Source of the DNA: Scheffersomyces stipitis CBS 6054
Lineage: Eukaryota; Ascomycota; Pichiomycetes; Serinales; Debaryomycetaceae
DNA: 64,000 bases
Assembly: GCF_000209165.1 (NCBI RefSeq)
Contig: NC_009042.1
Location: 2,480,001 to 2,544,000, forward strand
Direction of reading: 5' to 3'
Shown in pieces: positions 1 to 64,000 of this stretch. The notes under the pieces are model-generated. The model was given only the letters and a program-made list of their open reading frames with translations, was not told where the DNA came from and made no database searches. How positions within the stretch are numbered: the first letter of the stretch is position 1; the number at the start of each line of letters is the position of its first letter. The translations under genes were made by a program, and so were the position numbers.

Positions 1-270
1 AACCACCAAGATGCTGGAGTTCTTTAATTTGATCTGGGACTTCAACGAGCCAAATTCGGGAACTATCATCTGCCTGCCATACCGTTTGTACTCATCCAAG
101 CAGAAATTCTCATCTATTTTAGGGTATTTTGCATCATATTCTTCCACTTGAGATTGATTGATATTGGTTACACCGACTTCTGCGACTTTTTTCTTGAGCA
201 CTTCGTTTTCGAGTTCAAGCTCCTGAATTCGCCGAAGAAGCTCTTCTTCGCGAGAGTTGGTCTCGGCCAT
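1..270 (-). CDS. UBA4: UBA4, E1-like activating enzyme for Urm1 (N-terminal 90 codons only)
   Basis: This is the first 90 codons of a gene that continues beyond the left edge of the window. Uba4 adenylates Urm1 and transfers sulfur to it through its rhodanese domain, feeding tRNA 2-thiolation and protein urmylation in the cytosol. Seen here: the ATG is at 268-270 on the minus strand, then a short coiled coil (residues 4-32, rich in Glu, Leu and Lys). It is followed by the family signature DEYKRYGRQMIVPEFG (about 57-72) and the start of the first Rossmann strand (SILVV) at the window edge. The coiled-coil start followed by RYGRQM is typical of the MOCS3/Uba4 branch and not of Uba1 or Uba2. The ATP-binding loop, catalytic Cys and rhodanese domain lie outside the window. 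Confidence 0.9.
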   Translation of the reverse strand, partial: MAETNSREEELLRRIQELELENEVLKKKVAEVGVTNINQSQVEEYDAKYPKIDENFCLDEYKRYGRQMIVPEFGSLKSQIKLKNSSILVV

Positions 271-333
271 TTGTCAAGATTGTTGTAGGTTATTGTCAAT
301 CTTGAATAAAATTGAATAATTTCGAGAAGAGCA

Positions 334-351
334 TCGCACTTCAAAGTGCGA
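334..351. promoter_or_regulatory. 18-bp inverted repeat TCGCACTT-CA-AAGTGCGA in the UBA4 promoter
   Basis: The sequence shows two perfect 8-bp arms around a 2-bp spacer, about 65 bp upstream of the UBA4 start codon. The core TCGCAC/GTGCGA recurs in several other intergenic regions of this window (ESF1, UBA2 and the THP3 promoter region). A dimeric factor site is an inference; I do not know the cognate protein. Confidence 0.4.
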
Positions 352-554
352 CTATATAAAATCATTACTATATAACTCTTAACTATGTGACGTCTCAATT
401 ATAGACATAAATAAGAACATTAGGACAAGTACAATAAAGTACTTAAATAATCTACAATATCTTTCAACTTCTTGTTCCTGTCAGACATTTACATCAATAC
501 CTATAGGTAATTAATCTCAGCTATGTCTATATACATATGCAGCGTACGTCTGGT

Positions 555-1367
555 TTACACAATCTTTTGCTTGACAAAGAAACTCTTCAAGTGACGCAAC
601 TGGTAGAAACAGGTACCAATCAATACAACCAATTGTACAAGAGTCCACTTGACCACTCTGGAGTTGGTCGATTCAGACTGGTTTCTGAACATAGCTTCTC
701 TTTCCCTCATGTGCTCTTGTTCGTAGTGAATCTCTTCCAACTTTGTGTTCAAGTTTTGTACCTTGGCTGTCAAGCTGTCAACTTGTTTTGTGGACTTGGA
801 GTCAGCATAGTCATGGGCACTGCCACTGGCAATGTCAAAGAACACACGGTGGGCCTTGCCGATAGTACCGTCATTATAGACTGGTTTCAAGCAGAACTTG
901 TGTTCACCAGCTTCGTGGGAAGTGAAAGTGAATTCTCCACTTGGTGAAGACTTTTGAGTAACAACTCTCTCGTCGTTGTCAAATGTTTCCTAAAGATGTT
1001 AGTAATGTTTCTAATGTGTTTTGTAGGCTTATACATCCATCAAAACTGATATCAAAGTATGATCGCGAGACGGATCCAGCATGCAATGTTAAACATTGGT
1101 GACATTAACATCTGGAACTGGCTTTGGCTTACTTGAAGTTATACTTACGTCAACAGTTATCTCAACTCTCAAGTTGCCGTTTTTGAAATATTCACCTTGG
1201 TCGTTCTTCTCGTAGGCATCGATTTTTCCGACAACCAACGTGTCTTCTTGCAATTCCTCATAGAAACATCTAGTGTCACCGGTTCTCAAGTAAAAATGCA
1301 AAGCAGTGGAGTATTGGAAAAAAACAAAGAGAACAGTAAGAACCTTTCCAAAAGCTGATTTCATCAT
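555..1367 (-). CDS. p24 (emp24/GP25L) family cargo receptor, ERP1/ERP5/ERP6 (alpha) type, one intron
   Basis: The coding parts are 1149-1367 (exon 1) and 555-989 (exon 2); they join in frame to give 217 residues, the usual p24 length. p24 proteins cycle between ER and Golgi in COPII and COPI vesicles and select cargo such as GPI-anchored proteins. Seen: a signal peptide (residues 1-22, ending STA), then LHFYLRTGDTRCFYEEL, the opening of the GOLD domain typical of alpha-class members. The two conserved GOLD cysteines are in TRCF and HKFC. A coiled coil of about 50 residues follows, then a single membrane segment (WTLVQLVVLIGTCFY) and a short cytosolic tail with an FF motif and basic residues (FFVKQKIV). 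Two ATGs are adjacent (MMK); either would work. Erp1, Erp5 and Erp6 cannot be told apart by eye. Confidence 0.88.
990..1148 (-). other. Intron of the p24 gene (159 nt)
   Basis: On the minus strand the donor is GTAAGT directly after the Asp codon of VEITVD. The branch site TACTAAC is at 998-1004, and the acceptor TTTAG ends at 990. Removing it joins two complete codons (phase 0) and restores the GOLD domain. Reading through would end the protein 19 codons later. Confidence 0.9.
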
Positions 1368-1709
1368 CGTGGCTACGAGTATTAACTATACCTGGAAAGA
1401 GAGGTCGACTTCAAACTTTGATTTGGTGATGTTGATTTTTTCAGTGTTGGTTGGCATTAACGCGTGTATACACTATATGCACTCTTAAGCAAAAGAGTCG
1501 TTCGTGTGACTTGGGTGCAAAATCTACTCTATTTATAGATGGACTCACAGTATTTCGTGAAGTATACTGATTCTATCGCTAGAGTAGGAATACATACATG
1601 GGTGTATACGGTTGTATGTAGTTATGTTTATCTCTTCTCGCTTATCATTTTTCATTCTTGCATTTCTATAATGTGTAATAAATAAGGAAAGGCTACTATT
1701 TAACTCCAG
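1368..1709. other. Intergenic, p24 promoter and RIO1 3' end
   Basis: This 342-base stretch lies between two minus-strand genes. A TATA element (TATAAATA on the minus strand, 1530-1537) lies about 160 bp upstream of the p24 start. I see no other gene or repeat. Confidence 0.5.
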
Positions 1710-3233
1710 CTACTTGGTCTTTCTCTTACTGATGATCTTCTTCTTGACATGTTTCTTCATCTTTGTCTTTCTCTTTTCCTGTTTGGCCAACTTAGCAGCT
1801 TCTTTTCTGGCCTTCTTGTCATCTTTGTCTTCATGTTTCTTTCCCTTAAGAATGGTTTCCTTTTCAACCCACTTCTTTTTCTTCTTCTTGCCTTCGGCAT
1901 CTTCGTCTTCCGCTTCCAGATCATCTTCAGAACCCGTTTCTTCTTCTGAGGATTCGTCTTCATCATCCTCATCCTCTTCCTCATCTTCTTCTTCTTCGTC
2001 GTCGTCGTCTTCGACGTCGACATCGTCATGATCTTCTTCATCACTCACTGCTAATGTCCCATCAATATTCTCATGCGTGCCAACAAGATCAGTCAAAGTA
2101 TCCACTTTTCCTTCAGAAAATTTCTGGAAATCTCTTTCGTCCAAGTGGTTCAATGATCTGACCAAATGCAACGATCTAAAGATTTCATCTTCGACCTCGT
2201 CATCGTCCTCGGTTTTCAATGGTAATGTTTCTAAATATTGACCCAACTGTTCATCAGAGTTATCTTCAATTCCCAACACAGATGCATCTTCAGTGATATA
2301 TTTAAAAAGTAATCTCTCCGGGTAAACGTTGATTTTCTTCCTGGAAAAGAAGTCGTTGACATTTTTTATATCCATCCTTAAGAAGTCGAGTGCCATTGGA
2401 TGCTCTGGTTCCACAGACTGAGATACATCGATTATATACAATTTGTCCTTATGCACTATAGAATTGTATTCACTCAAATCAGCATGAACGAGACGACACA
2501 CTTTATACATCCTTCTCATGTAGAATAACATCTGATGGTAATAGTGAACAATTTCTTCTACATCTTTGAAAGGGTGATCTCTTAACTTTGGTGATGGTTG
2601 TCCATTTCCCTTGGTCAAGTATTCCATTACTAAGACATGCGACCTGAGTTCTACAGGTTCAGGACAGGGAATTCCATTAAGGTACAATCTCTTCAAGTTA
2701 CGGAACTCTTTTTCTGCCCACACCTTGACCATTTTTCTGGGGTTGCTTTGGTTCTTTGTATTTCTGAATCTGAACTCTCCATCCACGTACCTTTCCCTGT
2801 CCTTGAAAACCAAGATAGAAGTCTTGTAAATCTTTACAGCATACTCTCTAGTCGTAACTTCGGGGTCTTCATGGTCTCCATGATACACATTGGCTTCCTT
2901 TCCGGTACTGATACAACCATTTATTCTGGAAATGACGTTTTTGTTAATTATCTTGGCTAAGAAACGCATGGTTCTTGGATCCAACACTTGTTCTACGGTG
3001 GCTCTGTTGGAACGATCTCTAGTAATCTTTGGTCCCTTCTTGATAGGGTCTGTCTTGATTTTGTCTGCGTATTTGGTCACTATTTCTGCATTGGTCAATG
3101 CATTTGGAGCGTGATTAATTGCTGATCTGGAGAGAGAAACCTGGGCATATCTTGAGCCTGAGTCGGAGTCCGAATCCGAGTCTGACGACCAGATTTCTAT
3201 CTGTTGAGCTCGTCTCGCTATTTCGTCTGTCAT
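1710..3233 (-). CDS. RIO1: RIO1 atypical serine kinase, 40S subunit maturation
   Basis: A 507-residue RIO-family kinase needed for late 20S pre-rRNA processing and release of factors from pre-40S particles. Family landmarks are clear: LDPRTMRFL just before the kinase domain, the ATP loop STGKEANVYHG (109-119), catalytic loop HADLSEYN (250-257) and metal-binding IIDVSQSVE (267-275). The C-terminal 130 residues are a long acidic Asp/Glu/Ser run followed by a Lys-rich tail, as in other yeast Rio1 proteins. I chose the ATG at 3231-3233 (MTDEIARR); the frame stays open upstream to 3305 but has no further ATG. The N-terminus carries a Ser-Asp repeat (about 17-26), a likely CK2 target. The gene is divergent from KEI1, with 248 bp between them. 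Confidence 0.95.
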   Translation of the reverse strand: MTDEIARRAQQIEIWSSDSDSDSDSGSRYAQVSLSRSAINHAPNALTNAEIVTKYADKIKTDPIKKGPKITRDRSNRATVEQVLDPRTMRFLAKIINKNVISRINGCISTGKEANVYHGDHEDPEVTTREYAVKIYKTSILVFKDRERYVDGEFRFRNTKNQSNPRKMVKVWAEKEFRNLKRLYLNGIPCPEPVELRSHVLVMEYLTKGNGQPSPKLRDHPFKDVEEIVHYYHQMLFYMRRMYKVCRLVHADLSEYNSIVHKDKLYIIDVSQSVEPEHPMALDFLRMDIKNVNDFFSRKKINVYPERLLFKYITEDASVLGIEDNSDEQLGQYLETLPLKTEDDDEVEDEIFRSLHLVRSLNHLDERDFQKFSEGKVDTLTDLVGTHENIDGTLAVSDEEDHDDVDVEDDDDEEEEDEEEDEDDEDESSEEETGSEDDLEAEDEDAEGKKKKKKWVEKETILKGKKHEDKDDKKARKEAAKLAKQEKRKTKMKKHVKKKIISKRKTK

Positions 3234-3481
3234 ATCTGTATTAGTTTGAAAATGTGGTTTATGAGGCTGAAAACTTGGAAATTTAGTTCTACTTCTAGCC
3301 TTCAACTATCTAATTTTTCAGTATATAGTGCATCTCATATTCTAAATTTTTTTTGGTAGACGTGCGGCGCAGATGTTTCCTATTTCGTGTAGAGTTTTGT
3401 TTGCGATGTTCTAGCAATTACAGATCAGACAAATTCAACTTCTCCAAGAACTTGAGTCTGGAAAAGTTCAACAAATTAAAG

Positions 3482-4262
3482 ATGTCTGTGGGATCCACAT
3501 TGAACCAGATTTTACCTGTGGTAAGTTCAGACCTAAAAAAGAAGAAAAGATCAGTTTTTGCTATCAGAAACCTTTTTGCCAAAAGCGTTCGCCTTACTAA
3601 CCACCTCCTATTAGCGTTTTCTAGGATTCATTCCTCTTTTCATTGGAGTTGAGATTGTTCTCGGAATTTCCATCTTGAACAAAGCTGGAGGCGTTTACGG
3701 TATCTTGTCGATCATAACGGGCCATCCACTCAACTTCTGGCAATGGCTCTACAACATTTTGGCTATCTTTACATTGCCATTCTACATTTCTGCATTGATT
3801 CACTTGAGAGACAAGCCTAGAAATGTGAGGAAATTGTCACTTGCCACAATTGTCTATGTCTTGGATACAGCAATAGGAATTTTTTATACATTGTACTTTA
3901 TCTATTTCTGGTTTAGTCTGGAAGATGTGTCTAGTGAAGAGATTGAAAAAAGAGCAGAAGTGTCTTCAGCTTTGTCATCGCAATCAGCTTCCATCGCTAG
4001 AGAGTTATACGTGACTCTCAGCACCACTATTGTGATCTCTGCCATCAGAATCTATTTCACAATGGTGATAGTATCTTTCACGAGAGCATTGTTGAAGCAA
4101 GATGTCAACGAAAACAGATACAACGACAGTTCAAGAACCGGCGACGACGATGACGAACAGGAAGTCAATGCTTCCAAGGGAGTGTTAGGCGAATGGAAAA
4201 AGTTTGTGTTTGAGTTGGAGATCAAGTCGAAGGAAGTGTTGACTGCATTTTTCAGAGGCTGA
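3482..4262 (+). CDS. KEI1: KEI1, regulatory subunit of inositol phosphorylceramide synthase, one intron
   Basis: Exons 3482-3520 and 3615-4262 join to give 228 residues, close to the 221 of the S. cerevisiae protein. Kei1 is the Golgi membrane partner of Aur1 in IPC synthesis. The strongest match is FLGFIPLFIGVEIVLGISI followed by LNKAGGVYGIL and TGHPL, the family signature. Four hydrophobic segments are visible (about 16-34, 52-73, 90-113 and 145-165). A dibasic EKR-AE site at residues 124-128 sits in the acidic luminal loop, where the family is cut by Kex2 (family knowledge; cleavage here is inferred). The C-terminus is acidic then basic (TGDDDDEQE), as expected for a cytosolic tail. An in-frame CTG follows WFS at the loop and may read as Ser. 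Confidence 0.9.
3521..3614 (+). other. Intron of KEI1 (94 nt)
   Basis: Donor GTAAGT at 3521, branch site TACTAAC at 3595-3601 and acceptor TTAG ending at 3614. Splicing here gives PVRFLGFIPLF, which matches the family. A second AG at 3623-3624, ten bases downstream, would shift the frame, so the first AG must be the productive one. Confidence 0.88.
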
Positions 4263-4784
4263 AGTTTTAGTGGTGATTCTGTTCGCTAATTTTTCCGAAC
4301 ATAATACCATTTTCATTACGTATCGTACTAATAAATGTAATAGACGTGATATAGTCCACTATTGTAAGATAGCTTCTACAATCTAGGCACCTGCCGTTTA
4401 AGCTGGTCCATAGCATATGTAAGCAGATCTATGTAAGCTCTGTAACTCTAGGGAACTTTTTGTAGAAGCTCAAGAAAGAATATAATGTAATTATTCTCCA
4501 TACATTAAACTACGAGAACAGCATAAATCTTTGAACTGACATATCCATTACAAGTTCCCATTTACTGTTACCGAAAGTGACTTGTCCTCTATATCATTAC
4601 AATTATTTATAGACAATCCACGTTAACTACGAGATCTCACCCCAGGTTTCTTAACTATGCGCGCTTAGAAAGCAACATGTTTCATACTAGTTTAGTTTAG
4701 GCATTCTGAATCATCCGTTATAAATCTACAACTTTTCTTTATCTAACAGAATTGCCAGAGTATTTCTATACATAATTGTGCAAA
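4263..4784. other. Intergenic, KEI1 3' end and RTC5 promoter
   Basis: 522 bases, AT-rich. I see no gene, RNA or convincing regulatory element in it. Confidence 0.5.
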
Positions 4785-6755
4785 ATGGGTCAAATCGCTA
4801 GTTCAGCTAATGATGGCAAAAACAATGCTATACTTGAGCTGTTCTCCAAAGAGCAGATCATGGACTTATTATCTAGTCGTTGTCTAACTCTACTCCGCAA
4901 TGTAGAGATCACTTCCATAACAAACAAACTCAATGTCACCAGTCTTCGAGAAAAAAATGTGGTAACACCCACAGATTTGGCGTTGTTGCTCCAGTTGTCT
5001 AACGACATGGATAGGGACAACTCTTCCGTCAATGAGTCGTTTAATAGAGCTCTCAAGATCTTGTATGAATCTACGAGAGTCATTGGCTCACTTCCATTTC
5101 TCAGCAATTATACCAAAACCGACACTTCAGGAGGTTTAACTATCCAAGAGCTCCTAATATCGTCTTTAGTGCATAGTGCGAGATACAAGAAGATCTTTAA
5201 CAGTCAATACGACTACCTCAAACTTATCTTCTGTTCTCTAGCACTTCCACGGCTTGCCGTAGAAACCAACAGTGAAGAACTGAGTGTAGATTTTCTTTCA
5301 GACAAACCAAAGGTCGTTGAACAAGTCGTGCCAGAGCCGTACGTAGTTGAGGTGAGGTATCCAATCAGAGAGGAGGATTCTCCTGATATTCGCCTGAAAA
5401 AGGTGAAATGGGATACATTCAACATCATCAACAATTATGACGATATTGATATTTCAAGCTTAAAAGTCAATGCGTATGATCTCGTGCAAATAATTACCTT
5501 GTTTTTGATTATATCATCGATTCCCAAGATGAAGCGAGATCTCATGCACCAAAAGCTTGTAGGCTATATTGAGAGATGGAAAGAGTTCGAAGTCTATGGA
5601 CTATACATTCTAAAGTATATTAACATTAACCTCAATGCTACAAACTTGCAGACGGAAACTATTACCTTCGAGGAATTCCAGACCACTTTCAACAGGTGTC
5701 TTCCAAATTTCTTCCAGAACGGGTTTTCTATTCTTTTCAAGGAGGGTTTGCTTTCTACGGTAGTAGCAAAGGCAGGATCCAATAATTCAAGTAAGGACAT
5801 ACCAAATAATCCAGAACCACAGAAGCAAGAAGAAGAGGCTACAAAGAAGAAGAAATTCAAATTGCCCAAGTTTGAAGAATCAAAGTTGGTAAATGCTGCA
5901 TCATTATCGTACATTTCAAACGTGGTGTCTGGATTAGGTTCTAGTATCGAAATTTCTAACCAAAACTTGATAAAATTGTATGCTGGTACAGAGGCTGGTT
6001 TTTCGATAAGATCGTTAGAACTGAAAATCTTCAAGTGGCAAGCGCCAACATTGTTCGTAGTTAGTGGCAAGAGACTCAAAAATAAGACCATTGACACAAA
6101 TATGCGATATCAGCAATTCAAAACAGAGTATCCACAATATTTCCGTTCTCTGGAAAGCAACAAACATGACTGGCAGAATGATAACGATAAAATTACATAT
6201 GCTATATTGATTAATCAACCGTGGAAGAATTCTAACAAGAAAAACTTTGGAGACGAGAACACGATAATTCTATCGTTGCTGCCACGCTTGGATTTCTACA
6301 AGAGCATTCATAGTACGGTGTTAAATGGAGAACTGATATACTTTAATACTTTAGGCTTGGGAATTGGCTTCGGCAATACCCAGCCTGTTAATAAGAATGG
6401 AGTCAAGAAGTATTTCCCAGGGGACGTCTCGCTTACCATTGAAGCCAACTTGGAGTTTGCTGTATTCAGACACATTGTGGCGCTGTCAGCAAATACCTCT
6501 ACGTACTTTGAGAGATCACATCAAAGTCAGGTGCGAAGCAGCGATTTTGAAGACCGCTTCATGATCACAGATCTAGAAGTATGGGGTATAGGATCTACAA
6601 AGGATTTGGAAGAGCAGAGAAAACAATGGGAATGGGAGCAGAAACAGGCAGAAGCTAGACAGAGTGTTAATCTCCGTAGTCTAGGAGAAGAAAGAGCATT
6701 TTTGGAAATGGTAGGCTTAGTAGGAAACCACAATTCAAGTGGAGGATCCATATAG
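4785..6755 (+). CDS. RTC5: RTC5-like TLDc-domain protein with N-myristoylation signal
   Basis: A 656-residue protein starting MGQIASSA, a consensus N-myristoylation signal (Gly2, small residue at 6). I therefore take the ATG at 4785; the frame is open a little upstream but has no ATG there. A TLDc domain occupies about residues 385-600. Visible hallmarks are the LIKLYAGTEAGFSIRSLE region, PTLFVVSG, the ILSLLPRLDFYKS segment, and NTLGLGIGFGN just before a Tyr-Phe-Pro-Gly-Asp-Val-Ser-Leu strand. S. cerevisiae Rtc5 is a myristoylated vacuolar-surface TLDc protein linked to V-ATPase disassembly (family knowledge). A Lys/Glu-rich linker (about 340-370) separates an all-helical N-terminal half from TLDc. 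The extreme C-terminus is a charged helix rich in Glu, Gln and Trp. Confidence 0.8.
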   Translation: MGQIASSANDGKNNAILELFSKEQIMDLLSSRCLTLLRNVEITSITNKLNVTSLREKNVVTPTDLALLLQLSNDMDRDNSSVNESFNRALKILYESTRVIGSLPFLSNYTKTDTSGGLTIQELLISSLVHSARYKKIFNSQYDYLKLIFCSLALPRLAVETNSEELSVDFLSDKPKVVEQVVPEPYVVEVRYPIREEDSPDIRLKKVKWDTFNIINNYDDIDISSLKVNAYDLVQIITLFLIISSIPKMKRDLMHQKLVGYIERWKEFEVYGLYILKYININLNATNLQTETITFEEFQTTFNRCLPNFFQNGFSILFKEGLLSTVVAKAGSNNSSKDIPNNPEPQKQEEEATKKKKFKLPKFEESKLVNAASLSYISNVVSGLGSSIEISNQNLIKLYAGTEAGFSIRSLELKIFKWQAPTLFVVSGKRLKNKTIDTNMRYQQFKTEYPQYFRSLESNKHDWQNDNDKITYAILINQPWKNSNKKNFGDENTIILSLLPRLDFYKSIHSTVLNGELIYFNTLGLGIGFGNTQPVNKNGVKKYFPGDVSLTIEANLEFAVFRHIVALSANTSTYFERSHQSQVRSSDFEDRFMITDLEVWGIGSTKDLEEQRKQWEWEQKQAEARQSVNLRSLGEERAFLEMVGLVGNHNSSGGSI

Positions 6756-6927
6756 AGACTTGCAACGGTTTAGATTTTTGACGTATTATGTAAAGTAGCT
6801 AGTCGTGCGAAATCCGATGTGCAGCATCGCACAACCAATTTTTTTTTTGGAACCATCTCTGTTAACTATAGAGAGGATTTCTAGTGTTTAAGTTAGATCT
6901 TCAAGATAGGAATAATAAAGTAAAATA
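6756..6927. promoter_or_regulatory. ESF1 promoter with paired GTGCGA / TCGCAC motifs
   Basis: The 172-bp gap contains GTGCGA at 6805-6810 and its inverse TCGCAC at 6827-6832, about 100 bp before the ESF1 start. The same hexamer forms the palindrome upstream of UBA4. A T9 tract follows at about 6840. The regulatory role is inferred. Confidence 0.35.
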
Positions 6928-8994
6928 ATGGCCAAAGGGGATAAGAAGAAAGACAGTAAGCCCTCGGATACCGGCAGGGACAGGCAACCTGTTACTAGTG
7001 ACGACAGGTTTAAGGCTGTGCACAATGATCCCAGATTCAGATTGCCTCAGTTGAAAAATTTCAAAGTCAAGGTCGATGAGCGTTTCAGCAAGAAGGAATT
7101 GAGAAAATTGAACGCCAGTTCCAGTGGAAAATCTGCCAGAATCGACAGATATGGTAGAAAGATCACAGCCTCAGAAGCTGAAAAAGATCTTGACAAATTC
7201 TATGAACATGAAGAAGAATCTGGAGAAGAAGAGGATGACATTGCTGATGATGTACTTAGAGAAGAAGACGAAGCTGCAGATTCTGAGAGTGACGAAAGTA
7301 AAGAAGATGACGAAGAAGAAGACGTTGAAGACGAGTTAAGGGCCTTGGATGAAGTTTCTGCTTTGGACAGAGCCAGAGGTGAAGGTTTGGGATCATCATC
7401 TGAAAGTGATAGTGAACCTGAATCTGACTCTGATTCTGATTCTGAATCTGAACTGGAGGAGGAATCTGAATCTGAAATCGAAGACGAACAAGAAAAACCA
7501 GAAGAAGGTGATCCGACAAGCGGATTTGCAGTCGTGAATATGGATTGGGACAACATCAAGGCTGTAGATTTGATGGCTACTTTCCTTTCTTTCGTTCCAT
7601 CTGGAGGATCTATCAAGTCTGTAACTATATATCCATCTGAGTTTGGCAAAGAACAGATGCAAAAAGAAGAGATTGAAGGTCCACCAAGAGAATTGTTCAA
7701 AAGCAAAAAGAATAAGAAGGAAGAAGAGTCAGACTCTGACAGTGACTCTGACATCGACCTTGATGTTAACAACAGAGAGGACATGGAAAAGGCTACTCGT
7801 AAGCTTTTTGAAGAAGACGACGGTGAAGAAGATTACGATAGTAAGGCTCTTCGTCGTTACCAATTGCAACGATTAAGATACTATTACGCTGTGGTCAAGT
7901 GTGATTCTGTAAACACAGCCAAAAGCATTTACGACAACTGCGATGGTACTGAATATGAATCCACTGCAAACATCTTTGATTTACGATACGTTCCTGATGA
8001 TATGGAATTTGATGATGAGAGTAAAGATGAGTGCACCAAGATTCCATCCAGTTACAAGCCAGATTCTACATTTGTCACCGATGCATTGCAACATTCCAAA
8101 GTCAAGTTGACCTGGGATGAAACACCAAAGGAAAGATTGACATTGTCTTCGCGACCATTGTCTCAAAAAGAAATCGAGGAAATGGATTTCAAGGCATACT
8201 TAGCTTCTGATACGGATGGAAGCGAGAATGAAGAAGAAGATAAAAGAGAAGCAAAGGACAAATACAAGAACCTCCTCGGAGGTAGTTTCAACTTTAGTGG
8301 AGGAGCCAAATCTGATGGCGAAGATGACGTCGATATGGAAATTACTTTCGACCCAGGCATGAAGGAAGCAGAACAAAAAGAAGAAAATGATGGTGAAGAA
8401 CAAGAATCCACAATAGATGCTTACAGAAGAAAGGAGAAGGAACGTCGTCAACGTAGAATGGCCAAGTTCAAGGGAACTAAGGCAGCCGAAAAGGATGAAA
8501 CTGATGTAAAAGAAAGTGAAACAAAGAAGTCCAAGAATAGGAAACACAATAAAAAACCACAAATTGACGAAAAGTCGAAGGCTGAATTAGAGTTGATCAT
8601 GATGGATGAAAATAACGAATCTAAGAATGAGGAACATTTCAACATGAGAGATGTGATCAAATCTGAGAAGCAGAAGAACAAGAAGGGCAGGAAGAGTAAG
8701 AACATCGACACTGAGATGACTCAGGACAATTTCCATGTCGACTTGAACGATCCTCGTTTCTCTGAAGTTTTCGAGAAACATGATTTCGCTATTGATCCAA
8801 CCAACAGTGAATTCAAAAAGACTGATACAATGAAGAAGATTTTGAAGGAACGTTCCAACAGAAAGCGTGGACACTCTTCTATGGACAAAAGTCAATATAA
8901 GAAGTCTAAGAAGGATTCTTATAAACAGAGCCAAGAAAATGGCTCCGAAGTTGGATCATTGGTCAATAAGATCAAGCAAAAATATAGAAAGTAG
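6928..8994 (+). CDS. ESF1: ESF1, nucleolar pre-rRNA processing factor
   Basis: A 688-residue, very highly charged nucleolar protein required for 18S rRNA production (SSU processome associated). The N-terminus shows the family block TSDDRFKAVHNDPRFRLP followed by DERFSKKELRK. A long acidic Ser/Glu/Asp region spans about 95-200. A conserved folded core (about 205-400) includes VVNMDWDNIKAVDLM and RRYQLQRLRYYYAVV. The C-terminal NUC153 motif, DLNDPRFSEVFEKHDFAIDP, is at about 608-627. The protein ends in a Lys-rich tail. An in-frame CTG at 7453-7455 lies in an alternating Ser/Glu run, consistent with CTG read as Ser. Length and domain order match yeast Esf1. Confidence 0.93.
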   Translation: MAKGDKKKDSKPSDTGRDRQPVTSDDRFKAVHNDPRFRLPQLKNFKVKVDERFSKKELRKLNASSSGKSARIDRYGRKITASEAEKDLDKFYEHEEESGEEEDDIADDVLREEDEAADSESDESKEDDEEEDVEDELRALDEVSALDRARGEGLGSSSESDSEPESDSDSDSESELEEESESEIEDEQEKPEEGDPTSGFAVVNMDWDNIKAVDLMATFLSFVPSGGSIKSVTIYPSEFGKEQMQKEEIEGPPRELFKSKKNKKEEESDSDSDSDIDLDVNNREDMEKATRKLFEEDDGEEDYDSKALRRYQLQRLRYYYAVVKCDSVNTAKSIYDNCDGTEYESTANIFDLRYVPDDMEFDDESKDECTKIPSSYKPDSTFVTDALQHSKVKLTWDETPKERLTLSSRPLSQKEIEEMDFKAYLASDTDGSENEEEDKREAKDKYKNLLGGSFNFSGGAKSDGEDDVDMEITFDPGMKEAEQKEENDGEEQESTIDAYRRKEKERRQRRMAKFKGTKAAEKDETDVKESETKKSKNRKHNKKPQIDEKSKAELELIMMDENNESKNEEHFNMRDVIKSEKQKNKKGRKSKNIDTEMTQDNFHVDLNDPRFSEVFEKHDFAIDPTNSEFKKTDTMKKILKERSNRKRGHSSMDKSQYKKSKKDSYKQSQENGSEVGSLVNKIKQKYRK

Positions 8995-9366
8995 CATTTG
9001 GTAGATTCCGTACTTGTTTTCTAAATAAGTTCCTAATAGCATATTCAGTTAATGAACTTTTCACTTTGTAGTGTTAGCCCATATCTATGTGAGCAGCATA
9101 GTTGTGAAATTCTGAGGTGTCACAATGCGAGTTGATGCAAAATCTTGTTGGTAGCTGCGAAATTTTATCCAAGGAGCCATGATGTGTACCTCAATGCAAA
9201 TTACGGGTATCAAGGCAATTTTACCTACCTGGTAACCCCTTGTGAAATGAATATGACATTGGAAATCCGAAAGGGTGAATTTTTTCGTTGCTTCCTGCGA
9301 CAGAAATAAATAGCGGAGGAAGTCTTCTTTAAACAGCCGTATATCAGAATTGATTCAAGCAACAAC
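8995..9366. other. Intergenic, ESF1 3' end and promoter of the 9.4 kb gene
   Basis: 372 bases. A CCCCT (stress-element-like) sequence occurs near 9235 and an AT-rich AATAAATA near 9305. I see no gene. Confidence 0.4.
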
Positions 9367-11697
9367 ATGTCTGGTGTTAAATCATTGATCTCTCAATTCG
9401 AAACGAACAAAGGACTCGATGTTTCAAAGAACTCGGCAGTCCCAAAAAGATCATTTACCAAAAATTCCATTATTTCTCCGCAACCCGATGTCAGTAGGTT
9501 AATCACAAAGACTGATGTTAAGGCACTAGAGGAGAGCCTAATAAAGGATAATCAGAAAAAGATCCTTAGGCACACAAACAGTTTAGATCAACTAGAGAAA
9601 GCTATTAGAAACTCGGTTTACAAAGAAGAATCTGCTACCGACAACTACAGTTTCTCGGGTTATAGGGTTGATAGCAAGCATAAGCTGCAAAAGGTCGGTG
9701 CTCTCGTTCAGCAAAAAGAAGGAGAACAGCCGCGAAGTCAAGGTGAAGTTGGAAAACTGATAGTACGCTTAAGAGCTACTAACTTCCACTCTGAATCACC
9801 TGCTAGTTCGCAAAGTGAGACTGTCTTTAGCTCCAAGAGAGAATCAAACGATAAGAAAACCACCAAGAACGATAGAGAAGAATCAGAGTCTCCTCCCCTA
9901 CACGAGGAGACAGTTAAGGAACCTACTCTATCAAGACCAGAAGAAAAATGCAAAGTTATAGACGATGACAGTAATTCTGTCTCTTCAAGAAAAGGATCAA
10001 CCAATATGTTAGTTTCGGTAAAAGATATAAACAATACTGACAAGAATGGAATTTCAACACAGGAGTCTAAAGACTTGCACATCAATGTTATTCCAATGCC
10101 TCCTACTCTATCCGATTCTTACAAGTTAGATTCACCTTTGACTGCTTTGATGGAAACAACTGGTGAGAAAAGTAAAGGGACATCTGCAAAGTCTTTGATT
10201 GATGATTTGCAGAATGAAATCCTGGAGATGATTGATAATTCGGGTGGTCCAGTCATTTCTGGTGTTTCTTCGATCCATTCTAAGATGTCTTCTTCAACCG
10301 AATTGAATTTAAATGCAGATTCTATTGGAACACAATTGATTGAAAAAGAGAAAACAAACATGGTCAGCAAAGAAAAACCCCTTCGAGTTAACACATTAAT
10401 AACGAATAATGAAACACAGATACCAGATACTTCTGCCAACCCAATCAAGAAGGAAGTAGACGGTTTTCATAGAGAACATACCGGTTTGAGAACTCCTCCA
10501 GTAACAAGTTATTCTGAAAATTCATCCTACCAAACCCCAAGATCTCACGTACAAGCAAATAATTTGTTTGACGAATATCAAAATAGTGGAGATACACCCA
10601 GTACTCCGGCAAAGATGGATGAATCGACTAGGATATTGGAAACAGAGGAAGAAAAGAAACCAAATGAGTCACTACCAGAAATTAATGCCAAAAGTAAGGT
10701 GCTTGAAGACCCAAAAAATAAAGATATTGTTCATGCTGCTAAGTTGATGACTCCTATTCAATTTCCTGCTGAAACGTTTTCAGATAGTGGTGCTGATGTA
10801 TTTGCAACACCTCCGCAATTTTCTCAATTTTCGCATTTGGGTGCAAATACTAATACTGCTGCAACCTTCCGAAAATATGAGCCTGAAATGAGAGTCGTTA
10901 CCAAAATTGAAGAAACTATTGTTGATAACCACAAACAAGTAAAGAAAAGAAATAAAATACCCTTGTTTGGATTCTTTATGAGAGACAAGAAAAAGGAGAG
11001 TTCTTCTGAGAAAGAGGTTGTTTCTGGGAAATATTTAGTTGGTCCAATACAATCTCCTTACTACCATGACGAGGTAGTGAAGAAAAGCAAAGAAGATAGT
11101 CCAACAGGTGGCTTCGGTAGTCCAAACACCCCTGCTAAGAGAATGAAATCACATTATTCAAGTCCTAATTTTTCAACCAGAAGGCAAAAGGTAACCACTG
11201 AAATGATAAGCTATCCAGAGTCTCCTGAAAGAAAAGTGAATTATGTACCCAGAAGGGCAGCGCCCATCCCATCTCAATCTTGTTTGGATTTAGATAATGA
11301 AAAATTTACTCCAAAGCCTAGAGAATTGGGGTCTCCACCTGAACGTCACTCAACCCAAAAAATTTCGAAAGCGACTGATGAGTCGGGGCAATCGAAACTT
11401 CCTCATACCTATAGAATATTCGCTTCTAATGGAGACAAAAGGAAATCTATTAGAGGCAAGTTACTGAGAAGGGGTACGGCTAAAACTGTCAACACTGTTG
11501 ATGAAGCAGTACAAACTGACGACTCATTGACACGGGTCCATAGTAACGAAAAATCCAGGAGTAGAAAGGACGTCAATTTATGCCTTTTACCAATCAACGA
11601 TAGCAAGAACGAGTTGCTCGAGTCTTTTTTGCATGAAAAGAACCAAACAAGTCTGCTTAATTACTTCGAATCGTTTATCGAGAAGTCGTTTGTGTAG
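9367..11697 (+). CDS. Unrecognised 776-residue Ser/Thr-rich, largely disordered protein
   Basis: I do not recognise this protein. It starts MSGVKSLISQFETNKG, a short amphipathic block, then runs as a low-complexity sequence rich in Ser, Thr, Asn, Lys and Glu with no membrane segment or enzyme motif. Proline-directed sites are frequent, including TPAK, SPNTPAKR, SPERK, FTPKPRE and SPPER, which suggests regulation by CDK or MAP kinases. A basic hydrophobic patch, RNKIPLFGFFMRDKKKE (about 529-545), could bind membrane or a partner. The C-terminus is a possible short helix (LLNYFESFIEKSFV). The architecture resembles fungal bud-neck or polarity adaptor proteins, but that is only an impression. 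Codon use matches its neighbours. The frame is long and uninterrupted, so the gene itself is secure. Confidence 0.75.
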   Translation: MSGVKSLISQFETNKGLDVSKNSAVPKRSFTKNSIISPQPDVSRLITKTDVKALEESLIKDNQKKILRHTNSLDQLEKAIRNSVYKEESATDNYSFSGYRVDSKHKLQKVGALVQQKEGEQPRSQGEVGKLIVRLRATNFHSESPASSQSETVFSSKRESNDKKTTKNDREESESPPLHEETVKEPTLSRPEEKCKVIDDDSNSVSSRKGSTNMLVSVKDINNTDKNGISTQESKDLHINVIPMPPTLSDSYKLDSPLTALMETTGEKSKGTSAKSLIDDLQNEILEMIDNSGGPVISGVSSIHSKMSSSTELNLNADSIGTQLIEKEKTNMVSKEKPLRVNTLITNNETQIPDTSANPIKKEVDGFHREHTGLRTPPVTSYSENSSYQTPRSHVQANNLFDEYQNSGDTPSTPAKMDESTRILETEEEKKPNESLPEINAKSKVLEDPKNKDIVHAAKLMTPIQFPAETFSDSGADVFATPPQFSQFSHLGANTNTAATFRKYEPEMRVVTKIEETIVDNHKQVKKRNKIPLFGFFMRDKKKESSSEKEVVSGKYLVGPIQSPYYHDEVVKKSKEDSPTGGFGSPNTPAKRMKSHYSSPNFSTRRQKVTTEMISYPESPERKVNYVPRRAAPIPSQSCLDLDNEKFTPKPRELGSPPERHSTQKISKATDESGQSKLPHTYRIFASNGDKRKSIRGKLLRRGTAKTVNTVDEAVQTDDSLTRVHSNEKSRSRKDVNLCLLPINDSKNELLESFLHEKNQTSLLNYFESFIEKSFV

Positions 11698-11941
11698 GGG
11701 AATAGTTAATATATTTGTGAGTATACATATGAATACAAAAAAAATCTATGAGAGAGAAACAAAATGAGCAAGAATTGAAATCCATATGGAGCATCTTTCT
11801 TACAATATATAAGTCATATTACCAGCATTTAACTGGCAACTAAGCTCACGCATGAAGATAAAATCATATAAAATCCAACATGAAATAAAACATTAAAGGT
11901 ACATTAGAGAGTATGGGATCCACCAGAGAAGATTGTTTCTA

Positions 11942-13573
11942 TCAATTTCCAGACCATAAGTAATCATTATCATTGGAATTCACATTCGACGATCCCAAGA
12001 TATCCGTAAAGAAGTCGTCAGGGTTGAACGCATCACTGCCAGCGGTACCAGTATTCACCGTTCCCAATTGATCAATATACGGTACCGAAGCCTGTCCTGT
12101 AGGATCACTACTGGTTTGGTAGTTGTCACCAAGGTTTGAGTCTTCGTTTTCCAAATTGCTGATACGCTCTTCTAAACGAGCACGTTCTATTTCTTGCTGG
12201 CTCAAGACATAATTCAAGTGCTTTATGTAATCCACCGACTTATTAAGAATGGTGCTCTTGTTAGGCTTTGTTTCCTTCACTTTAATGGTGCTCAATAAGT
12301 CGTTTATTTCGTTTGAGTTCATGGAAGGGTTCCTCTGCAATGTCTGGACCGCCGATAACGGTGGATTCAATAATGATGGGGGAACAATCAAGCCCAATTC
12401 CTTTATCTTTTCTTTGATCAAGTCACGTCTTCTTCTTTCCACTGCATTGTGGAACTCCCTTCTTCTCTTCATCTTCTCCTCTTTTGACAATTGTTTGGTA
12501 GAGACGTCCCTTGAAAGATGGTTCACACCGCCGCTAGGAACAGACGTGCTCAAAGCTGATGAAGGTGTAGGAGATAACGTATCGGCCCTAACTGTTGCGT
12601 TGATGGGGATACTTGTGCTAAAGGCATTGGCATTGGAAGGTAGTCTCGTCGTTTGTGGAGGAGAGCCTAAATAGGACGAGTTCAAAGGAGGCGATCTCAA
12701 GGTATCAAAGTCGTAGTTGGGCGACAAGTATGGAGGGTTACCTTGAGGCGATAGATACGAACCTGATTGGAAGTCTGGAGCAGGCACGGCTATACTTCCC
12801 TGTCGAGAATTAGGACTGAGAGCAGTACTACCGATTTGGTTCTGGAACGCGTTTTCTGGAATTGCATCTAGCGAGTTGAAACCGTTCCGGTTAGGAGGAG
12901 AAAAGTACTGCGAGTTGGCAAAGGCGTCTGTGGCAAGGAAATTCGAATTGTTCTGTGGTGATATGAGCTCGTCTAAATTGGTAGATGTGTTCACTGGGTT
13001 GATGAATTGCGGCTGGTAGTTCTGTTGGTTCTGCTGATTCTGCTGAATGGGAAGCTGCAGCTGTGGCTGAAACGAAGCTGTAGGAAGCATCCCAGCAATG
13101 TCGTCAAGGAACGGTTCATTTGTAAGAGAATTAGAACCACTGCCGAGTTGCGAAGGGTCGTTGAGAAATCCGCTATTGATATTTATATTGTTGCTATTAT
13201 TGTTCGTGTTGTTGTTGCCTCCTGCAAATGAATTGTTGCTATAGTACGAAGTCGTAGTGCTCAAGAAGTCGCTTCCCGGACCTACAGGGAAGCCCAGCGA
13301 GTTGGAAACAAGCGCATCGCCACTGCTGTTGACATTATCTAAATTCAAAGGAATGCTGCTGAAGTTGATGGCACTGTTTGACTGGCTGATGTTGTGGTTG
13401 GCATTGGCATTTGCATTGTAATTAGAGTTATTGGAATTAGCGTTGTTGGCATTAGAGTTGGCATTAGTTGGATTCGAATAGTTCGTATTATAGTTGAAGT
13501 TGGGAGTGGTAGTGGTGTTGCTGGGGTTGTTGGAGTTATAGTCCGAGGGACTGTCCCTCAAGAATTCTTCCAT
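11942..13573 (-). CDS. RTG3: RTG3-like bHLH-leucine zipper transcription factor
   Basis: A 543-residue factor. The first 340 residues are Asn-, Ser- and Gln-rich (transactivation or prion-like). The bHLH starts around residue 365: RRREFHNAVERRRRDLIKEK, with the His-Glu-Arg DNA contacts of class B E-box binders. It continues to IKELGLIVPPSLLN, then an extended loop of about 40 residues, and helix 2 (KPNKSTILNKSVDYIKHL). A short leucine-zipper-like heptad ends it. The pair ELGxxVPPSLLN plus KPNKxxIL matches Rtg3, the partner of Rtg1 in mitochondria-to-nucleus retrograde signalling in S. cerevisiae (also linked to galactose and sphingolipid control in Candida). INO4 or CBF1 would lack the long loop. 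The gene is divergent from SFT2. Confidence 0.75.
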   Translation of the reverse strand: MEEFLRDSPSDYNSNNPSNTTTTPNFNYNTNYSNPTNANSNANNANSNNSNYNANANANHNISQSNSAINFSSIPLNLDNVNSSGDALVSNSLGFPVGPGSDFLSTTTSYYSNNSFAGGNNNTNNNSNNININSGFLNDPSQLGSGSNSLTNEPFLDDIAGMLPTASFQPQLQLPIQQNQQNQQNYQPQFINPVNTSTNLDELISPQNNSNFLATDAFANSQYFSPPNRNGFNSLDAIPENAFQNQIGSTALSPNSRQGSIAVPAPDFQSGSYLSPQGNPPYLSPNYDFDTLRSPPLNSSYLGSPPQTTRLPSNANAFSTSIPINATVRADTLSPTPSSALSTSVPSGGVNHLSRDVSTKQLSKEEKMKRRREFHNAVERRRRDLIKEKIKELGLIVPPSLLNPPLSAVQTLQRNPSMNSNEINDLLSTIKVKETKPNKSTILNKSVDYIKHLNYVLSQQEIERARLEERISNLENEDSNLGDNYQTSSDPTGQASVPYIDQLGTVNTGTAGSDAFNPDDFFTDILGSSNVNSNDNDYLWSGN

Positions 13574-14439
13574 CGTTTATAAGATTTGTAGTAGATGATG
13601 GATGGAAGCCAAAAGTCGACGTTGTTATATGCAACCAATTCTATGAATAACAGTGGAATGCTTAAAAAAAACGAATTTGGCTTGTAACTTCTGTTGTGGG
13701 AGAGTATGTCGTATGTGCAGGCTACTTGCGGAGGGAGGGGTTACCCGGTGTCAATGGCTGGTCAAGCGACGAGCCGAAGTAGAATAGTGGTGGAGTTGTG
13801 ATGAGATGAGAAACGTAGGGGATAGGTGTGTCCTTGTAGGTGATTGCCACTGTAAGACCATAATCTTGATATGTCTGGGCCATCTGCGTCGTGTGTCTCT
13901 CTTATCTATCTTTGCCTCAGAGAGTCTTTAGAGCATGTGCCTTGTATCATGTGACAATGATGTAATTAAGAAAGCACATGCTCTGTGGATCCCAGATACA
14001 GAGAATAAGTATTGTATTCAGAAGTTTCGTAAAGTGAAAATAAGAGAACGTGATAGCAGAAAACGTTATGGGGAAAATAGGACTACCATACTAGTTAATT
14101 AATGTTATTAGAACTAGTCTGAATAGAGAGAGCAACGTAGCTCCATTGGAGATATGGAACAAGAAAATATTGTCATTTACGTGCAATTCTACAAACATTT
14201 GCTCAAAGCAATTAATAAAGCATTATATATTGGACGGCCGTTCTCAGGTCCTTATCCACCTACATTTTAACCTTGAATGCATATCTGTGCCGTTTCTGTG
14301 TCTTTGTCGAAGCCTAGTCTTCCATAGCTAAAGTCTCCAGATGGACTCGTGTTGCCTGCAGTACCAGCAACATCTATATCAAAATAAAGTCAGGTAAAAC
14401 TGCCACAGAGTCTTAATATCACGAGCACTTTCCACCTTT
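13574..14439. other. Divergent promoter region RTG3-like / SFT2
   Basis: 866 bases without a gene. It holds a GAGGGAGGGG tract (stress-element-like) running directly into TTACCCG at 13741-13747, which matches the Reb1 core. Other parts are AT-rich with nothing I can interpret. Confidence 0.4.
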
Positions 14440-15093
14440 ATGTCTGAGTCTGAAAACGTCTTTCGGCAACTGTTCAACAACTGGAACAGTCGTCCTGCTG
14501 CCGGAGCAGGAGCTGCCACACTGGGATCCCGGCCCGTACTATCTGACTGGACGGATTATGTAAGACTGGGTGCCACCAACCTCTACAACCAGCTTCCGCT
14601 TTCGGCACAAGATGCAAATAATGCCAACACTCAATCACAAGAACCAGCTTGGTTCACTTTGACACGTTTCGAAAAGCTTGTCGGGTTTTCGTGCTGCTTG
14701 GCTGCATCAGTCTTATGTTTTGTGCTTTGCTTCTTTATGTTCCCAGTATTGGCATTGCGACCACGTAAATTCGGCTTGCTCTGGACCATGGGCTCGGTGC
14801 TCTTTGTGGTGTCGTTTGGTGTTTTGCAAGGGCCATATAGTTATACTCGACATCTTTTGTCCAGGGATCGAGTGTTGTTTACTGGCATTTTCTTCGGCTC
14901 AGTGTTACTCACATTGTATTCGGCTGTAATCGTAAGAAGTAGTCTCATGACAATTTTGGCCAGTCTCATAGAGACTTTGGCTATTATCTACTACACCATA
15001 AGTTACTTCCCGTTTGGATCCACGACCTTGACGTGGTTCACAAGCTACTTTGTTGGCTACTTAGGTGGGCTCGTTGGGGGGGTCATCTTGTAA
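14440..15093 (+). CDS. SFT2: SFT2, Golgi membrane protein of the Got1/Sft2 family
   Basis: A 217-residue protein of the SFT2-like family, which assists endosome-to-Golgi vesicle fusion. A hydrophilic N-terminal third (1-75) precedes four tightly spaced membrane segments (about 82-104, 109-128, 144-165 and 172-190, with a further hydrophobic C-terminus). The family signature at the start of the membrane region, LTRFEKLVGFSCCLAASVLC, is present, as are ALRPRKFGLLWTMGSVLF and GPYSYTRHLLSRDRVLFTGIFFGS. Length agrees with yeast Sft2 (215). No intron is needed. Confidence 0.92.
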   Translation: MSESENVFRQLFNNWNSRPAAGAGAATLGSRPVLSDWTDYVRLGATNLYNQLPLSAQDANNANTQSQEPAWFTLTRFEKLVGFSCCLAASVLCFVLCFFMFPVLALRPRKFGLLWTMGSVLFVVSFGVLQGPYSYTRHLLSRDRVLFTGIFFGSVLLTLYSAVIVRSSLMTILASLIETLAIIYYTISYFPFGSTTLTWFTSYFVGYLGGLVGGVIL

Positions 15094-15226
15094 TGTAAAT
15101 ATGTTTACGAATATAGCATCATAATAGTTCATAGATTTTAACATACTTAAGTAACTAAAAGCTGCAGAAGTTATAACCACTTAAAAACGCACACTTGTTA
15201 TAACTTAGTTGTCAGTGTTGAGTTGT

Positions 15227-15697
15227 CTACAACTTTTCACTTTCGTCGAGCTTCTTCAATTCGTCCTGAAGCTTGGTATGCAAGGCGCCCAACTTGTCAA
15301 AGTCAGTTTCTTGCATTGGCCACCCGACCTCCAAACCAGTTGCAGCATCTCTCTTGGGAATCAAGTGGAAATGGACATGGTCTACCATCTGGTGTGCAAT
15401 TCTACCGTTATTCTGCAACACATTGTAACCTTCACCGTCTGGAGTGTTGTTTTCGTCCAAGTGCAACACCTTGGTCAACTTCTTGACTACCGGTAAAATG
15501 TCTGCTAAGTAGTCGTCTGGGATGTTGTGCAACTTGGCTCCGTGGTACTTGGGAATCACCAATACATGGGCATCAGCAGTAGGCTGGATATCCAAAAAGG
15601 AGTATGACTTGGCCGTTTCGATCAACTTGAACGAAGGTATCTCGCCCTTGATGATCTTGCAGAAGATACAGGAAGCATTGGATGCAACAGAAGCCAT
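15227..15697 (-). CDS. HNT1: HNT1, HINT-type adenosine 5'-monophosphoramidase (HIT family)
   Basis: A 156-residue HIT-domain hydrolase that cleaves AMP-lysine and related phosphoramidates. The domain starts CIFCKIIKGEIPSFKLIET (10-28). The catalytic histidine triad is HVHFH at 107-111 (HQMVDHVHFHLIP). The preceding GEGYNVLQNNGRIAHQ is the usual HINT lead-in. The S. cerevisiae gene has an intron near its start, whereas here the reading frame is continuous from ATG at 15695-15697. The short C-terminal extension is Lys/Glu-rich. It is divergent from CDC48. Confidence 0.92.
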   Translation of the reverse strand: MASVASNASCIFCKIIKGEIPSFKLIETAKSYSFLDIQPTADAHVLVIPKYHGAKLHNIPDDYLADILPVVKKLTKVLHLDENNTPDGEGYNVLQNNGRIAHQMVDHVHFHLIPKRDAATGLEVGWPMQETDFDKLGALHTKLQDELKKLDESEKL

Positions 15698-15979
15698 TTT
15701 GGGAAATGTGTAGCAATGGAAGAAGAGACACTGTAATGGTTACTGAGAATGGGGAAATCTTGCAAGTTATATTGGTCCGGCAATGTGCAGGCTGGTTTCG
15801 ATCATACAGGTGGGAGTTGATACTAACAGAAGTGGACTCCTTTGGGGATAATAGGAGCTTAACAACTTGAAATTGGCAAGTTATCGTTACATCTCAAGAA
15901 TATATATACTAACAGTAGTATCTAGTGTTGAATATGTTGGAATTTTTGCCATACTAATTTGTCAGTAGTATAGCAGAGC

Positions 15980-15987
15980 TCACGTGA
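15980..15987. promoter_or_regulatory. E-box octamer TCACGTGA (Cbf1-type)
   Basis: A perfect palindromic TCACGTGA lies between HNT1 and CDC48. Cbf1 and other bHLH factors bind this octamer in yeasts (established). Occupancy here is inferred. Confidence 0.4.
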
Positions 15988-16383
15988 TGTAGACCCATCC
16001 AGGACTCAAACGAACACTAAATATGAATTAGAAGTTCTTAGAACTATATGATTCCTATTTCGACTCAATTTTCAATTATTGACAAAAATTTGGAAATAGG
16101 CAATAGTAGCATTTTTGGACTTAATTTACAATTAATTTGCCATAACATGAATTACGCTCGAAAGATAAGAAATACACGAATATAGACACTTTCAGCAAGC
16201 TCGAAAACAGTGTAAAGTTTCAAAAAACTACACAAACCTACATAATAGATGACAAGACTCCTTAATACTAGCCATGACAGCCGAAGTACTAATTCTCAAC
16301 TTTCACTCAACAGCTATATCCATATCTTCCAACATTCGCAGCCACTGCTTAACACCTAGCCTGCATAGCACGCAACAGATTTG

Positions 16384-16445
16384 GGTGGCAAGGAGCCTCC
16401 TGCATGCGTCCAAGATTCCACGATATTCCACCGACACTATATAAA
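16384..16445 (+). promoter_or_regulatory. CDC48 core promoter: PACE-like site and TATA box
   Basis: GGTGGCAAG at 16384-16392 is one base from the Rpn4-binding PACE consensus GGTGGCAAA, which controls proteasome genes and CDC48 in S. cerevisiae. A TATATAAA box follows at 16438-16445, 46 bp downstream. The spacing is plausible for an activator site and core promoter. CTG-clade Rpn4 is reported to favour a related site, so binding is not certain. Confidence 0.45.
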
Positions 16446-16764
16446 TACGTTTCTGTTCCCAATTGTGCAATTTGTCACTATTCCTCTGTTTCTGAAACAA
16501 CCCATTTTACCCAGGACAACTCTAGAGTCTTTCGCAATTACATCTCTCAACAAGCGTACTCGTTTGTCATAATCCCGTAATTGTCTACCTTGTTTAGTTT
16601 GCCTACTTTCGCTCTCTCCAGATCTGACAGTATCAGTCGAGCAATCATTGCGAATAGTGCCTCCAACTTTACAACAGTAGGTCGTTATTAGTAATTGTCA
16701 CTAATTGAACTAGTCAACTAATCAAACTAATCATCTACGTTTTTCAACCTATCAATTCCACTAA

Positions 16765-19293
<2,529 letters not shown>

Positions 19294-19893
19294 TTGTGCC
19301 TCTAAAAGTAATACTAATATTCAGTTCTGCGATGCGCAAGCAAGTTGTTATTTCTTCTAGTTACACTCTATTATATCTTTTATTACATAAGCAATAGTTG
19401 AAAAAGTTGTAAGGAGTAGAAGTCTAGAAGTAGTTGCCTTTTTCTATGTGTTGGGCCTTTAGTAATAGGACGATTCTTTTTGCAACCTGTACGTCAGGGA
19501 GTATAAGGGCGGTGTCGGAATTGTAACAATGGGGACAAATCGTCTTATTTGCAGGACCTAATTTAAGTATATAAAAACCTGCTCAGCTCAAAATAAAAGA
19601 AAACTGGTAACTTTGAATTACACTTCAGAAAGGAGTGGTTCTATTTGTGAAGCTACTTTTAAAGCTTTGGCTAGTACAGCTGTCTATTTGACATTTCATG
19701 GTTTTTGTTTCTTTGAAATTCAAAGACTGTCATTTTGCATTCTGGACTTGATCCAATACTCATTTATATCCCGCAAATTTCGATAGCAAAAGTATCGATT
19801 TCAGATTCGAAAATAACAACTCATATACCTTTGCATTTGCCTGTTACTTTACCAGATACCTATTCAGCATATTCCTTCTATTCCTCCTCAAAA
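19294..19893. other. Intergenic, CDC48 3' end and upstream region of the small ORF
   Basis: 600 bases. A TATATAAAAA box is at 19568-19577, about 320 bp before the ATG at 19894. It supports a transcript starting here on the plus strand. No gene is seen. Confidence 0.45.
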
Positions 19894-20136
19894 ATGATTA
19901 GACTGCCCAGCAACGCTAGTTTATTCATACTTGCTCCGGTTTTCCTTATTGCCAGTGATTTCATTGTCACGAGATTCTCTCAGACAGGCACCAAAAAGAT
20001 TGTCAAGGCACCTGGAGCCAGGCACGCATCGACCTCGGCAGCATCATTGAAATCTCAGTACAACCACAATGTGTACAGATCATCCTGGATCAGGACCCAC
20101 TTCAGTGACGAGCTGAGCCCAGCATCGAAACGGTAG
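19894..20136 (+). CDS. Possible small gene, 80-residue peptide with N-terminal hydrophobic segment
   Basis: I do not recognise this ORF. It runs from ATG at 19894 (context CTCAAAAATG, with A at -3) to TAG. The protein has a short polar start, a hydrophobic stretch (ASLFILAPVFLIASDFIV, about 8-25) that could be a signal anchor, and a basic, Ser/Ala-rich hydrophilic remainder with no cysteine. Support for reality is modest: a good TATA box upstream and codon use like its neighbours (AAG ATT GTC AAG). The hydrophobic N-terminus is not low complexity. Against: it contains in-frame CTG codons and could be a chance frame. Confidence 0.4.
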   Translation: MIRLPSNASLFILAPVFLIASDFIVTRFSQTGTKKIVKAPGARHASTSAASLKSQYNHNVYRSSWIRTHFSDELSPASKR

Positions 20137-21272
20137 GATTATATTAACCGGTTTAAGACTGACCCACCTCTTGTTACATTCAACCACATTCCCACTACAT
20201 CTCACTACATTCACACTCTTTGCATTTTACCCATTACCTTCAGTTCGTCGAGAATCATCATTTAGAAATACCTTTAGGTGCCCTAGCACCAAATGCATCA
20301 CAGCCTATCTTCACACGGCTTTAAAATACTCCTTGATGTAACTGCGTTCATAAGTTCAGGATGATAGTTTCGTTTGCTAAAATTTGAATAGTATAAATAA
20401 ACTACATGTAAAATATTATTATACGCTTAAATAGCAGTAGATACTACTTGTAGAGTCAAAATGGAAGTCAGGTTCTGAACACTTCAGATTACTTTCGTAT
20501 GCCACTTTCCGGCCAAAATTCAGGACACCTGTAGTAGATAGTTTTAACTGATGAGAGTTGATTGATATACACAATGGTAACTTCAAGATCAACTTGTGCG
20601 ACGTAGTGTGTTTCTACATCCCTTGTTAATTGTATACATGTAGTGCTATCCATAATATTCCACCTGAATCATAACAAATTGATACAAAAGGGTAATTAGA
20701 GGGTCATAAATGAACATTACTTACCTAAACTTGAGCTTTACAATTTCAACTCTAGTATGACTTTTCTTCAACGACAACCATATTGTTTGACAAGTCAAAT
20801 CGTTTTTGCAACTAGAAAAGTGTGAAGTCTAGGTGTTGCGCTTTAAGTGTAGGACTACTGTGCCAACACAACTTAACAGTGAACGAAATCTTGCTATGAA
20901 CTGCGTTTATTTGGCTGGAAAATAGACCACATCTTCTGTGTTCCAGTTGAAGTGATACTTCTGGTAATCAATTTGATATCAGGTTAGAACTTATGCCTTT
21001 GTACTACTTCCCCATGCTATGGGTGCAAATCAGAAATGAGATGACAATTCTGTTCCTGCACTCAACTCTCACGTGACAATCTCAAACTTCTCAAATCTCA
21101 ATTGTTTCATTGGCTAAAATTTTTCGAGCTCAGTGCACACCTCATACAATACAAAGAACGGAAATCCAAATAATAACGAGAACTACCAAACGTGAACAGA
21201 ACTCAACTTTTTACCATCTGGCAGTTTTTATTTTGTTTTATACACTAGACCAGACACCAGACAAGAGCCATC
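20137..21272. other. Intergenic, 1.1 kb
   Basis: No gene is seen. GTGCGA (20596-20601) and an E-box octamer TCACGTGA (21069-21076) are present; the latter is about 200 bp upstream of the following mitochondrial-looking gene and is its likely promoter element. I checked for tRNA box patterns and found none. Confidence 0.45.
21069..21076. promoter_or_regulatory. E-box octamer TCACGTGA
   Basis: Perfect octamer 197 bp upstream of the 21.27 kb gene. Cbf1 regulates respiratory genes in several CTG-clade yeasts (established), which fits a mitochondrial gene downstream. The link is inferred. Confidence 0.4.
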
Positions 21273-21761
21273 ATGTTCCATAAAGCTAGACCTACTTCGC
21301 GCTCGATAGCAAACACATTCAAGAGATTCAACTCTTCACACCACCATGATACACATTCGTCTACTCCCAAGACTTTCGAAGTCAATGTCACCAAAGTCTT
21401 TGGTATCGCTGCTGTGGCCGGTGCCTTCCTTGTTTACAAAAACCACGAGAAGACAGACAAACCATTAGTTTCCACTCAATTATACAACCAGCAGGCTAAT
21501 GGAGAACGTGAGACTTTGAGAAACGAAAACTACTTGAAGAGATACAAGACTTCTTTTGTCAAGGAGTTCATCAGAGACAAGGGTGGTATTGGCCAGAGAC
21601 AATACAGAAGAATCGCCGATCCACAGCCTGTGCCAACCAATTTGATTCCAGCACATTCTCCATTTCTCAACGAATATGGTGCTGGTATAAAGACTGATAA
21701 ATTGGGTCCAAGAAAAGAAAGAATCAGAGTGTACGCTCCTATCGACACTTCCAGCTCGTAG
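21273..21761 (+). CDS. Small mitochondrial-type membrane protein, unrecognised family
   Basis: 162 residues from ATG at 21273. The first 22 residues (MFHKARPTSRSIANTFKRFNSS) are Arg/Lys/Ser-rich without acids, a classical mitochondrial presequence. Residues 42-58 (VFGIAAVAGAFLVYKN) form one membrane segment. The rest is hydrophilic, with a well-formed block RNENYLKRYKTSFVKEFIRD leading to GGIGQRQYRRIADP and PTNLIPAHSPF. This looks like a conserved single-pass inner-membrane protein facing one compartment, such as an assembly factor. I cannot name an orthologue. There are no CX9C or heme motifs. Confidence 0.7.
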   Translation: MFHKARPTSRSIANTFKRFNSSHHHDTHSSTPKTFEVNVTKVFGIAAVAGAFLVYKNHEKTDKPLVSTQLYNQQANGERETLRNENYLKRYKTSFVKEFIRDKGGIGQRQYRRIADPQPVPTNLIPAHSPFLNEYGAGIKTDKLGPRKERIRVYAPIDTSSS

Positions 21762-22227
21762 GTTAGTCGTAGAGCTTAAGGATTTATTAATTTAGTCAAG
21801 CTTTTAGTGCTGGTGGTTGCTCTGGTCAACCATTGCACTTAGGTCAGTCCATCCTCAGTCCAGCCTGGGAGCTGGTTAGACAATTTAAAGGTTCTTCCTC
21901 TACAGTAGACTATTTTTCTACCATCATGTTATGTCTACCGTTTAGTGAGATTCTTTGTGTCTAACATAAGAGCAGAAGACTACGTCTTCTACCCATTTCA
22001 TTGCATTAACCGACAACTGGAAGACGAGCATATTTTTCATTTGTCTTATACGTCATCTTCAACTTCTTTTTGTCAACAGTATATCATTATTACTATTACT
22101 ATTTCATTATTATCCTACCAATAAACATATTAGAACCACAGTATAGAACAGAAAACGTAGAGCTTTGTAGGGCTGTGAAAAATAGATCACATGATCTCAC
22201 ATAAGCGGCCGGTATAAGGAAGAGAAA
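21762..22227. other. Intergenic, 466 bases
   Basis: AT-rich with runs of ATT triplets near 22085-22120 and a TCACATGATC motif near 22189. No gene is seen. It serves as the promoter of the YCII gene. Confidence 0.4.
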
Positions 22228-22680
22228 ATGTGGAGAATGGAAATTCATCATTATCGGAAATACATGTTTTCTAGGAGTCTCAGACTATTTAGAACAGCAC
22301 CTGTTCCATTAAGAATCCAATTCTCCACTTCTCATCGCGCCATGTCCACTGAGTACAACGTTGTTGTTTTTGACAAGCCAAATGTCGACAGATTAAAAGT
22401 TAGATCTCAACATCTTGCTGGCATTGTCCTGGCAGTCAATTCTGGTGTTCTTACCTTGGGAGGAGCCATCTACCACGACGAGGCTAAGACTAAATTCGCT
22501 GGTAGTACGTTGCAAGTTGCTGCCAACTCTAAACAAGAAGTAATTGATTTCTTGAAGACTGATGTCTACTACAAAGAAGGAATCTGGGATCTTGACAATG
22601 CTATTATCCACCCAGTTGGCTTAGCTGTACGTTTGCCAAAGAAGTTGGACGGTGTTCCCGACTCGTTCTACAACGTCTAG
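22228..22680 (+). CDS. YCII-domain protein, possibly with mitochondrial and cytosolic forms
   Basis: 150 residues from ATG at 22228. The core from about residue 42 (EYNVVVFDKPNVDRLKVRSQHL) through GGAIYHDEAKTKFAGSTLQVA and YYKEGIWDLDNAIIHPVG has the compact ferredoxin-like pattern of YCII/YciI-related proteins. This is a widespread family of unclear enzymatic role. The N-terminal 38 residues are Arg-rich and non-acidic after residue 5 (SRSLRLFRTAPVPLRIQFSTS), a plausible mitochondrial presequence ending just before MSTEYN. Three in-frame ATGs are at 22228, 22264 and 22342; the last gives a bare domain without presequence. The gene converges with profilin. Confidence 0.75.
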   Translation: MWRMEIHHYRKYMFSRSLRLFRTAPVPLRIQFSTSHRAMSTEYNVVVFDKPNVDRLKVRSQHLAGIVLAVNSGVLTLGGAIYHDEAKTKFAGSTLQVAANSKQEVIDFLKTDVYYKEGIWDLDNAIIHPVGLAVRLPKKLDGVPDSFYNV

Positions 22681-23126
22681 GAGAAACATTGAATATCGAA
22701 CGGTATAAAATTTGGTGTCAAAATCTAAGAAAGTAGTGAGCCACAACGATGTAGTACAGATATAGATTGCTATTTGGATGTGATGTAGGTAGATGTCCCG
22801 AATAAATATAGATATTGTCTACAAGTAGGCGAATAGTCTTGTACTCTAGGATTGTTATGAAATAGACGATAGCTAACTTCATGCCACAATATTGCCTCTT
22901 CAACAATTGAACTCGTAGAGATCGAGAAATCATGAAGTCAAAAACTATGAAATCTTGCAAAACTACCTTCTACAGTCCCTTGTATCCGCTACATTTTAAC
23001 TGATACCTTTCTGCCTTGTAAATACAAGCCTAAAACATTAACGTTGTGTTTAAGGTATATATAAGTTTAAATTATAAATTAGCTAGCTAAACTGGCCCTG
23101 AGTAGAGAAAACAGTTCGGCTGTTTT
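22681..23126. other. Intergenic between convergent YCII gene and PFY1
   Basis: 446 bases of 3' flanking sequence, AT-rich. I see no gene or clear element. Confidence 0.4.
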
Positions 23127-23507
23127 CTAATAACCAACACTGATCAAGTAGTCAGCAAGCTTCTCCACGACAGTGGTGGCTTCTCCGGCTTGAACTCCCG
23201 ATGGATAGTGAGCAATTAAGATGGCCTGCTTGGATCTGACAGCAACGACACCCTCGGCTTCGTGCTTACCATAGATGGATCTTTCGTCAGCTCTCAACAA
23301 AAAGTACTTCTGGTTGAGGACGTGCAAGCCGTGGGATTGTAATCCCGAGGGGTCGTCGAAACCCTTGGCGATCTCTGAGATTTCGTTGGCTTGCAATTGG
23401 AATCCAGACGATTGAGCCCACAACGAGTCTCCAGCTTTGGAGTATAAGGCAGCCTTGTCGATCTTGCCAGTGGCAACCAAGTTGTCAGTGTATGCTTGCC
23501 AGGACAT
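23127..23507 (-). CDS. PFY1: PFY1, profilin
   Basis: A 126-residue profilin, the usual yeast length, starting [21 protein letters not shown]. Profilin binds G-actin and poly-proline in formins and supports actin cable growth. Visible hallmarks are the N-terminal aromatic pair (W3, Y6), the [11 protein letters not shown] turn, and the C-terminal helix ([19 protein letters not shown]), which supplies the poly-proline face with W3. The S. cerevisiae gene carries an intron near the start, but here the reading frame is continuous. Codon use is strongly biased, as expected for an abundant protein. Confidence 0.95.
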
Positions 23508-23859
23508 TCTTCGAGATATATAAGATCAATTAAGAGCGAATGGGAGTTCTTCAGTCAAGAATCGATGAAGAACAGGTGTTGTCTCTTTCTGGGATTGAGA
23601 TTTAATCATCCCTAGGCTTTATTTTCTCTGCCACCGAAAACGAAAAGGTGGTGGTGCCTGAATACGTCACGTGATAGCCTTTCCTAATCAGGCAATACAT
23701 ATGATTATATGGACCATGTCATACGATGAAAGTGACTATTTGATGAGTTTGACTGTAATCAATATGATAAGGTTATTATGCTAAGGATTTTGACTTTTAG
23801 TATCTACAAATTCTACTATAACTTCTTTTTGATTCTTCTTGCTATTTCTATGGCTTCAT
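23508..23859. promoter_or_regulatory. PFY1 promoter region with E-box octamer
   Basis: 352 bases between the profilin start and the UBA2 stop. A perfect TCACGTGA is at 23667-23674, about 160 bp upstream of the profilin ATG. No gene is seen. Confidence 0.45.
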
Positions 23860-25710
23860 TTACATGTATTCTTCACCAGCTATGCGTCTTTTCTTCAGTG
23901 CCGGCTCTGCTATCATCACCAAGTCTGTGTCTTCTTCATCTTCAATAATAACCATTGTAGTACCGTCCTGATTCGTATTGTTTTCAATAGTGGAATCTCC
24001 TTGTTCATCCTCATTCTTCTCTTTTATTGCCTTTTTCTCTCTTAACTGTATGTTAGGCAATTTTTCGGTAGTAGGCTCATTAACAACTGTAATATAAAGC
24101 TCGAGATTCTCCAACTCATCGTTTTCATCTTGGATCAATACAAGGTCGCCATCTTCAAATCCTGATAGCTCCAGTAAAGAGCTATCGATGTTGTCGTCGA
24201 AATCAACGTCGTAGACTAATCGCGACTTGCCTACGATGATAGACAAGTCGCCATCTTCGTAACCGTACTTCTTGACCAACTCATCTACAAGCCACCGTAA
24301 GGTGTTTTCTTGCAACTCTTGATTCGTTAAGTTCATGATACCGCGCGAAAGTAATGACGAACTAGGACAACTTTCATTGGGAGAAACCAACGATGCAGCT
24401 GTGATATACTTGTTTGGCTTGATACTAATGAAAACCGTAGAAGATTCCTTAACAATCGGGGAGAAGTCGACACTACCCGTCTGTTCATAGTCATGTTTGA
24501 AGAATTTGGTACCGTTCAAGCTCGAAAACCCAGAAATGATGGCATTTGTGGTAGCAATGGCTGGAATGATATTACCGGCAATTTCCTTGATATCAAATTT
24601 AGACATCAAAGGTATCCCGAAGATTGAAGACCTTAAGTTGGCCGCTGCCACAACAAAGTTGAGGGTATCGTCGTCATCCTTGTCAAACGATACGAACAGT
24701 TCCTTTCCAGATTTCAATCTGGATTGCAAAGCCACGCCAGACTTATATAATACAAACAAGTTTTCCAACACCGACCACACCTTTGTATCGGTGCTGATGA
24801 TGTTATTTTTTGCATGAAGTAGCTGCTGCAACTCAGTAGAAAGAGCATTGAAGTTTAGAGGTATAGGCTTTCTACGTGACTTCCATAATGTATCAATCAA
24901 TAATAACCTTTCGATGTCTGCCTGAAAGATCTTGACCACAAGCAGCTCTATAAACGCTGACCCGTCCAAACCTTTGATCTGGTTTCTCAAGTCAATAAGC
25001 TCGTTGGCTTCTTTGGCCAAGTTTTCTTTTTCCTGAACATCATCAGTCTCGTTCCTAATCTGTTCTTCATTATTCATGCTCGATATCTCAGATTCGTCAA
25101 ACAATTGGTGGAAGAGGAATTCTTTTGCCCATGTGATACAATGAACCGGAAGTGACGGTGTTGACCTAATAGTACACACTGGAAAAGTCTTTGGTGTGAC
25201 TTTGGCTTGACAGTCAAAACATTCGCTATAGTATGGGTAAATGGGTTGAATCTGTCCTTCAAAACCTGTAGTGCCACTTTCCATCAACGGTTTCTTGAGG
25301 AACAAACACATTTTGTTTACGTATCTTCGGGCTTCTAAGTTATCCAAAGCGTTGTACACATAGCTGAACTGAGACCACCAGGTGAGTGGAAACTGGTTAG
25401 TATCCATAATATTGCCATGATGAGGAACTAATTTGGCACCAAAATAGTTGAACGATTGTACAGCTTTGGCAATAGTTAAGGACTTTGACTTGTCGATATC
25501 CTTCTTGCGAAATAAGAACTGTCTGTTCAAGTTGGAAAGAGTCACGGTATCAAGATCGACAATGTGAATCTCTCCATATCCTGTCAAAAGTAGATCTTTC
25601 AAGAGTTCACATCCTATACCACCAGCTCCAACCATAACCACCCTAGTTCTCTGAACACGACCAAAGCACTCATCGCCTAAGACTTTCTTCAAATAAGTAT
25701 CTCTAGCCAT
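23860..25710 (-). CDS. UBA2: UBA2, catalytic subunit of the SUMO-activating E1
   Basis: A 616-residue protein that with Aos1 activates Smt3/SUMO in the nucleus. Adenylation-domain motifs are intact: VVMVGAGGIGCELLKDL (24-40), DLDTVTLSNLNRQFLFR (52-68) and ALDNLEARRYVN. The catalytic Cys is C179 in KTFPVCTIRSTP. The first zinc pair is ECFDC (164, 167). The region expected to supply the second pair reads SPNESCPSS, so one ligand appears to be Ser, not Cys (see findings). A ubiquitin-fold domain follows and the C-terminus is an acidic tail ending in a basic patch (KKRRIAGEE), a likely nuclear signal. Length is close to S. cerevisiae Uba2 (636). Confidence 0.95.
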   Translation of the reverse strand: MARDTYLKKVLGDECFGRVQRTRVVMVGAGGIGCELLKDLLLTGYGEIHIVDLDTVTLSNLNRQFLFRKKDIDKSKSLTIAKAVQSFNYFGAKLVPHHGNIMDTNQFPLTWWSQFSYVYNALDNLEARRYVNKMCLFLKKPLMESGTTGFEGQIQPIYPYYSECFDCQAKVTPKTFPVCTIRSTPSLPVHCITWAKEFLFHQLFDESEISSMNNEEQIRNETDDVQEKENLAKEANELIDLRNQIKGLDGSAFIELLVVKIFQADIERLLLIDTLWKSRRKPIPLNFNALSTELQQLLHAKNNIISTDTKVWSVLENLFVLYKSGVALQSRLKSGKELFVSFDKDDDDTLNFVVAAANLRSSIFGIPLMSKFDIKEIAGNIIPAIATTNAIISGFSSLNGTKFFKHDYEQTGSVDFSPIVKESSTVFISIKPNKYITAASLVSPNESCPSSSLLSRGIMNLTNQELQENTLRWLVDELVKKYGYEDGDLSIIVGKSRLVYDVDFDDNIDSSLLELSGFEDGDLVLIQDENDELENLELYITVVNEPTTEKLPNIQLREKKAIKEKNEDEQGDSTIENNTNQDGTTMVIIEDEEDTDLVMIAEPALKKRRIAGEEYM

Positions 25711-26065
25711 CGTAGATCGACCTTCTGGTCTTTTTGTTTTAATGTTGAATGAGTAAATATGAAATGTGCTTCGGAAAGTTCAGAATTGTCAACTGGCGAG
25801 ATTGCGAGATTGCGAAATGAAATTATATAGTGCGACATCTGTGCATACTTCAAGAATTCACTACTTCCATAGTTGATAGAGCCATAAAAAGGGTTATAAG
25901 CATCTAGACAGTTGTAAATTATTTACATTATTTACAGATACAATCCGTTGCTACTTGTTGATCTATTTCGTATATTTGTGGAATTTATAATTTCCTGTTG
26001 TTTTCTGTTTTCATTATTCAATTTCTACTTCTTATTATCTTCTATTCCTAAATGTACATTACCAA
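25711..26065. promoter_or_regulatory. UBA2 promoter region with GTGCGA motif
   Basis: 355 bases between UBA2 (start at 25710) and the DPM1 stop. GTGCGA is at 25830-25835, 120 bp upstream of UBA2, with GCGAGATTGCGA just beyond. No gene is seen. Confidence 0.35.
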
Positions 26066-27489
<1,424 letters not shown>

Positions 27490-29883
27490 CTATTGATTCA
27501 ACGTCAATGAATTGATTTGACCAGCAAGAACATCAAAAGAAGGATTGATACCCAGGCTGGCTTGGTTATTACCCTCGTTCAACCCCGGGGCTGAATGTGG
27601 TGGAATTGAAATGTTCTTGTTGGAATAAGATGCCTGTTGTGCTCCGTAGCTTGGATACAACCCTGGGGAGTTGTTGACCGAGTTGGAGTACTTTTGCTGG
27701 TTGACAATCTGAGATTGTACCTGTTGATGCTGCTGTTGATGTTGTTGATGTTGCTGGTACTGCTGTTGCTGTTGCTGCTGAACTTGTTGCTGCATCATCA
27801 TTAATTGCTGTGGCAATAATTGCGTAGGCGTGCCATTTCCACTCCCACGTAAGTTGCTACCATTGTACTGATAGTGGTTTTTGTTAGCACCAACAGTGTT
27901 GTTATAGCCATTGGTGCCTCCAACAGAGTTATTACGAGCCTGCCGTTGTTGACCATATGAGTTGGCATGCTGAGGTTGAGGCTGTTGCAAGCCCATGAAA
28001 CCGTTGCTCAAGTTCAAAGGTTGGCCGCTAGCAGTTGCAGCTGCAATCGCAGCAGCAGTAGAATTTACAGAATGAGCGGTGTTGACTTGGTGGTTGTTTA
28101 TAGCAAGTGCTGGCTTGGAAGCTCCACACTTCAAACAACACAAGTTTTTAGCGAAGTTGTGGTATATACATACTTCACACTTCCAGTCTCCAGCTCTGAA
28201 TGGAACACTATTGTTGTAATGCAAGCGAGAATGGTTGTTGTTGTTGTTGTTATGATGTCCCTGGTTGTGGTTCGAGTTATTATTGTGGTGGTTGACGCCA
28301 CTTTGACTTTGTTGAACTGAATATGGAGAGTCGCTACCTCTCTGCTGGGAGCCGTTATCATTGTAAGACGGGTTACCGTAGTTGTTGGAGTTCAAAACAG
28401 CAGCAGCAGCATTGACAACAGCAGAGTTCAACGCCAACTTGAAGTTGGGTTGACCGTTCGTACTATTGCTATTGTTATTGTTTTGATTACCGTTGACTCC
28501 GCTTAGGTAGCCATTGTTGTTGTTATTGTTTTGATTGCCATTGGCTCCGTTGATGTAGCCATTGTTGTTGCCGGTACGACGGTTGTTGCCATTATGGTTA
28601 TTGTTGGAATAGATCGACTCCTGGATGGCCACAGCACTAGAAGCAGGGAAAGAGCATCTGAAACAGTGTGTTCTTCTCTGGAAGTTGGAAAATCCACACG
28701 AAGGACAAGTCCAGTCACCAGGTCTAGCTCTGTTCTTCGAAGGCGGGAAGGGAGTCAACAAGTCACTAGCCTTATCCAAGACTCTAGTAGACGAGGGTTG
28801 CACTTCGATAGCCCTATCGTTCAAAACTCTACCGTTCATAGACAAGGATTCAGAAGCTTCTTCATGAGTGGCAAACACAGCAAAACCAGCAATTCCCTTG
28901 GACTTATGTGGAGAGTTAGAAGCAGCGTTGGTTTTACCAGCCTCAGCAGTGTCTAGATTCTTCAAGGTCCAGAATGCAATAGGTCTTCCACCGAACTGGG
29001 TGAACCACGATTCCAACTCTGACTGGGTGGTATCGTTGGGCAAATTATAGAGATACAAGATTTTTGATCTTTCTGACAAGAACACAGAGACATCTTTAGC
29101 AGAATCATATGGTTTTGTAAGCACAGATGCATGGTCTTCAATGGGGATAGACTTTCTGATGAGCTGCACCAAGATCTTAGTGAATAAGTTAACAGTAGCC
29201 ATGGTCTTAGTGTCACTCGATACTGGAGCAGCTGGTGGGGACGTTCTGGCTGGGTTGGTCGTTGACGGTTCAGACGAGAAAGAGGTGGTTGAGGACGACG
29301 ACAGCGCCGTAGGTGGAGGAGTAGACGATGACGACAAGGGGTTTTTCAAGGCGTCTTCAGTATCCAGATCGATTTCTACTTCAAGAGCAGTGATGACATT
29401 AGAGAGAGATGAAGCTGTGTATGAAAGAGCTTCCGGATGTGTGATCTGCCATTTGGCGTATTCTGTCAGTAAGTCAAACACACGAGGATGTTGCAAATAT
29501 GGAGGCAAAACTACAGCCTTGTCTCTTGCTTCACGAGGTAACTGTACTCTCAACTTGGACATGTCGAAAGTGACAAGCGAAAACTCCTTATTTTTTGAGA
29601 TGATGTTGTCTTGGATGTATGTGTCGAACTTGACGATAGCATCTTTGAACGAGCCAGCATTTCTGACATGTTCCCATGTGATTCTGTGGAGCTGTGAGCA
29701 GTACGGCGTGATGGGTGTATTGACCGGTCTCACCAAAACTGACTCCTTGTCCAAGTTTTCAAGTGTTGTGGCATCGACTACTGACCAGGCAAACTCAATC
29801 AACTCAGACGAGTCCTTTGTCACATACGTGGTGGACTCATCGCAGGTGGTTGCAATGTGAACAACAATGTAGACGTCACTCAT
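27490..29883 (-). CDS. NRP1: NRP1-like RNA-binding protein: exonuclease-like fold, RRM, two RanBP2 zinc fingers, Asn/Gln-rich
   Basis: A 797-residue protein. Residues 1-185 look like a DEDD/Eri1 exonuclease fold (VYIVVHIATTCDE, then SLVTFDMSKLR), but the motif I acids are replaced. An RRM occupies about 272-365 (SKILYLYNLPNDTTQ, GFAVFATHEEASES). RanBP2-type zinc fingers are at about 388-414 (GDWTCPSCGFSNF...CFRC) and about 562-590 (GDWKCEVCIYHNF...CLKC). The linkers are Asn-rich, and residues 690-740 are Gln-rich. S. cerevisiae Nrp1 has the RRM, zinc fingers and Asn-rich tracts and localises to stress granules (family knowledge). The polyQ part is encoded by CAG/CAA triplets around 27720-27790. 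It is divergent from the CSC1-like gene. Confidence 0.8.
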   Translation of the reverse strand: MSDVYIVVHIATTCDESTTYVTKDSSELIEFAWSVVDATTLENLDKESVLVRPVNTPITPYCSQLHRITWEHVRNAGSFKDAIVKFDTYIQDNIISKNKEFSLVTFDMSKLRVQLPREARDKAVVLPPYLQHPRVFDLLTEYAKWQITHPEALSYTASSLSNVITALEVEIDLDTEDALKNPLSSSSTPPPTALSSSSTTSFSSEPSTTNPARTSPPAAPVSSDTKTMATVNLFTKILVQLIRKSIPIEDHASVLTKPYDSAKDVSVFLSERSKILYLYNLPNDTTQSELESWFTQFGGRPIAFWTLKNLDTAEAGKTNAASNSPHKSKGIAGFAVFATHEEASESLSMNGRVLNDRAIEVQPSSTRVLDKASDLLTPFPPSKNRARPGDWTCPSCGFSNFQRRTHCFRCSFPASSAVAIQESIYSNNNHNGNNRRTGNNNGYINGANGNQNNNNNNGYLSGVNGNQNNNNSNSTNGQPNFKLALNSAVVNAAAAVLNSNNYGNPSYNDNGSQQRGSDSPYSVQQSQSGVNHHNNNSNHNQGHHNNNNNNHSRLHYNNSVPFRAGDWKCEVCIYHNFAKNLCCLKCGASKPALAINNHQVNTAHSVNSTAAAIAAATASGQPLNLSNGFMGLQQPQPQHANSYGQQRQARNNSVGGTNGYNNTVGANKNHYQYNGSNLRGSGNGTPTQLLPQQLMMMQQQVQQQQQQQYQQHQQHQQQHQQVQSQIVNQQKYSNSVNNSPGLYPSYGAQQASYSNKNISIPPHSAPGLNEGNNQASLGINPSFDVLAGQINSLTLNQ

Positions 29884-30954
29884 GGGTGTTGGAAAAGGTA
29901 TTACCGGAATGCTTAATGTGGCAGCGAAAATGGAGGCCTTATGGTGGATGTGAGAGACGTCCGATAAGCTGAAAAGTTTCTCGGTTGTGAAAATTGGGAA
30001 AGAAGAGGTGAAGATCCAACAGAAGCACGTGTACGATGACTGGAGCTTTGGTTTGGGGTCAGGGGCTCCTGGGGAAGGTGCAAGAGTCGTTCAGCAGAGC
30101 CTGGACTGGAGACACTACTGGGTTGTGGTGGAGGTGGTGTTCTTGTTAGATATGGTTGGTCTGAGTTATCCCAAGTTTTATGGGTGATATATTTTTTTTC
30201 GACGACGTTTGCGAGGCACACGTGATCTGCAGCATGGGAGCCGATCTTAGTGCCAGAATGTGTCACCAAGTTTCTTTTATATACATACAAAATGGGAGCA
30301 AAATATGAAAAACATATCCTTATAGAATGTCAGTAAAGTAACGGATATACATCTCTCTCTATTGCTGCTGATTGTGTATATACATATTCTGTGTCCGACA
30401 ATATGTTCATTTTAGCACATGTTCGAAGTGAGACGGCACCTACTTAATGTTTACTTTTCAGAATCTCACCACACTAATTTTCTCTTAGAGGATTCGAATC
30501 GCCTTGAGCGTACTTAAGACTTCTGCTTTTGCTATTCATGCTTAGTCCTTCATCTCCTCCTCATCCTTTCTTCATCTCCATTATCTGCGTATCGTGTTTG
30601 TTTGCTTGATCTCTTTGTATCATTCGGCTCACTACAGCAACTATAATTAAGCAAAACACAGTCTGTTTGTATACAAGTCGCGTCGCAATTGTGGACTCTA
30701 TGTACTCGGAATTGTAGAGCTGCTACCTATTCTGATACCGTTAGTCTAAACCGGCTCTTAAAATTTTCACACCATTCATTATCAAAATAAGCGACAATAA
30801 GCCACCTTCACTTGTTACACCATAATACACTTAGAAAGTACATCGTCATAAGCATTGTACACTATTTATAATACACAACTACCAGATCATATACAATTTC
30901 TCATATTCGACTAGATACTGTACAACTTCAGAAATTCCACCATAACATAAGCCT
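29884..30954. other. Divergent promoter region NRP1-like / CSC1-like
   Basis: 1.07 kb. CACGTG E-boxes occur at 30026-30031 and 30219-30224, and a T-run near 30190. The open frame on the minus strand around 29913-30290 has no ATG at its start and is rejected. No RNA gene recognised. Confidence 0.4.
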
Positions 30955-33555
30955 ATGTCCATACCTCAATCGTTCATGGAACCCATCAACGACCCCATAG
31001 CCATCCGTGGGCCTCAGCGGGTGTTCCAGGCCCAGCTCCTCTTCTGTTCGTCTCTAGGACTCATTTCGTTCTGTCTCTTTTGTGTGTTGCGCTACCGATG
31101 GCCACATATCTATGCTGTTCGTACATTAAGAAAGAGCTCGGCCAGTCCGCTTCAGCCGTTGCCACGAAACTACTTCGGCTGGATCTCTGTGATATACAAA
31201 CTCACTGATGAAGACATTCTCAACTTTTCAGGCTTGGATGCTTATGTCTACTTGGAGTTCTTCAGAATGGGCATTAAGGTGTTCTTCCTTCTCGCCATCG
31301 TCGCCCTTTGTATCCTAAGTCCTGTTAGGTACTACTTCACAGGTAATTACGATAAGGACAACATCACCTGGGGCAAAGTGGTAACTTGGGGTATCTTATA
31401 TGCGGGCGGAGAGCCTTCAAACCCAAACCATCCTCCCGATATCAACGACGACTTCCCCAAATACTTGTGGGTGTACCCCGTGTTCACCTACCTTTTCTCT
31501 ATCATCGTATACGTCTACTTGTTTGAGTTTACTCAGAAAGTGTTGAAGACAAGACAGAAATACTTGGCTTCGCAGAACTCTATTACTGATAGAACTATCC
31601 GTTTGGACGGGATACCGAAAAAGATTCTCAAGAAGAACGACCCTCAGATTTTGAAGCGCTTCATAGAGGATTTAGGCATCGGAAAAGTCATCGACGTGAA
31701 ACTCATGTATGACTGGACTCCTATGGAACACCTCTTCAAACAGAGACGTAAGATTATTAACAGGTTGGAAGATCTCTATGCTTCCAAAAACGAACTAACT
31801 ATCGATATATATACCCAGGACAGGACGCCTTCAGTGATGCCGGATCTCAATGTCTCCTATGCACCAAAAATGGATGCTGCTACTGGTGCAAAGGTCGACC
31901 TGGAAATCAATGACTTGTCCAGATCGTTAATCAACATCAACAGTAAGATTCGGAACATCCAAGACCGTTTCGATTCCAACTTCTCTACCATAAATACAGA
32001 CGAAAATCCCGAGTTCAAACAGTTGCCAAGTGCTTTCATCACTATGGAATCAGTAGCTTCTGCACAAATGGCAGCACAGACCATCCTTGATCCAAGAGTA
32101 TATAAGATGATTGTCAACTTGGCTCCAGCTCCCAAGGACATAAGATGGGAGAACTTGAAAATGTCATATACAAAGAGGATGATAAAATCATATCTTATTA
32201 CCACTATTATAATCCTAAGCTATGCGGTTATCATTTTCTTGGTTGCGCTCTTGACATCTTTGTTAGATTTGAAATCCATAATCAAGTTTTGGCCATCGTT
32301 AGGCAAATTCATTGGCAAGTCGAAGTTTTTGACAACGTTCGTCACCGGTATCTTGCCGCCATTGTTGTTCTCTGCTTTGTCGGTACTGGTACCTTATTTT
32401 TACAAATTCTTATGCATGCATCAAGGATACTCCTCGAATAGTGAAATTGAATTGTCCACATTGCTGAAGAATTTCTTCTTCAACTTCTTCATCTTGTTTT
32501 TGGCATTCATGACCACAGGTACTATTTGGGATTACCTTTCCTATATCAGCGATACGACGAAGATTGCAAAAACGCTTGCTTCTGCTCTTAGAAAGTACTC
32601 ATTGTTTTATGTGGACTTGATCCTTTTGCAGGGTCTCGCAATGTTCCCTGTGAAATTACTTCAGATCAGTGACTTTTTGATCTTGAATATTCTTGCAAAG
32701 TTATTCCTACTTCGGAACATGTTCTTGAAGACACCAAGAGACTATAGAAGCTACTACTACACACCTCAAGTCTTTGATTTTGGCATCCATTTACCACAGC
32801 ACATATTCATTTTCATGATCATTTTAATCTATTCGGTAGTGTCTACAAAGATTGTCACAAGTGGTCTCGTATATTTCGTTCTTGGATGGTTCGTCTATAG
32901 GTATCAATTGGTGTACAATTTTGTGCACCCTCCTCATTCTACAGGTAAAGTTTGGCCAATGATATTTAGAAGAGTTATGTTGGGATTGATTATCTTTCAA
33001 TTGTTCATGTGTGGTACCTTGGTTTTGGAAAAGGCTATCTTGTTATCATTATTGTGTTCGCCTTTGCCTGTGGTAACTGTTGTAATCTTTTGGAACTTTG
33101 AAAAGTATTACGTCCCATTGAACACATTCATTGCATTGAGAGCCATACAGAACCCATATTCATTTGATAAAGAATTTGATGATGACAGACTGCTGTTATC
33201 AAACGAAATAGAAGCTGAAACTATCCAATCAGAAATTGACGACGACCTGATTATGGATGAGTCATCATTTTTGATTACTGGGGCTCTGACAGCCCGCACA
33301 TATGAAGGTGCACTTTCGCGAAGAAGGTCCACTATAGATGAAGAAAGAGAGCAATACACCGACTATACATATCCTTATCTTGTCGATCCATTACATGGAC
33401 CCTGGATTGGTTTCGAAGGTAATATCATATCTATGGTGCAGTACAATCAAGGTGTCCTTCCTGCTGATCTTGAAGATGGAGATTCAAGCATAGTCTCTAC
33501 TAATGATCGCGAGACCATTATCCGCAAGAAGATAACTGTCAGTGAGTGGGAATAG
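30955..33555 (+). CDS. CSC1: CSC1-like OSCA/TMEM63 family cation channel
   Basis: An 866-residue polytopic membrane protein of the hyperosmolality-gated calcium-permeable channel family (fungal CSC1, RSN1 and PHM7 group). The order of parts matches the family. An N-terminal membrane block is followed by RNYFGWISVIYKLTDEDIL and SGLDAYVYLEFFRM. Two more membrane segments follow, then a large cytosolic domain (about 200-385) with the RRM-like opening RTIRLDGIPKKI and ending in the conserved AFITMESVASAQMAAQ. Next come LAPAPKDIRWENL and seven more membrane segments. A C-terminal acidic cytosolic tail of about 130 residues (Ser/Asp/Glu-rich) follows. The match to Csc1 over Rsn1/Phm7 is a judgement from the pattern. 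Confidence 0.82.
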   Translation: MSIPQSFMEPINDPIAIRGPQRVFQAQLLFCSSLGLISFCLFCVLRYRWPHIYAVRTLRKSSASPLQPLPRNYFGWISVIYKLTDEDILNFSGLDAYVYLEFFRMGIKVFFLLAIVALCILSPVRYYFTGNYDKDNITWGKVVTWGILYAGGEPSNPNHPPDINDDFPKYLWVYPVFTYLFSIIVYVYLFEFTQKVLKTRQKYLASQNSITDRTIRLDGIPKKILKKNDPQILKRFIEDLGIGKVIDVKLMYDWTPMEHLFKQRRKIINRLEDLYASKNELTIDIYTQDRTPSVMPDLNVSYAPKMDAATGAKVDLEINDLSRSLININSKIRNIQDRFDSNFSTINTDENPEFKQLPSAFITMESVASAQMAAQTILDPRVYKMIVNLAPAPKDIRWENLKMSYTKRMIKSYLITTIIILSYAVIIFLVALLTSLLDLKSIIKFWPSLGKFIGKSKFLTTFVTGILPPLLFSALSVLVPYFYKFLCMHQGYSSNSEIELSTLLKNFFFNFFILFLAFMTTGTIWDYLSYISDTTKIAKTLASALRKYSLFYVDLILLQGLAMFPVKLLQISDFLILNILAKLFLLRNMFLKTPRDYRSYYYTPQVFDFGIHLPQHIFIFMIILIYSVVSTKIVTSGLVYFVLGWFVYRYQLVYNFVHPPHSTGKVWPMIFRRVMLGLIIFQLFMCGTLVLEKAILLSLLCSPLPVVTVVIFWNFEKYYVPLNTFIALRAIQNPYSFDKEFDDDRLLLSNEIEAETIQSEIDDDLIMDESSFLITGALTARTYEGALSRRRSTIDEEREQYTDYTYPYLVDPLHGPWIGFEGNIISMVQYNQGVLPADLEDGDSSIVSTNDRETIIRKKITVSEWE

Positions 33556-34088
33556 TAGGTAAGAATAAGCGGAAGACGGGCGGAAGGATATATGTAAGCC
33601 CAGAAAATGTAGTGTTAATAATTTCTAAAATCACACAAATGCGTTGCCTATTGTTTTCGCTTCAAGGGAGTCGGTGACACTGAGTCCGAAACTAAGTAAA
33701 CAGTAAATACTATAGAATTCTACAGATAATTAGACAATAATATTGAACAGCAAATAAGAATAATTTTATTAAGGAGAGGGTTGGCATGGTCCGTTTTCAA
33801 ATTGGTTGAATAGTGGAAAAAGATGAAGTATTAGAAATGAACAGAAAAGTGATTTACAACGAGAAGAAGAAATAAAAGTCTATAAAAACACCACACCAAC
33901 TACACTAATGACTGGAAATATCAGCAAGGTTGCACTATTAATAGTTGTCAATAGGCAAAAAATCAGTTGTCACAACGTTGGAATGGGAACACAGTAAAGT
34001 TCCATACAACACGAGCATATTTCCCAGTAATATTTTTTCCTTATCTTATTTTATGATTTTGCACCCAAAAAATTTTGGTCGCACACTT
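33556..34088. other. Intergenic between convergent CSC1-like and UME6-like genes
   Basis: 533 bases of 3' flanks, AT-rich. TCGCAC at 34079-34084. No gene is seen. Confidence 0.4.
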
Positions 34089-35696
34089 CTAAGTGGATCT
34101 TGTTCTACCATCTACGAATGGAAGAGATTCAGAGCTGGCGTAGCGATCATCTTGAGTATGCTTGATTTGCTCTTTGTCATTCGATTGCTTCAGTTTACGA
34201 ACAAGAGAAAGATCCATTAACTTTTCTTTCCTTAGGTTCTTGTCAATTACGTAATCTGGTTTCTCGGGACTGTAGTCACAGTCAATGCCAAACTTTGCAC
34301 ATCCAGCACAGATAGGACGGACCTCGTCACATTTCAAATGCTTGATACGACAAATCCAACAACCGTTCTTGGATCTTGGTAACAATCTTCTCCGAGTGTA
34401 TTTCTTGGGTTTTGGTGGAGTACCATAAGTGTCATCAATCAGATCTTTGACTTTCTTTGAGGTCTTCCTAGACTTTTTAACTACCTCTTTTAAGGTTGGG
34501 TATGTCTTCCTTCTCGGTGTTTCAGAAGAGACGTACGAAGAAGCTGAAGAATCTGAATTGTGACGGAATATGTCCATTTGTGGTAAACCTGCACTCGAAA
34601 TAGGTGTAGGTCCCGGGCCCATTGAATACGTAGTAGATCCGTTTGATACTGATCTACTCTTGTTAGGGGTCAGGTGTAGTTCCATCGCCTTATATTTATT
34701 GCACAATGGGGACATTTTTGGGGACAATTCACCTAATGGGGAATTGCTAGCATTAGAGATGTGGGTAGCCAACATCAAGCCTTTTTTGTTGTTGATAGAA
34801 GCTGCAACGTTGTTGTTCAATCTAGTGATGGACAGTTTCTTACTAATCTTATGGTCTAAGGAATGCGAGCTTGTGGAGGATGGCAATGGTTTATACATTA
34901 GAGGAGCTGGACCTCTAACGTTGTATTCTTCATTTGTTGAAGTTGTCGTGTTGTTAACAGACGAATTAGGAGTGAAGCTGGTATCAGACAAGGTTGGTGT
35001 GTAGACATCATTGATAGTTGGCGTATAGGGATACATTCCAAAATCGTTCATTGTCTGGTATGCTGTAGAAAAGCTTCTCAATACAGTTTCCTGGTTTGGT
35101 TGGAAGGTGGTAACGGAGTTGATGGAACTATCTTCAATCTCTCTGCTGTTGTATATCATCGAGTTAGGAATCGAGTCCAATGAGTGGTTCCCCAATTCAA
35201 GGTTGTACATCAAGTCAACTGACTGAGGCCCTGTAATTGAGTTATTGATTAATTCCGGAGTCGAGTCGATGTTCAATTTGTAGAGTGGTTGGTTTCCTTG
35301 CCCTTGGCTACTATTATGCAATGAGTTAGCAGACATGGCAGCCTGAGGGTTTGAAAATATAGAATAGTGTGACAGGCTGTTAAAGAACTCGCCGTTGTTG
35401 TGAGGTGTGCCCGAGCCATAATTCTGGAATTGAGGAGTCGGAGCCAAATTGGAGAGGAATGCAGCATTGGAAGAAATATTGGGTGCTCCGCTGTGTGCTA
35501 TGGCCATTGGAGGCACTGGGATGAAAGGGGCATTACTATCGAATTGATAGAGGTCCTGATCATTAAATCCATAGTTATTTTGGTTGAATCTTATGCCCAT
35601 GGTAGGGGAGCTGGAGGCGATGGATGACTCCAATTTGATGGTATCCTCGTTTTCAAAAGTGGTGTTAGGAGAATTGCCTCCTAGTTGATGTTCCAT
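34089..35696 (-). CDS. UME6-like Zn2Cys6 transcription factor with C-terminal zinc cluster
   Basis: A 535-residue factor. The first 400 residues are Ser/Asn/Thr-rich. A basic block ([25 protein letters not shown]) precedes the zinc cluster at about 440-468: [11 protein letters not shown] then [11 protein letters not shown], six cysteines with the standard spacing. Immediately after comes [20 protein letters not shown]. The C-terminal position of the cluster, the GCWIC opening and the following KPDxVxD...K block are the arrangement I recall for Ume6. Ume6 represses meiotic genes in S. cerevisiae and drives filamentation in Candida. Most fungal zinc-cluster factors carry it N-terminally. It is much shorter than typical Ume6, so it may be a paralogue. 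It shares a 4.3 kb intergenic region with the first BEM1-like gene. Confidence 0.6.
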
Positions 35697-37801
35697 GAGA
35701 ATTTCGTCGAAGTTGGGGACTGTGTGGGTAGCAGTAGTTGGTTTAGGAAAGGAAAGACCGTTGGGTGCAAAAATGAGTGAATACCACGAACTTCTTGTTT
35801 AAAGACGAATAATGATGAAGGAAACTGGAAACATATAAACAGTGTGACAGGTTACACTATTTGGAGAAGGTATTTATACCAATTTATATAATAGTACCCT
35901 CTTGTGTGAACTGTCTGAGAATATTAGGGTAGACTTTTGGTAGGAATTCTCAAACTTTTTGGTTAGAAGAGTATGCAGACTATATGTAGTTGATGGGGTA
36001 TTTTTTAGTTCTGAAACACCAACAAGAACAACAAGTCAGTAGTCAAAAGGTGATGATTATGGAGTGTAAAGGGGGGATGGGGTTGTCAACTACGATAGTG
36101 GCCAATCAAGGTGACACTGACCAAATATATAATATTTGAAACTTTATTGGATATGTTGTCAGAAGTTAGCTAATGTAACCCGGCCAAGTTGCGCACTATC
36201 CAAGCCTCTCAGGAAATTAGCTCCAAGTACAGCGTTATATCGGCCAAGAATAACAGTCTTATTACTCTGGGAAGAATGATCAGAACAGCTTCAAAAGATA
36301 TTGGTCTCTGTTTGAATTGCTTTTGCGGTCGGAGGGTCCTCTAGGGCAACCGTTTGTGTGAGTATATATTATTATTGCCAAGCTCTAGATACCTCAAGGG
36401 TAAATTGGAACCAATTTTCTATTCTTGGTTACAGCTCTGGAAACTGACGATTCTCTTGAGGTATTGGAATAGATCGGGTAATGATGATGGTATATGTCTT
36501 GGAGGGTGGTTCTGTCAATTAAAAAAATTAAGTCGTTATCCGAAGGTTAAACCTCACCTTGTCAAACCCTGTCTAAGCACTTCCCAGGTTCTGGCGAAGC
36601 TGTCTTACTACCAATTGCAAGAAACAGGTGCTTATTCCTGACTTGATAAAAAATAGAGGAGAAAGAAAGAAACCTAGTCAGAAAGAAAAGTCAGGTTAAT
36701 ACAAAAAAAAATGAAGATACGAACATCCCCTAAGATTATTGAAAAGTGAAAATCTGGCCGAGCTAGATTTGGTATAGTGAATAAAAAAAATTATTGCGAA
36801 GATAAAGAGTGGAGACAATACAATACCAGTACTTTTCTACCAAATTACGTAAACAAGAAAAGTTAGGCATGTACGGTATTGAAATCCTATGTAAATCAAG
36901 AGACTACACCCCAATTAGCTCATTTCCAGGAGATGGAAACAATGTAAGTTACAAAAATTAGACTTCAATAATATTTCGATTCACCGACAGTTGCCTTGAA
37001 TGGAGCGATGGAGTGCTCGAGATTAGCACCCTACTAATGGTGCTAAATCGGTGCTACATGACAAAATATTACTAATAATATTGAGAGTACTTCTATCATC
37101 AGACAACCGCTGGTTGGATGCTCCTTGAATCATTGGAATGTAGAATTGTATGAGAAGACTTTTTACGAAAGATGCGGTGGATTTTGGTGTCTTTCCGCAG
37201 CATAGCCATATGGACGTCTACTAGAATGCGCCATGGGAGGTTATGTTATTGAAAAACAACGTGAATGGACAACAGATCCCTTTGCAGAACGCATGAGACA
37301 ATGGACATCACATACCTAACCTTTATCAATACAGGAATTCTTGTATCTTGGGTGGAACATTTGCAAAATGGTTTTATTAAATAGTATGTACCTTAAAGCA
37401 TCCGCATGAAAAAAAAGATTAATATAATGCATACCTAAAAAATACAGTTTCCACTGGTAATGAAGATTAGATGAGAAAAATTATGTATACATGACGCCTA
37501 ACGCGCGCTCGTGAAAAAAATTGCGGTAATGAGGTGTGGAGGTAAGAGCATTTTAGGAATATGAGCTTTTTAACCTTATGGCCACGAATCCCACGTTAGA
37601 GGCGAGTATGCAATCCAAAAAGTGCATTGAGCTAGACCTTTTGAAACCTCTGTTGCGCTGATGATTGGAATCTGTGATAATTTCTCCAACTTCACGAAGA
37701 TTCTCTCCCACAATTGCAAATGGCAATTGTACCCGCATGATGCAGTAACTTATTTTTCAACTGTGTTTGTACATGTTTTGACATTAGCCTAGCCATCTTT
37801 A

Positions 37802-37818
37802 CCCAGCCCTCGGCTGGG
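37802..37818. repeat. Perfect hairpin CCCAGCC-CTC-GGCTGGG
   Basis: A 7-bp GC-rich stem with a 3-base loop in an otherwise AT-rich gene-free region. The flanking bases do not extend the stem. It could be a structured part of a long leader or non-coding transcript, or chance. Confidence 0.5.
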
Positions 37819-38671
37819 AAATTAAATCATACCTCGTCCTGCTTCCATATCCGCCGAGAAAATCCTCAACCAATAGCTATTAGCTGGCAATTCAAGTATC
37901 CACCTCTGTTCCTCAGAAGAAAAGGAAACACTAGATACAATTATACCCTATTCAGAGTCCGTTAGCACTAACCATTTCAAGAAGCTGGTGGTGCCATCCT
38001 TTTGTCCACAGAATTACACCCACTCCTATTATTGGTCCTCGTCAGAACTTGTAAATACAGTACTCCAATTTTTACTAAAGCAGAAAATCATTTTAAACCC
38101 AAACCGTTAGCTTGCATATATTGTCTACACGAAGAAAGGAGTGCATTGTTTTTTTTCCGACCTGCCAAAACTTCATATTACTTTGCTCCTGAACAAAAAG
38201 AAGACAACGACCCCTCAGATGCCACGGACAAATACAACAATAGCCAGATTTGTTTATTCGGTGTGATCACAGAGCAGTACGCTATACAATTCTATTGTTC
38301 AGCTCAAGCTTTGCCACCAGTTTTTCGGAAATTAACATGCCATCTTGTCCAATGGATATTCTTGTAGCCATGACCCTATAAAAGTTGTCCAAAATAAATT
38401 CGAGACACTACGAGCACTTTTTACGTCTTATCTCCTATGCATTGGCATATTTCTTTTTAACAATATAATATTTTATCGGCAAATATCGTACAATCGACCC
38501 AATTGCCAATTACAACTGGGGAGAGATAGTCTTCCAATCGGTTTTATCGCTGCTGTTGTCAGGCTTTAGTGGTTATCAAAAACGTCTTTATAGAGCGACG
38601 ATAGGTTTAAAAAGCTTGAGGCGTGGAGAAAAAATAATGGCAGTTGATGCTAGCCGATGTGAGAATGTGCA

Positions 38672-38679
38672 TCACGTGA
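38672..38679. promoter_or_regulatory. E-box octamer TCACGTGA
   Basis: Perfect palindromic octamer 1.36 kb upstream of the first BEM1-like gene. A bHLH factor site is plausible; occupancy is unknown. Confidence 0.3.
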
Positions 38680-40041
38680 CATAGTGAAAATTTTTTGACG
38701 GGCACTTGGGCATGCGAGTAAAGAAATCAAAAATCTTACCATCTCTCTTCTTGTTTCTTTCTGTTTTCCTCATTACATATATCTCACTTCCGGATTACCA
38801 GCGACACTGATAACTCCTCCGTTTAGTTAAGCAAAAATGGCTGGAAGGAGAACAAATGTCACCATCATTTATATAATCCAGATTTAATGTGAATTTTCTA
38901 ATTCATACCCTGTTAATATTTGGTTCGCGTGATGGGTACATCGTAATCTAGTCCGTATTGTTGTGGAACAAGCTTTTGTTCCCCTGTAGAACGTAGTGGC
39001 GCTACCTAATGGAATTGCCGAAGCTTGTAGAATGTCAAACGTAGCTTGCATTCTGAAATGCATATTAGAGTTTGCCCATGAATGTAATTTAATGTTCTCG
39101 TAGTTTTATGAATGAAGTTTTAGCTAAAGGGTTTACAGGATCTGAAATGCATACTCTGTCTCAGGTCCGAAACGATCTGCGGCTGGGATTTCATTGAATT
39201 TGATAAAAGGGAAGTAGAGGCGGATCCCAGCTTACTGCTGAGGCAGGATTTCAGACGTACTATTAGTTGAGGAAGCGACCTGCTTTCTTTTAGCAAAATG
39301 GATGGGTTCTGAAGGCACTGATGCTTCAAATTGCAGGGGCTATCTGTCATGGCGGTTAATAGTAACAGTACGGGTAGTGCTTGGTGACTTTTCGTAAAGT
39401 GGAAGGCACAGAACGAAAAGAATATTCTCTTTCAAGGTGAAACAGTACATGCGAAAAACTGGTTGCCCAAAAATGTATTACAGTGGAATGTACCATTCCA
39501 CCAGCTAATACTCACCTCACCTGGAGATAGAATCAGGGAGGTCTTACAACAGCTAACATGACACGAACCAACAATGGGGTCGACACCCCTTCCTCTATCC
39601 CTTTCGTATAGCACCCTTACCCAGTTGCGCTGCCGTTCCTTCTGTAATTCCAGGAACACCACTTTGGACAACAGACAGCCAATCACAACAATTGCTGGTG
39701 TCGCGACAAAATGAAGCTACGCAGAAAATAATTCTAAACAGCCAAAACAAACAATCAATTTTTATCTGGTCCTGTAGCGATAACAAGAAAAGAGAACACC
39801 ACCTGCATAATTATCCTTTACGTGTGGCGGGCCATAGTTAAGCTTGCTAAGTGGAACAGGAACGTAGGGCTGTCCCCAAAAGAGGGTGTATCCAGCCCTG
39901 TGAGGGAAACTTCACGTCGTTTGTATCCAAGATAATAAAAGTTATTTTCTTTATCTTTCTCTTCTTCACAGCTTGTTAACCATTTCTTCAGATTTTGTGC
40001 CCAACAACAATAACAATCCATTCAACTGAACAAGACTCTAC

Positions 40042-41901
40042 ATGGCGAAAACCAAGACTACATATGTATCGACAGTGTCGTCGATACTGGCACCTGTACG
40101 GTCCTTAACCATTTCAAAGCCCAGTCCGAAAGAAAATGTCGAATCGAGTTTGCGAGCCAATATTATTCTCGTGTGCAAGTATGCGTTCAAGGCTGAAAAC
40201 GACAATGAGCTTACAGTGAGCAAGGGCTCCATCCTTAAGCTATTAGATCGTCCGGGGAACGGCTGGCTCTTGGTGAAATTTGTCGATAGACTAGAGGAAC
40301 CGGGCCTTATTCCTGCTCTGTATGTCGATATTGCAGTCAACGACCAGCACAATCCAGTGACGTTAGTTTGGCTTCAAAGCAGTAGCAAACAGTACTCGCA
40401 AAACGACTTCATCGAAGAGCAGAAATACTTGAACATGCAATTTAAATCGGTGTCCTCGCCCTTCTTGACCATTAACAATAGGGCATTTCCCACCTCGGTG
40501 TCTATCTCCAACTTCTTGCTTTCGGAACAGCGATATTGGTACAGAGTGGATGTCGTATATTCAGACCATTCAAAGGCATACCTATGTCGTTACTACCAAG
40601 ACTTTTACAACTTACATATTAAATTGTTGGGTCTAATGGCTGCCAGTCTGCAAATAGTCAGTGAAGAATTGAAGTTACCCAAATTGCCGGAACCACTCCC
40701 TACCAACCATGACGTGGAAGATTCATCTCAAATCACATCACTCTTGAAGAGGTGCAATGCTTTAAACATTTATGTAAACAAGTTGATCTTGAACAAGTAC
40801 TATCAAACGTCTCAAGTGTTGTTAAATTGGTTGGATTTAAACTACGACGACTTGCCAAGTTTCGCTCTACCAACTGATGCTGAAGTCATGACAAATGATC
40901 AAATCAATGAGAAAATATTGCCAAATTCTATTAACGTTGTGAAGGAATACTACAGGAAAGAAGAGGTTGCTGAATCTCAAGCGAAGTTGCCTCAAAGAAC
41001 GAAATCTAAGAATATCTACAATAACTACCAACAGGCAAGAGTACCACCTTCTTCAGCTACAAGACTGTTGTCGACTAAGTCAGACGGTGCAAAACGTACA
41101 CCCTCTACTTCTAACACGTCCAAAAATAACATCTCGAAGAATAGCATTTCAGCTCCACTAGTGGCCAACCAATCGTACGCTAACGGATCCAATGATAACT
41201 ATTCACATGCCATAACTCCGAACCAGTATTCCCATGGTAGTAATTTTAACACTAGTCAACCAAATGCTAATCAACCAAATGCCAGCAACAATAAAGCTAA
41301 TTCTTATTCAAACGGTAAAAATGGCTCATCTTATGTTAACAGCGCTAACACCAGCGTCCAAGATACAAGCTATGCAAATAATAGTGTGAACACTTCTATG
41401 AATAGTTCATCGAGTACACCTACAAATGTGCAACCACCGCAGATGGCGACCACTCCTCAGTTCAGGAAAACCAATTCACCAGGATACAATTCTCCGTCGT
41501 ACAAGCACAAGATTTCTCCTCCAAAGAATACACATTCTCCGTATGTGTCTAATTCTCCTACATATCCACATATTCCCTTATCAAATAATAGTCCTGAGGT
41601 CAAATACGGTCAAACTTTACCGCCCCTGCCTCAAGAATTGTTATCTCATTCAGTTAGTAGGAACCTGTTTATCAAGTGCAAAATTGTAAACTTCAACAAT
41701 GAAATTGTTGCATTGAAGTTGAACAAGCAGTCAATCAAGTCCATTAATGATTTGAAGGTTTTGATAAAACAGAAGATTTACTTCACCAAGTTGTTCATCA
41801 AGTTGCCTAATTTAAACAATTATGAGAGTATCGACAATGTGAATTTCAATATAAATGAGTTCTTGAGGTTCAACGACAAAGTTATGCTTAAGATCAGTTG
41901 A
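40042..41901 (+). CDS. BEM1-family polarity scaffold A: SH3-PX-PB1
   Basis: A 619-residue adaptor of the Bem1/Scd2 family. One SH3 domain lies at 41-98 (IILVCKYAFKAENDNEL to GLIPALYVDIAV). A PX domain is at about 151-275 with RYWYRVDVVYSDHSKAYLC and RYYQDFYNLH. A Ser/Asn/Pro-rich linker spans about 330-540. A PB1-type end is at about 545-619 (LFIKCKIVNFNNEIVALKL). Canonical Bem1 has two SH3 domains. The lone SH3 here resembles the second one, which binds PAK kinases and Cdc42; the first is missing. The PX basic residue R183 is kept. PB1 of Bem1 binds Cdc24 (family knowledge). It is followed on the same strand by two related genes. A separate canonical BEM1 elsewhere in the genome is likely but unseen here. 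Confidence 0.82.
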   Translation: MAKTKTTYVSTVSSILAPVRSLTISKPSPKENVESSLRANIILVCKYAFKAENDNELTVSKGSILKLLDRPGNGWLLVKFVDRLEEPGLIPALYVDIAVNDQHNPVTLVWLQSSSKQYSQNDFIEEQKYLNMQFKSVSSPFLTINNRAFPTSVSISNFLLSEQRYWYRVDVVYSDHSKAYLCRYYQDFYNLHIKLLGLMAASLQIVSEELKLPKLPEPLPTNHDVEDSSQITSLLKRCNALNIYVNKLILNKYYQTSQVLLNWLDLNYDDLPSFALPTDAEVMTNDQINEKILPNSINVVKEYYRKEEVAESQAKLPQRTKSKNIYNNYQQARVPPSSATRLLSTKSDGAKRTPSTSNTSKNNISKNSISAPLVANQSYANGSNDNYSHAITPNQYSHGSNFNTSQPNANQPNASNNKANSYSNGKNGSSYVNSANTSVQDTSYANNSVNTSMNSSSSTPTNVQPPQMATTPQFRKTNSPGYNSPSYKHKISPPKNTHSPYVSNSPTYPHIPLSNNSPEVKYGQTLPPLPQELLSHSVSRNLFIKCKIVNFNNEIVALKLNKQSIKSINDLKVLIKQKIYFTKLFIKLPNLNNYESIDNVNFNINEFLRFNDKVMLKIS

Positions 41902-44341
41902 GCTGCTCAAGATCTACACTTACTTTTCCATTGACGACTTCACGATTTCAGTTCAATTCTTAACGTTGTTATTATTATTACTCTATTATACTACATGATG
42001 GTCCGTGGTAGTCTGACCATTTTCTATTAATTTAAAGACTGTGTTGGCAAGAAAACCATAAGGATTGCTTTTGCAATTTTCAGTATTGTACAAATATATA
42101 ACTCTAAATACAAATTTAATGTGCTAAGAAATTACAATTGTGCGTAGAGGGGTCAGAGAATCTTCAAAGATAATAGAATACGATATCAATCTGATCAAAT
42201 GTATAGCACAAACGCCAATACACGTACGCGTCATTCGCAAGCAAACATAACACGATAAGAACGATTCTTTGCAACAATAACCCTCGAAAATCTATTGACA
42301 AAAAGACAATGTGTGAGAAAGAAAATTTTCTGTGCTCCTGAAACGAGATCTGGCAATTAGCTGAGAATGGACAAATACGTTTTCTACATACATATTCATG
42401 GTTTTTGCAACAGCACAGCAATGAGAATTTTGCATGTGATGTGAGTGAGGAGATGACCATTTCGAATACATTAATATCACCAGGGACCTTAGCAGAAATG
42501 TCTATAGAGAGAGGTGTATTTTCGGGCGACTCATTATGACTAAAGCCGGCTTAGCGAACGTAGCAAATAGTAAGAAACAGCTATAATCGACAATCAAAGT
42601 TCAATTAGACTATAAGAATTGGAACAATAAAATACAATGCCCTTGTTATGGCATAGATTTCATGTCCATGGGCAAAGTCCGATTAATGCTTGCGATTCAA
42701 GCAAGTAATGTAGTTAAATGACAGCATTTTCCTGTTCTACTGCACTAAATATCAAAACAATGTACGAAGTGAAATGAGCTAAGAAGAGCAATGCAAATTG
42801 CTGTTGTTGTTTCAAGACTAAGGTGCCCTCTCACAGCATTAGCTTGTGGTGGGCCGTAATAAGCACCAACTCCAACAAGGAATACCCGACTTAGGGTCCT
42901 CCCTGCAGGTACTAAAACTAGCTAAGGCAACTCTGTACAGTTAAGATAAGTCGTGCTCCTGCTTAAGGAAGGGCGGAGAGACTAGTTTAAGGTCTAAAGT
43001 TCCCCTTCCAAATTAGACAAAGCACAAATTTCCTCCAAGTAACGCTGTAGACCTTGTTTAGTCCGCCTCCTCTTCCGAATTCCCCTGCCTCTAATTCTCA
43101 CAGTGTCGACTGTAAGACATGTTGGAGAATTTTGCCAAAATTGGTTCAATATTCTTGAAAATACTACGTTGTTCAGAAAGTAACAACATGGATTTCACAA
43201 GTTTTCTAAAAGTCAACATCATTTACTTCAGATTTCGTAATCTTAGTCTGCCGATCTATGTTGTTCTCGATTCGTTAATCAAGTGGACAAAAAGAACCTT
43301 CTTCAAATTGCTTAGTATACAATTATATGAGGGTTCGTTTCATCTTGACATAAAAAATAAGAAGCCTACAGAGCTTAACTAAAAAATCAGGTTTGATGTC
43401 ACCCCAAATGCTAATTCAAGGTTCGAAATTTCTACGTATTCATAACAACACATATAGGTCGGAGTTCAGCTCTTCCAAATTCAAATTTAGGGTCAACTCA
43501 AAACAAAGGTAGTCTTTCTTAGTCGGATGGTCCTTCTTTCGTTTACTTCAACTGCATTCAAAGAATACGTTACCATATCAAAATATGTATATTTTTTTGG
43601 CTAGAGTAGAATAATAATAAAGGCTGTATTGATTCAGGCTTTTCCGCAATTTTGATTTTTTCTGTAAAGTGAGTATCCCTAAGCTCTTGAAGATCCGCCC
43701 AATAATACTTCCTCACTCTCAGTGTATACAATCCTCTATAAGCTAGAATTTTATGAGGCATAACAATTGTTGTCAATTCTATTCAGTTGGCAATTATGCA
43801 CATGACAAGCGCACAGGGGGAGTTGAAGTAATGCTGAAAAACAACAGCCTTTGCTTGCAATCGTCCCCAATACAAAAAGAGGCGGGAGGAATACATAGAG
43901 GCAAGACTCCTTAGCCCAGAAACCTTTTGGATTTGTATGGGATGTAGAAATTGCATGAGGAAAAAATTAAGCTTTAGATGTGCAGTTGGCTGCAGGTGAC
44001 GGCATAATTTTTAATGTTCCCAATGCGTCTTGTTTGTTTTATTTTTGATAACCTCAATTCTTTGACAACATGAAGAACAAAAACCTTTTTATACACGATG
44101 GATGCCTCCGAAACCAATCCCAGATTTTTTTACAAACGTAACCTTCGAATTTGTTTATCTTTGGAGTTATTTGCTATTTACTAATAGCGTTTATTACTAA
44201 ATTCTTCAGAGAGTCTCTCCCTTAGCTCACAGCTGCAACTTAACTTTGATATTTCAGAGTTAAATAATATCGTACAAGAATTATTCTGCGAACAAAGCCT
44301 GAAGTATTATACTCGAGGCTGTAAATAAGCTCTAAATCAAC
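41902..44341. other. 2.4 kb gene-free region between BEM1-like genes A and B
   Basis: No convincing gene. Small ATG-started frames (for example 43119-43382, 87 codons) have no recognisable features. A GC-richer patch near 42840-43090 with repeated TCCGCCTCC/GGGCGGAG-type pieces stands out but is not interpretable. Length suggests a complex promoter for gene B or decayed sequence. Confidence 0.45.
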
Positions 44342-46378
44342 ATGTCTGCTAGTTTATTCAGATCCAAGCAGTTCAAGTCGAAGAAAAACCTTAAGACCCT
44401 TACTATTTCGGGTCCTCTTTCGCTTTCGGCTGCTGCTGCCATGGCCGCTGAACAAAACGTCTCCCCAAAACAACCTCCTACAGTGGCCTCTTCGAAGAGA
44501 AAGGGTAAATATCCAGTTATTGTCTTGGTTGCCAAGTACAAGTTCGAAGCTGAAAACCCAGAGGAATTGAGCATAGACGTTCGTGACTACTTAAAGTTGT
44601 TAGAAAGAGAAGGCAATGGTTGGTTAAAGGTCCAGATGTTAGAAAAGAATGACAAGGTTGGTATCGTGCCAGCTTCCTTTGTTGGCATAGCAGTCAATGA
44701 TATAGTGAACCCTATTTCAATTGAATGGCTCAACGAATACAAACTGGACAACGACTACGACAGCAGCCTGGAAGAAGTCGAAAGTCGCTCTCTCGTCGAC
44801 CTGAAGGACCAGACCACTATTGCAAACGAAGATCCATTCCCAGTATCTGCCTGCGTTGCTAAGGTTTACCTGGATAGCACTAACAAGTACTGGTACAGAA
44901 CCAGAATGACAATGTCCACCAACGAGGATATCTATGTTGGTAAATGTTACCAACAGTTCTACAAATTGCATACTGCCTTGGTGCTGAAGTATCCAGAGGA
45001 AACCTTACCCAAGTTGCCATTACCAGTGCGAAGCTCTTCTGTCCTGGGCAACAAGCGCTACTCAACATTGAAATACGACAGAAAGTTCCTCAAGGACTTG
45101 AACGCACTTAGCGAGGGTTTGAATTCTTACTTCAACAATTTGCTTTTAATCAGATCCATACAAACATCTTCCGAAGTGTACTCTTTCATTTTTGATTCAC
45201 CATACGTGAAATTATCTCACAAAGAAAGCAATATTAAAGAAGACGACAATATGATGGCGGAAGTTGTGCATAAGCTTGCTCCAAAATCTATTGACATTAA
45301 CGAACTCTTGAGCTCCACAGGATCCTTTTCAGCAACTGAACCTTTACCTCCGTTGAAGACTTCATTATTGACTAGCCCAAGAAAACATTCATCCATAATC
45401 GACCCTAACATGAAGTGTTCAGCATACATCCAACAGAAGGAAAAGAAGATAGTCAACTCCACCAGTAATAACACCTTGGTGAGTTACTCATCCCTTATTG
45501 ATGGGTACGATGACAGCGAGGAAGAAAAGAGCAGCGGAAAGGAAGACAGCTATGCCGAGTCAGAGGAATCTAAAAACGATTCCATCGACACAAAGGCTAC
45601 CTCCTTCGAAGATGAATTTGAAGAAGCCAAAGACTTCAAGGCTCACCCTTATGAAGAGTTTAAACCAAGCAAACCAATTGCTGACATCAAGAGTAATTCT
45701 ATTTCAAATTTTTCTTACCATAGAACTCCTAGAGATTCCAGCAAGTTTGGGCACTCGTATTCGAACTCTGGCAGTGACCTCGACTCATTGTTCTCTCACA
45801 AAGGTAGCTCGCCAACTACCCCTATACTAGCAACAAGTGGGTTTCTTCCGGATGCTGAAGTGGGAGGTAGTCCTGCAACCCCTTCTACTCCAATAATTGA
45901 AGAACAAGAAACCTCATCCATGCCGCTCACGTCCTCGTACCTTTGGAAGGAGGCCCGCAAGGCAAGAGGTAGATCGGATACGAGCCTGAAGTACGCATCT
46001 GGCCAGTTCAATGTTACACAATACATGGATTCCATAGAAGCTCCTGGTTCTTCCACACTCGGTCAATTTCCATCCAAGAGAAAGGACTCTGCAACCGTGC
46101 CCTTATGCAATGCTAATGACTACATCAAGATTAAAATTTATTTGAACAACAGGGAAGATGATATTGTGGCCTTGAAAATCAAGAGAAACAATCTTATTTC
46201 TATACTTTACTTGAAGAAGCTTCTTTCGTTCAAGATTTACAAGGATTACAATTTAATCAACCACTACAAGTTGCAGGCCAATGAGAGTTCCATTGATGAA
46301 TTAGATGATACCCAATTATTACAATATATCAAATCCTTCTCCAAGGTGAGCTTGAGATTAGTTAGACTTAGAAGTTAG
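44342..46378 (+). CDS. BEM1-family polarity scaffold B: SH3-PX-PB1, diverged
   Basis: A 678-residue paralogue of the preceding gene. Both share an N-terminal LTIS-P motif before the SH3. SH3 is at 59-116 (VIVLVAKYKFEAENPEEL to VGIVPASFVGIAV), PX at about 167-290 (NKYWYRTRMTMS, then CYQQFYKLH), an acidic/Ser linker at about 395-590, and PB1-like at about 597-678 (YIKIKIYLNNREDDIVALKI). Where gene A and Bem1 have Arg in the lipid-binding CRYYQDFYN motif, this protein has Lys201 and Cys202 (GKCYQQFYK). The linker carries many Ser-Pro and Thr-Pro sites (SSPTTP, SPATPSTP). Probable role: polarity or signalling scaffold, inferred from domains only. Confidence 0.82.
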   Translation: MSASLFRSKQFKSKKNLKTLTISGPLSLSAAAAMAAEQNVSPKQPPTVASSKRKGKYPVIVLVAKYKFEAENPEELSIDVRDYLKLLEREGNGWLKVQMLEKNDKVGIVPASFVGIAVNDIVNPISIEWLNEYKLDNDYDSSLEEVESRSLVDLKDQTTIANEDPFPVSACVAKVYLDSTNKYWYRTRMTMSTNEDIYVGKCYQQFYKLHTALVLKYPEETLPKLPLPVRSSSVLGNKRYSTLKYDRKFLKDLNALSEGLNSYFNNLLLIRSIQTSSEVYSFIFDSPYVKLSHKESNIKEDDNMMAEVVHKLAPKSIDINELLSSTGSFSATEPLPPLKTSLLTSPRKHSSIIDPNMKCSAYIQQKEKKIVNSTSNNTLVSYSSLIDGYDDSEEEKSSGKEDSYAESEESKNDSIDTKATSFEDEFEEAKDFKAHPYEEFKPSKPIADIKSNSISNFSYHRTPRDSSKFGHSYSNSGSDLDSLFSHKGSSPTTPILATSGFLPDAEVGGSPATPSTPIIEEQETSSMPLTSSYLWKEARKARGRSDTSLKYASGQFNVTQYMDSIEAPGSSTLGQFPSKRKDSATVPLCNANDYIKIKIYLNNREDDIVALKIKRNNLISILYLKKLLSFKIYKDYNLINHYKLQANESSIDELDDTQLLQYIKSFSKVSLRLVRLRS

Positions 46379-47158
46379 ATATTATGTTTATTAATACAGA
46401 TTTATGTGTCCAAATTATGATAACCCAGGTAAATACTTTTATTGTACAAGCTGGGGTTTCAACAAATAGAAGAAGAAGGGAGACCAGCAAATGGACTGGA
46501 CTATGGAAGTATCCTTCCAATTCAAGGCAGTGTTTTGGTGGAGAGCTATTGCTATTTTACAACTTTAAGATGCATAACTTGTCCCCAATATGGAAGAACC
46601 CTGTCCAAGTTTGCAGTCCACGTTGAAACGTCAAGAAGTTGGCTGCCTCATTTCTGCGCTTGATTGTCTTTTCTAAGTAATAATTGTTTACAGTTGGTGA
46701 GTTAACATTCGAGGCATATGCGGGAGGACGGATTTACTGGTGCAGACAATAGAAACTATGCATCAATATTATTTAGGAACCTGCACCCCAATTGGGTACT
46801 ATGTAGGGTTTGGTCGCACTATCACAAACCACCTGCAAGTTTTACATTATTTTTGAAAAAATATGCAAGGCCTTGACTAATAGTTTGTTATCATTAAGTC
46901 CAGACTGTTAATTCTACCACCATCGTACATCATTTTGGGTTGTACTAACGTTGGTAAACTCCTTATTCTTAGGCTAATCATTACACCAAAGCGGGTTATT
47001 CCAGTGCTAAAATAGTAATAATTGAACCTGCTCAAAACCCTAGGGAGTCGATTGCATTTATTGTACGTCAAATATAACTAGATTAATTTCTTACATCGAC
47101 AAGTTCTGAAAACTTTGACAGAAAAAAAGACAACATAAATATATACAACAACAACAGT
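46379..47158. other. Intergenic between BEM1-like B and the PB1-only gene
   Basis: 780 bases. TCGCAC at 46814-46819. No gene is seen; short open frames lack features. Confidence 0.4.
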
Positions 47159-48760
47159 ATGAGCAAAGTTAGACCTATTAGTTGTTATGAAACTCCACCT
47201 TTGGATTCCTCATTTGTCTTCGATGACGATGACGACGAAAGTATCTCTCGTGATGGGTTGTCTACAGATGAATTGGGCGAGACGCCTCCATCCTCAGTAG
47301 CATCAACTTCCAACAGCCCCGACCTCAACCAGAAGGCCAGGGTTGGATTTCTTCGTAGATTTTCAACAAATTTAAACAAGAAACTTTCAAAAATATCATT
47401 ACAACCAATCCCTGCATCACCAGTAAAGAAGATTAACGATGCTGAGACCACGTCACCCACTAGAGAAGTAACTTTCCATGATGCACCTTCGTCGCCAACT
47501 AAAGCTATTGAAATACCCTCAAGTCCATCGAAGGAAAAGAGAATGTCTTCCATACTTGATCCGCCTATTGTCTTGCGGGAAAGAAGCTCTAAGTCCAAAG
47601 AAAAGGCAAAGACTGCCCATAGACACAGTGTCTACGGAGGAGCTTTGTTTGATTCCAAGATCTTAACAAGTAAACTTAGTAGAAAGGACTTCAAAAAGAC
47701 AATAGCGAAAGAAGAAACAAAGGGTGAAGTAGGAAACCAACTGGTTGGATCCATCAACATAGAAAAGAAATCTACCGACAGCGAAGATACAATAACCGGA
47801 AGCATCTCACAATCGCCAAACAAACGAAGGGGAAAAGGATCCTCGGTCGCCGAACTGACAACTATCGAAGATGATGCTACAGCACATGATCATAACGAGA
47901 TGGCTAATTTTACAGGAACAAAGAGGTCACTTAAGAGATCACCGGCAATTGAAGAATTAGCTGCTTTAAGCAAATTCAAAGATCCAATTGACGGCTCTAC
48001 TAAAATCGAGAATAATTCTACCGAGTCTGATATTTCGTCTGTAGACTCCAAGAAATCACCTATGGAATCAAGAAAACCTTCCATTGAGACGACATCTTCT
48101 GTCGGTTCGGTTAAACATTCCTCAAAGGTGTCAAATTCCGCCCAGTTGGCAACTCCAAAGCAGCAGTTGACAAGCAAAGCGGAAATACAATCTGAATCAT
48201 CTACTCCAAAGATTAACAATCTCTTTTCTACCCCAGTGCTGATGGCCGAAACAAGTTTAACTGAAACATCTGTTGAAGAAGATTCGTTTGTTTCTCCCAA
48301 CAACACACAGGCTTCAAGTGCCACTTTCCCAGCATACACGTCAAGACGTGACACACTTGCATCGAGAGAATCATTGCCCTTCTTCCAAAAGAAGAGCGAG
48401 CAAACACTTAAACTTAATATTTACCTCGAGGAGAAGACAGAGGATGGAGTGGTGAAAGAACCGGACAATTTGGACTTCATAGCAGTCAAGTTGAGAAAAG
48501 ACAGATTGCGAAACTTGAACGAGCTTGTGAATGTGGTCATATTCAAGCTCTTGAATAAGAAACAGGACATCAACTTGAACAACATGCGATTACTTATATT
48601 CTTCAAGAACGAGTCGTTAAGCCCGATAGTTCTCAAGAAGTCGATCCAAGAGGTTGAGCCTGAAGTTCCAGCAGGAGATAAGTCTAGCCTTAACAACGAC
48701 GACTTGTTATTGGAATATATCATGATGAAGAAGAAACTCTACATCAAAGCACAAATATAG
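47159..48760 (+). CDS. Protein C of the BEM1-like cluster: disordered, PB1-like C-terminus, no SH3 or PX
   Basis: A 533-residue protein. The first 410 residues are Ser/Lys/Glu-rich and disordered. They include an acidic start (FDDDDDES), a basic patch (VGFLRRFSTNLNKKLSKIS, about 61-79) that may bind membrane, and many SP/TP sites. The C-terminal 120 residues resemble the PB1 end of the two preceding genes: TLKLNIYLEE...DFIAVKLRKDRLRNLNEL aligns with YIKIKIYLNN...DIVALKIKRNNL of gene B. The module ends in the same way, with basic strand KKKLYIKAQI. I infer descent from the same family with loss of SH3 and PX, but convergent PB1-like folding cannot be excluded. Confidence 0.7.
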   Translation: MSKVRPISCYETPPLDSSFVFDDDDDESISRDGLSTDELGETPPSSVASTSNSPDLNQKARVGFLRRFSTNLNKKLSKISLQPIPASPVKKINDAETTSPTREVTFHDAPSSPTKAIEIPSSPSKEKRMSSILDPPIVLRERSSKSKEKAKTAHRHSVYGGALFDSKILTSKLSRKDFKKTIAKEETKGEVGNQLVGSINIEKKSTDSEDTITGSISQSPNKRRGKGSSVAELTTIEDDATAHDHNEMANFTGTKRSLKRSPAIEELAALSKFKDPIDGSTKIENNSTESDISSVDSKKSPMESRKPSIETTSSVGSVKHSSKVSNSAQLATPKQQLTSKAEIQSESSTPKINNLFSTPVLMAETSLTETSVEEDSFVSPNNTQASSATFPAYTSRRDTLASRESLPFFQKKSEQTLKLNIYLEEKTEDGVVKEPDNLDFIAVKLRKDRLRNLNELVNVVIFKLLNKKQDINLNNMRLLIFFKNESLSPIVLKKSIQEVEPEVPAGDKSSLNNDDLLLEYIMMKKKLYIKAQI

Positions 48761-49494
48761 GAGCATTCAAGGGTTGCGGGCTCAACCCCAAGTTCTAGAG
48801 TACGTTCATATCAGCTCGTGCATCGGTCACCCCAATATAGTGGGTACTTTTACTTTGTAAGTAGTTTACAGAATGTATTTAAGTATTGTAATATAAGGTC
48901 TGCGCTTGCAAGCCCACCAGAAACACCCGACAATGGTGTCAAGTTTCTAGATCCATTGTCAGCATTCGTAGCGAATGTACACATAACAATAGACTGAGAG
49001 AATGTGGACGTCACGCGCAACTAAGTATTTAGTCTCTGGGGCCAACAATACAAGAACAATTTGGCCATTGTATTTCCATTTTGTGATGATTTTTCCGATT
49101 GTAGCCAGGCACAGCGCCGTTGTTGAGCACCAGCGCTAAGTCTCTTTTTGCGCGGTGCGCACCAACGTGTGCACCTAGTCACGTGGTTCAGAAACTCGAG
49201 CTACCGCGCTCGTGTCTGGAGATGGTAATAAAATCTTTTTTTGGATTACATGCAGTTAGTAGACGCTTTTTAACAATCTTAGCAGACACTTATAAAAGCT
49301 TTACTTTCTGGAAGAGCCTATAAACGTGTTTTGTATTTATTTACCATGGACTTATAACAGCACCGTTGGCTTACCATACTTGTAGATATCACATAGAGTC
49401 AGTGCCTTTTCAGCCTGCCAATATATAAAGCGACTCGACAATCCATCCAACGGCATCTACCACATTATATCTGAAAGAGGAAATTACTACTACA
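48761..49494. other. Intergenic, promoter of the YPK3-like kinase
   Basis: 734 bases. A cluster of palindromes is at 49154-49185 (listed separately). No gene is seen; the open frame near 49120 has no ATG at its start. Confidence 0.45.
49154..49185. promoter_or_regulatory. Palindrome cluster GGTGCGCACC / GTGCAC / CACGTG
   Basis: Within 32 bp are GGTGCGCACC (49154-49163), GTGCAC (49169-49174) and the E-box CACGTG (49180-49185), 310-340 bp before the kinase start. This density of perfect palindromes suggests binding sites for dimeric (bHLH-like) factors. Function is inferred. Confidence 0.4.
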
Positions 49495-50859
49495 ATGGCC
49501 GATATCTTTAACATGGATGGCTACGACGAGGTCGGTGGGCTCAGTTCGAGCTTCAAGAACTCGGTCACAATAACAGCCCCGGAACCGGAGTTAAACTATA
49601 GGATGCTTGATCCCTCCTCCTCCTCCGACGAGAACGAGCCTGAAGAGTACCATCCGCGAGATGAACATGCGAACGTGGTGGCAGAATTGCCCATTCCGAT
49701 TCCCGCCAGAAATAGAAGGAAAAGCTCGATTGCATCTTCGTATGAAGTGGGAATCAGGGAGTCGTATGTCGCATCTACACTTGTAGTTAACAATAGTCCT
49801 TCCATAGGATACAAGCCGAAGCTAGCAGACTTCGAGCCTTTGAAAGTGTTGGGGAAAGGCTCTTATGGAAAAGTCCTCCTTGTGCGAGAAAGATCCACGG
49901 GCAAGTTGTTTGCGCTGAAGCAATTGAAAAAAGCATCGTTGATCATCAACGAAGATACAAACGAGATACACGAGGCAAACTACAGAAGAACGCTTAACGA
50001 AAAGACCATCTTGGAAAAAGTCAACCACCCGAACATCGTAAAGCTATATTACGCCTTCCAGGACAATAACAAGGTGTATTTGATCTTGGAATACTTGGAT
50101 GGCGGAGAGCTTTTCCACCATTTGGCTCTTGAAAGATTCATGAGTGAAAAAAATGCTTGCTATTATATAGCACAGATGATATTGGCTCTTCGATATTTGC
50201 ACTGCAACTTGAAGGTAATCTATCGAGATTTAAAGCCCGAAAATTGCATGTTGAATTCAAATGGTAATCTTGTGTTGACAGACTTTGGTTTGTCGAAAGA
50301 ATCCTCGGGAGACAAGAACCACTCAATGACAGGTACAGCACAGTACATGGCACCGGAAGTCATCAAAGGGGAACCTTACGACTACTCTGTCGATTGGTGG
50401 TCATTGGGATGTGTAGCGTTCGATCTTTTGACAGGATCCCCTCCATTTTCAGGAAACAACAATAAGAAGATCATGGAGAAGATCTTGTCGAGTAAGAAGA
50501 CGTTGAAGTTTCCATTCTATCTAAGTCTTGATGCCAAGGACTTCTTGAAGAAGTTGTTGCAAGTCAATCCCGAAAAAAGGTTCAACATAGACGGAGATTT
50601 TGACAAAGTAAAAAGGCATAGATTTTTCAGATACATTAACTGGGATGATTTAGAAAACATAGAGCAAAGTGAGACAATTCCACCCATTCTCCCCATTATC
50701 ACAGACCTGGTGTTGGCAGAGAACTTCGACAAGGACTTTACAGAAATGGCTTTCACACCACAATCACACGACACCGGTAGAGACATCTTACATGTGAACG
50801 GGTTCACATACACAAACTCCAACTACTTGTCACTTCAAAGTCAGTTCAAACAAAATTAG
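49495..50859 (+). CDS. YPK3: YPK3-like AGC family protein kinase (S6-kinase type)
   Basis: 454 residues with a kinase domain from about 112. Visible parts: glycine loop GKGSYGKVLLV, VAIK-type Lys in FALKQLKK, catalytic YRDLKPEN (an AGC-type YRD), DFG in LTDFGLSKE, and APE in QYMAPEV. A short C-terminal extension ends with a hydrophobic-motif-like VNGFTYTNSNYL preceded by a turn-motif-like TPQS. The insertion in the early lobe (NEDTNEIHEANYRRTLNEK) resembles Ypk3 and Psk-type kinases. Ypk3 phosphorylates ribosomal protein S6 under TORC1 (S. cerevisiae). The activation loop reads NHSMTGTAQYMAPE in place of the usual TFCGTxEYxAPE. The N-terminus holds a RRKSS site. It converges with the next gene, 71 bp apart. 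Confidence 0.75.
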   Translation: MADIFNMDGYDEVGGLSSSFKNSVTITAPEPELNYRMLDPSSSSDENEPEEYHPRDEHANVVAELPIPIPARNRRKSSIASSYEVGIRESYVASTLVVNNSPSIGYKPKLADFEPLKVLGKGSYGKVLLVRERSTGKLFALKQLKKASLIINEDTNEIHEANYRRTLNEKTILEKVNHPNIVKLYYAFQDNNKVYLILEYLDGGELFHHLALERFMSEKNACYYIAQMILALRYLHCNLKVIYRDLKPENCMLNSNGNLVLTDFGLSKESSGDKNHSMTGTAQYMAPEVIKGEPYDYSVDWWSLGCVAFDLLTGSPPFSGNNNKKIMEKILSSKKTLKFPFYLSLDAKDFLKKLLQVNPEKRFNIDGDFDKVKRHRFFRYINWDDLENIEQSETIPPILPIITDLVLAENFDKDFTEMAFTPQSHDTGRDILHVNGFTYTNSNYLSLQSQFKQN

Positions 50860-50929
50860 ATAGATACATTATTTATTAGTTTCTCCAATTATGTAATATA
50901 GATTATTATACAAACTTAAGATTGCGAGC

Positions 50930-52711
50930 TCATATGGGAGTACAAATAGCAAACCAGGCAAGCAAGAGGAGTATGGCAAAGAGTGCTTTGATTATTATGA
51001 CAAACTTGAAATTGAACCTATTCTCAGGGTTCTTCAAGAAGTTTATGGTGAACAACTTATTCACTATTACCAAACTGGCGAGAAAGTAAATAGGAGTGAG
51101 AGAACCAGATTTCATGAAAAAATTAGCAAATGTGAGCAACGAGACGCTTTCGCAGCAAATGCTGGCTGTACAATCAAGTAGAAAGTACAATAATGGCATG
51201 TCCAAAGTCAAGATACCGTATGTCTTGAAACACGAATCAACTACCAACTCTGGACGGGTTTTCAAACAGAAGTCAAAATAGTAGTTTACAAAATACATGA
51301 AGTTGTAGTACCTCTCGATTGAGTTAGAGTGTATTATGCTGGATTGTTGTTGGACAGGCTGTTGCAATCTCGAGTCTACCGAATCCCTGTGTGGATACTG
51401 TTCTTCATCATTTAGTCTATATGTCGACAAACGTTGCTGTAAAATTGGGGAAGCATCCAGGAGATGGGCAGGATCGTAATTGTCACGAGAGAAGAAAGGT
51501 GGAGCGAGCCATGAAAACCAGGAAACTGGAGATCGAGTGTAATTGGAACGTCCAGGAACATATGGGAGACAAACTGTAGATACACTCAGTTCGGTCCTTG
51601 GCTTAGATGTTGATGGTGTATGATGTGATGGATGTTGCGGTTGCTCTGGTTGACCACCGTCGTCGTCAGGTATATGTCCTTCCGAATGCCTGTAATCAAA
51701 ACCAGCACCAGCGCCAAATTCGATTTTGGGTCCACCAGGAAACTTGTATTTAAAGTTTCCACCACCGCCACCTCCCCAATGGGTGTCTTTGTTAGAAATT
51801 GAGCTGTTGTCATCTTCCTCATCAATATTTTCGTGACAGTACGAGACTTTGGATAAAGGATCTTCGTTGTCGAGGGCAGCATAGTTTTCTTGGTTAGTCT
51901 CCAAGGCAGCAATAGCAGTAGCTGTGTTTAAGTGGTATGTGTTTTTGGGAGAAATAGAATATAGTTTATCTACAAAATCGTATGCTGACTTCTGCTTGGC
52001 TAATATGGAATGCGATTTGGAGCTCTGCAATGAGCTTAAGGTGTTGATGCTTTTGCTTGCAGCCATGGGCGTGCTGCTCAGCGACTGTGACTTCTTCATG
52101 TTGAAAGAAGATGGAAAGTGCTTGATGGACAACTTGCGTTCATCAGCAAGGGTGTCATCAGAGTTTGTCGAAACGATGGATTTTCTGTTTCTGTCATACT
52201 CTTCATTATTCAAGATGCTCTGGAGCAAAGACTCGACTTCTTCCAGGTTTTCCAACCTGGTTTTGTACTTGTCCTGATTGATCCAGAGGTCGTACAACTT
52301 GTCAAAACGAGGAATGGAAAAAAATGTGTAATAATTATCCATGTCATTGTTGACGGTGCTTTGTATAACAAATGCACAAGCTAAGCTTCTATACAGCAAC
52401 ACTCCAACACGAGACAACCAGAACACAAACAAGAAACGTAAAACTTCTTCTATAAGCGGGTAGTAGAAGTTGTAGAACAGTTGTTCGAGCCTTTGCTTGA
52501 ATTTTCTGTTCATGCCTACTGTGACACCATAGAAAAATCCTTGTAAAAGAAGAGGCAAAGCAAGAAACAACAAGGTCAATATGTACAGCTTACTATTGGC
52601 AATCTGGTTCTCCTTTACAAGAAGTAAAGGCCACATGCGGACAGCCGTGGCGCAGAATATATAAGCTGCGAAGTACCATGTTCTCTTGTAGACGATGGGA
52701 TCCAGCACCAT
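50930..52711 (-). CDS. Unrecognised polytopic membrane protein with large central cytosolic loop
   Basis: I do not recognise this 593-residue protein. Three hydrophobic segments lie near the N-terminus (about 11-32, 40-65 and 85-118) and three near the C-terminus (about 500-525, 535-556 and 568-593). Between them is a hydrophilic region of about 350 residues. It is Ser-rich with phosphorylation-type repeats (SLSSTP, SKSHS) and contains a Gly-rich block WGGGGGGNFKYKFPGG followed by EFGAGAGFDYRHSEGH and a Pro/His stretch. The third segment starts PLIEEVLRFLFVFWL; paired Glu in a membrane helix is seen in PrsW and Aph1-type proteins, but no other protease motif could be confirmed. It is divergent from YUH1. 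Confidence 0.75.
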   Translation of the reverse strand: MVLDPIVYKRTWYFAAYIFCATAVRMWPLLLVKENQIANSKLYILTLLFLALPLLLQGFFYGVTVGMNRKFKQRLEQLFYNFYYPLIEEVLRFLFVFWLSRVGVLLYRSLACAFVIQSTVNNDMDNYYTFFSIPRFDKLYDLWINQDKYKTRLENLEEVESLLQSILNNEEYDRNRKSIVSTNSDDTLADERKLSIKHFPSSFNMKKSQSLSSTPMAASKSINTLSSLQSSKSHSILAKQKSAYDFVDKLYSISPKNTYHLNTATAIAALETNQENYAALDNEDPLSKVSYCHENIDEEDDNSSISNKDTHWGGGGGGNFKYKFPGGPKIEFGAGAGFDYRHSEGHIPDDDGGQPEQPQHPSHHTPSTSKPRTELSVSTVCLPYVPGRSNYTRSPVSWFSWLAPPFFSRDNYDPAHLLDASPILQQRLSTYRLNDEEQYPHRDSVDSRLQQPVQQQSSIIHSNSIERYYNFMYFVNYYFDFCLKTRPELVVDSCFKTYGILTLDMPLLYFLLDCTASICCESVSLLTFANFFMKSGSLTPIYFLASLVIVNKLFTINFLKNPENRFNFKFVIIIKALFAILLLLAWFAICTPI

Positions 52712-53412
52712 TATGGTATGGATAGTTCGATGAGAACTAAGGACTGTGGAATTCTGTTGAAGTTAACAGAGCTGTTGTTGAAAGCGGAGCAAATGAGGAA
52801 AATTACTTAAGCTGGTACGGCTGTGTAAGCAGACGATCAATAACAAGAAGAAAACGATTAATATGATACAAATTGATGGAGAAAAAAGTATAGTTTGAAG
52901 AGTTTATCTGTAACTACTGTGGTAATCATGTAAGTTTTATTCTGGCTAGACTCCTCATTCACGTGACAAATATTTTGTAAATGAAAACACACACATATAT
53001 ACAGTCCTGGAATGTAGACTTTGTAGCCATTCTGCTGGATTTTTTCAGGTAGAGAGAGAAATTCATTTCTATAAGATACAGCGGATTTCTCTGGGAGCTC
53101 CTTAATGCACTCCATTTGTATCTTCTATTGAGCTGTGTAAAATCCTTCCTCCTCATTCTACCCCCTCTGTGTTAAGCAGCCTTCCGCAAGGAATAAAAGA
53201 TCCTGCATAATTTTCGTCATGTTGTGTTTGGAGCCCCAGAACAGAAACTTTATGTCTGGGTATAATTCACAGATCCTGGAGCTGTATGCAGATTTGAATT
53301 ATTGTTAGACTTGATATTGTACAAGTTGATTTCTAGATTTGCCATCATAGATTCCAACAAGAGGAAACAGTCAAATTAACCATCTATACCTCCCTGTAAA
53401 CGTCATATCGAA
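52712..53412. other. Divergent promoter region, membrane protein / YUH1
   Basis: 701 bases with an E-box octamer TCACGTGA at 52959-52966. An 85-codon ATG frame on the minus strand (52858-53115) overlaps it; I see no support for it as a gene. Confidence 0.4.
52959..52966. promoter_or_regulatory. E-box octamer TCACGTGA
   Basis: Perfect octamer between the divergent membrane-protein gene (250 bp) and YUH1 (450 bp). Cbf1-type binding is plausible, unproven. Confidence 0.35.
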
Positions 53413-54147
53413 ATGGCTGCTGGTGATTCCAAGTCTGTGATTCCTCTCGAATCCAACCCCGCAATTTTCAGCGAATTAGCATTCAAACTTGGCCTTTCTC
53501 CAGTTGTAGACTTTCACGATGTCTATTCTCTCACAGACACTGAGTTGTTAGCGTTCTTGCCCAATCCCGTCTATGCCGTTATATTGCTCTTTCCCTTGAC
53601 CGAGTCATACGAAAACTACAGGAAGACCGAGGATCTGAACATTCCACAAGCTTATCATAATCAACATATTGAAACCATCAAGTGGTTTAAACAGACCATT
53701 GGAAATGGCTGCGGCTTATACGCACTTTTACATGCTTTGGGAAATTTGCCCAATGATCTCATAATATCTAACCTGGTCTTGTCCAGCTTGTTGGCGAAGT
53801 TGGACCAACGTGTTTCTGTTGAAGAAGTTTCAAAAATCGTAGAAGATCTAGAAGCATCAATCAAACTTGATCAGAATTACGGTGAAAAGGGCCAGACTTC
53901 TGTTCCCGCTGCAGACGAAGAAATTTACTTCCATTTCATCACTTTTGTCAAAGGAAAGGACAATCATTTGTATGAACTCGATGGAAGGAGAAACGGGCCA
54001 ATTGATCTTGGTCCTACTGACGAACACAATACCAGCATTATCTCAGTTCCACAATTGACCGAGAAAATACAGTTTTACATCAATAATGCGGATGAGGCAA
54101 ACAAGCACAACTTTGCCATGATGGCCATTGGCCCATCGTTGGATTAA
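53413..54147 (+). CDS. YUH1: YUH1, ubiquitin/Rub1 C-terminal hydrolase (UCH family)
   Basis: A 244-residue UCH-family cysteine protease that trims C-terminal adducts from ubiquitin and matures Rub1/Nedd8. All catalytic parts are in place: Gln94 (oxyanion) and Cys100 in FKQTIGNGCGLYALLH, His174 in YFHFITFV, and Asp190 in LYELDGRRNGP. The start MAAGDSKSVIPLESNP, followed by FSELAFKLGLS and FHDVYSL, is the usual UCH N-terminus. Length matches the family (236 in S. cerevisiae). It converges with the THP3-like gene, 91 bp apart. Confidence 0.93.
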   Translation: MAAGDSKSVIPLESNPAIFSELAFKLGLSPVVDFHDVYSLTDTELLAFLPNPVYAVILLFPLTESYENYRKTEDLNIPQAYHNQHIETIKWFKQTIGNGCGLYALLHALGNLPNDLIISNLVLSSLLAKLDQRVSVEEVSKIVEDLEASIKLDQNYGEKGQTSVPAADEEIYFHFITFVKGKDNHLYELDGRRNGPIDLGPTDEHNTSIISVPQLTEKIQFYINNADEANKHNFAMMAIGPSLD

Positions 54148-54238
54148 GATAGATAGTAATATATACTAATCGTCTATACTAGTAAACAACGTTTATACTA
54201 GCAGATAACGCCTATAAAATAGAACTACCACATCTCCA

Positions 54239-55861
54239 TCACAATTGTCCCTTGATATCAACCTTACTGAAGTTGGGCTGATTTACTATTTGCACCAACA
54301 TGGGCTTAGCTACGACACAATTGACTTCTTGAGCAGTGCCGGATACAATGCTCGTCAACTTGTTTCTTTGCAAAAATGTAATCAAAGCATCCACGTCGTC
54401 GAAACAGAGCTCATCTTTAACAAAAGAAGTATTGAGCTTCTTGTAACTGCTTGTCATGAGATACAAGCTTCGAAGTCTATTCTTCTCAAATAAATATGTT
54501 CTGATCGTCGCCAATGCCAAAGACAACTTGGCTGACAGCTTCAAATTCTTGATCAGAAAGAAAAAATCGTGGAAATCCTCGGTTATAATGTCCTGATGTA
54601 ATCTAAATAGTAGTTCAATAAAGTCAAATAAGTCTTCTTCTTCTGCTGTCCGGGTGAACTGCGAGAAGTTGTTGATCAAGGTTAATTTTAACTTGAACAC
54701 TTCACTATGGTTGTTAGTAATCATCATGTAAAGAATACGATATGCCAAAAATTCTACTTCCAGGGCAAAAAACCTGTTGGTCAGCCCAGTGCTACTTTTT
54801 CTCATCATATAATACAAGTAGTTGAGCTGTGACTGGCATTGGTTGAATTCACCCAAGTCCCTGTTCTGCAAGGATATTCTTGCATTCGTCTCGTAAACAT
54901 AAATCGTAAAATCGTTCTTGATATGCTGCACTGTAAGGTCCTGCCGTATAGACTTGAACTGGTTAATAATGTATGAATATATCTTGTTTGCCTCGTATAC
55001 AGCCAACACATAGTCCATACTACGTTCCAACACATCTTGAGGTCTCACCATTTCAGGTTTTGGCTCAGAAGTGAGACGAAGGTAGTTTTTCTCTAGGGCC
55101 TGGCTGATTCCTACAAACACTGGAGACGACAGCGTTGAAACTTTCACAGGTCTGGGACTCAGCGAAACCGTCTGGAATCTCTCAGATCTCTGTTTCTTTC
55201 TCTCTTTCGATTCATAGTCAGCAGAACGTTTGGTATTGAGAGCCTGGTAATCGTGGATTGCAGGGCTGTTCAGTCTGGAAGGTGCGAAACCATTTCCTGT
55301 TTCTGGCTCTGATTCTTGTGATACTAGAGAGAGGTCTACACCTCCATCCAAGATGGGGATCTTCTGAATCATCCAGTCGTTGCTCCATAACATGTTTTTG
55401 GCTATAGCCATTTCTATAAGCTGTTGCATCTGTTTGTTGAACTGCGTCTTTGTTACTTCATCTAAATGGCTGGCTCTGAGAAAACTGGTAGAGACAAAAT
55501 GCAGAAGTGACTCTGGCCAGGCATTGGACACCAAGGAATTATCAGACTGTTCTGATTTGGAACTTGACGAAGAATGTGATGATGTTGGAACTGTATTACC
55601 GATCAGTGGTAGCTTGGGTATTCTGTACTTTTTGTCTATGTTAGTCTTGGAAGTATCTATTACAACATCATATTCTCCTTTAACATGCTTCACTGGAGAC
55701 GACGAGCCAGATCCTGTCAATTGCTGTACGTGTCTGCTTTTTTTTGCTTTGGAAGCTGATTTCTTGACTACTGAGCCATTTGAAGAAGACGTGGCATCAA
55801 TATTGGGGATTAAATGTGAAAGTTTCTTGGAAGCTGACCGTCTGGATTTGTTTCCCGTCAT
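54239..55861 (-). CDS. THP3: THP3-like SAC3/GANP/LENG8-domain protein
   Basis: 540 residues. The N-terminal half is basic and Ser-rich with a bipartite-like nuclear signal (KSASKAKKSRH). The SAC3/GANP domain starts about 290 with RPQDVLERSMDYVLAVYEAN and the conserved SIRQDLTVQHIKNDFTIYVYE. Next comes the helix ending ARISLQNRDLGEFNQCQSQL, then winged-helix-like C-terminal helices. EFNQCQSQLN is the signature of the Thp3/LENG8 branch, which works with Csn12 in transcription elongation and mRNA metabolism, not the Sac3 mRNA export branch. The C-terminus shows INQPNFSKVDIKGQL. It is divergent from the 56.5 kb gene. Confidence 0.82.
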   Translation of the reverse strand: MTGNKSRRSASKKLSHLIPNIDATSSSNGSVVKKSASKAKKSRHVQQLTGSGSSSPVKHVKGEYDVVIDTSKTNIDKKYRIPKLPLIGNTVPTSSHSSSSSKSEQSDNSLVSNAWPESLLHFVSTSFLRASHLDEVTKTQFNKQMQQLIEMAIAKNMLWSNDWMIQKIPILDGGVDLSLVSQESEPETGNGFAPSRLNSPAIHDYQALNTKRSADYESKERKKQRSERFQTVSLSPRPVKVSTLSSPVFVGISQALEKNYLRLTSEPKPEMVRPQDVLERSMDYVLAVYEANKIYSYIINQFKSIRQDLTVQHIKNDFTIYVYETNARISLQNRDLGEFNQCQSQLNYLYYMMRKSSTGLTNRFFALEVEFLAYRILYMMITNNHSEVFKLKLTLINNFSQFTRTAEEEDLFDFIELLFRLHQDIITEDFHDFFFLIKNLKLSAKLSLALATIRTYLFEKNRLRSLYLMTSSYKKLNTSFVKDELCFDDVDALITFLQRNKLTSIVSGTAQEVNCVVAKPMLVQIVNQPNFSKVDIKGQL

Positions 55862-56536
55862 GTTATGCTAGTGGTGAGTGAAATATAAAGAGAAACGAGT
55901 AGTTAAATTGTGAATGCTAAGACAGAAAGGTTATGTGACAGATAATTAGATTCGAAACATATAATATATACTGATATGAATACCAAGTATTCTATACTAA
56001 GAATAGGTGCTATGAAAGTCTACGTGCTAAGAGACATTTCTCTCTATACTGTATCCCAGAAGAGCTGAGCCTAAAAACTTACACTAATAAATCCTTGCCT
56101 GGGTCACATGACAGTCGCACTAAAAAACCACAAACGGTTAGGCGTACCGTTTATTGTTTGGGTAGATTAGTGCAATTAAGATAAATAGAAGTTGAACTTT
56201 TCAGCTGACCCCACAGCCAATTTAAAAAACCCTCCTCTGGCGCTACACTCATTAACTCACTACGACTGGGTTCAGTCTGCTTCTACAAACACTGTCAACC
56301 TTGCACGTCACCGGACTGCTACATTATTGTGTCTATTCACCAAACTACTGTGGTCTAGTCTCGCACTTCATACCGAGCATTGTAGACCGTGACATCAAGT
56401 CGGAACTACCTTAAATTTCAACATTGCACTATCCATTCCACACCGATATTCTCAAAACAATATATACTAAAGCTGTTTACAAATAGCTGCACGTAGATTG
56501 CTATAGAGATTTAGCTATATACCACAGCTCTGGACC
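55862..56536. other. Divergent promoter region THP3-like / 56.5 kb gene
   Basis: 675 bases. GTCACATGAC near 56103 directly precedes TCGCAC (56115-56120). TA-rich runs near 55960. No gene is seen. Confidence 0.4.
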
Positions 56537-58882
56537 ATGAGATCGTCCATCTTCAATACAGACCCACCCATACGAGCGGTGTCGTCTAGTCGAAGCAAGC
56601 TGTCTATCAAACGTGCCAAATCCTCAAGTCCCTATGTCAATCCCTCCAACACTCCTGTATTTGCATCTCGAGGTGTCTCGAGCACTGCCAATACTCCTAA
56701 TTTACAGACTGTAGCTTCCAATCCAACGGCTCCAAATCCCGCTCCAGTATCTAATGGCTTTAAGCTGAAGAAATTATCGTGGAATTTGGACGATTTGATC
56801 ACTTCATATCTGGATAGCGGCGATCTTCCACCCATTCTTTCACCCACACTTCCTGAAAGCGACTCCTTGGATATCGTACCGCTTGCTGGCAACAGCCAGA
56901 ATGGCACTGCCAGCTTGAAGTCTCCCAAACCAAAATACCCTTCAAAGAAGAAGATAATGGTAGATGACGAAGACGAAGATGACGACGAAGACGACGATGC
57001 AGATATGATATCTCACAACTACAATTCCAAGATACATCGAATAGATGATGCCAACTCTGAAGATGACGAAATACCGTTGTCGATGCTTTCACCAACGCTA
57101 CCATCTATATTTGATAGTAATAGTACAATGAACAGCAACAACAATAGCCATGGAAACACACCAGACACAACAGTATCCTTGCATAATATAACTAACAACA
57201 ATAACACTTACAATAATAACAGCAGTAATGGCAGTAAACCACTAGCAAGACTCAATCCGGATGTGAGTATTAAGTGGATCAACAGAGCAGAAAAGGAGAG
57301 ATTTTTATTGCGTATCACTTTCAAAGACAAAGCAAGGTACAAATCCAAGATGGCCAGAAAGACCAGTCCTCTCAAATTGGCCGGATTAGGCATATCAACA
57401 TCTGATGGAAGCAAGCCCAAGTTCGCCAAAGAACGAGAAACGCCCAAGAAAGAGAGCTCAATAAAGAAAGAAGATGCATTGAAGTTGCTGCAGCTGAAGA
57501 AAACTTCTGTCACGGACGATGAAGTTAAGAGTAAGAGCGAAACATACTCCATTCAATTTAAGCGAGATCTAGAAGAGAAACTGAAAAGAAATAATGAAGA
57601 AAGGAGGAGAATCGCAGAAGAAGAAGAAGAGAGAAAGGCAAGAAACAAGAAGGAAGATGAAGAAAGACAAATTAGAGCAAAGAAGGATTCCGAAAAGGAG
57701 GAAGAATTGCGAAACAGAGAACGGTCTTTGAAAGAACGAGAAAACAGAGACCACGAGAAATGGGAGAAGAGAAGAAAAGAAATCGATACTAAAGAAAAGG
57801 AATTGAGAGACAAGTTGTCTAAAGAAAGAGATTTGCGGGAAGACTTGAAACAGAGAGAACATCAAATTAAGGAAAGAGAAAAGAATTTGCAAAGTAAGGA
57901 AAAGGAATTGTCGGACAAAGAACATAAACTTGCTCTGGCTCCTCCTCCTACCAGCAATGACTTGAGCTACGAACAACAGAAGAAACGAGAGCAATTGAAA
58001 CAATTGAACCAGGATGTGATTATGAAAGAACTGTCACAACCTCTAGAAGAAATCCGACTTCCAGGACCGAACGATAGAAAGCACTCGAACCAGTTCAGCC
58101 GTTCACAGAAAGAAGAAATCCGCGATTCTCTCCAACATAAGAAAACTCAATGGTTACAAATCTCAAAGGGGGCGAAAGCAAGAGCCGATGGCTATGCTAA
58201 TAAGGATAAGTTATCCTCGGTAATAATACAAATAGACTCGATATTAGCCAGAATGGTTTCTTACGACTATGACGAAAGGTCTAAACTAGTAACCGATATC
58301 CTTCCAAGTGAACGCTCTTGGAAGCTTTTGGATCAGGATATTGCTTCTATGATAAAGGATATCAGATTGTGGTCTTCTGGGATGAAGGAGAAGAATCTTC
58401 TTGAATTCTTGAAGATTCTAACATGCATTTTATATCAAACAAGAGCGATAATCCTTAAAAGAATCAACTCCATCTTGATGAAAGTAATTGAGCTGTACAC
58501 CAGCAAGAACTCTCCGGAATTGAATTCCAAGATCATTGAATTGCAACAACTTACCATCAACAATCACCATTTGATGGTGCAGTACTTCACGAACTCCAGA
58601 CCTAATTATCTTGATGCAATTGTCCCTGTTAGATTCCCCACAACATGGTTCAAAAAATCATTGAGTATGGAACAAACCCAGAGAGATTATGATATCTCTA
58701 ATCACCACAAGAACTTGATCCCTGAACAGCAAACCTTTTATTTGCCCATAGGTATCCACTCCAACTTGGGAGAAGTTAGTGGTTTCTTGTATAATATCAT
58801 CAAGGAATTTATTGATATCTTCAACAAGTACAATGCCAACAAGCCCATTATCTATACTTTGCAATCAGGACAAAACATCTAA
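56537..58882 (+). CDS. Unrecognised coiled-coil nuclear-type protein with two LSPTLP motifs
   Basis: 781 residues. Region 1-240 is disordered, with acidic tracts. The motif LSPTLP occurs twice (101-106 in DLPPILSPTLPESD and 184-189 in PLSMLSPTLPSIFD), each between acidic residues. A short folded block (about 245-275, VSIKWINRAEKERFLLRITFKD) follows. A strongly charged Glu/Lys/Arg coiled coil spans about 335-480. A helical C-terminal domain (about 535-781) begins AKARADGYANKDKLSSVIIQI. This layout (repeated short proline motifs, charged coil, C-terminal helical bundle) suggests a chromatin or transcription-elongation factor. I considered a distant AF4/FMR2-type C-terminal domain but cannot confirm it. 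The gene itself is secure by length and codon use. Confidence 0.72.
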   Translation: MRSSIFNTDPPIRAVSSSRSKLSIKRAKSSSPYVNPSNTPVFASRGVSSTANTPNLQTVASNPTAPNPAPVSNGFKLKKLSWNLDDLITSYLDSGDLPPILSPTLPESDSLDIVPLAGNSQNGTASLKSPKPKYPSKKKIMVDDEDEDDDEDDDADMISHNYNSKIHRIDDANSEDDEIPLSMLSPTLPSIFDSNSTMNSNNNSHGNTPDTTVSLHNITNNNNTYNNNSSNGSKPLARLNPDVSIKWINRAEKERFLLRITFKDKARYKSKMARKTSPLKLAGLGISTSDGSKPKFAKERETPKKESSIKKEDALKLLQLKKTSVTDDEVKSKSETYSIQFKRDLEEKLKRNNEERRRIAEEEEERKARNKKEDEERQIRAKKDSEKEEELRNRERSLKERENRDHEKWEKRRKEIDTKEKELRDKLSKERDLREDLKQREHQIKEREKNLQSKEKELSDKEHKLALAPPPTSNDLSYEQQKKREQLKQLNQDVIMKELSQPLEEIRLPGPNDRKHSNQFSRSQKEEIRDSLQHKKTQWLQISKGAKARADGYANKDKLSSVIIQIDSILARMVSYDYDERSKLVTDILPSERSWKLLDQDIASMIKDIRLWSSGMKEKNLLEFLKILTCILYQTRAIILKRINSILMKVIELYTSKNSPELNSKIIELQQLTINNHHLMVQYFTNSRPNYLDAIVPVRFPTTWFKKSLSMEQTQRDYDISNHHKNLIPEQQTFYLPIGIHSNLGEVSGFLYNIIKEFIDIFNKYNANKPIIYTLQSGQNI

Positions 58883-58963
58883 TTCAGCACTACATAGACT
58901 ACGAATACCCTTAATGTAATATCTTTATATTCCTCTTAATTGTACAATATTTATACCCTGTGT

Positions 58964-60886
58964 CTATGATTTGGTAATCATATACTTGTCCTTGTAAATC
59001 CAACTGTTACCCATTGATTTGACACCGAAGATTTCACCCAAACGAAGCCATGCTGCTGCCTTGTGTGGGTCTTTTTTGTGGTATTTCGACTTAGAACACC
59101 ATATTTCCCCTAGTTCTACCATGGAATTTACATAGCCCAAAGAGCCGGCTTTAGATATACATTTGATCCCATTGATTTCATCGCGATTTTCCAATCCCCA
59201 GCCATGGTACAATGTCTTTCCTAACTCATGGTAGCTTACAGCTACGACGTCAGCCTGGCTTTTGGAGATGGAGGCAATCCGGGAAATCTGGGCTTTTGAA
59301 AAAGTCGAGAAGATGTTGAACAACTTAATGGCATCAGTTCCGTTCATCTGCGGATCCTTGTCATTTGTGTTGTCAAGATTTCGTATGATTAGTTTTACCA
59401 AATCTTCTGGTTGCAATAAGTTGAGTTTTTCCATAACCTGGGAGACATTTACCAAGTTAGAATGCGTGCTGTGCACGAGAATACACCTACAGAGCCACTT
59501 GATTGACTGTTTATCGTTCTGCTTAACTCCATGGCCAAATCTCAATGCCATGGCATAGAGCAACATTGCCGGAGGGTAGTTGAATGGAGCGTTCGCAGCA
59601 ATCTGTAATTGATACGATGCTTCTCGGTGTTTTCCCATTGCTCTAAATTGTTGAGCCAACCTGGTTCTAGATTCGGGTGAAAGGTCACTATTTTGTGACG
59701 ACTCAGAATGTTGTGTAGAAGAAGTAGCTGAAGGCGTACGAGAAATGCCATTGACACTGGTGATACTGATACTACTTCCTTCAGATATGGCTCTCCTTCC
59801 TTCAATGAACTCGTTATTTCCTCTAATAATAGGAGCCGAAGGTGTACGCATTACTCCTCTCATTGGAAGCTGTGACTGCGTAATCTGTGTATCGATTGGC
59901 GAATCAGACGTTCTGTCAAGTGAATCTTTGAATTCTACATCGAATTGGTTAAGAGTATCAGGACTGTCAGGCATTGGACCGGATGCTTGCAAAGTATCTG
60001 AGCTTCGTCTTTGAATGGTCAAATGTGTCAATGAAGGTGAAGATGAGTTTGAAGAAGATGAAGATGACGTATGTTGAAGGGGACGAGTTAAGGTTGATAA
60101 CGAAGCCGAGGAGCCTGTTCTGATTTTATTGATTGAAGCCATATCCGATTTGAACGAATCTACAGAGTTGTTAGTCGTTTGAAACACGACTTTCATAGGT
60201 ACATGTTTGAGACTGACGTGAGTTTCTCGCGGAGAGTTAGAGGAAACGCTGCTGTGACTGCCATTTTTGGAAAGACCTCTGATGGCAGCGAGATTATTGT
60301 GCAATGTTCCTGGAGAAGAAACAGGAGGAAGCCTGTCTTTGCTGATGGAGTTGGAGACTGATATAGGTTTAAATTTCTGAGGAAATTGTCTATTGCCAGG
60401 TCTGTCTTCCAAATCTAGACGATCAAGAAGACGTCCTGTTGACTGCACGGATATCAAGCTTTCTCTCTTTGCAAGTTCGTATTCTTCGTCATACGTTTCG
60501 TCGTTGTCAAAACCAAGACGATCAAGTAATCGACCATTGGTGCTTACGGAGTCAAATGAATAGATACTTTCTCGATCCAAGTTATAGGAAGAATTCACGG
60601 GTTCTGATGTGAGTTGACTTGTGTGTGGTGCTAATGGCGAATCTGGCGATGTAGGCGAAACAGGTGACAATGGGGAGGCTGAAGATTCTTCTGAGATTCC
60701 TTCCGCTACAGAGGGCTTGAGCGCTCGTACATTGGCCATCAGGATCTCCAACTGGTAGAGAGGCGAAGAGACAAGGACATCTTTGCTGGTGTAGTTCTTC
60801 GCAGGGACTTTCGTATTTGTTGTGGTTGTATTGGTGTTGGTAGACGAAATGTTGCTGGTGGCAGTTGTCTGTTGAGTCTGATTCAT
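58964..60886 (-). CDS. DSF2: DSF2-like Sel1-repeat protein
   Basis: 640 residues. The first 410 are Ser/Thr/Pro/Asn-rich with a duplicated motif GRLLDRL (118-124 and 151-157), each following an RES(I/L)-Ser segment. The C-terminal 230 residues contain Sel1-like repeats: TRLAQQFRAMGKHREASYQLQIAA, APFNYPPAMLLYAMALRFGHG and AVSYHELGKTLYHGWG. The end block with GIKCISKAGSLGYVNSMVELG and AAAWLRLGEIFGVKSMGN is very well preserved. This end block is characteristic of S. cerevisiae Dsf2 and its relatives. Dsf2 localises to the bud and was found as a suppressor of mpt5; its biochemical role is unclear. It converges with the previous gene, 81 bp apart. Confidence 0.75.
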   Translation of the reverse strand: MNQTQQTTATSNISSTNTNTTTTNTKVPAKNYTSKDVLVSSPLYQLEILMANVRALKPSVAEGISEESSASPLSPVSPTSPDSPLAPHTSQLTSEPVNSSYNLDRESIYSFDSVSTNGRLLDRLGFDNDETYDEEYELAKRESLISVQSTGRLLDRLDLEDRPGNRQFPQKFKPISVSNSISKDRLPPVSSPGTLHNNLAAIRGLSKNGSHSSVSSNSPRETHVSLKHVPMKVVFQTTNNSVDSFKSDMASINKIRTGSSASLSTLTRPLQHTSSSSSSNSSSPSLTHLTIQRRSSDTLQASGPMPDSPDTLNQFDVEFKDSLDRTSDSPIDTQITQSQLPMRGVMRTPSAPIIRGNNEFIEGRRAISEGSSISITSVNGISRTPSATSSTQHSESSQNSDLSPESRTRLAQQFRAMGKHREASYQLQIAANAPFNYPPAMLLYAMALRFGHGVKQNDKQSIKWLCRCILVHSTHSNLVNVSQVMEKLNLLQPEDLVKLIIRNLDNTNDKDPQMNGTDAIKLFNIFSTFSKAQISRIASISKSQADVVAVSYHELGKTLYHGWGLENRDEINGIKCISKAGSLGYVNSMVELGEIWCSKSKYHKKDPHKAAAWLRLGEIFGVKSMGNSWIYKDKYMITKS

Positions 60887-63369
60887 TTTGAAATTTTGTA
60901 ATACAGTTAAATGACGACTTCGACGAGAACAACAATGTGATCAAGAAGACAGAATGATGTGGTAATGAAAAGATGACGGAAATGTCAGGGGAAAACGGCG
61001 AGATGAAATAGATTTAATTGCTTGCTGATTGTCAGTTGTCAGTGATTGTTTAATTATAGAACTATGGTAACAGTTTGATTATAAATGTCAGATGTAAGTA
61101 GATTTTCATTCAATATAGCTACGGTAATGATGACAGAAGAGCCGGATCGAGATAAGCCCTGGTTGGCCACAGCCCAAGAATACGGTTGTAATGAAGAAAA
61201 ACACTTTGCAATTCTAAGAATGGAGAAGCGAAAAAATTAAGGACTGAGAAAATGTATGAAGGCCAGAAATTATACACGAAATGAGACTAGATAAGAAAAA
61301 AGAATAGGAGACAGACAGAGTACACCATAAAAAGGAGAAAGCGCAGCAGGGACGAACAGCCGAAGAGACATCTGTGTTGAGTGTATAGGCTTCTTGTAGA
61401 GTTTGTAAAGTCTAGTGCTATAACACTGTATCCATATCTAGGATTTGGAGTCTAACTATGCTACTAAACTAGTGGTTGCACCCATGCACACTACCGTATC
61501 TCTATAATTAGGAACTAGAGTACAAATGGCTAGAAACCGAGATCCATGACGTTACCTAATTTAGAATAAGGGGCGGTCGTCGGCTTCGGTAGTGTGTCAT
61601 AGAGAAGGCAGGTGTGGTATGTTGCCAGTTTGGCAACGAGGGTTGAGTGTTCGAGAACTTTGCGGCAGGTCTGAACAATGGTGGTGCTGGGTTTAACTGG
61701 GAGACCCCAAAGGGGTTCCAAATGTTCCCAATAGGTACATTCCAGTTGTGCGAAAATCAGAGACTAATAGAGCCAATAGCTGATGGCTAATGAATGCGAG
61801 TCTGTATAACACTGTGGAAGCAGCGAGTCTCACTATGTTAGCGAAGCGAGTGTAGCGAGGTCTTATTACTGTAACGGGTATAGTAATTGCTGGTGGGGCC
61901 GCTGATTTTGCTTATAGAGTACAGTAGAAATACGAACTTAGTCTCTGGTAGATTCTCTAGTGAGATACCGCGAGAGACTGCGCGATCAATTTAGCGGGAC
62001 AACAGTGACATATCTATTAATAACAGTACAGCTCAGGGAGAAAATACCAATATGCTATTATTAGCATTCTGCTACATGGCCGTGTCTGATACCTTGAACT
62101 GTCTGGATTGCCCAAGACGACAAGGCTTGTCTCTTGAGCACTTCTGGAGTCAAGACTGGAAGCATATGCCACTGTCAGATGCCCAGCCATAACCCCAGTT
62201 TAGATTTCGGGGAGTTCAGCCAGAAACCTAATTTTAACTAGGGCCGAACGATAAAATCACGTGCCAGCATCAAGTACTTCCATATTCTTAGACTACTGCC
62301 GTATGCCGCTACCACCATTATCAGCATCTACAACTATTGTCCAGGTCTATGGTAGCGCCTGAGGTGTTCCCCCGGCCAAAAGAGAACGGAATCGGTCTGT
62401 TCGGCATTCGACGGCTTGCTTTCATTAAGCCACTACGCTCTTCCGAGAACACAATATACCTAACGACAGCTGGATTTAAGTCTCGGTATCCAGAGTCGGC
62501 TAAGATGAAATGAAATCTGAGAAGTTGCAGCGGATCCGACGCTGCACCTGCCATTAGTAAGCTTATACCTTATTTAACGAGCATGTAACCCCTATTGGTG
62601 GAAATAGTACTGCCAGAGATGATTGCGAAAACCCTTCACAATATTTTTCAGCACTTCTGGCAAGGCTCTCGCCAATGCCTTATCCAAATGCCAAACTAGA
62701 GCCAGATCTAACTACAGATCGAAACCAGGTCCGAAGCACAACCGGCATGTTACAACGAAGCCACAAATTCAAACAGACCCTCATAATAAGCCAAAACGAA
62801 TGTCAATAGCCATAGCACATTTGCCCAAACCAAGAGATGGCCCTGTGTGTAGCAACAGACCAGGAACGGCATTTTTGACATGGATCTCTCCGACGATGAA
62901 CGAACAAATCAATGCCCTACACAAAGTAATCTTCGACATGGCATATCTTCTCTATGCAGTTAAACGGCTCCATTCTGTGTCGGTTGGTGTGGATTCCTCC
63001 AGATTTGGCTGGCGTGAAGAGCACAGCTACTGACGCGGCTCCAAACTCCCATAGTTAAGCTGCCTCAACTGGTCCCAACGCATACAATCGTCGCAGCTCA
63101 TCTGCACCTGCACTCGGCAGCTCACATATTCAGATTATCATTTGAATTACTTGGTCCTTTTGGTGGTGTTAGAATTCCATAAATCTACGGGGTCAATACT
63201 GACACGTTACACAAGCCTGGTCCCTGGGTCTGCTCTGTCTCGGTGTCTGTTTCTGGGTTTGAGCTTTGTTTCTAAATCTGAAATTGTTTAAATATTAATC
63301 ATTCCATCTTATCATCTTTATAGCTACGTTTCTCCAACTACTTCTTTTATATTCACATCGTCTTCAATT
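60887..63369. other. 2.5 kb gene-free divergent region DSF2-like / aminopeptidase
   Basis: No gene is called. Notable content: four AGCGA units at 61822-61859, CACGTG at 62258-62263 and a GC-richer segment around 62320-62700. A 77-codon minus frame (62321-62554) and an ATG-less 136-codon plus frame (62623-63033) lie there. Neither shows family features. I checked for tRNA and LTR hallmarks and saw none. Possibly a long promoter or gene relic. Confidence 0.45.
61822..61859 (+). repeat. Cluster of AGCGA(G/A) units
   Basis: AGCGAG at 61822-61827, 61845-61850 and 61854-61859 and AGCGAA at 61840-61845, four copies in 38 bp. Irregular spacing. Could be a factor-binding cluster or a degenerate minisatellite. 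Confidence 0.5.
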
Positions 63370-64000
63370 ATGAACGTGATTAAGCTGCGCCGTCCTGCTG
63401 TATCGCCAGAGATCGACCCATCGACTCTCTCCAACTACCAAAACTTTGCTGTGTCGAACACTGAGTTGTTCTTGGATGTGTTGTTTGACGAGAAGATCGT
63501 AGCTGGTACGGTTCTTTACCACTTAGAAGTGCTTAACAAGGACGTCTCCGAGGTCATTTTGGATACTTCGTTCTTGACTGTAGAATCCGTAACTGTAAAC
63601 GGCTCTGAAGCTGAATTTTCGTTGCACGAAAGAGTTGAGCCTTTAGGTTCAAGATTAGCTATATCCATTCCTCCAAATTCACAAAAAGTACAGTTGTTCA
63701 TTTCCTTCAGAACCACTGAAAGATGCACGGCTATCCAGTTTTTGGACAAAGAAGCCACTGATGGCAAAAAGGCACCATACTTATTCTGCCAATGCCAGGC
63801 TATTCATGCCAGAAGCTTGTTCCCATGTTTCGATACTCCAGCTCTCAAGTCTACCTACAAGTTGTCTGCCAAGTCTCCCCTCTTCACATTGATGTCTGGA
63901 AGACCAGTTAATCAAGAAGGAGACATGTACTACTTTGACCAGCCAGTGCCAATTCCATCATACTTGATTTCTATCGCCTCTGGTGATATCGTGAAAGCCA
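63370..64000 (+). CDS. LKH1: Leukotriene A4 hydrolase-type aminopeptidase (M1 family), 5' part
   Basis: The first 210 codons of an M1 zinc metallopeptidase that continues past the right edge. It is the orthologue of S. cerevisiae Lap2 (YNL045W) and of LTA4H, a cytosolic aminopeptidase with epoxide hydrolase activity. Start: MNVIKLRRPAVSPEIDPSTLSNY at 63370. The N-terminal saddle domain is visible, with YLFCQCQAIHARSLFPCFDTP, a family hallmark, and FTLMSGRPV and PIPSYLISIASGDI. The GAMEN and HEXXH motifs lie beyond the window. A CTG in the fifth to seventh codon region (KLRR) may be Ser. Confidence 0.93.
   Translation, partial: MNVIKLRRPAVSPEIDPSTLSNYQNFAVSNTELFLDVLFDEKIVAGTVLYHLEVLNKDVSEVILDTSFLTVESVTVNGSEAEFSLHERVEPLGSRLAISIPPNSQKVQLFISFRTTERCTAIQFLDKEATDGKKAPYLFCQCQAIHARSLFPCFDTPALKSTYKLSAKSPLFTLMSGRPVNQEGDMYYFDQPVPIPSYLISIASGDIVKA

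What the first reader, a model, noticed from the sequence alone, without database searches (positions are those of the whole stretch)
40042..48760. Tandem cluster of three Bem1-family genes, two with a single SH3 (SH3-PX-PB1)
Three consecutive plus-strand genes share a PB1-like C-terminus. The first two share SH3, PX and an N-terminal LTIS-P motif. Canonical Bem1 has two SH3 domains; both proteins here keep one that most resembles the second (PAK/Cdc42-binding) and lack the first. This looks like local duplication and specialisation of the polarity scaffold in this lineage, possibly forming alternative Cdc24/Cdc42/PAK complexes. Bem1 domain roles are established; the specialised complex is inference.
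Basis: partly seen in the sequence, partly recalled or inferred. Interest (0 to 1): 0.8.

Follow-up and report, generated by a model that had tools for sequence, protein, structure and literature searches.

The report
Ancient tandem Bem1-like yeast scaffold pair
Two neighbouring genes in a CTG-clade yeast belong to an old relative of the cell-polarity scaffold Bem1 that keeps the membrane-, partner- and GEF-binding parts but lacks the recognisable part that reads active Cdc42, so they may steer Cdc42 activation without Bem1's self-reinforcing loop.

Summary
g1 (40042-41901) and g2 (44342-46378) are intact SH3-PX-PB1 proteins and paralogues of each other. A two-SH3 BEM1 and a CDC24 lie elsewhere in the genome. 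g3 (47159-48760) has no SH3 or PX, and its PB1-like end is only suggestive.

The duplication is old. Of 113 family proteins examined, 111 have one SH3, two have no match and none has two. The family is split from 12 Bem1-type proteins with bootstrap 100; g1 and g2 are two clades within it. Five contig lengths recur among the hits, each with one g1- and one g2-clade protein, which suggests old linkage.

Beyond the missing first SH3, the Cdc42-GTP-binding CI segment is not recognisable (0 of 121 against 12 of 12 Bem1-type). g2 has Lys for the PX Arg (22 of 22 aligned). Each paralogue has its own linker motif.

Best reading: Bem1-derived Cdc24 adaptors uncoupled from Cdc42-GTP feedback, later split into two specialised forms. 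Relatedness is firm; function is inference. A 2015 paper already noted one extra Bem1 paralogue each in C. albicans and A. gossypii.

The parts
40042..41901 (+). g1: SH3-PX-PB1 protein, 619 aa (table 12), single ORF
40105..40122 (+). g1 N-terminal L-x-I-S-x-P motif (residues 22-27, LTISKP)
   Evidence: I24 and P27 nearly invariant in 53 family members
40162..40338 (+). g1 SH3 domain (residues 41-99), Bem1 SH3b-like
40489..40833 (+). g1 PX domain (residues 150-264); PX Arg R183 kept; Bem1 PX 2v6v ranks first in fold searches
40996..41034 (+). g1-clade linear motif RTKSKNIYNNYQQ (residues 319-331) in the low-confidence PX-PB1 linker
   Evidence: linker pLDDT mostly under 55
41668..41898 (+). g1 PB1 domain (residues 543-619), basic, no OPCA motif
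   Evidence: through relatives
44342..46378 (+). g2: SH3-PX-PB1 protein, 678 aa (table 12), paralogue of g1
44399..44416 (+). g2 N-terminal L-x-I-S-x-P motif (residues 20-25, LTISGP), preceded by basic residues
44522..44686 (+). g2 SH3 domain (residues 61-115)
44912..45190 (+). g2 PX domain (residues 191-283, Pfam match); PX Arg replaced by Lys
45467..45508 (+). g2-clade linear motif (residues 376-389, NNTLVSYSSLIDGY)
   Evidence: 15 of 22 g2-clade proteins
46121..46375 (+). g2 PB1 domain (from residue 594), basic, no OPCA motif; not modelled here
47159..48760 (+). g3: 533 aa, no SH3, no PX; one relative found (S. xylosifermentans); membership of the group unproven
48389..48757 (+). g3 C-terminal segment (residues 411-533), possibly PB1-like, unproven

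Best explanation
g1 and g2 belong to an ancient family related to, and separate from, Bem1 (shown). The family keeps an SH3 with its W-P-Y ligand groove, a PX domain and a basic PB1 without OPCA, and lacks the first SH3 and any recognisable CI segment (shown; the PB1 by way of relatives and a model). Inferred: the PB1 holds the OPCA-bearing PB1 of Cdc24, the SH3 holds proline-rich ligands (PAK/Boi type for g1; less certain for g2), and PX plus an N-terminal motif place the complex at a membrane. With no CI the scaffold could not read Cdc42-GTP, so it would put or activate the GEF where its own docking sites dictate rather than where Cdc42 is already active: a feedback-uncoupled Cdc24 adaptor that works beside, or competes with, Bem1. 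In an ancestor of the CTG clade it duplicated in tandem. The copies then specialised: g2 has Lys for the PX lipid-contact Arg and a drifted SH3, and each copy has its own conserved linker motif. The Candida/Lodderomyces group probably later lost g2 (inferred from absence among hits).
For: One SH3 and one PX in 111 of 113 family proteins (P0004-P0116, P0004 being the window's own g1), none with two; the other 2 have no SH3 match. Tree: family against 12 Bem1-type UFBoot 100; g1+g2 100; g2 100; g1 75 (96 without P0108). CI HMM: 12 of 12 Bem1-type found in leave-one-out (24.6-82 bits), best of 121 family members -0.5 bits, shuffles -0.6. PDB SH3-CI 2kym aligns over SH3 plus CI in own BEM1 (147-256) but only over the SH3 in g1 (41-98). 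SH3 W and P invariant in 80 of 80 aligned sequences. First-strand PB1 Lys (K480 equivalent by my own count) is K or R in 27 of 31 g1, 22 of 22 g2, 15 of 15 basal, 12 of 12 Bem1-type. OPCA motif in this genome's CDC24 and CBS-PB1, not in g1/g2/g3. PX Arg: R in 57 of 58 aligned non-g2, K in 22 of 22 g2 (loose count on all rows: R in 80 of 84 g1, K in 4). g1 motif strict in 54 of 84, looser form in 74 of 84, 0 of 22, 15 and 12 elsewhere; g2 motif 15 of 22, 0 elsewhere in its tighter form. Domain roles in S. cerevisiae: PMC7409549 (passages); fragments unable to mediate mutual recruitment still rescue bem1-null cells by relieving Cdc24 autoinhibition: PMC10579396 (passage).
Against: No binding or phenotype data for any member. 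CI could be diverged rather than lost: one Trp (g1 W110) aligns with the CI Trp, and the model puts helices at 108-112 and 120-136 behind the SH3. CTG-clade PB1s are diverged: no direct PDB or Pfam hit for g1/g2, and the second Lys of strand 1 is Glu in 5 of 31 g1-clade sequences. g2 SH3 scores slightly better as SH3a (18.5 against 15.3 bits). Four of the 12 Bem1-type yardsticks show only one SH3 with my HMM (P0133, P0134, P0135, P0140), some perhaps truncated, so SH3 number alone does not divide the groups. Partners could be proteins other than Cdc24 (the CBS-PB1 protein also has OPCA). The linker patterns were written after looking at the sequences.
Confidence: 0.5

Rival explanations
1. The family is a competitor or sink rather than an activator: g1/g2 tie up Cdc24 or PAKs away from Bem1 and dampen or delimit polarity, for example at sites of previous growth.
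For: Same retained binding modules without CI, which could act as a dominant-negative form of a scaffold.
Against: No direct data. In S. cerevisiae the Bem1 PX-PB1 fragment alone complements bem1-null cells (PMC7409549, passage).
Confidence: 0.2
2. The PB1 partner is not Cdc24 but another PB1 protein (the CBS-PB1 protein, or g3 next door), so the proteins scaffold a different pathway.
For: CBS-PB1 carries an OPCA motif; g3 is adjacent and has a weakly PB1-like end; CTG-clade PB1 sequences have diverged.
Against: g3 shows no OPCA pattern. The basic PB1 residues and the SH3-PX-PB1 set match Bem1, whose known PB1 partner is Cdc24.
Confidence: 0.15
3. They are NADPH-oxidase organiser-like proteins (p40phox/p47phox analogues).
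For: Same three domain types; one source names a relative 'Phox-like' (P0006); p40phox and p47phox PX rank 3 and 4 in the structural alignment.
Against: Best sequence matches of g1 and of the basal profile are Bem1; domain order differs from p40phox; Nox and NoxR are reported absent from the C. albicans genome (PMC2121648, passage).
Confidence: 0.05
4. Decaying redundant copies of Bem1 without a specific role.
For: Long low-confidence linker in g1; no SH3a or CI; apparent loss of g2 in some yeasts.
Against: Open reading frames with conserved SH3/PX/PB1 residues and paralogue-specific motifs across the clade.
Confidence: 0.05

Closest known systems
Bem1 / Scd2 (canonical polarity scaffold)
   Different: No protein with two SH3s among 113, no recognisable CI in 121, own N-terminal LxISxP motif, separate clade with UFBoot 100; a two-SH3 BEM1 coexists in this genome
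CaBem1-2 and AgBem1-2, the extra Bem1 paralogues of C. albicans and Ashbya gossypii (PMC4466140, section 5 and passages)
   Same: An additional Bem1 paralogue in a CTG yeast; probably the g1 lineage (inference: I saw no sequences in the paper's text, and no hit is named C. albicans)
   Different: The paper lists one extra copy per species; the parts I read mention no tandem pair and no CI; its authors could not tell common origin from independent duplication
p40phox (NCF4)
   Same: PX, SH3 and PB1 in one protein
   Different: PX at the N-terminus and an OPCA-bearing PB1 (PMC7051960 and PMC2121648 passages; full order recalled); g1/g2 order is SH3-PX-PB1 with no OPCA

Membership tests
Canonical Bem1/Scd2 | Two SH3 domains | tested here: not met
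   One SH3 each in g1 and g2 in the genome-wide search; 0 of 113 family proteins have two. Of 12 Bem1-type yardsticks 8 show two and 4 show one with the same HMM
Canonical Bem1/Scd2 | SH3b-type second SH3 | tested here: inconclusive
   g1 38.8 against 8.7 bits for SH3b and SH3a; g2 15.3 against 18.5; SH3b better in 109 of 121, all 12 exceptions (one a tie) in the g2 clade
Canonical Bem1/Scd2 | CI extension (Cdc42-GTP binding) | tested here: not met
   HMM: 0 of 121 at E<=0.001, 12 of 12 Bem1-type in leave-one-out; regex 0 of 120 against 13 of 13
Canonical Bem1/Scd2 | PX domain | tested here: met
Canonical Bem1/Scd2 | C-terminal PB1 that binds Cdc24 | tested here: inconclusive
   PB1 by relatives' profile and model topology of g1; no direct Pfam or PDB hit; binding not testable here
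Single-SH3 relatives of Bem1 (grouped here) | LxISxP - one SH3 - PX - linker - PB1, no CI, one clade | tested here: met
   g1 and g2:
Single-SH3 relatives of Bem1 (grouped here) | g3 as a third member (SH3 and PX present) | tested here: not met
   No SH3 or PX; PB1-likeness not significant by E-value
p40phox | PX first, then SH3 and PB1, with OPCA in PB1 | tested here: not met
NoxR/p67phox | TPR repeats | tested here: not met
   No TPR family listed for g1 or g2 at E<=1

The most novel reading that the evidence does not exclude
Many budding yeasts, though not S. cerevisiae by the 2015 catalogue, carry a second, ancient class of Cdc24 scaffold that cannot read Cdc42-GTP, so Cdc42 can be activated at instructed sites without Bem1's positive feedback; CTG-clade yeasts split it into a tandem pair with different membrane and docking codes, giving a three-scaffold polarity system.
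Probability: 0.3. Interest if true: 0.75.

Novelty: new variant of a known kind. Interest (0 to 1): 0.52.

Why it matters
Bem1's link between Cdc24 and Cdc42-GTP is the textbook positive-feedback loop of polarity. A conserved family that keeps the Cdc24/ligand/membrane parts but has no recognisable Cdc42-GTP reader is a natural separation-of-function set. S. cerevisiae has no extra Bem1 paralogue in the 2015 catalogue (PMC4466140). Two questions become testable: how Cdc42 is steered without feedback in other yeasts, and whether the extra Bem1 copies share one origin. The authors of that paper left the second open for C. albicans and A. gossypii; CTG-clade and Wickerhamomyces/Cyberlindnera members now group as one family. 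No hit of mine is named Ashbya or Eremothecium.

Tried and rejected
Recent, lineage-specific duplication: rejected by the tree and by recurring contig lengths with one protein of each clade. A missed first-SH3 exon upstream: not seen in the six-frame SH3 search. g3 as a Bem1 paralogue: hhalign was weak (probability 0.7-21.7), E-values were not separated from decoys, shuffles favoured it with the g2 and all-family HMMs but not with the basal one, and the model was too poor to use. The homologue search with whole g3 found only its own protein and one of S. xylosifermentans among 7988 scored candidates; its low-complexity N-terminus may swamp the word search, so g3's spread is unknown. CTG-clade PB1 in the PDB by sequence: no hit. 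The structure searches with the whole g1 model did not list a PB1 chain among the rows shown; one domain fills such lists, so this says little. The viral structure library gave nothing useful. In-genome searches with the g2 PB1 and the g3 C-terminus found only themselves. Papers: seven searches were answered. Their listings showed no tandem single-SH3 Bem1 pair and no CI-less Bem1; Bem1 with Scheffersomyces stipitis gave 0 papers. The library lacks most subscription journals.

Papers seen: PMC4466140 outline, section 5 and passages; passages only of PMC2121648, PMC7051960, PMC7409549, PMC5578929 and PMC10579396; the rest as search listings.

Rows dropped: the tree used 31 of 84 g1-clade, 22 of 22 g2-clade, 15 basal and 12 Bem1-type sequences, the last cut by hand before SH3b; P0117-P0120 (three SH3s, no PX, Sla1-like), P0130-P0132, P0143, P0145 and P0146 were left out. 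PB1 HMMs left out nine g1-clade proteins that seemed to lack the C-terminus. The SH3a/SH3b HMMs used 8 Bem1-type sequences, the CI HMM 12. Supports were read again from the tree without re-rooting, because re-rooting shifts labels.
Full report
What is there. The window is C2:2480001-2544000 of an 8-contig, 15,441,179-base genome. The best named relative of g1 is from Scheffersomyces xylosifermentans. Size, contig number and CTG=Ser reading fit Scheffersomyces stipitis; the species name is my recall, not a tool result. Three plus-strand ORFs stand at the stated places. With table 12, g1 is 619 aa, g2 678 aa and g3 533 aa. g1 and g2 each carry one SH3 and one PX by Pfam; g3 has no match above a Pfam cut-off. 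g1 and g2 are paralogues (152 bits, 1e-39 without composition correction; about 120 bits with it). In the lists of the six-frame genome searches, SH3 and PX occur together at three places: g1, g2 and a 617-aa two-SH3 BEM1 on contig 1. CDC24, with a PB1, is on contig 7. A g2 query finds g1 (3.8e-25), then the BEM1 SH3 region weakly (0.0144) and a chance-level match (3.74).

The C-terminus of g1 and g2 is a diverged PB1. Pfam and the PDB do not recognise it in g1 or g2 alone. The chain of evidence, all unless noted: the g1 HMM hits the four g2 proteins tested (1.6e-5 to 1.9e-4); the g2 HMM hits three of four g1 proteins (6.5e-9 to 5.4e-7), the fourth at 0.063. The g1 HMM hits basal relatives at 5e-4 to 0.029 (four of seven listed) and the g2 HMM two of seven at about 7e-4. 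Neither lists BEM1. The basal HMM hits this genome's BEM1 (2.2e-8), and g1/g2 proteins only weakly (0.0017 to 0.66). The basal profile hits S. cerevisiae Bem1 PB1 1ip9 (3.8e-6). Pfam PB1 matches 12 of 53 family members at E<=1, best 7.3e-6. The AlphaFold model of g1, built on 53 family sequences, shows b-b-a-b-b-a-b over residues 543-618 at pLDDT about 93-97. The basic residue of the first strand is kept in most members. OPCA patterns are in CDC24 and the CBS-PB1 protein but not in g1, g2 or g3, as expected for a Bem1-type PB1 that would bind Cdc24.

g3. For its C-terminal 125 residues, none of 1000 shuffles reaches the real score with the g2 HMM and with the all-family HMM, both for g3 and for its S. 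xylosifermentans relative. With the g1 HMM 9 and 1 shuffles do, and with the basal HMM 107 and 56. In a search sized like a proteome the listed E-values are 0.095 to 1.2, with a decoy ORF at 0.14. The low-confidence model shows a PB1-like order of strands and helix. I leave g3 as possibly PB1-like, not as a family member.

Family and age. The profile search with g1+g2 gave 117 proteins from 7993 scored candidates, of which P0004-P0116 are Bem1-like and P0117-P0120 are not. By HMM count 111 of the 113 have one SH3 and one PX, and two have no SH3 match. A second search with seven relatives of Wickerhamomyces/Cyberlindnera type gave 32 proteins: further single-SH3 members, then Bem1/Scd2-type proteins of other fungi. 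Of the 12 Bem1-type sequences used below, 8 show two SH3s with the same HMM and 4 show one (P0133, P0134, P0135, P0140); some of these look truncated at the N-terminus, and all 12 have CI. In the maximum-likelihood tree of 80 sequences and 394 columns the single-SH3 family is split from the 12 Bem1-type sequences with UFBoot 100. Inside it come one clade of 14 Wickerhamomyces/Cyberlindnera-type sequences (99) and a Babjeviella protein next to g1+g2 (99). g1+g2 has 100, g2 100 and g1 75, or 96 without the divergent P0108. Where the family joins Bem1 is less sure: if the root lies among the other fungi, it is sister to the three Bem1 nearest this yeast's own (support 71), which would put its origin inside the budding yeasts. 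So the duplication that made g1 and g2 predates the CTG-clade radiation sampled here.

Linkage. In the table five contig lengths recur (36343, 123318, 21508, 15332, 13219 bases), each with one g1-clade and one g2-clade protein. I read this as the same contig and so as continuing linkage; the contigs themselves were not seen. Eleven named Candida/Lodderomyces species have g1-clade proteins and none has a g2-clade protein; the search is word-limited, so this suggests, but does not prove, loss.

What is missing and what is kept. In S. cerevisiae, SH3b binds PAKs and Boi proteins, its CI extension binds Cdc42-GTP, and PB1 binds Cdc24 (PMC7409549, passages). A CI HMM recovers all 12 Bem1-type sequences in leave-one-out tests (24.6-82 bits) and none of 121 family members (best -0.5 bits; shuffles reach -0.6). 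The solved SH3-CI structure 2kym aligns over SH3 and CI in this genome's BEM1 but over the SH3 only in g1. One aligned Trp after the SH3 may be a remnant. The SH3 ligand-groove W and P are invariant in 80 of 80. SH3b beats SH3a as the better model in 109 of 121; the 12 exceptions, one a tie, are all among the 22 g2-clade proteins and include this window's g2. So 'most resembles the second SH3' is right for g1 and open for g2.

Signs of specialisation. The PX Arg that contacts the phosphoinositide (R58 by recalled p40phox numbering) is R in 57 of 58 aligned non-g2 sequences and K in 22 of 22 g2; a loose count over all rows gives R in 80 of 84 g1. In the PX-PB1 linker the g1 clade has R-[ST]-K-S-K-N-[IV]-Y-N-[NH]-Y-Q-Q: the pattern Y[NQS]xYQQ is in 54 of 84 and the looser [YF]Nx[YH]xQ in 74 of 84, both in 0 of 22 g2, 15 basal and 12 Bem1-type sequences. 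The g2 clade has a pattern around [ST][LIQ]xS[YFLI]xSL[ILF]xxY in 15 of 22 and in none of the others. The patterns were drawn up after looking at the sequences; shuffles of the tight forms give 0. The N-terminal LxISxP motif has two or more basic residues just upstream in 17 of 17 g2 and 10 of 11 basal cases but in 17 of 75 g1 cases. It could be a kinase docking site, which is speculation.

How it most likely works. Shown: the domain set, the missing SH3a and CI, the basic PB1, OPCA-bearing possible partners in the genome, and paralogue-specific motifs. Inferred: g1/g2 hold Cdc24 by PB1 and a proline-rich ligand by SH3, and dock by PX and linear motifs. Without CI they would not close the Cdc42-GTP loop. 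[quoted passage not shown] I put this at 0.5; a competitor role is the main rival.

Prior knowledge. Verschueren et al. 2015 (PMC4466140; section 5 and passages) report one extra Bem1 paralogue each in C. albicans and A. gossypii and could not tell common origin from independent duplication. My tree supports common origin for CTG-clade and Wickerhamomyces/Cyberlindnera members; no Ashbya sequence was identified among the hits. The seven answered paper searches listed no description of the tandem pair, the missing CI or the paralogue motifs. The finding is therefore a new variant of a known kind: firm as a family, unproven as a mechanism.

Noticed in passing
window 38769-38943 (+): H/ACA snoRNA snR5 (Rfam RF01252, 122.3 bits) sits in the 4.3 kb gap between a divergent Zn2Cys6 transcription-factor gene (34089-35696, -) and g1.
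   Followed up: no
window 35697-40041 and 41902-44341: Long upstream gaps (4345 and 2440 bases) before g1 and g2, against 780 and 734 bases before g3 and the next gene; they may be large regulatory regions.
   Followed up: partly
window 40996-41034: A strongly conserved g1-only linear motif, R[ST]KSKN[IV]YN[NH]YQQ, in an otherwise low-confidence linker; its partner is unknown.
   Followed up: partly
window 49495-50859 (+): A protein kinase gene (Pkinase E 1.3e-72, sub-threshold Pkinase_C) directly downstream of g3.
   Followed up: no
L001 (C1:3131489-3134764): A protein with a C-terminal PB1 bearing an OPCA pattern, the only Pfam PB1 hit besides CDC24; I call it CBS-PB1 by recall of the fungal family. 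A possible alternative PB1 partner.
   Followed up: partly
window 50930-52711 (-) and 56537-58882 (+): Two large ORFs (593 and 781 aa) with no Pfam match at E 1e-4.
   Followed up: no
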